A stretch of DNA of 35,198 nt, taken from NCBI GenBank assembly GCA_945861345.1, contig CAMATX010000017.1:1-35198 (forward strand), in the 5' to 3' direction. Origin of the DNA: Comamonas sp. lk (GTDB lineage: Bacteria; Pseudomonadota; Gammaproteobacteria; Burkholderiales; Burkholderiaceae_C). Below the pieces are notes generated by a model that searched no databases, was not told where the DNA came from, and was given only the letters and a program-made list of their open reading frames with translations. Made by a program: the position numbers and the translations under genes. This document shows positions 1 to 35,198 of this stretch, piece after piece (the first letter of the stretch is position 1; every line of letters begins with the position of its first letter).

Positions 1-1080
1 TTCAAAGCGTGAGGCTTGCTGCTTGTTTGCCCACCAGGTATTGCTTTTCACGCTTTCTTCATTGCCGGCACTGACAACTTTTTCCCACAACTCATCTGCC
101 CAAACTCTTTCCTCAAGTTCATTTATTTTGGTCTCCCAGTTCTCAACTGTGCTGACAATGGACTTGGCTAAATGGTTGATGATGTATATCTCTAAGTCAA
201 CGCTTGGCGGCAGTATCAGGGTCATTATGATGTCGGCATAAAAACTTTCTCTATCGTTGCGTCTTAGCGCAGTGCCGATACCAAACCACAATCCATCACC
301 GCTTAAATTTTTCTGTGCTGCCCACGCTGTACTTTTTTGCGAAATGATCGGAAAAGCCTCACGTGCTTCCAGCAATCTCAATATAACCAAACGTGCTCTG
401 TTCAATCTGTCAGCATAGGTTTCTTTGTCGTTCTCCAACGCACGTTGGTCTTCAATGACCTTGGTCATCGTCTTTTGCTTGACCCAGTCAACAAAAGCAT
501 CAGCGGCAATATTGTTGTTCTTGGCGCCTTCCAGCACTCGGCTGTATTCACTGATTGATTTGGTGGAGAATTCATTGCCGCAAACGTAACGTATGAGCAA
601 ACTGGCGTCTGGTGTGTTGCTTTGTACTTTTATTTCTGCCGTGTGTAACTGCCAGCGCACGTTTTTATAGAACTGGTCGGCAAAGTCATAGTTCTCTACT
701 TCCCTGTACACAGCGTATGCTTCTTGTAAGAAGTTCAGCATCAGTTTTTTGTACTGCTGCGTGATAGTTTGAATTTTGTATCTTGCTTCGTTCAGTCGCT
801 TTGCCCAATCTCTAACCAACTCGTGCTGTTTGCTTTCCACCAACTCCCATTCAGCGCCTCTTGCCTGGCTCTGACTGCTTAAAGTGACTGGCTTGACCAC
901 AGCCACTGCTGTTGAGTTAGATTGTTTGGGATTTTTTTTAACCACTGCCTTTGCCGCAGTTGCCCGCTTTACAGTGGTCTTTTTGGCAGGCGGTTTTTTA
1001 GCGGCTGCTTTGGGTGACTTTTTAACAGCGGGTTGGGGCGCTTTTATGGGCTTTTTGGCGACTGGCTTTTTGGCTGGCAT
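1..1080 (-). CDS. Unrecognised protein with Lys/Ala/Pro-rich N-terminus (partial)
   Basis: An open frame runs from an ATG (complement of 1078-1080) to the window edge with no stop, giving at least 360 residues; the C-terminus is missing. A GAGGAG ribosome-binding site lies about 8 bases before the ATG. Residues 1 to about 55 are a low-complexity basic tail of repeated AKKP/KKP units, like histone H1-type or nucleoid-binding tails. The rest is charged and probably helical, with several Trp residues and no signal peptide or membrane segment. I recognise no family. The tail suggests binding to DNA, RNA or another polyanion, but this is inference. The gene is visibly AT-richer than most of the window, so horizontal acquisition is possible. 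It is transcribed in the same direction as the two porins but lies beyond the terminator of the first one. Confidence 0.8.
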   Translation of the reverse strand, partial: MPAKKPVAKKPIKAPQPAVKKSPKAAAKKPPAKKTTVKRATAAKAVVKKNPKQSNSTAVAVVKPVTLSSQSQARGAEWELVESKQHELVRDWAKRLNEARYKIQTITQQYKKLMLNFLQEAYAVYREVENYDFADQFYKNVRWQLHTAEIKVQSNTPDASLLIRYVCGNEFSTKSISEYSRVLEGAKNNNIAADAFVDWVKQKTMTKVIEDQRALENDKETYADRLNRARLVILRLLEAREAFPIISQKSTAWAAQKNLSGDGLWFGIGTALRRNDRESFYADIIMTLILPPSVDLEIYIINHLAKSIVSTVENWETKINELEERVWADELWEKVVSAGNEESVKSNTWWANKQQASRFE

Positions 1081-1132
1081 TGGGCAAACTCCTCAGCGTG
1101 GGCTTGGCTTTCATTGACTGTGCGGCAAAGTA

Positions 1133-1145
1133 TTACTTAAAGTAA
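1133..1145. promoter_or_regulatory. Short inverted repeat upstream of the Lys-rich protein gene
   Basis: TTACTT and AAGTAA flank a single central A, giving a perfect 6+6 inverted repeat about 55 bases before the start codon at 1080. It could be an operator or part of an AT-rich promoter. No convincing -35/-10 pair was found around it. Confidence 0.3.
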
Positions 1146-1177
1146 CACTTTACGCACATTGCTCCAGCGTCAACAAC

Positions 1178-1210
1178 AAAAAAGCCCCACCGTGTCGCCA
1201 CGGTAGGGCT
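1178..1210 (-). terminator. Rho-independent terminator of porin 1
   Basis: A 12-bp stem (arms 1183-1194 and 1199-1210, one mismatch) with a 4-base loop is followed, reading on the minus strand, by a run of six T. It sits about 45 bases after the stop codon of the porin ending at 1255. Confidence 0.85.
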
Positions 1211-1254
1211 TATGTACTTACTTAATCTCAAACTGGCATCAAGCCAGCAGGTGA

Positions 1255-2238
1255 TTAGAAGTTCAGACGCAAGCCAGCACCTGTCTTGTTGACAGAGTCA
1301 ACCGACTGGATGCCGAAGTAGGCTTGAGCGGCTTTGCCGATTGCTTTGACATATTGAGCGGACCAAGCACCTTTGGTGGTGTCTTTGCCACCAACGGAGT
1401 TCTTGTTTGACGAGAAACCAACTGACACGGAATCCGCACCCATAGGCACTTTAACGCCAAGAATGTATCCACGATCTGTTTCGCCGGCACCAGTGTCGTT
1501 ATTGACAAGACCACCGGCGATAGTTGCCATACCCAAGTTGTATTGGACGGAAATAATGTTCGAGTTATTGGTCGGCGTTGCCACTTGTGCAGCCTTTGTC
1601 GCAGGAGTAACCCAACCATCGCTAGCCGGCTTAAACGAACCGTCCATACTTTGCGTTGCAAAGTTAATGGTCAGAGGACCCTTGGAGTAGTTCAAGCCAA
1701 TGCCGCTGTAGTTGGTGCTACCTTGGGTGTTGGCGTTGACATTGGGAGCAACCAAAACGAAGGCTTGGAAACCATTCATATCAGGAGTTGCGTACTGGAG
1801 GGAATTCTTAGCGTTACCCATTCCAGTGTTGCCAACGTCATACCACCAAGCCGCTTGCATTCCAGCCAACGGCGTGAACTTGCTGTATTCCAATGAGTCA
1901 GCAGTCCAAACAGCATTGTCAAATGGAGTCCACTGGTTACCCATTGTTACGGTACCAAACGAGCCGCCGATACCAATTTTTGCTGTACGGTCAAAGCCTT
2001 TAAACACGGCTGTACCGGCACCAATTTCGCCTTCCAACACTGCAGACACGGTGACGCCACCGAGAGCCTGAGCGGCCTTAACGCCAAAACGGCTGGTTTG
2101 TAGACCACTGATGCCAACAACGGTTCCGCCTGCGGATGTATTGTTTATGCCTACATCAAGTTGACCGTAAACGGTAACTTGGGCAGAAGCAGCGCCAACC
2201 GCTGCGATGGCAGCCAATGCGATAAGAGTTTTTTTCAT
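1255..2238 (-). CDS. Gram-negative porin (porin 1)
   Basis: Predicted outer-membrane trimeric general porin of the Burkholderiales type, letting small hydrophilic solutes diffuse into the periplasm. The 327-residue product begins with a Sec signal peptide (MKKTLIALAA..., cleavage after Ala-Ser-Ala near residue 19), followed by the usual first strand QVTVYGQLDVG. It ends in Phe, the C-terminal residue the BAM machinery recognises. There are no cysteines in the mature part. The ATG is preceded by AGGAA at normal distance. The gene has its own promoter (2342-2370) and terminator (1178-1210), so it appears monocistronic. The second porin lies 339 bases upstream on the same strand. The substrate cannot be told from sequence. 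Confidence 0.93.
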   Translation of the reverse strand: MKKTLIALAAIAAVGAASAQVTVYGQLDVGINNTSAGGTVVGISGLQTSRFGVKAAQALGGVTVSAVLEGEIGAGTAVFKGFDRTAKIGIGGSFGTVTMGNQWTPFDNAVWTADSLEYSKFTPLAGMQAAWWYDVGNTGMGNAKNSLQYATPDMNGFQAFVLVAPNVNANTQGSTNYSGIGLNYSKGPLTINFATQSMDGSFKPASDGWVTPATKAAQVATPTNNSNIISVQYNLGMATIAGGLVNNDTGAGETDRGYILGVKVPMGADSVSVGFSSNKNSVGGKDTTKGAWSAQYVKAIGKAAQAYFGIQSVDSVNKTGAGLRLNF

Positions 2239-2309
2239 TTCTTGATTCCTAAAGTTGAAAAATTTAAACCGTTGCGAGGCGACGAAAGTCAGCCAAGCCC
2301 GGCTCGCGC

Positions 2310-2331
2310 AATTTGATGAATTTCACAAATT
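2310..2331. repeat. Inverted repeat in the porin 1 leader
   Basis: AATTTG (2310-2315) and CAAATT (2326-2331) form 6-bp arms around a 10-base spacer. It lies at about the transcription start predicted from the promoter at 2342-2370, so it could be an operator or a leader hairpin. The match is short. Confidence 0.25.
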
Positions 2332-2341
2332 GAACGGATTT

Positions 2342-2370
2342 ATTACAACATCTAAAGGAATCGCGGACAA
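2342..2370 (-). promoter_or_regulatory. Sigma-70-type promoter of porin 1
   Basis: On the minus strand, TTGTCC (-35, complement of 2365-2370) is separated by exactly 17 bases from TGTAAT (-10, complement of 2342-2347; 5 of 6 consensus bases). It would give an mRNA leader of roughly 95 bases ahead of the ATG at 2238. This promoter and the terminator at 2500-2537 are the main contents of the gene-free stretch 2239-2577. Confidence 0.6.
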
Positions 2371-2499
2371 CGCAAATCCGCCCGGGGACGCTTGGAGGGG
2401 CTTGTTTTGTGGCCCCCAAGCAACAAAATCCAGGCCAAAAGGCCAATTCCAGGGTCGGCCGCCCCAGGGAGCTGGCGATGGACGCCATCAAACCCGAAG

Positions 2500-2537
2500 C
2501 CCAAAAGAAAAAGCCCCCCAGCCGAAACTGGGGGGCT
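2500..2537 (-). terminator. Rho-independent terminator of porin 2
   Basis: A perfect 10-bp GC-rich stem (arms 2512-2521 and 2528-2537) with loop CCGAAA is followed on the minus strand by a T-rich tract (TTTTTCTTTT). It lies about 40 bases beyond the stop codon of the second porin. Confidence 0.92.
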
Positions 2538-2577
2538 CTTAAGGCTCTCGATCAGCTGGCTAGGGCCAGCGGACTTT

Positions 2578-3690
2578 TTAGAAAGTCTTCATCAGGCGGA
2601 TGCGGTATTCCGTATCCAACTGAGCGGGGGTCGTACCTGCTACGGACAAGCTACCGGGCGCATACTTGGTGTTCACACCAGCGTCCGAGTAGGTGATGTA
2701 GCTGGCATTCAAGGTTGCGGTCTTGCTGAAGTTGTAAGTGGCACCCACACCAACGGCAGAGGAAGCCTTGTCACCCGTGCGCGCATTGCTCAATGCCCAG
2801 CCAGCGGCCGCTTCAGCAGCGTTCTTTGGGACATAGGTCTGCTCGCCACGTGCCATGTAGTCCAAGCCAAGGGTCAGGTTACCCATTGGGACTGCAACAG
2901 AAGCAGCGTATTGGTCCGAAGCCATGCCCTTCATTTGGTATCCAAGACCAAACTTCGCAAAGCCAGCGTCGTACTTGGCGTACAGACGATAGCGGTCAAG
3001 GCCGTCCACAGCAACTAAAGCAGAGCCTGTGGCAGCAGCCTGGTTAGCGCCTGCGTAATTGATGTGGGTTGCACTGAAGTGGGTCCAGTCCACGCCTAGA
3101 AACAAGGCGCCAGCGGTGTACTGAGCAGATACGTCGGTAAAGGTAATACCGGTTCCATTGCCGCGGTCATTACCGCTGGTGCCAGGGATGCCGCTTTCAA
3201 ATTCACCGTATGTCAGGGCCAGCGTTACGTCTCTAACTTTTGTACCAAAGACCACTACGTCAACCAAGGAGCACTTGTCGATCGGCACATAGTTGTTGCT
3301 CTCGTTACCCGAGTACACAGTACCAGTAACCACGCCAGACAGCGCTTGCCCAGTAATGTTGCCGCAAGCGCGCAGTGCACCAGCGGTTACAACGCCGGCA
3401 GGAGTCCGCAGAGAGACGGTTGCATCGCGGTCAGCCACCGCATTGGCGCGTCCACGCATCGTCCAGCCGCCACGTGCAGTAGCACCCCAGCCGCCGCCCA
3501 TGTCTTCGGTTGCGGTGACATAAATCTCGCCGTCTTGAATCGCCAAACCTTGAATGCGCTGGCCGTTATTGGCAGCTGCAACAACGGGGCTTTGCTGCCA
3601 GCTTACACCGACATTTCCGGCCATAGTCACTTGCGCAAAAGACGCACCAGTTGCAGCCACGGCTGCCAATGCGATGAGTGTTTTTTTCAT
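2578..3690 (-). CDS. Gram-negative porin (porin 2)
   Basis: Predicted outer-membrane beta-barrel porin of 370 residues, with a signal peptide nearly identical to that of porin 1 (MKKTLIALAAVAATGASFA, then QVTMAGNVGVSW). It ends in a Phe (RIRLMKTF), as expected for a BAM client. The ATG at 3690 is chosen because GGAG lies 9 bases before it; an in-frame TTG 15 bases upstream overlaps that site and is unlikely. The mature protein has diverged strongly from porin 1. It carries two cysteines (in RACGNI and DKCSLV) about 35 residues apart in what looks like an extracellular loop, and these could form a disulfide. Promoter (3779-3807) and terminator (2500-2537) suggest a single-gene unit. The specificity is unknown. 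Confidence 0.88.
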   Translation of the reverse strand: MKKTLIALAAVAATGASFAQVTMAGNVGVSWQQSPVVAAANNGQRIQGLAIQDGEIYVTATEDMGGGWGATARGGWTMRGRANAVADRDATVSLRTPAGVVTAGALRACGNITGQALSGVVTGTVYSGNESNNYVPIDKCSLVDVVVFGTKVRDVTLALTYGEFESGIPGTSGNDRGNGTGITFTDVSAQYTAGALFLGVDWTHFSATHINYAGANQAAATGSALVAVDGLDRYRLYAKYDAGFAKFGLGYQMKGMASDQYAASVAVPMGNLTLGLDYMARGEQTYVPKNAAEAAAGWALSNARTGDKASSAVGVGATYNFSKTATLNASYITYSDAGVNTKYAPGSLSVAGTTPAQLDTEYRIRLMKTF

Positions 3691-3778
3691 TTCAAAAATC
3701 TCCAAAGTTGTACAAAACCGGGCGACCCCAAGCGTTCTGGGCCCGCCAATGCCCGCTGATATTCAGTAAGCTACACCT

Positions 3779-3807
3779 ATTGCACCAGAGCACTGGCCTT
3801 GTGACAA
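3779..3807 (-). promoter_or_regulatory. Sigma-70-type promoter of porin 2
   Basis: On the minus strand, TTGTCA (-35, 5 of 6 bases, complement of 3802-3807) and TGCAAT (-10, complement of 3779-3784) are separated by 17 bases. The predicted leader is about 80 bases long. Confidence 0.55.
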
Positions 3808-3832
3808 ACAAAAGACGCCTCAAGCCCACGAG

Positions 3833-3895
3833 AAAACTAGGGTTTGTCGCTCTGCAACAACGTTTCATGCAATCAGGCTCCAAAACCTAGGGTTT
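3833..3895. promoter_or_regulatory. Two CTAGGGTTT boxes between porin 2 and coq7
   Basis: AAAACTAGGGTTT (3833-3845) and AAAACCTAGGGTTT (3882-3895) are near-palindromic boxes whose CTAGGG cores start exactly 50 bases apart. The first lies about 25 bases upstream of the porin 2 -35 element. The second directly precedes a TTGACA (3900-3905) reading toward coq7. The same AAAACCTAGGG recurs at 23330-23340 ahead of the ABC transporter genes. A regulator site is inferred, not shown. Confidence 0.4.
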
Positions 3896-3925
3896 ACCCT
3901 TGACAGATTCGTGTAAGCTCGACGT

Positions 3926-4552
3926 ATGCGCACCACCGACCACCTTATCAGCGCCATGGACACCGCATTGCGCACCTTGTTTGCCACGCCCCACGCCAGC
4001 CAGGCCTGCCCGCCGCCCAAGTCCGCGCAAGGCGCCATGAGCGAGGCCGAGAAAAACCTCTCGGCCAGCCTGATGCGCGTCAACCATGTCGGCGAGGTCT
4101 GCGCCCAGGCGTTGTACACCGCGCAGGCCCTGGCCACGCCCAACCCCGCTTTGCGAGCGCACTACCTGCAGGCCTGCCACGAGGAAACCGACCACCTGGC
4201 CTGGACCGCCCAGCGCCTGCAGGAGCTGGGCGCCCGCCCCTCCTTGCTCAACCCGCTGTGGTACGGCGGCGCGTTTGCGCTAGGCCTGCTGGCCGGCAAG
4301 CTCGGTGACCAGGTCAGCCTAGGCTTTGTGGTGGAAACGGAAAACCGGGTCGGCGCCCATTTGGACAGCCATTTGGCGCAGTTGCCCGCCGCGGACCAGG
4401 CCTCGCGGGCCATCGTCAGCCAGATGCGCGACGACGAAATCGCCCATGCCCGCCAAGCCCAAGCCGCCGGCGCGGCGCAGCTGCCCGCCGTGGTCGGCGC
4501 CCTGATGGGCGCGGCCGCCAAGGTCATGACGACCGTGGCGCACCGCATTTAG
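3926..4552 (+). CDS. coq7: Demethoxyubiquinone hydroxylase Coq7
   Basis: Coq7-type di-iron monooxygenase, which hydroxylates 2-polyprenyl-3-methyl-6-methoxy-1,4-benzoquinol, the penultimate step of ubiquinone synthesis, at the inner membrane. The 208-residue product shows the carboxylate/His iron ligands in order: Glu57 (HVGEV), Glu87 and His90 (EETDH), Glu139 (ETEN), Glu171 and His174 (DDEIAH). The hydrophobic stretch near residues 110-135 fits the membrane-binding helix. The start is not certain. The ATG at 3926 has no Shine-Dalgarno sequence, and a perfect TTGACA at 3900-3905 lies too close for a promoter that would include it. If that element is used, an in-frame ATG at 3956 would be the start. 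The first 10 residues look family-like, so I keep 3926. The gene converges with the OsmC-like gene. Confidence 0.93.
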   Translation: MRTTDHLISAMDTALRTLFATPHASQACPPPKSAQGAMSEAEKNLSASLMRVNHVGEVCAQALYTAQALATPNPALRAHYLQACHEETDHLAWTAQRLQELGARPSLLNPLWYGGAFALGLLAGKLGDQVSLGFVVETENRVGAHLDSHLAQLPAADQASRAIVSQMRDDEIAHARQAQAAGAAQLPAVVGALMGAAAKVMTTVAHRI

Positions 4553-4576
4553 GCCATAGGCGTTCGGGCCTGGGGC

Positions 4577-5035
4577 TTAAGCGGCGCCTGGCTCGCGCAC
4601 TTCAAAACTGGTCGTCATCTCGGCGGTTTTGCCCAGCATGATGCTGGCCGAGCAGTATTTTTCGTGGCTCATGGCAATGGCGCGCTCCACCGCGCTGGCC
4701 GGGATATTGCTGCCCGTCACCGTGAAATGCATGTGGATCTTGGTAAACACCTTGGGGTCGGTGTCGGCGCGCTCGCTGCTGAGCTTGACGCTGCAGCCTT
4801 GCACCGCGTGGCGACCGCGCTTCAAAATCAGCACCACGTCGTAGGCGCTGCAGCCGCCAGTGCCGGCCAGCACGGTTTCCATGGGGCGGGGCGCCAGGTT
4901 TTGGCCGCCGTTGTCGGGCTTGGCCGCGTCCGGGGCGCCGTCCATCACCAGCACATGGCCGCTGCCGGTTTCGGCCACAAAACCCATGCCCGAGCGGGTG
5001 CCGCTGTGGCCGGTCCAGCTGACTGTGCATTCCAT
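4577..5035 (-). CDS. OsmC/Ohr family peroxiredoxin-like protein
   Basis: OsmC-superfamily protein of 152 residues, a cytoplasmic dimer that typically reduces organic hydroperoxides through two cysteines. Both are present: Cys62 in GTGGCSAYDV and Cys128 in HEKYCSASIM. The overall pattern resembles the YhfA-like branch rather than Ohr. The ATG at 5035 is chosen because AGGAGA stands about 6 bases upstream; a longer frame beginning at 5080 has no such site. The gene is transcribed divergently from ilvA, whose start is only about 60 bases away, and converges with coq7. A weak 5-bp hairpin overlapping the coq7 stop codon (4551-4571) is all that separates the two ends. Confidence 0.9.
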   Translation of the reverse strand: MECTVSWTGHSGTRSGMGFVAETGSGHVLVMDGAPDAAKPDNGGQNLAPRPMETVLAGTGGCSAYDVVLILKRGRHAVQGCSVKLSSERADTDPKVFTKIHMHFTVTGSNIPASAVERAIAMSHEKYCSASIMLGKTAEMTTSFEVREPGAA

Positions 5036-5094
5036 AAAGTCTCTCCTTGTGCAGTGGTGGGCCGCAGGCGTGCGCGGCAAAGCCGGGGATTATC

Positions 5095-6669
5095 ATGCGG
5101 CCTGCACTCTCCAGCCCTATGAAAAAAGCCCCCGCTCTGTCGCCCGCCGACTACCTGACCAAAATCCTCAATGCCCGCGTCTACGACGTGGCCACCGAAT
5201 CGGCGCTGCAAGTGGCACACATCCTGAGCCAGCGCATTCACAACACCGTGCTGCTCAAGCGCGAGGACCAGCAGGTGGTGCGCAGCTTTAAGCTGCGCGG
5301 CGCGTACAACAAGATGGCGAATCTGAGCCCTGCGCAGCTGAAAAAAGGCGTGATTTGCGCCTCGGCCGGCAACCACGCCCAGGGCGTGGCGCTGGCCGCC
5401 AGCCGCCTGGGTGCGCGCGCCGTCATCGTGATGCCCACCACCACGCCGCAGGTCAAGGTGGACGCGGTGCGCGGCTTTGGCGGCGAGGTGGTGCAGTACG
5501 GCGACAGCTACACCGACGCCTACAACCATGCGCTGACCCTTGAGAAAAAGCAGGGCCTGACCTTTGTCCACCCTTTTGACGACCCAGACGTGATTGCCGG
5601 CCAAGGCACGGTGGCCATGGAAATTTTGCGCCAGCACCAAGGCCCGCTCGATGCGGTGTTTGTGGCCATCGGCGGGGGGGGGCTGGTCAGCGGCGTGGCC
5701 AATTACATCAAGGCGGTGCGCCCGCAGGTAAAGGTCATCGGCGTACAAATGAACGACTCGGACGCGATGATGCAGTCGGTCGCAAGCGGCAAGCGGGTGA
5801 CGCTGGCCGACGTGGGCCTGTTCTCGGACGGCACGGCCGTCAAGCTGGTGGGCGAGGAGACTTTCCGCATCGCGCGTGGCCTGGTGGACGAGTTCATCAC
5901 CGTAGATACGGATGCGGTATGCGCGGCGATCAAAGACATTTTTGTGGACACGCGCTCCATCGTCGAGCCCTCGGGCGCGCTGGCGGTGGCGGCGATCAAA
6001 AAATACGCTGCTGCGCACAAAGCCAAAGGCCAGACCTATGCCGCGATTTTGTGCGGCGCCAATATGAACTTTGACCGCCTGCGCTTTGTCGCCGAGCGCG
6101 CCGAAGTGGGCGAGGAGCGCGAGGCCTTGTTCGCCGTCACCATCCCCGAAGAGCGCGGCAGTTTCAAGCGTTTTTGCGAGCTGATTGGCGCGCTGCCGGG
6201 CGGGCCGCGCAACGTCACCGAATTCAACTACCGCATGAACGACGCGGCCAAGGCGCATGTGTTTGTGGGCCTGAGCACCAAAGGCCCGGGCGAGTCCGGG
6301 CGCATTGCCCGCAACTTTGTCAAACACGGCTTTGGCGCCATCGACCTGACGCACGACGAATTGGCCCAGGAACACATCCGCCACATGGTGGGCGGCGTCT
6401 CGTCCCTGGCGCAGGACGAGCGCGTGCTGCGCTTTGTCTTTCCGGAGCGGCCCGGTGCGCTCATGAAGTTTTTGAGCCTGATGCGTCCGGGCTGGAACAT
6501 CAGCCTGTTTCACTACCGCAACCAGGGCGCCGATTACGGCCGCATTTTGGTGGGGCTGCAAGTGCCCAAGGCGGACGGCAAAGCCTTCGCCACGTTTTTA
6601 CGCACGCTGGGCTACCCCTATGTGGAAGAGACCAACAACCCGGTCTACCGCATGTTTTTGCAAAGCTAG
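5095..6669 (+). CDS. ilvA: Threonine ammonia-lyase, biosynthetic
   Basis: PLP-dependent threonine dehydratase, converting L-threonine to 2-oxobutanoate and ammonia, the first committed step of isoleucine synthesis. About 524 residues, matching the long regulated enzyme (E. coli IlvA is 514). The N-terminal catalytic domain has the PLP lysine in SFKLRGAYNKM (Lys66), the substrate loop SAGNHAQG and the phosphate-binding GGGGL. Two ACT-like regulatory units follow (FAVTIPEERGSF and LRFVFPERPGAL), as in isoleucine-inhibited enzymes. Start: the ATG at 5095 has a weak GGGGA before it; the ATG at 5119 (MKKAPALSPADYL) has no ribosome site but begins where homologues usually do, so either is possible. 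A 5'-nucleotidase gene follows 11 bases later. Confidence 0.95.
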   Translation: MRPALSSPMKKAPALSPADYLTKILNARVYDVATESALQVAHILSQRIHNTVLLKREDQQVVRSFKLRGAYNKMANLSPAQLKKGVICASAGNHAQGVALAASRLGARAVIVMPTTTPQVKVDAVRGFGGEVVQYGDSYTDAYNHALTLEKKQGLTFVHPFDDPDVIAGQGTVAMEILRQHQGPLDAVFVAIGGGGLVSGVANYIKAVRPQVKVIGVQMNDSDAMMQSVASGKRVTLADVGLFSDGTAVKLVGEETFRIARGLVDEFITVDTDAVCAAIKDIFVDTRSIVEPSGALAVAAIKKYAAAHKAKGQTYAAILCGANMNFDRLRFVAERAEVGEEREALFAVTIPEERGSFKRFCELIGALPGGPRNVTEFNYRMNDAAKAHVFVGLSTKGPGESGRIARNFVKHGFGAIDLTHDELAQEHIRHMVGGVSSLAQDERVLRFVFPERPGALMKFLSLMRPGWNISLFHYRNQGADYGRILVGLQVPKADGKAFATFLRTLGYPYVEETNNPVYRMFLQS

Positions 6670-6680
6670 GCGGGTACCCC

Positions 6681-7583
6681 ATGGCCACCACCCTGGACGG
6701 CAAACTGGTTGTGGCGATTTCTTCGCGCGCGCTCTTTGATTTCGAGGAAGAAAACGAAGTTTTCGAGCAAGGCGACGACCGCGCTTATATGCAGTTGCAG
6801 CGCCAGCGCCTGGACACGCCGGCCACACCGGGCGTGGCTTTTTCATTGGTCAAAAAACTGTTGGCTTTTAACGACGAGGGCAGCGACGCCAGCAAGCGCG
6901 TCGAGGTGGTCATCCTTTCGCGCAACGACCCGGTCAGCGGCCTGCGGGTGATGAAGTCGGCGGCGCATTACCAGCTGCCCATCATCCGCTGCACCTTCAC
7001 GCGCGGTGAGTCGCCCTGGCGCTATTTGCAGCCGCTGAAGGCCAATTTATTTCTGAGCACCCATCTGAGCGACGTGCGCGCCGCGCTGGGCGCCGGTGTG
7101 CCGGCCGCGCAGGTCTACCCGCAGTCAGCGCACGCCAGCGCGGCGCATCCGCACGAGGTGCGCATCGCTTTTGACGGCGACGCCGTGCTCTTTAGCGACG
7201 AGGCCGAGCGCGTCTACCAGTCGCACGGGCTGGACGCTTTTCAACAGCACGAGCAGGACAAAGCGGCCCAACCGCTGCCCGACGGCCCCTTCAAACCCCT
7301 TTTGGTGGCCTTGCACCAACTGCAGCAAGCAGCGCGCCCGGCCATGCGCATACGCACGGCGCTGGTGACGGCGCGCAGCGCCCCGGCCCACGAGCGCGCC
7401 ATCCGCACGCTGATGGACTGGAATATCGAGATCGACGAGGCCATGTTTTTGGGCGGCTTGGACAAAGGCGCTTTTCTGCGTGAGTTCGAGCCGGACTTTT
7501 TCTTTGACGACCAGACCGGCCACATCGAGTCGGCGGCGCGCCACGTGCCCGCCGGCCATGTCGCCAGCGGCGTGCGCAACTAA
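6681..7583 (+). CDS. 5'-nucleotidase (cN-I-like family)
   Basis: Predicted cytoplasmic 5'-nucleotidase of the bacterial family related to cytosolic nucleotidase I, hydrolysing nucleoside monophosphates; 300 residues. Family landmarks are the N-terminal VVAISSRALFDFEEE, the central VVILSRNDPVSGLRVMKS, the HAD-like acidic motif IAFDGDAVLFSDEAE and the C-terminal FFFDDQTGHIE with its Asp pair. The ATG at 6681 is used because it follows the ilvA stop by 11 bases and begins the recognisable domain; a longer frame upstream only overlaps ilvA. It is probably cotranscribed with ilvA. The nucleotide preference cannot be read from the sequence, and the link to isoleucine synthesis may be only transcriptional. 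Confidence 0.88.
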   Translation: MATTLDGKLVVAISSRALFDFEEENEVFEQGDDRAYMQLQRQRLDTPATPGVAFSLVKKLLAFNDEGSDASKRVEVVILSRNDPVSGLRVMKSAAHYQLPIIRCTFTRGESPWRYLQPLKANLFLSTHLSDVRAALGAGVPAAQVYPQSAHASAAHPHEVRIAFDGDAVLFSDEAERVYQSHGLDAFQQHEQDKAAQPLPDGPFKPLLVALHQLQQAARPAMRIRTALVTARSAPAHERAIRTLMDWNIEIDEAMFLGGLDKGAFLREFEPDFFFDDQTGHIESAARHVPAGHVASGVRN

Positions 7584-7592
7584 GGCCCATCG

Positions 7593-9134
7593 ATGCACAA
7601 CCGCCACCTGCACAGCCGCTGCCGCCTGGCCGCTATCGGCGTATTACTGCTGGTGCTGGGCGCCTGCGCCCACGCGCCCGGCCCAGGACCGCGCAGCCAG
7701 GCCGGCGAAACAGCCGCAACGGCCAGCTTTGACACCAGCAGCATGGCCGCACGCTGGCGTGCCCTCAACCGCCTGGGCTACGGCCCCAGCCCCGCGCTTT
7801 TGCAATCGGTCCAAAGCGCGCCGGATGCGCGCCAATGGGCCCACGCCCAGCTCGAGGCCGCCTGGGCCGCCAGCCAGCAAGCGCCGGCCCTGCCTGCCAC
7901 TTTGGCCGAGATCAATCTGACGCTGCCCCAGCTCTTTGAAGGCGCCAAAAAAGAGCGCGAGGCCCGCGCCGCTGTAACCGCTGCCAGCCCGGTCAACGAG
8001 GCCCTGCCCAACGACAAGCGCTTTGATTTTTCGCAGCCCACCGAGGCCTTGCACTTCAACCGCACCATGGTGAACAAAGCGGTCGCCTGGCGCCTGGCCA
8101 GTTGCAGCAACGACAGCCTGGAAAACCCGCTGCTGGCGCGCATGACCGAGTTTTGGTTCAACCACTTCAACATCTACCAAAACAAGGGCCCGGTGCGCCC
8201 CTTTGGCGGCCACTACGCGCTGCATGTGGCGCGCGCCCATGCGCTGGGCAAGTTTGAAGACCTGGTGCTGGCCAGCGCCCAGCACCCGGCCATGCTGTTT
8301 TACCTGGACCAGTGGCAAAGCGTGGACCCGCAAAGCGCGCGCGACAACCGCGGCCTCAATGAAAACTACGCCCGCGAACTGCTCGAGCTGCACACCCTGG
8401 GCGTGCACGGCGGCTACACGCAAGACGATGTACGCGCCCTGGCGCGGGTGCTCACCGGCTGGACCATCTCGGGCCAAACGGCCAAAGGCTTTCAGTTCGT
8501 CAGCCGCGCGCATGATGCCGGCACCAAGACCGTGCTGGGCCAAAAATACCCCGCAAGCCCCCTGCAAGCGGGCCAAAGCGAGGGCGAGCAAGCCATCCGC
8601 TTTTTGGCGCGCCAGCCGGCCACGGCCAAGCGTATTGCTTTGCGCCTGGCGCAGTACTTTGTGGCCGACGCACCGCCGCCCGACTTGCTGGCCGCCCTGG
8701 AGGCGCGCTTTTTGGCCACTGGTGGCGACATCCGCCAGGTCATGCAGGTGCTGCTGGACAGCCCGGCCTTTTGGGCCAGCGAGAACCGCTTGTTCAAAAC
8801 GCCTTACGAGTTCGCCTGCACCGCCTTGCACACGGTGCGCGCCGCAGAGGACCGCAGCAAGTGGGTGCAGGCTTGGGGCTACGCCGCCGTGGCCGGCCAG
8901 CCCATCCACCAATGGCAAACCCCCGACGGCTACCCTTTTGACAGCGCCACCTGGCTGGCGCCCGAGGCGCTCACCCGCCGGCTGGACTTTGCCCTGAACA
9001 TCGCCCGCAATGCCCCCGAGTGGGACGCGCTCTACCCGCTGCTGAGCCCGGCCACCCGCAGCGCGGTGCTGCAGCAAGGCGCCGCGCAGCGCCTGGGCTT
9101 TGTGCTGGGCAGCCCGGAGTTCATGTACAAATGA
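7593..9134 (+). CDS. DUF1800 family lipoprotein
   Basis: DUF1800-family protein of 513 residues, of unknown biochemical function. The N-terminus is a lipoprotein signal with lipobox LGAC and Cys25 as the lipidated residue, so the protein is probably anchored in the outer membrane facing the periplasm. Typical family stretches are visible: MTEFWFNHFNIY, LNENYARELLELHTLGV and the following TQDDVRALARVLTGW. The gene follows the nucleotidase by 9 bases and overlaps the DUF1501 gene by four bases (ATGA), a translationally coupled pair common in proteobacteria. Such pairs are generally thought to act together in the envelope, but the substrate is not established. Confidence 0.9.
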   Translation: MHNRHLHSRCRLAAIGVLLLVLGACAHAPGPGPRSQAGETAATASFDTSSMAARWRALNRLGYGPSPALLQSVQSAPDARQWAHAQLEAAWAASQQAPALPATLAEINLTLPQLFEGAKKEREARAAVTAASPVNEALPNDKRFDFSQPTEALHFNRTMVNKAVAWRLASCSNDSLENPLLARMTEFWFNHFNIYQNKGPVRPFGGHYALHVARAHALGKFEDLVLASAQHPAMLFYLDQWQSVDPQSARDNRGLNENYARELLELHTLGVHGGYTQDDVRALARVLTGWTISGQTAKGFQFVSRAHDAGTKTVLGQKYPASPLQAGQSEGEQAIRFLARQPATAKRIALRLAQYFVADAPPPDLLAALEARFLATGGDIRQVMQVLLDSPAFWASENRLFKTPYEFACTALHTVRAAEDRSKWVQAWGYAAVAGQPIHQWQTPDGYPFDSATWLAPEALTRRLDFALNIARNAPEWDALYPLLSPATRSAVLQQGAAQRLGFVLGSPEFMYK

Positions 9135-10432
9135 GCGCATTCAATAAAACCGCCATGCCACTGAACCGCCGCCACGCTCTGATGTTTCTGGGTGGCAACG
9201 CCTGGGCCATGCGCCCGGCCTGGGCCGATGCGCCGGGCAGCACGCCCGGGCGCTTGGTGCTGGTGTTTTTGCGCGGCGCCTATGACGGCATCTCGGCCCT
9301 GGTGCCGCATGGGGACGCGCAGTACTACAAACTGCGCCCCAGCATTGCCATCGCCAGGCCCGATGGCGGCGCGTCCAGCGCGCTGGCGCTAGACAATCTG
9401 TTCGGCCTGCATCCGGCCATGGCGGGACTTTTGCCACTGTGGCAGCAAGGCGTGCTGGCGGCGATTCCGGGCGCTGGCTCGCCCGACAGCACGCGCTCGC
9501 ACTTTGATGCGCAGCACCACTGGGAAACCGGTTTGCCCGGCTCCAGCGCAGCGGGCACGGGTTGGATGAACAGCCTATCCAAGCTTTACGGCAAAGAACG
9601 CAGCGCCCTGGGCGTGGGCGAGGCCAACCCGCAAATTCTGGCCGGCCCGCAGGCGGTGCAGCTGGTCGCCAGCGGCCAGGCCGCCACCCGCGCCGGCGCC
9701 TTGGCCGATACCCGCACCCGTGAGGCCATCCTCAAGATGTACGCGGCCAACCCCAGTTTGGCCCAATCAGCGCAGGCCGGCGCCGACAGCCGCATGCAAA
9801 CCGCGGCCATGCTGACGCAGGCCCAAACCGAAGCGGCCATGGCCGCACCGCCCGTGGCCATGGCAAGCAGCGCCGGCAGCGACAGCGCCATCCAGCAAGC
9901 GGCCAACAATGGCGCGCCGCCCGCCCAGGGCCTGGCGCTCGATGCGCAAAACCTGGGCACGCTCATGGGCAAAAACCGCCAGCTGCGCCTGGGATTTTTG
10001 TCGGCCGGCGGCTGGGACACGCACCTCAACCAGGGCAATACCTCCGGCGCCTTGGCCAACAACCTGGGCAGTCTGAGTCGCGCCCTGCTGCAACTGCGCC
10101 GCCATTTTTCGGAGCCGCAAGACGTGGTGGTCGTGGCCAGCGAATTTGGCCGCACCTGCGCTGAAAACGGCACCCGGGGCACCGACCACGGGCACGGCAA
10201 CGTGATGTGGCTGATGGGCAATGCCGTAGCTGGCGGGCGCTGGCACGGCCAATGGAGTGGTCTGGCCCCAGGCAATTTGAACGAAGGGCGCGATCTGCCG
10301 GTGCACCACGACTTTCGGGCCGTCTTTGCGCACATTCTGGCTGGCACCCAAGGCGTGGCGCGGGAAGATACCGAGCGCCTTTTCCCCGGCTACCGCTGGG
10401 ATCCGCGCCTGGACAGCTTGCTGCGCGCTTAG
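9131..10432 (+). CDS. DUF1501 family exported protein
   Basis: DUF1501-family protein of 433 residues, distantly related to the sulfatase/alkaline-phosphatase fold; function not established. Residues 11-32 form a signal with adjacent arginines ([11 protein letters not shown]), suggesting Tat export. Family landmarks are [66 protein letters not shown] and [14 protein letters not shown]; the Asp/His-rich ones may bind metal. Residues around 230-275 are a low-complexity Ala-rich insert. The start ATG overlaps the stop of the DUF1800 gene, which supports this start over longer upstream frames. Its last four bases overlap the end of the convergent queC gene. Confidence 0.9.
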
Positions 10433-11130
10433 CCCGGCGCCCCGGTAAAGCGGGCAAACCCCTGCGCCCGCAGCTGGCAGGCGGGGCACTGGCCGCAGCC
10501 ATAACCCCAAGCGTGGCGCTGGCTGCGCTCGCCCAGGTAGCAGGTGTGGCTGTGCTCCACGATGAGGTCCACCAGCGGTGCGCCGCCCAGGGTGCGCGCC
10601 AGCGTCCAGGTCGCGGCTTTGTCGATCCACATGAGCGGGGTTTCGATTAGAAAGCGCCTATCCATGCCCAGCGACAAGGCCACTTGCATGGCTTTCATGG
10701 TGTCGTCGCGGCAGTCCGGGTAGCCCGAAAAATCGGTCTCGCACACGCCTGTGACCAGCACCTGCACGCCCCGCCGGTACGCCAGCGCGGCCGCCAGCGT
10801 CATGAACAGCAGGTTGCGCCCGGGCACAAAGGTGTTGGGCAGGCCGTTGGCCTGCATGGCGATGGCGGTTTCGCGCGTGAGGGCAGTGTCGCTGACCGCG
10901 CCCAGCACCGAGGCGTCCAGCAAATGGTCTTCGCCCAGCTTGGCGGCCCATTGTGGGAAGCCCTCGCGAATGGCGCGCACCACATTCAACCGCGCATCAA
11001 GCTCGATGCGGTGGCGCTGGCCGTAGTCAAAGGCGACGGTCTCCACGCGTTCGTAGCGCGACAGCGCCCAGGCCAGACAGGTGGTGGAGTCTTGTCCACC
11101 AGAGAAAAGTACAAGTGCGCTTGTGTGCAT
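10429..11130 (-). CDS. queC: 7-cyano-7-deazaguanine synthase QueC
   Basis: QueC makes preQ0 from 7-carboxy-7-deazaguanine, ammonia and ATP, in queuosine tRNA-modification synthesis. The 233-residue protein has the ATP-pyrophosphatase P-loop SGGQDST (residues 10-16) and the zinc site of four cysteines near the C-terminus (Cys197, Cys212, Cys215, Cys218, in HTCYLG and GCGQCPAC). Other family stretches are [15 protein letters not shown] and [11 protein letters not shown]. It lies 19 bases downstream of the DUF1003 gene and is probably cotranscribed with it. The ribosome-binding site is weak, which fits translational dependence on the upstream gene. Its end overlaps the convergent DUF1501 gene by four bases. 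Confidence 0.96.
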
Positions 11131-11149
11131 GGGACCGATCTTAGAGGCC

Positions 11150-11722
11150 TTAGCGCAGCCTATGCGACAGCGCGTCCACCTGCTGGGAGAGTTGGCGCAC
11201 CGCCTCGGTCAGCGCCAGCAACTCGCGCTCCTTGAGGATGTCGATTTTTTCGTGCAGCAACTCGATTTCCAGCTCGGCTTTGACGTTGATTTCGTAGTCG
11301 TTTTGCGCGTGGCGGCGGTCCAGCTCGGACTGGCGGTTTTGGCTCATCATGATGGCCGGGGCGGTGTAAGCGGCCTGAAACGACAGCAGCAAATTGAGCA
11401 AGATAAATGGGTAAGGGTCCCAGGAACCGGCGCCAAACCAGACGTTGCCGCTGATCCACAACACGATTGCCGTGCTTTGGATCACGATAAAGCGCCACGA
11501 GCCAATGGTGGCCGCCACGCCGTCGGCCAGGCGCTGGCCGCGGGTCAGCGGCGGCAGGCCTGAGGGGGTAGGTACCGGCAAAGTCGGCAGCGCCGGGCGC
11601 GCGCGCCGGTGGGCACGGCGGTGGGCGCGCAGCAGGGCCAGTTGGGTCTGGTCTATGGCCGATCCAGACGATGGTGCAGATTCAACCGGCGAGGCCGGCG
11701 CAGGTGAGGGGCTAGTGTTCAT
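11150..11722 (-). CDS. DUF1003 membrane protein
   Basis: Predicted inner-membrane protein of 190 residues in the DUF1003 family; function unknown. A Pro/Ser/Arg-rich N-terminal part (residues 1-70) is followed by two membrane segments ([18 protein letters not shown] and [18 protein letters not shown]), the family motif MMSQNRQ and a C-terminal helix of about 50 residues with coiled-coil character ([18 protein letters not shown]...). The ATG at 11722 is fixed by a strong GGAGG five bases upstream; longer frames run through the divergent promoter region and are rejected. It is first in an apparent two-gene unit with queC and divergent from the LLM oxidoreductase, with 96 bases between start codons. 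Confidence 0.88.
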
Positions 11723-11818
11723 GGGGCCTCCAAAGCGGCAATTCGCCAAAAGCCCATTGTGCCCCCGCGCTGTGAAGGCCAGCGGCGCTGCGCATAATGC
11801 AGTTTTCGATTGCGCACC

Positions 11819-12853
11819 ATGCCCAGCACCCCACCGTTTTCTCTGTCCATGCTTGACCTGGTGTCCGTGCGCGAGGGGCATACCGTCGCCCAGGCTCTGG
11901 AGGTGGCGCGCCAAACAGTGCAGCACGCCGAGCGCCTGGGCTTTGTGCGCTACTGGGTGGCCGAGCACCACAATATGCAGGGCATCGCCAGTTCGGCAAC
12001 CGCCGTGCTGGTGGGGCATCTGGCCGGGGCTACCGAACGCATCCGGGTGGGCTCGGGCGGCATCATGCTGCCCAACCACGCGCCGCTGGTGGTAGCAGAG
12101 GCCTTTGGCACGCTGGCCGAGCTCTACCCCGGCCGCATCGACCTGGGCCTGGGCCGCGCCCCCGGCACCGACCCGCTAACCATGCGCGCCCTGCGCCGTG
12201 ACCGGGTGGAGACCGAAGAAGACTTCCCGCGCGATGTCGCCGAGCTGCAGCGCTTGCTTGGCCCCGCCCAACCAGGCCAGCGCCTGATCGCCATGCCCGG
12301 GGCGGACACGCAAGTGCCTATTTGGCTGCTGGGCTCGAGCCTGTATTCGGCGCAGCTTGCCGCCCAGCGCGGCCTGCCCTATGCCTTTGCATCGCACTTT
12401 GCGCCGCGCCTCTTGATGCAGGCGCTCGATATGTACCGGTGCTTGTTTCAGCCCTCGGCGCACCTGGCCGCGCCCTATGTGGCCATCGGGGTGCCGCTGA
12501 TCGCAGCGCCCAGCGACGACGAGGCCCAGTTCTTGGCCAGCAGCATTTACCAGCGCGTGCTGGGCATGCTGCGCGGCGAGCGCCGGCGCATGCAGCCGCC
12601 GCAGGCGGGGTTTATGGCGCAATGCACGCCGCCCGAGCGCGCTGGTATTGCCGACTTTTTGGGTGCCGCCGTCGTAGGTGGGCCCGACACGGTGCGCGAG
12701 GGACTGCAGACCCTGGCCCGCCACACCGGCGCCAACGAGCTCATGCTGGTGTGCGATGTGTTTGACCCGGCCCTGCGTCTGCGCGCCTTAGACATTGCGG
12801 CCCAGGTCTGCAGCCCACCCGTGCCGGCCGAGCAGGAAGAAGCGCTGGCCTGA
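11819..12853 (+). CDS. LLM-class flavin-dependent oxidoreductase
   Basis: Luciferase-like monooxygenase family protein of 344 residues, expected to be a TIM-barrel enzyme using reduced FMN; the substrate is unknown. It matches the 'group 1' (YhbW-like) branch: [11 protein letters not shown] at the start, [48 protein letters not shown] and [16 protein letters not shown]. The ATG at 11819 is used because the family homology begins right there; a TTG nine bases upstream is less likely. A CATAAT at 11793-11798 could be its -10 element, but no good -35 accompanies it. It converges with the MFS gene, with a terminator for the latter between them. Confidence 0.92.
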
Positions 12854-12855
12854 CG

Positions 12856-12880
12856 AAAAAGCGCCCGTAACAGCGCGGGC
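12856..12880 (-). terminator. Terminator of the MFS transporter gene
   Basis: Directly after the MFS stop codon, reading on the minus strand, GCCCG and CGGGC form a 5-bp stem with an 8-base loop, followed by GCTTTTTC. The stem is short but GC-only and the T-run is present. Confidence 0.55.
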
Positions 12881-14158
12881 TTAGGGGCCTTCTTGCGGCA
12901 AAGCCCGCGGGTCCATTTGCAGCGCCGCCTGGGAGCTGGCGTCCATCATGACGTAATCAGCGCGGTGGGCCGGTGTGGGGGCCAGGGCGCTTTGGCGCAG
13001 CACGAAATACCAGACCGCGCCGGCCAGGCCCAAGAGCACGACCGAGAAATACAGCATCAGGCTCTCGGGGCCTAGCTGGTCCATCATGCCGCCGGCCAGA
13101 GTGGGGCCGACGGTGGCGCCTATGCCATAGAGCAGCAAGAGCCCGCCGGTGGTCTCCAGCACTTTGGACGGCTCGATCAGGTCGTTGGTATGCGCAACGC
13201 TCAGGCCGTAAATGGAAAACGAGAGAGCGCCGTACAAAATGCCCAGCATGACCAGCAGGTTTTCATACTCGCGCGCCAGGTAAAAACCGATGGCCGCCAG
13301 CACGCAGGAGATCAGGCACACCCAGATCAAAATCCAGCGCCGGTCGTAGCGATCGGACAAATGCCCCACCGGGTACTGGAAGGCCGCACCGCTCAAAATC
13401 GTGGCGGCCATGAAGGTGGCGGTGTGGCTGTCGCTAAAGCCCACGCCCTGACCAAACACATTGCCCAGGCTGTAAAACGTGCCGCTGATCATGCCCGAGC
13501 CGATGGCGGCGATCGCGCCAATCGGCGATATCGCAAACAAATGCACCAGGCTCATCGATGGCGCGTTGGTTTGCTTGGGTTCGCGGATGGTGGTCATGGT
13601 GGTGGGCACCAGCGCAAAAGAAAACAAGATGGAGGCAAAGGCAAACGGCACAAAACCAAAGCGGTCGCCTGCCAAAATCAGCCACTGGCCCAGCGCGGTG
13701 GACACGCCGCTGACGGCCATATAGGCGGCAAACACTTTGCCACGGCTTTCGCGCCCGGCCACCACATTGAGCCAGCTCTCGATCACCATGTACAGGCCCA
13801 CAATGCAAAGGCCCGTGGTAAAGCGCAGCAGCCCCCAAAACCAGGGGTTGGTCCACAGCGCATGGAGCACCGGCAAGGCCGAGGCCACCGAGGCCATGAC
13901 GGCAAAGGCGCGGATGTAGCCCACGCGCCGGATCAGCACCGGGCAGGCGTAGGTGCCGTACACAAAGCCGGCAAAGTAGGCCGACATGATCATGCCGGTC
14001 ACCAGGCTGGAGTATTTGGCCAACCCCGCCTGCGCGCCAATGGCCACTGTCAGCAGCGCAATACCGACCACCAGCATGCTCACCCCCGAGAGCAAAGAGG
14101 CCAGGGGCAAGGTAAGCGGCGACAAACGCGGCAAGCGCGGCAAAAAGGGCAAAGACAT
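12881..14158 (-). CDS. MFS transporter, YcaD-like
   Basis: Major facilitator superfamily permease of 425 residues with about 12 predicted membrane helices, most like the YcaD/UMF group of uncharacterised transporters. Visible landmarks are the loop motif VYGTYACPVLIRRVGYIRAFA after helix 2, MVIESWLNVVAGRESRGKVFAAYM in the fourth to fifth helix region, and FQYPVGHLSDRYDRRWIL at the start of the second half, the repeat of the MFS motif A. The substrate is unknown. Transcribed divergently from the betaine operon with 235 bases between starts. It may be unrelated to the operon, but a role in export or import of a betaine intermediate cannot be excluded. Confidence 0.9.
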   Translation of the reverse strand: MSLPFLPRLPRLSPLTLPLASLLSGVSMLVVGIALLTVAIGAQAGLAKYSSLVTGMIMSAYFAGFVYGTYACPVLIRRVGYIRAFAVMASVASALPVLHALWTNPWFWGLLRFTTGLCIVGLYMVIESWLNVVAGRESRGKVFAAYMAVSGVSTALGQWLILAGDRFGFVPFAFASILFSFALVPTTMTTIREPKQTNAPSMSLVHLFAISPIGAIAAIGSGMISGTFYSLGNVFGQGVGFSDSHTATFMAATILSGAAFQYPVGHLSDRYDRRWILIWVCLISCVLAAIGFYLAREYENLLVMLGILYGALSFSIYGLSVAHTNDLIEPSKVLETTGGLLLLYGIGATVGPTLAGGMMDQLGPESLMLYFSVVLLGLAGAVWYFVLRQSALAPTPAHRADYVMMDASSQAALQMDPRALPQEGP

Positions 14159-14284
14159 GGTTGGCGTAAGCGTACGAGCCGAACAGGCGCGGCCCTAGCG
14201 GCGATGGTGACACAGACGGGGGGCGCTATCTCGCTCAAGGCGGCGTATTGGTGGCCAACCGGACAATTCTTTCGATTGGCGCCC

Positions 14285-14307
14285 CCTGGCGGCGGGCCGC
14301 CGCCAGG
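14285..14307. repeat. Perfect 11+11 GC-rich palindrome in the divergent region
   Basis: Arms CCTGGCGGCGG (14285-14295) and CCGCCGCCAGG (14297-14307) are exact reverse complements around one base. It lies about 87 bases before the operon's first start codon and 127 bases from the MFS start. There is no T-run on either side, so it is not a standard terminator. It may be an operator, a dispersed palindromic repeat or an mRNA leader hairpin. Confidence 0.6.
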
Positions 14308-14393
14308 CGTCGTAATTAGCGGAAAATGTGTCGCACTGTTAGCAAAACGGGCCCAGCCCGGCCAGTACAGTCCACTGGAGAAGGATTTCCGCC

Positions 14394-15137
14394 ATGCACT
14401 CTGACGCCCTGCTCCTGCAAGCCCGCATTGATCTGGCCGCTGCATTTCGCTGGGCTGCGCGCTGGGACATGCATGAATCCATTGCCAACCACTTCAGCCT
14501 GGCCGTCTCCAGCGACGGCCAGCAGTTTTTGCTGAACCCGGTGGGCAGCCATTTCTCGCGCATCCGGGCCAGTGATTTGCTGGTGCTCGATGCCAAGCAA
14601 AGCAGCCAGGAGGTCACTGCGCAGGGCGCCGACCCCACCGCCTGGCATTTGCACGCGGCTTTGCACCAGCGCCTGCCGCAGGCGCGCTGCATCTTGCACA
14701 CGCACATGCCGTATGCCACCGCGCTGTGCTGTCTGCAGGACTACGAGTTTTTGATGCTGGACCAAAACGCCTGCCGTTTTTATGGCCGCATCGCCTACGA
14801 CCGCCACTACGCCGGCATGGCCCTGGAGGCCTCGGAGGGCGAGCGCGTCGCCGCGCTGATGGACGGCGGACAAAGCGTGCTCTTTATGGGCAACCACGGC
14901 GTCATGGTGATCGGCCCCAGCGTGGCCCAGGCGCTTGACGAGCTCTACTACCTGGAAAAAGCGGCCAAGCTGCAAGTGCTGGCCCTGTCCACCGGCCGGC
15001 CGCTGGCCCTGATTCCTGATGCCGCAGCGCGCCTGGCTGCCGCCCAATGGAATGACTACCCCACCGACGCCTGCGCCCTGCATTTGCAGGCGCTCAAAGC
15101 CATCCTTGACCTCGAAGAAACGGACTACGCACTATGA
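14394..15137 (+). CDS. Class II aldolase/adducin family protein
   Basis: Metal-binding class II aldolase/adducin-fold protein, 247 residues. The expected zinc ligands are present: His102 and His104 (LHTHMPY) and His168 (GNHGVM). In fuculose-phosphate aldolase the catalytic Glu73 sits in SSEW; the aligned position here reads PTAW, with Ala83, so a classical aldol cleavage is doubtful. The start is supported by AAGGA about 8 bases upstream. It is the first gene of the nine-gene betaine operon and overlaps the next gene by four bases (ATGA), so it is translationally coupled to the dehydrocarnitine cleavage enzyme. Its role in the pathway is not evident; a decarboxylase, isomerase or lyase acting on a side product is possible. 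Confidence 0.9.
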
Positions 15138-16021
15138 ACCCCAACGTCATCATTACCTGCGCACTGACGGGCGCGGGCGACACCGTCGGCAAGCACCCGG
15201 CCATTCCTGTGACGCCCACGCAGATCGCGGCAGCGGCAGTAGAAGCGGCCAAAGCCGGTGCCACCGTAGTGCACTGCCATGTGCGCAACCCCGCGACCGG
15301 CCAATTCAGCCGCGACCCTGCTTTGTATGCCGAAGTCATGGACCGCATCCGCGATTCGGGTGTCGATGTGATTGTCAATCTGACGGCGGGCATGGGCGGC
15401 GATCTGGAAATCGGCGCGGGCGAGAACCCCACCCACTTTGGCCCCAACACCGACCTGATTGGCCCCATGGCGCGCCTGATCCATGTAGAGCAACTGCTGC
15501 CCGAAATTTGCACTCTGGACTGCGGCACGCTCAACTTTGGCGATGGCGACACGATTTATGTCTCCACCCCCATGGCACTGCGCGCAGGCGCCAAGCGCAT
15601 TACCGAGCTGGGCGTGAAGGCCGAACTCGAAATCTTCGATACCGGCCACCTCTGGTTTGCCAAGCAAATGATCAAAGAAGGCCTGCTGGACAACCCGCTG
15701 TTCCAACTGTGCCTGGGCATTCCCTGGGGTGCACCGGCGGACACCACCACCATGAAAGCCATGGTGGACAACCTGCCCCCGGGCGCGGTGTGGTCGGCTT
15801 TTGGCATTGGCCGCTCGCAAATGCCCATGCTGGCGCAGTCGGTCATTTTGGGCGGCAATGTGCGCGTGGGCCTGGAAGACAACCTCTGGCTGGACAAAGG
15901 CGTACCCGCCAGCAATGGTTCGCTCACCGAGCGTGCGGCAGAAATCATCACCCGCTTAGGCGGCAAAGTCATGACGCCTGCCGAAGGCCGCGTGGCCATG
16001 GGCCTGAAAAAGCGCGGATAA
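15134..16021 (+). CDS. cdhC: BKACE-family 3-dehydrocarnitine cleavage enzyme
   Basis: Member of the beta-keto acid cleavage enzyme family (formerly DUF849, 'Kce-like'), 295 residues. By context it would convert 3-dehydrocarnitine plus acetyl-CoA to betainyl-CoA plus acetoacetate. The zinc-binding pair is His47 and His49 (VVHCHVRNP). Other family stretches are [20 protein letters not shown] and [11 protein letters not shown]. Kce, which cleaves an amino-substituted substrate, has Glu14 in TGAE; here the position is Gly14 (TGAGDT), fitting a substrate without a free ammonium group. It overlaps the preceding gene by four bases and is followed 13 bases later by carnitine dehydrogenase, the classic partner. 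The symbol follows the Pseudomonas carnitine genes, and naming varies between sources. The specificity is inferred from neighbours. Confidence 0.87.
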
Positions 16022-16034
16022 ACCAAGGAAAACT

Positions 16035-17000
16035 ATGTCTTTTGTTACTGAAATCAAGACTTTTGCTGCTGTGGGCACCGGCGTGATCGGCAGCGGCTGG
16101 GTGGCGCGTGCGCTGGCCCATGGCCTGGACGTGATCGCCTGGGACCCGGCCCCCGGCGCCGAAGCCGCGCTGCGCGAGCGCACTGCCAAAGCCTGGGGCG
16201 CGCTCACCGCCCAGGGCCTGGCACCCGGCGCTTCGCAATCGCGCCTGAAGTTTGTCGCCACGGTAGAAGCATGCGTGGCGCAGGCCGACTTCATCCAAGA
16301 AAGCGCGCCCGAGCGCCAAGACTTGAAGCTGGCGCTGCATGCGCAAATTACCGCAGCCGCGCGGCCCAATGTACTGATTGGTTCGAGCACCTCGGGCCTC
16401 TTGCCCACTGATTTTTATGCCAACGCCCAGCACCCCGAGCGCTGCGTGGTGGGCCACCCGTTCAACCCGGTGTATTTGCTGCCTTTGGTGGAAGTGGTGG
16501 GCGGTGTGAACACCTCGCCCGAGGCGATCCAAGCGGCCATGCAGGTCTACCGCTCCTTGAGCATGCGCCCTTTGCATGTGCGTAAAGAGGTGCCAGGCTT
16601 TATCGCCGATCGCTTGCTCGAGGCCATGTGGCGCGAGTCGTTGCACCTGGTCAACGACGGCGTGGCCACCACCGGCGAGATTGACGACGCCATCCGCTTT
16701 GGCGCCGGTATGCGCTGGTCTTTTATGGGCAGTTTTTTGATTTACACCCTGGCTGGTGGCGACGCGGGCATGCGCCACTTTATGGCGCAGTTTGGCCCGG
16801 CGCTCAAACTGCCTTGGACCAAGCTGGAGGCGCCCGAGCTGACCGACAGCTTGCTCGACGCGGTGGCCGATGGCAGCGAAGTGCAACTGGACGGGCGCAG
16901 CATTGCCGACTGGGAGCGCTACCGCGATGACTGCCTGATGGCAGTGCAAGCGGCCATCAAAGCGACCAAGCTCAAACACGGTATCGCCCCCGATGCCTGA
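16035..17000 (+). CDS. cdhA: L-carnitine dehydrogenase
   Basis: NAD-dependent dehydrogenase of the 3-hydroxyacyl-CoA dehydrogenase superfamily, 321 residues, the same size class as known L-carnitine dehydrogenases. It would oxidise L-carnitine to 3-dehydrocarnitine in the cytoplasm. The Rossmann motif is GTGVIGSG (residues 14-21), and the catalytic-His segment reads [20 protein letters not shown]. The C-terminal dimerisation half contains [24 protein letters not shown] precedes the ATG at good distance. It lies between the BKACE gene and a thioesterase (8-base overlap), the order expected for the carnitine to glycine betaine pathway. In some bacteria the dehydrogenase and thioesterase are fused; here they are separate. 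Assignment rests on family plus context. Confidence 0.9.
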
Positions 17001-17478
17001 GACGCTGCTGAGCTACCAATGCCCGGTGGTCGCCGAGTGGGTCGACTTCAACGGGCATTTGCGCGACGCTTATTACATGGTCTTGTTCAGCCACGGCGTG
17101 GACGGGCTGATGGACCAGATCGGCCTGGACGCGGCCGGGCGCCAAGCGACCGGGCATTCGCTCTTTACCTTGGAAGCGCACATCAACTTTTTGCACGAGG
17201 TCAAACTGGGCGCGCAAGCGCAGGTGTATTGCCAGTTGTTGGCCCATGACGCCAAGCGCATGCACCTGGGCCTGGGTCTGTACCTCCAGGGCGATGACCG
17301 GCTGATGGCCTATAGCGAGCAAATGCTGCTCAACGTCGACATGGCTGGCCCGCGCGCCTGCGCTTTTGCGCCCACCGTCATGGCCAAAGTGCAGATGCTG
17401 GCCACGGCGCACCGCAGCCTGGCGCGCCCGCAGTACGTGGGCCGGGTGATTGCCCTGCCGCCAGCCAAAACGCCCTAA
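16993..17478 (+). CDS. Hotdog-fold acyl-CoA thioesterase, probable betainyl-CoA thioesterase
   Basis: 4HBT-type thioesterase of 161 residues. The family motif [18 protein letters not shown] (Asp then NGH) is at residues 15-32, with a mid-protein [10 protein letters not shown] and a C-terminal HRSLARP. It overlaps the 3' end of carnitine dehydrogenase by eight bases, which suggests tight coupling. Known carnitine pathways contain a thioesterase in this position that hydrolyses betainyl-CoA to glycine betaine and CoA, so that is the favoured role. A second, clearly related thioesterase lies about 1.1 kb downstream in the same operon (18590-19147). The two may divide betainyl-CoA and carnitinyl-CoA between them, and which does which cannot be decided from sequence. 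Confidence 0.88.
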
Positions 17479-17481
17479 CCC

Positions 17482-18573
17482 ATGGCCCACGCCCCGCTGC
17501 CCGAACGCATGCACGGCGTGCTGCTGACCGGCTTTGGCGGTCCCGAACAACTGCAGTACCGCGAAGACCTGCCGCTGCCGCTGCCGCGCGTCGGCGAGGT
17601 GCTGATTCGCGTAGCGGGCAGCTCGGTCAACAACACCGACATCAACACCCGCGTGGGCTGGTACTCCAAAACGGTGGACGGCCCAACGCACGGTGCGTCG
17701 GTGGGCTTTGATGCCGCGCAGGACGCAGCGCCCTCGTGGGGCGGCGCGGCCATGGTGTTTCCGCGCATCCAGGGCGCTGATTGCTGCGGCCATATCGCCG
17801 CTGTGGGCGCGGGTGTGGACGCCGCGCGCATCGGCCAGCGCGTGCTGGTGCGCCCTGTGCTGCGTAAGCCAGGGGCTGCGCCTTACGACTTTGACTATTT
17901 CGGCTCGGAATGCGACGGCGCTTTTGCCCAGTACACCCGCGTAGCCGCCACGGCCGCGCTGCCCGTGCACAGCGCCCTGAGCGATCTGGCGCTGGCCTGC
18001 CTGCCCTGCTCCTATTCCACCGCCGAGAACCTGCTCAGCCGCAGTGGGCTGCAAGCAGGCGAGCGCGTGCTCATTACGGGCGCCTCGGGCGGCGTGGGCA
18101 GCGCGGCGGTGCAATTGGCGCACTTGCGCGGCGCCCACGTCATCGCCCAGGCGGCAGCCGACAAACACGCCGTGCTGCGCAGCATCGGCGCGCAAGACAC
18201 CCTGGACCGCCACGCCCCGCTGCGCGCCAGCCTGGGCAAAGACAGCGTGGACGTGGTGATCGACCTGGTGGGCGGCGCCGCCTGGCCGCAGCTTTTGGAG
18301 GTGCTGCGCCGTGGCGGACGCTATGCCACCTCGGGCGCGATTGCCGGCCCGCAAGTCACGCTGGACTTGCGCACGCTCTACCTCAAAGACCTGCGCGTGC
18401 TGGGCTGCACCTGGCAAGACGATGCGGTGTTTGAACAGCTGCTGGCCTACCTGGCCCAAGGCCGGCTCCAACCGCTTCTGGCCGACAGTTACGATTTGCG
18501 CGACATCGCCGCCGCCCAGGCCGCCTTTGAGGCCAAGCGCTTTGTAGGAAAAATCGCGCTGCGCATTCCTTAA
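17482..18573 (+). CDS. MDR-family NAD(P)H-dependent oxidoreductase
   Basis: Medium-chain dehydrogenase/reductase of 363 residues ('alcohol dehydrogenase/quinone oxidoreductase' type). The N-terminal GroES-like half contains VLIRVAGSSVNNTDINTR and GADCCGHIAAVG; the nucleotide-binding half has ITGASGGVGSAAVQLA and VIDLVGG. The usual Zn-ADH ligand motif GHE is replaced by GADCCGH and no four-cysteine structural lobe is visible, so it is probably zinc-independent. A 40-residue insert around positions 65-105 distinguishes it from simple quinone reductases. It starts three bases after the thioesterase stop and is in the operon by spacing. Its reaction is unknown; reduction of an enoyl intermediate or oxidation of a by-product is possible. 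No step in the proposed pathway obviously needs it. Confidence 0.88.
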   Translation: MAHAPLPERMHGVLLTGFGGPEQLQYREDLPLPLPRVGEVLIRVAGSSVNNTDINTRVGWYSKTVDGPTHGASVGFDAAQDAAPSWGGAAMVFPRIQGADCCGHIAAVGAGVDAARIGQRVLVRPVLRKPGAAPYDFDYFGSECDGAFAQYTRVAATAALPVHSALSDLALACLPCSYSTAENLLSRSGLQAGERVLITGASGGVGSAAVQLAHLRGAHVIAQAAADKHAVLRSIGAQDTLDRHAPLRASLGKDSVDVVIDLVGGAAWPQLLEVLRRGGRYATSGAIAGPQVTLDLRTLYLKDLRVLGCTWQDDAVFEQLLAYLAQGRLQPLLADSYDLRDIAAAQAAFEAKRFVGKIALRIP

Positions 18574-18589
18574 ATTAGCAAACCAACCT

Positions 18590-19147
18590 ATGCACACCCC
18601 CGAAAAACGCCTGGGCACGCCGCTCGAAGGCACGCCCGCCAAAACCTGGGACCCGCTGGCGCCCATCGCCGCGCCCCTGTGCCTGCACCAGCCCCAGGTG
18701 CTGCCCGAATGGGTGGACTACAACGGGCATATGAGCGAGTCCTGCTATTTGCTGGTGTTCGGCGACAACTCGGATGCCTACTTTCGCCATATCGGCATCG
18801 ACGAGCATTACCGCGATGAACTGGGCCTGTCTTTTTACACGGTGCAAACACAGATCCATAACATCCGCGAAGTGGCCGAGGGTGCGCCCCTGCGCCTGAC
18901 CTTGCAGCTGTTGGACATGGACGACAAGCGCATGCATATTTTTCACACCATGCACCACGGCACCGAAGGCCATGTGCTGGCCACCGGCGAGCAAATGCTG
19001 GTGCATGTGGACATGCGCCAAGGCCGCGCTGCGCCCATGCCCGCCTATCTGCACGAACGCGTGGCCGCGATTTACCAAGCCCACCGCACCCTGGCGCGCC
19101 CGGCGCAGGCTGGCGCGCCCATCGGCATTCGGCGCAAGGCGGCCTGA
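18590..19147 (+). CDS. Hotdog-fold acyl-CoA thioesterase, second copy
   Basis: Second 4HBT-type thioesterase, 185 residues, with EWVDYNGHMSESCYLLVF at about residues 41-58 and HRTLARPAQAG near the C-terminus, both aligning with the thioesterase at 16993-17478. It has an extra N-terminal stretch of about 25 residues without signal-peptide character. The two genes look like ancient paralogues retained in one operon. In the proposed gamma-butyrobetaine route a thioesterase is needed to free carnitine from carnitinyl-CoA before carnitine dehydrogenase, and another for betainyl-CoA. This copy, next to the acyl-CoA dehydrogenase, ligase and hydratase genes, is the more natural candidate for carnitinyl-CoA, by position only. 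No clear Shine-Dalgarno sequence precedes the ATG. Confidence 0.85.
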   Translation: MHTPEKRLGTPLEGTPAKTWDPLAPIAAPLCLHQPQVLPEWVDYNGHMSESCYLLVFGDNSDAYFRHIGIDEHYRDELGLSFYTVQTQIHNIREVAEGAPLRLTLQLLDMDDKRMHIFHTMHHGTEGHVLATGEQMLVHVDMRQGRAAPMPAYLHERVAAIYQAHRTLARPAQAGAPIGIRRKAA

Positions 19148-19215
19148 GGCCTCGCTTGGCACGCAGCCCCCACGCATTCGTTAAAAACGTTTTACCCCTG
19201 TTAAAAGGCCGCACC

Positions 19216-20388
19216 ATGCAATTTGCCCTGACGAGCGAACACACCATGATCGTGGACACTGTCCGCGCATTTGTCGAAAAAGAGCTGTACCCGCACGAGG
19301 ACTTGGTGGAGCGCACCGACGCCATCCCGCCTGAGCTGGTGCAGTCCATCCAGGCCAAGGCCATCGAGGTGGGTTTGTACGCGGCCAATATGCCCGCCGA
19401 ATTAGGCGGCGGCGGGCTGGACAATTTCACGGTGGCGCTGCTGGAGCGCGAGCTGGGGCGCGCCTCCTATGGCTTGCAAATGCTGGTGGCGCGGCCGAGC
19501 AATATCTTGCGCGCGTGCCAGGGTGCGCAGATCGAAGAATATTTGCTGCCCACCATCAGCGGGGCGCGCCACGACTGCCTGGCCATGACCGAGCCCAACG
19601 CCGGCTCGGACGTGCGCGGCATGCAAACCCGTGCCACCCGCGACGGCAGTGGCGAGAACGCCGACTACCTCATCAACGGCACCAAGCACTTCATCAGCCA
19701 CGCCGATATGAGCGACTTTGTGGTGCTGTTTGCCGCCACCGGCGTCGAGGACACGGCGCATGGACCCAAGAAAAAAATCACCGGCTTTTTGGTCGACCTG
19801 GATTCGCCCGGCCTGACCGTGCGGCGCGGGCCGGCCTGCGTCTCGCACCGGGGCTACCACCAGTGCGAACTGTTTTTCACCGATTGCCGGGTGCCGGCCT
19901 ACAAGCGCCTGGGCGACGAAGGCCAGGGCTTTGACCTGATGGGCCAGTGGCTGGGTGCTACGCGCCTGACGGTGGCCGCCACCAGTGTGGGGCGCGGTCA
20001 GCGGGTGATGGAAATGGCGACCGAATGGGCCGCGACGCGCAAGCAGTTTGGCCAGGCCATTGGCAAGTTTCAAGGCACCGGTTTCAAGCTTGCCGATATG
20101 GCCACCGAGCTGGCCGCTGCCGAGTTGCTGACTTTGCAAGCAGCCTGGAAATGCGACCAGGGCACCATGAGCGATTCGGACGCCGCCATGGCCAAGCTGT
20201 TTGCCTCCGAAGCGCTGGCGCGCGTGACCGATAACGCGCTACAAATTTTTGGCGGCATGGGCCTGATGAGTCAATTACCGATAGAGCGCTTTTGGCGTGA
20301 TGCGCGGGTGGAGCGCATTTGGGACGGCACCAGCGAAATCCAGCGCCACATTATTTCGCGTGCCATGTTGCGCGTGCATGGCGGTTAG
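19216..20388 (+). CDS. Acyl-CoA dehydrogenase, probable gamma-butyrobetainyl-CoA dehydrogenase
   Basis: FAD-dependent acyl-CoA dehydrogenase of 390 residues with all three domains: the N-terminal helical part, CLAMTEPNAGSDVRG (residues 121-135) with the FAD/substrate loop, and the C-terminal QIFGGMGLMSQLPIERFWRDARV. By context it would form crotonobetainyl-CoA from gamma-butyrobetainyl-CoA, passing electrons to ETF. The catalytic base position of medium-chain enzymes (Glu in YEGT) is Asp370 here (IWDGTSEIQ). The alternative Glu of isovaleryl-CoA dehydrogenase aligns with Thr249, so Asp370 is the only obvious candidate base. The ATG at 19216 follows AAAAGG. It sits directly before the CoA ligase gene, two bases apart. 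A role as a crotonobetainyl-CoA reductase (CaiA-like) is the main alternative. Confidence 0.9.
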   Translation: MQFALTSEHTMIVDTVRAFVEKELYPHEDLVERTDAIPPELVQSIQAKAIEVGLYAANMPAELGGGGLDNFTVALLERELGRASYGLQMLVARPSNILRACQGAQIEEYLLPTISGARHDCLAMTEPNAGSDVRGMQTRATRDGSGENADYLINGTKHFISHADMSDFVVLFAATGVEDTAHGPKKKITGFLVDLDSPGLTVRRGPACVSHRGYHQCELFFTDCRVPAYKRLGDEGQGFDLMGQWLGATRLTVAATSVGRGQRVMEMATEWAATRKQFGQAIGKFQGTGFKLADMATELAAAELLTLQAAWKCDQGTMSDSDAAMAKLFASEALARVTDNALQIFGGMGLMSQLPIERFWRDARVERIWDGTSEIQRHIISRAMLRVHGG

Positions 20389-20390
20389 CC

Positions 20391-22472
20391 ATGGCCACGG
20401 TGGCTGAGTCCAAAGCGCTGCGGCGTTTGTTTTCGCCGCGCCATATCGCGGTGTTTGGTGGCGCATCGGCCCACGAGGCGGTACGCCAGTGCAAAGCCCT
20501 GGGCTTTGAAGGCCCGATCTGGCCGGTGCACCCCACACGCCAGGAGATGGATGGCCTGCCCTGCTTTGCCAGCGTGCAAGACCTGCCCGAGGCGCCAGAT
20601 GCCAGCTTTGTGGCCGTACCACGCCATGCCACGATTGAGGTCGTACGGCAACTGGCCGCGCGCGGTGCGGGTGGCGCGATTTGCTACGCCTCGGGCTTTG
20701 CCGAGGTGGGCGGCGAGGGCATGGCCCTGCAGAACGAATTGGTGCAAGCGGCCGGCGCCATGGCGCTGGTGGGCCCCAACTGCTACGGCATGCTCAACTA
20801 TTTGGACGGTGTGGCCCTGTGGCCCGACCAACATGGCGGCCAGCGCCAAAGCCAAGGCGTGGCCTTGATTACGCAAAGCGGCAATATCGGCCTGAACCTG
20901 ACCATGCAAACCCGCGGGATGCCCTTGGCCTACCTGATCACGGTGGGCAACAAAGCGGGCAACAGCATGGAGAGCCTGGTCGAGTGCCTGTTGTCCGACC
21001 CGCGTGTGAGCGTGATTGGCATGCACATCGAAGGCCTGGACGACGTGGCCGCCTTCTCGCGCGTGGCGATCAAGGCCTTGCGCCAGGGCGTGCCTTTGGT
21101 GGCGCTGAAGGCAGGCTCCTCGGCACTGGGCGCGCAAACCGCCATGAGCCACACCAGCTCCCTGGCCGGGCCCGACGCCCTGTACGAGGCGCTGTTTGCG
21201 CGCTGCGGCATTGCGCGGGTGCGCGACCCGGCTGAGTTGATCGAGACCTGCAAGTTTTTACATGTGCATGGACCGCTGCAAGGCAAGCGCATTATTTCTG
21301 CCAGTTGCTCGGGCGGCGAAGCCTCTTTGGTCGCCGACCTGGCCCAGCCGCGCGGCCTGGAGATGCCGCCCATACCGCCCGCGGCCGACGCACGCCTACG
21401 CGCCGTGCTGGGCGACAAGGTCAACGTGGCCAATCCGCTGGACTACCACACCTATATTTGGGGCGATCTGGCCGCGCAGACGGAGTGTTTTGCCGGCCTG
21501 ATGGATTGCCAGTTTGACGCCCACCTATTGGTGCTGGACTACCCCCGTCTGGACCGCTGCAGCGCCGAGAGCTGGTCCACCACGGTGGGCGCTTTTGCCG
21601 CCGCCGCACGCGCCGGGGGGCGGGGGGCCACGGTCGTCGCGTCCTTGCCCGAGGACCTGCCCGAAAGCCATGCTTTGGCGCTGATCGCGCAGGGCGTCGC
21701 GCCCATGCATGGCATCGCCCATTGCCTGGACGCTATTGCCCATGCCGCAGGCATCGGCGCTGCGCGTGCGGCCCAGCCGCCTGCGCAGCCGCTGGCCACG
21801 GTTGCTGCAGCAAACAACGGCCCAATACGCACCCTGACCGAGGTTCAGGGCAAGGCCGCGCTGGCCGCTTACGGGCTGTCGGTGCCGCGCGGTGCGCAAG
21901 TCGGGGCCCAGGAGGCGCCGGCCTTTGCCGACAGCATCGGCTACCCGGTGGTGGTCAAGGCCGTGGCCGCCGATCTGGCCCACAAGACCGAGGCCGGTGG
22001 CGTGCAGCTGCAGGTGCGCGACGCCCAGGGCGTGCGCGAGGCGGTGGCGCGCATGGCCCATTTGTCGGACCAGTTTTTGGTCGAGCAGATGGCCGGGCAG
22101 GTGGTGGCCGAGATCATCGTTGGCGTGCAGCGCGATGCGCAGTTTGGCCTCTCGCTCACGCTGGGGGCGGGCGGCATTTTGGTGGAGTTGCTGCAAGATG
22201 CGCGCACTCTGCTCTTCCCCCTGGAGCGCGCCCAAGTAGAGGCGGCGCTGGCCAGCCTGAAAGTCTGGCCGCTGCTGGCCGGTTTTCGGGGCCGCGCCGC
22301 CGGCGATGTGCCCGCGCTGGTCGACGCCGTCATGGCCATTGCCGCCTACGCCCAAGCGCACGCCGAGGCGCTGCACGAGCTGGACGTCAACCCGGTGCTG
22401 GTGCTGCCCGCCGGGCAGGGCGTACTGGCGGTGGACGCCCTGATTCGATTAACCGGAGAAGCCCATGGCTGA
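20391..22472 (+). CDS. ADP-forming acyl-CoA ligase (fused alpha/beta), probable betaine-CoA ligase
   Basis: Acetate-CoA ligase (NDP-forming) family protein of 693 residues. Residues 1-460 are the CoA-binding and succinyl-CoA-synthetase-like alpha part, with [16 protein letters not shown] and the probable phospho-His254 in MSHTSSLAG. Residues about 480-690 form an ATP-grasp beta part ([45 protein letters not shown]). By context it would activate gamma-butyrobetaine and/or carnitine with CoA at the cost of ATP. This is unlike E. coli, where AMP-forming CaiC and CoA-transferase CaiB do this. It starts two bases after the dehydrogenase stop and overlaps the caiD-like gene by eight bases. Substrate assignment is inference. 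Confidence 0.9.
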
Positions 22473-23247
22473 AGCTGTTTCCTGCGTCGCCCACGGCGGC
22501 GTGCTCACCATCACCCTGAACCGCCCCAAGGCCAATGCCATCAATGTGCCCACCAGTTTGGCGCTCTACCAGGCCTTTTGCCGCCTGCGCGACACGCCGG
22601 ACTTGCGCGTGGGCATCCTGACGGGCAGCGGGCGCTTTTTCTCGGCCGGCTGGGATCTGGCCGGCGCCACCGAGGGCGAGGCCATCGACGCCAACCATGG
22701 GCCGGGCGGTTTTGGCGGCTTGACCGAGTTTTTTGAGCTGGGCAAACCGGTGATAGCCGCCGTCAACGGCCTGGCCATGGGCGGCGGCTTTGAGCTGGCC
22801 TTGGCGGCCGACCTGATCGTGGCCAGTGAGAGCGCCGAATTTGCCTTGCCCGAGGTCAAATTAGGCATGGTGGCCGATTCGGGCGGCCTGCTGCGCCTGC
22901 CCCAGCGCCTGCCGCGCGCGATCGCGCTGGAATTGCTGCTCACCGGCCGGCGCATGGGGGCGGCCGAGGCGGCGCGCTGGGGTCTGGTCAACCAGGTCGT
23001 CACGCCCGAGGCTTTGCTGGCCTCGGCTCAGGCGCTGGCCCAGCACATCGTACAAGCGGCGCCGCTGGCGGTGGGGGCGGTGCTCGAAATTTTGCGCGCC
23101 ACGGCCGCTTTGCCGCTGGCCCAGGGCTACAAGGTGCTGCGCGGGGGCACGCTGCCTACCTACCAAACCATGCTGCGCTCAGAGGACGCGGCCGAAGGCC
23201 CCCGCGCCTTTGGCGAGAAGCGCCCACCGCAATGGCGCGGCCGCTAA
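22465..23247 (+). CDS. caiD: Crotonobetainyl-CoA hydratase (CaiD-like)
   Basis: Enoyl-CoA hydratase superfamily protein of 260 residues, strikingly like E. coli CaiD as I remember it: [57 protein letters not shown] and the closing SEDA-EGP-AF-EKR-P-W-GR. The two catalytic glutamates of the family are Glu110 and Glu130. It would interconvert crotonobetainyl-CoA and L-carnitinyl-CoA in the cytoplasm. GGAGAAG precedes the ATG, which overlaps the ligase gene by eight bases. It is the last gene of the operon; the stop codon lies in the loop of a 6-bp GC hairpin (23237-23254) without T-run. This gene is the strongest single indicator that the operon handles carnitine-type betaines. Confidence 0.93.
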
Positions 23248-23496
23248 GGGCCGCCTGGGCCTCAAGAGCACCGATTCGGGGCGGGACCGCCTCAATTTCA
23301 GGAATTGTCCGCTTGCACAGTATTTGGGCAAAACCTAGGGAATATGCCAATACCGAGCGCTTGAGGGCGGCCTCGGATTGAATTACTATGGCCGCAGAGC
23401 GCAAGGCTTATTGCACTCCGTACCCGTATGGCCTGATTTTTACAGGGGCTGGCGGGGCACTGTTTATAAATCTGCTTGGATTGGAGATCTTCAAAA
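23248..23496 (+). promoter_or_regulatory. Probable promoter/regulatory region of the ABC transporter
   Basis: This 249-base gap contains AAAACCTAGGG (23330-23340), shared as the 12-mer CAAAACCTAGGG with the coq7 upstream region. A TATAAA (23465-23470) could be a -10 element, but the nearest -35-like TTTACA (23439-23444) is 20 bases away, longer than normal. GGAG at 23483 is the ribosome-binding site for the ATG at 23497. The binding protein gene probably has its own promoter here, but I cannot fix it. Confidence 0.4.
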
Positions 23497-25071
23497 ATGG
23501 CAAATGTCGAACAACAAAGCGACTCGGGCATCATCCTCGACCGTCGCCAAATTATTCTCGGAGCTTCGGCGGTAGGCCTGGCGTCCACCTTGGGTGTGTC
23601 GCCTGCCATGGCGCAAAGCACCCCGAAAAAAGGAGGCACACTGCGCATGGGCATGGAAGGCGGATCTCCTTCCGACAGCCTGGACCCACTGACTTACGCC
23701 GACTCCATCCCGATCACCATGAGCCTGATGCTCTGGAACAACCTGGTGGAAGTGGCCGACAACGGTGACGCCGTAGGCGAACTGTTTGAGAGCTGGGAAG
23801 TCAAGCCCGGCGCTGCCGAATGGGTGTTCAATGTGCGCAAAGGAATCACCTTCACCTCGGGCAAGACACTGGATGCCGATGACGTCATCTACTCGCTCAA
23901 TATGCACCGCGGCGAAACCAAATCGCCCGCCAAGGCATTGCTCGCAGACATCAAAGAGATCAAAAAGCTGTCCGCCACCCAGGTGCAAATCACCATGAGC
24001 AAGGGCAATGTGGACTTGCCTTTCAACCTGAGCGATTACCACATCATCGTGGTGCCTAACGGCTACAAAGACTTCAGCAAGCCTGACGGAACCGGCGCTT
24101 TCACCCTCGATGAGTTCCAACCTGGCGTGCGTGCCACCTTCAAACGCAAGCCTGGCAACTACTGGAAGCCCAACCGCGGTAACTTTGACCGCGTCGAGCT
24201 GATCTACATCGGCGACGCCTCGCAGCGCACCACTGCACTGCAAACCGGCACCGTCGATATCATCAACCGTGTCAACCCCAAGACAGCAGGTTTACTGGCC
24301 AAGAGCCCCAACATCAAAGTCTCGCGCACCCCCGGCATGGGCAACCGCTTCTGCTTTGTGGCACACACCGACAAGTCGCCGTTCAGCAACCGCGACGTGA
24401 TGCTGGCGCTGAAGTACGGTATTGACCGGCAAAAAATTGTGGACAACGTCTACAGCGGCTACGCCTCGGTGGGTAACGACAACTGCGTCGGACCGAAGAT
24501 GAAGTTCTACAACCCCAACCAGACGATGAACCGCTTTGATCCCGAAAAAGCCAAGTTCCATATGAAGAAATCGGGCCACACCGGCGCGATTGAGCTGCAA
24601 GTGTCTGAAGGCGCCTTCTCCGGCGCGACCGACGCGGGCCAAATCTTCCAGGAATCGCTCTCCAAAGCCGGCATCAACTTGGACTTGAAGCGCGTTTCGG
24701 CCGACGGCTACTGGGACAACATTTGGCTCAAGCAGCCTTTCTGCGCGGTGTACTGGGGCAACCGTCCGACCATCGACAACCAGCTGACCTCCATTTTCTA
24801 TGGCGGAAAAGCCAATCCTTGGAACGACAGCCACTTCGAGAACCCCGAATTCAGCAAAGCGCTGGAAGCGGCCCGCGTGGAAATCGACACCAAAAAGCGC
24901 CAAGCCCTGTACAACACTTGCCAGGAACTGGTCTCGCAAAACGCCGGCATGGTCAACTACGCGGTGCAGGACTACCTGGACGCGCACACCACCAAGTTGC
25001 AAGGCCTGACTATCTCTGGCCGCTACGACATGGGCGACGACCGTATCCCTGAGAAGGGCTGGTTTGCCTAA
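23497..25071 (+). CDS. ABC transporter substrate-binding protein, family 5
   Basis: Periplasmic solute-binding protein of the peptide/nickel (family 5, DppA/OppA-like) type, 524 residues. The N-terminus has a twin-arginine signal (LDRRQIILGASAVGLAS, Arg17-Arg18) with cleavage after AMA near residue 39, so Tat export is likely. Family landmarks are GGTLRMGMEGG, DSLDPLTYAD, the central FTSGKTLDADDVIYSLN and the C-terminal ALYNTCQELVSQNAGMVNYAVQDYLDAH. The ATG at 23497 has GGAG 10 bases upstream. It lies 249 bases after the betaine operon, and a strong terminator separates it from the permease genes. The ligand is unknown; a betaine such as gamma-butyrobetaine or carnitine is suggested only by position, since family 5 proteins mostly bind peptides, nickel or sugars. 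Confidence 0.92.
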   Translation: MANVEQQSDSGIILDRRQIILGASAVGLASTLGVSPAMAQSTPKKGGTLRMGMEGGSPSDSLDPLTYADSIPITMSLMLWNNLVEVADNGDAVGELFESWEVKPGAAEWVFNVRKGITFTSGKTLDADDVIYSLNMHRGETKSPAKALLADIKEIKKLSATQVQITMSKGNVDLPFNLSDYHIIVVPNGYKDFSKPDGTGAFTLDEFQPGVRATFKRKPGNYWKPNRGNFDRVELIYIGDASQRTTALQTGTVDIINRVNPKTAGLLAKSPNIKVSRTPGMGNRFCFVAHTDKSPFSNRDVMLALKYGIDRQKIVDNVYSGYASVGNDNCVGPKMKFYNPNQTMNRFDPEKAKFHMKKSGHTGAIELQVSEGAFSGATDAGQIFQESLSKAGINLDLKRVSADGYWDNIWLKQPFCAVYWGNRPTIDNQLTSIFYGGKANPWNDSHFENPEFSKALEAARVEIDTKKRQALYNTCQELVSQNAGMVNYAVQDYLDAHTTKLQGLTISGRYDMGDDRIPEKGWFA

Positions 25072-25080
25072 AGGCGTACC

Positions 25081-25097
25081 GATGCCGGTCTGGCATC
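25081..25097 (+). repeat. Small hairpin after the binding-protein gene
   Basis: GATGCC (25081-25086) and GGCATC (25092-25097) form a perfect 6-bp stem with a 5-base loop, 9 bases after the binding-protein stop codon and 28 bases before the terminator. It may protect the 3' end of the binding-protein mRNA. Confidence 0.4.
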
Positions 25098-25125
25098 AGG
25101 CCGCGTCGTAATGCAATAAAGAAAG

Positions 25126-25157
25126 AGGGGTCGGGTTTAACCCGGCTCCTTTTTTTT
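25126..25157 (+). terminator. Strong Rho-independent terminator inside the ABC locus
   Basis: A 10-bp stem (25126-25135 with 25141-25150, two G-U pairs, loop TTTAA) is followed by eight T (25150-25157). It lies between the binding-protein and first permease genes. Either partial read-through makes the binding protein more abundant than the permeases, or the permeases have their own promoter. Confidence 0.92.
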
Positions 25158-25248
25158 GCTCTATGTTTTGCTTCGTTCGACGTAGGCGTTATGCTTGCGA
25201 GGGCGCTTGCCCAAGCGAGCGCTGTTTTTCTCTTACCGATCGCACCTC

Positions 25249-26196
25249 ATGGCTAAGTTGATTGTTTACCGACTGCTTCTGGGCATCCTGACCCTGTTTG
25301 CCGTTTCGGTACTGATATTTGTTTGCACCCAAATTCTGCCCGGCGATGTGGCCTCGGCCGTTCTGGGTCAGGGCGCTACGCCCGAGGCGCTAGTGGTTTT
25401 CCGGCGTGAGCTGGGCCTGGATGTTCCAGCGTACTTGCGCTACTGGAACTGGCTGGTGGGCGCCTTGCATGGCGATTTGGGCGTAGCCCTGACCAACAAG
25501 CGGGTCATCATTGACGACTTGCTGCCCCGCCTGCGCAACACCTTGTTTTTGGCAGGTTATGCCGCTTTGATCGCCATTCCGCTGTCGGTGGGCCTGGGCG
25601 TGCTTTCAGCGATCAACGAAGGCAAGTGGTCTGACCGTCTGGCCAATGTGCTGACCCTGATCGCCATTTCACTGCCCGAGTTTTTCATCGCCTACCTGCT
25701 GATCATCTTTTTTGCGGTCAATGTGCACTGGTTCCCATCACTGGCCATGGTCTCTGGCAGCATGGGCTTTAGCGAGCGGGTATTCCAAACCACCCTGCCC
25801 GCCTTGACGCTGACGCTGCTCGTGGCGGCGCACATGCTGCGTATGACGCGCAGCTCGGTGCTCTCGGTCATGTCCACGCCCTATATTGAGATGGCTTTCC
25901 TCAAGGGTGCCCCCCGGCGGCGCGTCATCGTGCGCCACGCCTTGCCCAATGCGGCAGCGCCCATCATCACCGTCATTGCACTTAATATGGCTTACTTGGT
26001 CGTGGGCGTGGTGGTGATCGAGGCGGTGTTTGTTTACCCTGGTCTGGGTCAGTACATGGTGGACGGCGTCTCCAAGCGCGACGTGCCCGTGATCCAGGCC
26101 TGCGGCCTGACCTTTGCCACCGTGTTTGTCTTGCTCAACACGCTGGCCGATATTTTGGTGATTCTTGTTAACCCGCGCCTGCGCCACCAGCGCTGA
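25249..26196 (+). CDS. ABC transporter permease, DppB-like
   Basis: Inner-membrane permease of 315 residues in the DppB/OppB family, with about six membrane helices: LLLGILTLFAVSVLIFVC at the N-terminus, then the FLAGYAALIAIPLSVGLG and LTLIAISLPEFFIAYLLI segments. The cytoplasmic coupling loop that contacts the ATPase is EMAFLKGAPRRRVIVRHALPNA, matching the EAA-type motif. The ATG at 25249 is chosen because the first helix begins a few residues later. It has no good ribosome-binding site, and the frame is open upstream to 25195. A strong terminator lies about 90 bases before it, so expression depends on read-through or on an undetected promoter. It is followed 21 bases later by the second permease. 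Confidence 0.92.
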   Translation: MAKLIVYRLLLGILTLFAVSVLIFVCTQILPGDVASAVLGQGATPEALVVFRRELGLDVPAYLRYWNWLVGALHGDLGVALTNKRVIIDDLLPRLRNTLFLAGYAALIAIPLSVGLGVLSAINEGKWSDRLANVLTLIAISLPEFFIAYLLIIFFAVNVHWFPSLAMVSGSMGFSERVFQTTLPALTLTLLVAAHMLRMTRSSVLSVMSTPYIEMAFLKGAPRRRVIVRHALPNAAAPIITVIALNMAYLVVGVVVIEAVFVYPGLGQYMVDGVSKRDVPVIQACGLTFATVFVLLNTLADILVILVNPRLRHQR

Positions 26197-26217
26197 GCTT
26201 TTGCCCCCAGACCCACC

Positions 26218-27051
26218 ATGAAACTCTTTGGACACAAGCTGACCGCATCGGCTGCCTTCGGGCTGGCGGTGGTCGGGCTTTTTATCGTGATTTCCTTGTT
26301 TACGCCCTGGATTGCGCCCTATTCCGAGTCCGCTAATGTGGGCGGCACGTGGGACGAACCTTCGATGAAAATGATTTTTGGCGCCGACCAGATCGGCCGC
26401 GACATGCTTACCCGCATGATGTATGGCAGCCGCATGACCATCGGCGTGGCGCTGGCCATTACGACGCTGTCGTTCATCATCGGCATCCTCACCGGCCTGG
26501 TTAGCGCAGTGGTGGGTGGCTATGTGGACGTGTTTTTCACCCGCTTGGTGGATGTGATGCTGTCCATCCCGAGCCTGATTTTTGCGCTCATCATTCTGGG
26601 CGTGTTTGGCTCGAGCATCCCCACACTGATCATGACGATTGCGGTGCTCGATTCCACCCGGGTGTTTCGCCTCTCGCGCGCCCTGGGCATGAACCTGACC
26701 GTCATGGAATACGTCGAGGCCGCCCGCCTGCGCGGCGAAGGCCTGTGGTGGGTAATTACCCGCGAAATTCTGCCCAACGCCTGGGCGCCGCTGGTCTCCG
26801 AGTTTGGCCTGCGTTTTTGCTTTAACTTTCTGTTTATCGCCGGCCTGTCCTTTCTTGGCCTGGGCATCCAACCCCCTTACGCCGACCTGGGCGGCATGGT
26901 GCGTGAAAACGCAGCGGCCATCAACTTCGGCATGATGGCCCCGATCTACCCGGCAACGGCCATCGCCTTGCTGACCGTGTCGGTCAATTTGGTGGTGGAC
27001 TGGATGCTCTCGATTGACGCGCGGCCCTCAGGCGCGCAGGCCGAACTCTGA
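26218..27051 (+). CDS. ABC transporter permease, DppC-like
   Basis: Second inner-membrane permease, 277 residues, DppC/OppC family. It has the N-terminal helix AFGLAVVGLFIVISLF, the periplasmic loop with FGADQIGRDMLTRMMYGSR (the usual GTDxxGRDxxSR motif), the coupling loop EAARLRGEGLWWVITREILPN, and FIAGLSFLGLGIQPPYADLGGM near the end. It partners the DppB-like protein to form the channel. It lies 21 bases after that gene and 15 bases before the fused ATPase gene, in one transcription unit. The substrate cannot be read from the sequence. Confidence 0.93.
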   Translation: MKLFGHKLTASAAFGLAVVGLFIVISLFTPWIAPYSESANVGGTWDEPSMKMIFGADQIGRDMLTRMMYGSRMTIGVALAITTLSFIIGILTGLVSAVVGGYVDVFFTRLVDVMLSIPSLIFALIILGVFGSSIPTLIMTIAVLDSTRVFRLSRALGMNLTVMEYVEAARLRGEGLWWVITREILPNAWAPLVSEFGLRFCFNFLFIAGLSFLGLGIQPPYADLGGMVRENAAAINFGMMAPIYPATAIALLTVSVNLVVDWMLSIDARPSGAQAEL

Positions 27052-27066
27052 GAAAGACCGCTGGGT

Positions 27067-28689
<1,623 letters not shown>

Positions 28690-28703
28690 GTGATCCCTGC
28701 AGT

Positions 28704-28739
28704 TGGCAAATTGGTAGAGGGCGATAAGCCAATTTGCCA
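28704..28739 (+). terminator. Large inverted repeat after the ATPase gene, possible terminator
   Basis: TGGCAAATTGG (28704-28714) and CCAATTTGCCA (28729-28739) are perfect 11-bp arms around a 14-base loop. Only a weak T-rich stretch (ATTCTT) follows, so it may be a poor terminator, a Rho-assisted end or a repeat scar rather than a classical terminator. Confidence 0.5.
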
Positions 28740-29032
28740 CGCCTATTCTTGGACGCTTGGGGACATTGAGCCGCCTTTAATTCATCCAATCTAGGTAGTG
28801 CGGATACCCCGGTCTACGCACGACTTAGCGTCTTAGACAGCCAGGCCCAACGATTGGGTATCTGCCCTAGCTGTCGCTACATCCCTAGCGTGAATTCCCG
28901 CATGGCCTGGTCCGAATGGCAGGGAATCAAATCATTACGCATTAACTTGCCTTTTTAATAATAGTTATGGTATGTTCACTCTAATAACAACCACCACACC
29001 CATGAATAACTAAGGCGAAGGAGTCCAGCGCG
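28740..29032. other. Gene-free stretch before the lipoprotein hydrolase
   Basis: With 28690-28739 this makes a 343-base gap. No intact gene is seen. The last hundred bases are AT-rich and probably contain the promoter of the hydrolase gene; a possible pair is TTGCCT (28947-28952) and TATGTT (28971-28976), spacing 18. AAGGAG at 29017-29022 is the hydrolase ribosome-binding site. A three-codon open frame (29002-29013) has no support as a gene. Confidence 0.4.
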
Positions 29033-30583
29033 ATGAAATACACCCAATATTTGACCACGGCCGCGATCACGGCCACGCTGCTGGCAGCTTGTGGCGGAGG
29101 GGGTGGCACTGCGCCCAAAAACCTGGGTCGAGGAGAGTTAATTGAGAGCACGCCAACGCGTATCCAGTCCGTGTCGGCCACGGACTTCAAATCGAGTCTT
29201 AGCGCGGATGTGATTTTGGCCGCCGGTGCGCCGGTGTGCGGCGTTGACGTTAACTACATCAAGTACACCACGGTCGGCGCCATGGGCGAGGCGACCGATG
29301 CAACGGCCGCATTGATGGTGCCCACGGGATCGGATCCACGGTGCACCGGGCCACGCCCCATTGTTTTGTATGCCCACGGCACGATTCCGCATAAAAAATA
29401 CAACCTGGCCAATTGGACGGATCGGACCAATCCGGCGTTTTATGAGTCCGTTTTCATAGCGGCTTCTTTTGCAGCGCAAGGCTATATTTTGGTTGCGCCC
29501 AATTACGCAGGCTATGATAGTTCGTCATTGAGCTACCACCCCTATATGAATGCCGATCAGCAGTCCAAGGACATGATGGATGCCTTGGCGGCTGCAAAAA
29601 CAGCCTTGCCTAAGCTTTCGTCGCCCACCACAGCAAGCAGCAAACTTTTCATCACGGGCTATTCCCAGGGCGGGTCCGTGACCATGGCGACCCAGCGCGC
29701 TTTAGAAGCTGCCAATATCCCTGTCACGGCTTCGGCGCCGCAATCGGGTGTGTTTTTATTGCTTGCGCAGTTGGACGCCGTTTTTCTGGGCAAAGTGAGC
29801 GACGCCGCCCCGCTTTTTGGCACCATGCTGGCAATCAGTGCGCAAAAGAGCTTTGGCAACCTTTACAAGCAGCCGTCCGATATTTTCGAAGATGCTTATG
29901 CAGCAGGCATCGAAAACCTGGTGCCTGGAAATTTCAGTTATGGCGATCTGATTAACAATGGCAAATTGCCAAGGGCCTTATTCAGTAGCACGCCACCCGC
30001 AGGCTTAGGCGACATTACGCCAGCCAAGGGGGACGGGGATTTCGATACGCTTTATGCGGCTGGATTTGGTTCGCCCAATCTGCTCAAAAATAGCGTGCGC
30101 GCGAGCTATGTGGAAGACGCCCGGGCCAGGCCAGATGGGGCCTTGGCATCCACACCCAACTACCAACTTCCTGCCGCGCCCACGCACCCCTTTCGCATGA
30201 CAGGAAAGGCCTTTGATCTGAGGGGCTGGACGCCCAAGGCGCCCATGCTGCTGTGCGGTGGACGCGGTGATGCCATGGCCATTTATGCACTGAACACAGC
30301 CGCCATGAAGACGATTTGGAAAGACTTGGGCCCACAAATCACCGAGTTAGACGTTGACTCTAACCCCAGTGGCGCGACCGATCCTTTTGCTCAAATTAAG
30401 CTAGGCTTTGCACAACGAAAAAATGCCGTTTACCAGGAGCAATTTGAGTCCCTCAAAAGCCTGGGTAGAACCGATTCCAACGCCGCAATCACTGCGGCCG
30501 CCTATGTCCGGTCTATTTACCACCCGCTGCTGGTGCCCGGTTTTTGCGGAGCCGCGGTGAACGCGTACTTTCGAAATTTTTGA
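29033..30583 (+). CDS. Lipoprotein alpha/beta hydrolase
   Basis: Predicted lipoprotein of 516 residues with an alpha/beta-hydrolase domain, probably an esterase, lipase or peptidase-like enzyme in the envelope. The lipobox LAAC with Cys20 is followed by a run of five Gly, a typical tether. The oxyanion region reads YAHGTIP, and the nucleophile elbow is GYSQGGS with Ser211. Asp and His of the triad are not securely placed; a late LLCGGRGDAM and an IYHPLLVPGF near the C-terminus are candidates. AAGGAG precedes the ATG by 9 bases. The gene looks less GC-rich than its neighbours and stands alone between the transporter unit and the convergent mttB-like gene, whose stop codon lies one base away. 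A role in betaine metabolism is not indicated. Confidence 0.87.
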   Translation: MKYTQYLTTAAITATLLAACGGGGGTAPKNLGRGELIESTPTRIQSVSATDFKSSLSADVILAAGAPVCGVDVNYIKYTTVGAMGEATDATAALMVPTGSDPRCTGPRPIVLYAHGTIPHKKYNLANWTDRTNPAFYESVFIAASFAAQGYILVAPNYAGYDSSSLSYHPYMNADQQSKDMMDALAAAKTALPKLSSPTTASSKLFITGYSQGGSVTMATQRALEAANIPVTASAPQSGVFLLLAQLDAVFLGKVSDAAPLFGTMLAISAQKSFGNLYKQPSDIFEDAYAAGIENLVPGNFSYGDLINNGKLPRALFSSTPPAGLGDITPAKGDGDFDTLYAAGFGSPNLLKNSVRASYVEDARARPDGALASTPNYQLPAAPTHPFRMTGKAFDLRGWTPKAPMLLCGGRGDAMAIYALNTAAMKTIWKDLGPQITELDVDSNPSGATDPFAQIKLGFAQRKNAVYQEQFESLKSLGRTDSNAAITAAAYVRSIYHPLLVPGFCGAAVNAYFRNF

Positions 30584-30584
30584 T

Positions 30585-32171
30585 TTAAATATTCGAATCC
30601 GGAAACGAGGCCTTGCGCCGGTTCACGTAATCCAAAATTGCTTCGTCGGTAGCCGCGTCCATGGCCGGGGCTTCGTACTCGGCCAGGTTTTTCTTCCATA
30701 GCGAATTAGCGCGCACCGACAGATCCACGCCGCCTTCTGCTTCCCACTGCTCAAAGCTGTTGTTATCGGTAATCGGCGAGCGGTAAAACGCGGTTTCGAA
30801 ATTGGCCTGCGTGTGGGCGCAGCCCAAAAAGTGCTTACCGGGGCCCACTTCGCGGATGGCGTCCATAGCCTGGCCGTTCTCGCTCATGTCCACGCCAGCC
30901 ATCAAGGTGTGCATCATCCCGGCCTGGTCGCAGTCCATGATGAATTTTTCATAGCCCATGGATAGGCCGCCCTCTAACCAACCGGCGGTGTGCAACACAA
31001 AATTGACGCCAGCCAGGCAGGTGGGGATCATGGTGTTGGCGGACTCGGAGGCCGCTTGCGCATCCGCAATCTTGGAGCCGCATAAGCCGCCCCCAGAGCG
31101 GAACGGCACACCCAGACGGCGCGCCAAGGCGGCCATTACGTACAGCACCAGCGCAGGTTCTGGCGTGCCAAAAGTAGGCGCACCCGACTGCATAGACACC
31201 GAGGACGCAAAACTGCCCAACACCACTGGCGCGCCGGGGTTGACCAGTTGTACAAAAGCCATGCCCGCCAATGCTTCGGCCAGGGTCTGGGCACAGGTAC
31301 CGGCCACCGTGACCGGCGACATGGCGCCCGCCAGGATGAAGGGCGTGATGATGGTGGCCTGATTGGCCCGCGCATAAACCTTGGCCGCGCCCAACATGGT
31401 CTCGTCAAAGGTCATGGGCGAGTTGGCGTTGATTAGGCTGATGCAGACGGTGCGGTTTTTGCCGGTAGCCGGGTCGATAAAGTTGTCACCAAACAAACGC
31501 GCGGCCATTTCTACCGTGTCTTGCGCACGCTCGGGTTTGGTGACCGAGCCCATAAAGGGTTTGTCGCTGTACTTCATGTGCGCATACACCATATCGAAAT
31601 GGCGCTTGTTCACCGGCAAGTCCACCGGCTCGCAAATCGTGCCACCGCTGTGGTGGATGGAGTTGGCCATATAGGCCAGCTTCACAAAATTTTCAAAGTC
31701 GTGCAAGGTGGCGTAGCGGCGGCCTTTGTCCAGGTCGCGTACAAAGGGCGAACCGTAGGACGGGGCAAACACGGTGTTTTTTCCGCCGATGACCACGTTA
31801 TGCGCCGGATTGCGCGCGTACTGCGTGAACTCGCGCGGTGCGCTCGCTTGCACAATGGCGCGGCACATACCACCGGGAAAGCGCACACGCTCGCCCGTGA
31901 CTTCGGCGCCGGCCTTGCGCCAAATGTCCAGGGCCTCGGCGTCGTCCCGGAAATCGATGCCGACTTCCTCCAAAATAGTGTCGGCATTGCGCTCGATGAT
32001 GGCCAGGTTCTCGGCGTCCAGCACTTCGTAGAAGGGAATGTTGCGCGTGATGAAGGGCGCGGCCTGCGCGCTGCGGGCCGAGCGCAAGGCGCGCTTGGCT
32101 TCGCGGCCGCCGGCGCTACGGCGGGTGCGCGGGGCGCTCTCGGCGCTGTTCAAGGTCACAGTGTCATCCAT
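30585..32171 (-). CDS. MttB-family methyltransferase, non-pyrrolysine
   Basis: Trimethylamine methyltransferase (MttB) superfamily protein of 528 residues with no in-frame amber codon, so of the non-pyrrolysine type, which includes glycine betaine methyltransferase MtgB. Family stretches include FAPSYGSPFVRDL, GGTICEPVDLP, INANSPMTFDETML, GAPVVLGSFASSVSMQSGAPTFGTPEPAL and GPGKHFLGCAHTQ. The N-terminal 40 residues are a basic Arg/Ala-rich extension. Proven relatives pass a methyl group to a corrinoid protein, but none is encoded in this window. GGAG lies 7 bases before the ATG. Divergent from sdaA (214 bases between starts), near sarcosine oxidase and the carnitine operon, so glycine betaine or a related quaternary amine is the likely substrate by context. 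Confidence 0.9.
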   Translation of the reverse strand: MDDTVTLNSAESAPRTRRSAGGREAKRALRSARSAQAAPFITRNIPFYEVLDAENLAIIERNADTILEEVGIDFRDDAEALDIWRKAGAEVTGERVRFPGGMCRAIVQASAPREFTQYARNPAHNVVIGGKNTVFAPSYGSPFVRDLDKGRRYATLHDFENFVKLAYMANSIHHSGGTICEPVDLPVNKRHFDMVYAHMKYSDKPFMGSVTKPERAQDTVEMAARLFGDNFIDPATGKNRTVCISLINANSPMTFDETMLGAAKVYARANQATIITPFILAGAMSPVTVAGTCAQTLAEALAGMAFVQLVNPGAPVVLGSFASSVSMQSGAPTFGTPEPALVLYVMAALARRLGVPFRSGGGLCGSKIADAQAASESANTMIPTCLAGVNFVLHTAGWLEGGLSMGYEKFIMDCDQAGMMHTLMAGVDMSENGQAMDAIREVGPGKHFLGCAHTQANFETAFYRSPITDNNSFEQWEAEGGVDLSVRANSLWKKNLAEYEAPAMDAATDEAILDYVNRRKASFPDSNI

Positions 32172-32299
32172 GGCTCATCTCCAAAACGTCCATCACTTTA
32201 GGTAGGCAATGAGTATCCCCAGTGCAGCAAGCATTCCCCACCCCTGGTGCGACACCTATTTGCATCTAAACGCCAGGGAGCCTGTCGCCTGGGCATTGG

Positions 32300-32312
32300 C
32301 ATACGTCGTATG
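32300..32312. promoter_or_regulatory. Palindromic operator candidate between mttB-like and sdaA
   Basis: CATACG and CGTATG flank a single central T, giving a perfect 6+6 inverted repeat. It lies 129 bases from the mttB-like start and 74 bases from the sdaA start, in the middle of the divergent region. The size and symmetry suit a dimeric GntR-, TetR- or MarR-type repressor, but no such gene is in the window. Confidence 0.4.
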
Positions 32313-32385
32313 GCGAACAATCGGGGGCGCACTGCCACAACGACAATCATCGCTTGTTTCCAGTGCCTTCTTAAGGATATGCGCC

Positions 32386-33789
32386 ATGTCCCTGAGTGTC
32401 TTTGATCTCTTCAAAATCGGAATCGGTCCGTCGTCCTCGCACACGGTGGGGCCGATGAAGGCTGCGGCCCTGTTCGTCCAGGCGCTGCGCACCGACGGCC
32501 TGCTAGAGCAAACCACCCGCGTCGAGTCCCGCCTGTATGGCTCGCTGGGCGCCACCGGCAAAGGCCATGGCACCGATACCGCCGTCATGCTGGGCCTAGA
32601 GGGCCTGCTGCCCGACAGCATCGACCCCGATACTATTGCCCAGCGCCTGCAAAAAATCCGCAAAGACAAGTCCATTTCGCTGGGCGGCACACGGCCGACG
32701 CCCTTTACGGAAAAGACCGATGTGCTGTTTCTACGGCGTGAGACCCTGTCTTTTCACCCCAATGGCGTCAAATTTATCGCCTTTGACGGTGCCGGGGCGC
32801 TGCTGTCAGAGCGGCGCTATTTCTCGGTGGGCGGCGGCTTTGTGGTCTCGCAGGAAGACGCGGACGCCGAACACGCCGCCACCCACGAGGCCCCACGCAT
32901 CGTCGCCGACCGCACGGTGCTGCCCTACCCCTTTCACAGTGGCGACGAGCTGCTGGCCATCACCCAAAGCACCGGCATGAGCATTGCCCAGGTGATGCGC
33001 GCCAACGAACACGCCTGGCGCGACGACGCGGCGGTCGACGCCGGCCTGGACGCCATTTGGGACGCTATGCGTGCCTGCGTGGCGCGCGGTATCCGCACCG
33101 AGGGCCATTTGCCCGGCAACCTGATGGTCAAGCGCCGCGCTGCCGAACTGCACCGCTCCCTCAGCGCCCGCCCCGAGGCCGCATTGCGCGACCCGCTGAC
33201 GATCCTGGACTTTGTTAATGTCTACGCCATGGCGGTGAACGAGGAAAACGCGGCCGGCGGGCGTGTGGTGACCGCCCCAACCAACGGCGCGGCGGGCATT
33301 ATTCCGGCTGTCATGCACTACTACGAGCACTTTGTCAGCGGCGCCAACGCCCAGGGTATGCGCGACTTTTTGCTCACGGCCGGGGCTATTGGGCTGCTGT
33401 ACAAAGAAAACGCCTCCATCAGCGGGGCTGAAGTGGGCTGCCAGGGTGAAGTCGGCGTGGCCTGCTCCATGGCCGCTGCCGGATTGGCCGCCGTCATGGG
33501 CGGCGCGCCCGCGCAGGTGGAAAACGCGGCCGAAATCGGCATGGAACACAACCTGGGCCTGACCTGCGACCCGGTGGGCGGGCGGGTGCAAATTCCGTGC
33601 ATCGAACGCAACGCCATGGGCTCGGTCAAGGCGCTCAACGCAGCGCGCATGGCTTTGCGCGGCGACGGTACGCACTTTGTGTCGTTGGACCAGGTCATCA
33701 AGACCATGCGTGATACCGGCCGGGACATGATGACAAAATACAAAGAAACCAGCCGTGGCGGCCTGGCTGTCAATGTGATTGAGTGCTAA
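32386..33789 (+). CDS. sdaA: L-serine ammonia-lyase, iron-sulfur type
   Basis: L-serine dehydratase of the one-chain Fe-S type, 467 residues, converting L-serine to pyruvate and ammonia. The N-terminal domain begins [21 protein letters not shown], with the diagnostic GPSSSHT. The three cluster cysteines of the E. coli enzyme have counterparts in [16 protein letters not shown] and [10 protein letters not shown]. The ATG at 32386 is used because AAGGA lies 8 to 10 bases before it and it matches family starts; the frame is open upstream to 32209 without family resemblance. In this setting it fits the last step of betaine catabolism: sarcosine to glycine, glycine to serine through hydroxymethyltransferase, then pyruvate. 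It is followed 8 bases later by a small secreted protein gene. Confidence 0.95.
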
Positions 33790-33797
33790 CCAACCGT

Positions 33798-34187
33798 ATG
33801 CCTTCGCTGAAATTTCTGGGACTCTCGCTGCTGCTGGGCCTGTGTGCGCTGGTCGGCATGTCCCCCACTACAGCACAAGAGGCCGACGCCTGCCGCAGCC
33901 TGTGTCGCTCTGAAAAAGCGCAATGCGGCAAAAACAACAACCCCAATGCCTGGCTCAGTTCGGCCACCCTTTTTTTCCGCGACACGTTGAACGCTTGGCG
34001 CCCGCGCAGCGGCACGCTGACCGACTCCTCGCAATGGCTGCAGCAGCGCAGCGATAACAACACCGACCTCAAAAGCGCCACCCAGGAGCTACAGCAGCAG
34101 TGCGAAACCCAATTTATGCAATGCGCGCGCGACTGCACGGCCAGCACTGTGCCCGCCGCGCCGTCTTCACCACCTCAGCCGCAATGA
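33798..34187 (+). CDS. Small secreted six-cysteine protein of unknown function
   Basis: A 129-residue protein I do not recognise. Residues 1-26 look like a Sec signal peptide ([15 protein letters not shown], probable cleavage after TTA). The mature part has six cysteines in a mirror arrangement: Cys32-X3-Cys36-X6-Cys43 near the start and Cys102-X6-Cys109-X3-Cys113 near the end. This suggests an antiparallel helical pair cross-linked by disulfides in the periplasm. The tail is Pro/Ser-rich. The ATG at 33798 begins the signal peptide; a GTG 15 bases earlier overlaps the sdaA stop and is less likely. Only 8 bases separate it from sdaA and 10 from the soxB start, so it seems part of the same operon. 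Confidence 0.75.
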
Positions 34188-34197
34188 AAGTACCCCT

Positions 34198-35198
34198 GTG
34201 AGCCACTTTTCCATCTTCGCGCTGGCGCGCAACGCCATGTCTTACCACGAGAACTGGCAAAAACAATGGCGCAGCCCCGAACCCCAATCCAGCTATGACG
34301 CCATCATCGTCGGCGGCGGCGGCCACGGACTGGCTACGGCCTACTACCTGGCCAAAGAACACGGCATGCGCAATATCGCGGTGGTGGAGCGCGGCTGGTT
34401 AGGCGGCGGCAACACCGCGCGCAACACCACCATCGTGCGCTCCAACTATTTGTGGGACGATGCCACGCACTTGTATGAAAAAGCGCTGCAATTGTGGGAA
34501 GGCTTGTCGCAAGACCTGAACTACAACACCATGTTCAGCCAGCGCGGCGTGATGAACGTAGGCCACTCGCTGCAAGACATGCGCGACATCGAACGCCGCG
34601 TCAATGCCAACCGCTTAAACGGTGTGGACGGCGTGGTGCTGACGCCCGCACAGATCAAGGCCATGGTGCCCATCATGAACACCAGCGACAGCCTGCGCTA
34701 CCCGGTCATGGGCGCGTCCTTCCAGCCGCGCGGCGGCGTGGCGCGCCATGATGCGATCGCCTGGGGTTTTGCCCGCGCTGCGGACCGCCTAGGTGTGGAC
34801 ATCATCCAAAACTGCGAGGTCATCGGCGTGCAGCGCGAAGGCGACCAGGTCGTAGGCATCGAGACCACGCGCGGCGTGATCAAAAGCAAAAAAATCGGCG
34901 TCGTGGCGGCGGGCCATAGCAGTGTGATTGCCAGCATGGCCGGCATCCGCCTGCCCCTAGAAAGCCACCCGCTACAAGCCTTGGTCTCCGAACCCATGAA
35001 GCCGATATTGCATACGGTGGTCATGTCCAACGCCATCCACGCCTACGCCAGCCAGTCGGATAAAGGCGACCTGGTCATCGGCGCAGGCATCGACTCCTAT
35101 GTGGGCTACGGCCAGCGCGGCAGCTTCCCCATCATCGAGCACACGCTGCAAGCGATTTGCGAACTCTTCCCCATCTTCAGGCGCGTGCGCATGAACCG
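34198..35198 (+). CDS. soxB: Sarcosine oxidase beta subunit (partial)
   Basis: Beta subunit of heterotetrameric sarcosine oxidase, which demethylates sarcosine to glycine, with hydrogen peroxide and methylene-tetrahydrofolate as co-products; the 3' end is beyond the window. The 333 residues present contain the typical start [25 protein letters not shown] (shown in part: [11 protein letters not shown]), the FAD-binding [21 protein letters not shown] (core GGGGHG), and [18 protein letters not shown]. His184 in [11 protein letters not shown] probably corresponds to the covalent FMN-binding histidine. The start is a GTG at 34198, chosen because the family N-terminus begins exactly there; the first ATG in frame (34240) would remove it. 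It follows sdaA and the six-cysteine protein gene. Genes soxD, soxA and soxG would be expected downstream. Confidence 0.95.

Follow-up and report, generated by a model that had tools for sequence, protein, structure and literature searches.

The window analysed here is a 35,198-nucleotide stretch of contig CAMATX010000017.1 from Comamonas sp. lk. As an earlier preliminary description had claimed, nine genes lie on the + strand at 14394-23247, with intergenic gaps of -8 to +68 bases. An Opp-type ABC transporter of four genes follows at 23497-28689 and may belong to the same unit, and an MFS gene lies upstream in divergent orientation. The features are as follows, with the basis of each assignment in brackets.

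14394..15137, +, class II aldolase/adducin-family protein, NF005689, PRK07490 type, accessory (model matches)
15134..16021, +, BKACE (PF05853; substrate predicted)
16035..17000, +, L-carnitine 3-dehydrogenase (NF005471; trees)
16993..17478, +, TE1, hot-dog thioesterase (PF13279, 4HBT_2; clade)
17482..18573, +, MDR-family zinc-type/quinone-oxidoreductase-like protein, accessory (model matches)
18590..19147, +, TE2, hot-dog thioesterase (PF13279, 4HBT_2; clade, position)
19216..20388, +, candidate gamma-butyrobetainyl-CoA dehydrogenase, acyl-CoA dehydrogenase family (family; rhizobial counterparts)
20391..22472, +, candidate gamma-butyrobetaine:CoA ligase, ADP-forming, fused (Pfam domains; S. 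meliloti counterpart)
22465..23247, +, CaiD-like crotonobetainyl-CoA hydratase, crotonase (best NCBIfam model NF002936)
23497..25071, +, ABC transporter substrate-binding protein, family 5 (PF00496; same place in rhizobial clusters)
25249..26196, +, ABC transporter permease 1 (57% to the R. etli p42c counterpart)
26218..27051, +, ABC transporter permease 2 (51% to the R. etli p42c counterpart)
27067..28689, +, ABC transporter fused ATPase (58% to the R. etli p42c counterpart)
30585..32171, -, MttB-family methyltransferase, candidate MtgB (PF06253)
32389..33789, +, L-serine ammonia-lyase (TIGR00720)

Only two sigma-70-like sites are seen in 14100-29100, where 3.3 are expected; this is not above chance, so no promoter is claimed. 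A search for structured RNA in 12800-29100 gave no match at the gathering score.

The enzyme classes listed previously are supported by family and context, but that list omits two of the nine genes, the aldolase and the MDR gene. Neither has a place in the scheme proposed below, which counts against it. The aldolase has no match upstream of BKACE in three related loci (L062, L063 and L071) and the MDR gene none in L069, L071 and L083-L086; the latter is weakly similar to acryloyl- and crotonyl-CoA reductase models. We also considered, and rejected, the aldolase as a general carnitine gene. In a phylum sample of 398 genomes, 65 of which have a carnitine dehydrogenase match (E <= 1e-50, the window's own included), no aldolase match (E <= 1e-30) lies within about 80 kb, the window's own excepted, although a miss is possible because only a few top candidates were scored in each genome. 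Distances between the two genes were computed for 11 genomes in which a single contig carries both, and the others were compared by eye.

Gene content, order, conservation and family membership, and the placement of TE1 and TE2 in different clades, are directly established. Among 36 other genomes of the genus, 16 have the carnitine dehydrogenase. Six of these 16 loci end at a contig edge before the ligase and were excluded; in all 10 of the remainder the ligase lies downstream of the carnitine dehydrogenase, and the interval holds TE1, TE2 and the acyl-CoA dehydrogenase (in one locus, L062, the ligase itself is interrupted by the contig end). An arrangement found in 10 of 10 assessable loci indicates that the operon is more than a chance assembly. 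A second comparison covered the surroundings of the nearest ligases in GTDB genomes, 80 loci in all. An acyl-CoA dehydrogenase match is found in 77, a hydratase in 75 and both in 73, while carnitine dehydrogenase is found in 58 and BKACE in 54; all four enzymes accompany the ligase in 52. Of the 80, 22 lack a carnitine dehydrogenase match in the available stretch, which counts against the reading proposed below, although in some of them the contig is simply short. In our window the full five-enzyme set (ligase, acyl-CoA dehydrogenase, CaiD-like hydratase, carnitine dehydrogenase and BKACE) sits in one cluster.

In the carnitine half the dehydrogenase reaches 608.6 bits with NF005471, far beyond the curated cut-off of 414. 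In a tree to which two genomes of family f55 had been added, that family is its sister (100/98), with Burkholderia/Caballeronia next. A sister relationship with Burkholderia/Caballeronia was dropped once these genomes were added, as the earlier tree had been built without this nearer family. BKACE is 82-83% identical to its counterparts in L207/L208 and 78% to that of Burkholderia multivorans (L202), each of which adjoins a carnitine dehydrogenase. It passes no substrate-specific NCBIfam cut-off, which counts against the assignment. The ancestry of the operon is a mosaic, with a carnitine half akin to carnitine-only clusters and a ligase nearest, among the loci compared, to that of a Streptomyces.

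For the butyrobetaine half, the claim of an ADP-forming ligase is borne out by its Pfam domains (ATP-grasp_5 and Succ_CoA_lig) and by gene context. The fused protein is 51% and 48% identical to the two S. meliloti ligase ORFs. It was aligned with orthologues, 72 rows from outside the genus group and 17 from within it, and with 27 paralogues. Residue H254 is kept in 72/72 rows. Y352 and W357 are likewise kept in 72/72 of the rows outside the genus group and W395 in 70/72, whereas among the 27 paralogues the counts are zero, zero and one. The reported cation-pi residues of the DMSP lyase DddX, Trp391 and Phe435, lie in stretches that align with these positions, one position off. The three residues form an aromatic signature beside residues that DddX reportedly uses, and a possible marker for butyrobetaine ligases among the many unlabelled ADP-forming ligases. 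The acyl-CoA dehydrogenase, which has an Asp where the catalytic Glu is usually found, is 60-61% identical to rhizobial counterparts. It scores 196.5 bits with the CaiA model, short of the cut-off of 540, and the hydratase scores 360.8 bits with its best model, NF002936 (crotonobetainyl-CoA hydratase), below the cut-off of 500; both scores count against the assignments. The preliminary description had envisaged a CoA-dependent hydratase route that dispenses with a dioxygenase. Family and context agree with this, and a search of the 94% complete genome with the N-terminal domain GBBH-like_N (PF06155) revealed no full-length butyrobetaine dioxygenase, its sole match being an open frame of 196 aa.

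A gamma-butyrobetaine/carnitine cluster of S. meliloti was reportedly described by Bazire et al. in J Bacteriol in 2019 (201:e00772-18). The window shares with Rhizobium etli p42c, with Sinorhizobium sp. B11 and with S. meliloti Ak57 the order BKACE, carnitine dehydrogenase, acyl-CoA dehydrogenase, ADP-forming ligase, CaiD-like hydratase and Opp-type ABC transporter, and it resembles the S. meliloti cluster in each of these components. PMC8364193 presents S. meliloti BcoAB as a gamma-butyrobetaine:CoA ligase. The HK4/HK13 process is similar as far as it is described in PMC3546705 and PMC2131755: 4-trimethylaminobutyrate is activated with CoA, dehydrogenated and hydrated to L-carnitine, and a carnitine dehydrogenase follows. 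For the industrial strain HK4 this likeness concerns the reactions described rather than gene sequences (PMC3546705). The earlier view that the assembly of the route is inference alone is therefore corrected by the rhizobial gene order, the BcoAB report and the HK4 steps; the route is already known in outline from rhizobia (nodule bacteria), and our results extend it from these and an industrial carnitine strain to freshwater Comamonadaceae. What is new or different here are two stand-alone thioesterases of separate clades, the mixed ancestry, the aromatic signature of the ligase, and a downstream set of MttB-family and serine dehydratase genes. The ligase is fused in the window but split into two ORFs in S. 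meliloti Ak57, and the thioesterase is fused to the carnitine dehydrogenase in rhizobial clusters but present as separate TE1 and TE2 here. This last is an architectural difference, so we count the window as a variant of the S. meliloti-type pathway. The window also adds the aldolase and the MDR gene, and its divergent upstream gene is an MFS gene rather than the GlxA-type regulator of S. meliloti.

More distant systems share parts of the scheme. The caiTABCDE genes of Escherichia coli, like those of the window, direct an acyl-CoA dehydrogenase and a crotonase at betaine CoA esters, but they serve carnitine reduction, employ the CoA transferase CaiB and the AMP-forming CaiC, and are not known to include a thioesterase. 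Two enterobacterial features are missing in the operon, i.e. a CaiA-level score and a CaiB among the nine genes. In Pseudomonas aeruginosa the three cdh genes presumably encode BKACE, dehydrogenase and thioesterase. They make caiX-cdhCAB-hocS resemble the carnitine half, from carnitine to glycine betaine, although that operon, as described in PMC5806209, is without the butyrobetaine half and has a different uptake protein, CaiX. An Arctic SAR11 island combines carnitine dehydrogenase with BKACE, thioesterase, class II aldolase and alcohol dehydrogenase, but has gamma-butyrobetaine dioxygenases (BBOX) in place of the CoA route (PMC12421898). Finally, the ATP-dependent DMSP lyase DddX belongs to the same ADP-forming CoA ligase superfamily and acts on an onium acid, yet unlike the proposed window ligase it also cleaves its CoA ester (PMC8163506). 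It is much less similar to the window ligase, at 194.5 bits, than are rhizobial ligases, which by tblastn reach up to about 587 bits.

We propose, with a probability of roughly 0.84, that the operon is catabolic and converts gamma-butyrobetaine and carnitine to glycine betaine by a CoA-ester route. We infer from families, context and counterparts what each enzyme acts on, which way the pathway runs and how TE1 and TE2 divide the work. The ABC transporter would import the betaine. The fused ligase would use ATP to form gamma-butyrobetainyl-CoA, via a phospho-histidine at H254 as expected for its family, the acyl-CoA dehydrogenase would convert this to crotonobetainyl-CoA, and the CaiD-like hydratase would yield L-carnitinyl-CoA. 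TE2 may then release L-carnitine, a step that would make the flow irreversible in the carnitine direction. Carnitine dehydrogenase would produce 3-dehydrocarnitine, from which BKACE, with acetyl-CoA, would form betainyl-CoA and acetoacetate, the trimethylglycyl part being moved to CoA. Hydrolysis of betainyl-CoA by TE1 would give glycine betaine.

This division of labour, which is open to testing, is suggested by a thioesterase tree. The preliminary description had named a thioesterase and a second thioesterase; both are present, but they fall in two different clades, with support of 100/99 for TE1 and 98/86 for TE2. The TE1 clade consists of stand-alone thioesterases adjoining carnitine dehydrogenase in carnitine-only clusters. 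The kin of TE2, which lies immediately upstream of the acyl-CoA dehydrogenase, adjoin butyrobetaine genes. Within the same pathway TE1 and TE2 might instead be redundant, each hydrolysing both CoA esters. We regard this as unlikely, though a serious contender: rhizobial clusters have one dehydrogenase-fused thioesterase domain that presumably must serve both esters, and one locus (L101) has a single thioesterase. That gene adjoins carnitine dehydrogenase yet falls in the clade next to TE2, which leaves the split by gene neighbours imperfect. Against redundancy stand the two supported clades with their different neighbours, and three Novosphingobium-group loci (L094, L098 and L107) that hold a TE2-clade gene besides a dehydrogenase-fused thioesterase domain.

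Two further readings concern the butyrobetaine half itself. The ligase, acyl-CoA dehydrogenase and hydratase might serve another short acid, e.g. a sulfonium such as the DddX substrate DMSP, or a different betaine, and merely adjoin a carnitine operon. DddX lies within the ligase family, Glu393 of the window ligase aligns with its proposed catalytic base Glu432, the MDR gene weakly resembles acryloyl- and crotonyl-CoA reductases, and clusters with the three enzymes but no nearby carnitine dehydrogenase match exist, e.g. L123, L140, L155 and three Marinobacter loci. That said, a Glu at 393 is rare (6/72 orthologues from outside the genus group, 2/17 from within, versus 10/27 paralogues), 52/80 ligase loci combine the three enzymes with carnitine dehydrogenase and BKACE, and BcoAB, the counterpart in S. 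meliloti, has been reported to act as a butyrobetaine:CoA ligase (PMC8364193). We hold this reading improbable. Similarly improbable, in our view, is a CoA half that runs in reverse, in enterobacterial style, from carnitine to gamma-butyrobetaine as an electron sink, with a separate carnitine dehydrogenase branch. Such chemistry is reversible in principle and the hydratase is nearest to a CaiD-type model, but the nine genes include no CaiB-type CoA transferase, and TE2, whose activity would break down the CoA esters, adjoins the acyl-CoA dehydrogenase in 10/10 same-genus loci that reach the ligase. HK4, with the same steps, oxidises 4-trimethylaminobutyrate (PMC3546705).

The preferred catabolic reading also offers a possible fate for glycine betaine. 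The MttB-family gene (PF06253, 777.9 bits), an open frame without in-frame TAG, is a candidate glycine betaine methyltransferase (MtgB), and the L-serine ammonia-lyase (TIGR00720, 694.7 bits; cut-off 345.1) is a candidate for the end step of a glycine-serine-pyruvate route. Canonical GbcA was rejected for the next step, as the genome yielded a single Ring_hydroxyl_A protein, whose 54 bits compare with 670 for GbcA. Another contig, C49, carries an MtgC-like corrinoid protein, DUF1638, a RACo-type activator, a pterin-binding protein and a GbdR-like regulator, and this set matches parts named in PMC12478193. The MtgC-like protein scores 202.8 bits, short of the NCBIfam MtgC cut-off of 370. Of the components of aerobic MtgBCD demethylation of glycine betaine, the genome has candidates for four kinds: an activator, a pterin-binding protein, the MttB-family protein and the MtgC-like corrinoid protein, the last below its cut-off. 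Glycine betaine would probably be demethylated by the MttB-family protein with the MtgC/MtgD-like pair encoded elsewhere in the genome, and serine dehydratase would act last. We tentatively suggest that TE2, the dehydrogenase, the fused ligase and the hydratase form a transferable module for butyrobetaine with a carnitinyl-CoA thioesterase of its own, that it was joined to a carnitine module with the betainyl-CoA thioesterase TE1, and that the product feeds cobalamin-dependent demethylation of glycine betaine, giving freshwater Comamonadaceae an oxygenase-free path from gamma-butyrobetaine to pyruvate that releases no trimethylamine. This would be a possible sink for carnitine-type nutrients. 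The MttB-family gene also adjoins the operon in seven other loci (L057, L065, L066, L077, L078, L083 and L085). A screen of titles and the starts of abstracts, with subscription papers mostly outside its coverage, found no paper on this operon in Comamonadaceae.

The operon opens with a class II aldolase and continues with BKACE, whose substrate is probably 3-dehydrocarnitine, carnitine dehydrogenase, two stand-alone thioesterases (TE1 and TE2) flanking an MDR gene, acyl-CoA dehydrogenase, an ADP-forming ligase and a CaiD-like hydratase:

14394-23247, + strand, nine-gene run with successive gaps of -4, 13, -8, 3, 16, 68, 2 and -8 bases

A further 249 bases separate this run from the four ABC transporter genes behind it. 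With a probability of roughly 0.84, we consider that the operon would serve gamma-butyrobetaine and carnitine catabolism via CoA esters. The preliminary description proposed this function, and it is most likely right as far as sequence can say. At family level the carnitine dehydrogenase assignment is secure (608.6 bits against NF005471, cut-off 414), and crotonobetainyl-CoA hydratase is the best model for the hydratase, at a score below its cut-off. TE1 (122.9 bits) and TE2 (161.8 bits) each match a single NCBIfam model (E <= 1e-5), the fused carnitine 3-dehydrogenase model NF005716; as its thioesterase part is their only match, both are tied to the carnitine pathway. The window is the entire contig C17 (35198 bases) of a 2.63 Mb genome, and near the contig start two minus-strand genes (1255-3705) encode proteins that look porin-like by eye.

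The pathway is already known, and the window operon is a variant in another bacterial group. Bazire et al. (2019) reportedly demonstrated the complete S. meliloti route in vitro. In R. etli p42c and Sinorhizobium B11 the order is as in the window, i.e. BKACE, carnitine dehydrogenase, acyl-CoA dehydrogenase, ligase, CaiD and a four-gene ABC transporter, but there the carnitine dehydrogenase carries the thioesterase domain. S. meliloti Ak57 has this order too; its gene table holds neither a ligase at that place nor the first permease, and the ligase gap contains two overlapping ORFs. Their place and two-ORF form suggest that these are BcoAB, described in PMC8364193 as the S. meliloti gamma-butyrobetaine:CoA ligase, used for CoA ester preparation. 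PMC3546705 has strain HK4 converting 4-trimethylaminobutyrate to L-carnitine through CoA thioesterification, dehydrogenation and hydration, and PMC12482172 gives the S. meliloti dehydrogenase a dual role on carnitine and betainyl-CoA, citing Bazire et al. 2019.

Within the genus, 16 of 36 other genomes carry the carnitine dehydrogenase; the ligase follows in 10 of the 10 loci whose contig reaches it, the other six contigs ending first. Three same-genus loci (L062, L063 and L071) show no aldolase match upstream of BKACE, and two (L069 and L071) show none to the MDR gene, so both genes are accessory. Among the best 80 of 589 ligase loci in GTDB genomes (11 of the 80 from the window's own group), an acyl-CoA dehydrogenase match is found at 77, a hydratase at 75, both at 73, carnitine dehydrogenase at 58, BKACE at 54, all four at 52, and these plus an ABC transporter at 36, counted as presence in the stretch examined by chosen bit-score limits and for the nearest relatives only. 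The nearest named relatives among these 80 are Comamonadaceae MAGs, two labelled Rhodoferax, whose isolate names suggest a freshwater source for the window. In a sample of 150 genomes of the order that includes the window's own, the only ligase match above 37% identity is the one in the window.

Some related loci differ in detail. L057 and L058 are 95-99% like the window in BKACE, carnitine dehydrogenase and acyl-CoA dehydrogenase and 78-86% in aldolase, TE1, MDR, TE2, ligase and hydratase, a pattern that would fit recombination or selection varying along the operon. In L059 (7169-9460) about 220 unmatched bases interrupt the ligase match two thirds of the way along the protein, close to the split point of the two-ORF S. 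meliloti ligase. Between hydratase and transporter, where the window has 249 bases, L065 and L066 have a gap of about 1.2 kb, and L080 and L139 a GlxA-like match.

The two halves of the operon have different nearest kin. For the carnitine half (BKACE, dehydrogenase and TE1), the nearest sequences outside the genus belong to carnitine-only clusters. Family f55 has the dehydrogenase at 78-80% in nine of ten genomes with a match; two f55 loci, L207 and L208, also carry BKACE (82-83%) and TE1 (51-52%), with no ligase in 16-17 kb. A Burkholderia locus, L202, follows (dehydrogenase 74%, BKACE 78%), and in the dehydrogenase tree (42 rows) the window group is sister to f55 (100/98), Burkholderia and Caballeronia being the next closest. 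In the other half, a comparison of loci without f55 makes Streptomyces L087 the nearest for ligase (61%) and for hydratase (66%), and Sphingomonadales L094 the nearest for acyl-CoA dehydrogenase (76%); a quick-method ligase tree places the window group with L087 (96 SH-aLRT). Locus L209 (genome G193) groups acyl-CoA dehydrogenase with BKACE, carnitine dehydrogenase and TE1, and a CaiD-like gene and an Opp-type transporter lie close by; its 18 kb contain no match to an ADP-forming ligase, and activation may fall to a different enzyme.

From neighbouring genes, we infer that TE2 acts on carnitinyl-CoA and TE1 on betainyl-CoA. In a midpoint-rooted tree of 89 thioesterases, with long branches in some rows and several placements flagged by the tool, TE1 lies in a clade of 25 rows (100/99), where it groups with stand-alone enzymes that adjoin carnitine dehydrogenase in Burkholderia and Caballeronia carnitine-only clusters, and TE2 in a clade of 22 rows (98/86) shared with a Streptomyces, a Hyphomicrobiales MAG and loci of the Novosphingobium group. 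The three Novosphingobium-group loci pair a TE2-clade gene with a dehydrogenase-fused domain, and the MAG (L089) has both types. In gammaproteobacterial L123, L140 and L155, a TE2-like gene from a clade neighbouring the TE2 clade, outside it, adjoins acyl-CoA dehydrogenase, ligase and hydratase, and within 22 kb neither carnitine dehydrogenase nor BKACE has a match. Two loci count against a clean split: L101, whose sole thioesterase adjoins its carnitine dehydrogenase and falls in the clade neighbouring TE2, and L087, which lacks a dehydrogenase match; its BKACE match is at the very edge of the locus, so the dehydrogenase may lie just outside the stretch.

Downstream of the operon lie an MttB-family gene and a serine dehydratase, which several relatives also have next to their operons. 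Three complete MttB-family genes and a partial one are present in the genome. Contig C49 encodes an MtgC-like corrinoid protein, DUF1638, a RACo-type activator, a pterin-binding protein and a GbdR-like regulator, the MtgC-like and GbdR-like proteins scoring below their model cut-offs. For Ruegeria pomeroyi glycine betaine, PMC12478193 describes MtgB, MtgC and MtgD with RamA and DUF1638. Because an Mtg-like set is present and no protein reaching the GbcA model was found in the genome (94% complete), an oxygenase-free route from glycine betaine, with putative dimethylglycine and sarcosine steps, is possible.

The ligase bears on which acid is activated. H254, the family phospho-histidine position, is conserved in every one of the 72 orthologue rows from outside the genus group and in all 27 paralogues (of 29 loci, 27 passed the coverage limit). 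Y352 and W357 each occur in 72/72 of these orthologues and 0/27 paralogues, and W395 in 70/72 and 1/27; nine paralogues have Phe at 357. DddX binds its sulfonium group by cation-pi residues Trp391 and Phe435, according to docking and mutation in PMC8163506; the phmmer alignment sets H353 and S396 opposite these, each one position off Y352 or W395. The residues fit an onium acid of one kind or another as substrate. Glu393 lies opposite DddX Glu432, the proposed base, and position 393 is Glu in only 6/72 outside-genus rows and 2/17 of the window group. Glu393, L101 and L087 together lend some weight to another short acid as the substrate of ligase, acyl-CoA dehydrogenase and hydratase, which we still hold to be quite improbable. 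The same three observations weaken the gamma-butyrobetaine and carnitine reading, and also its extension, itself rather doubtful, in which joined butyrobetaine and carnitine modules feed oxygenase-free glycine betaine demethylation without trimethylamine release.

The motif WDGTSEIQR of the acyl-CoA dehydrogenase (19216-20388) contains Asp at a position occupied in the human short-chain enzyme (YEGTSEIQR) by a Glu that we take to be the catalytic base. Asp is found in 72 of 90 related loci and Glu in the other 18, which include those of Mesorhizobium and Marinobacter.
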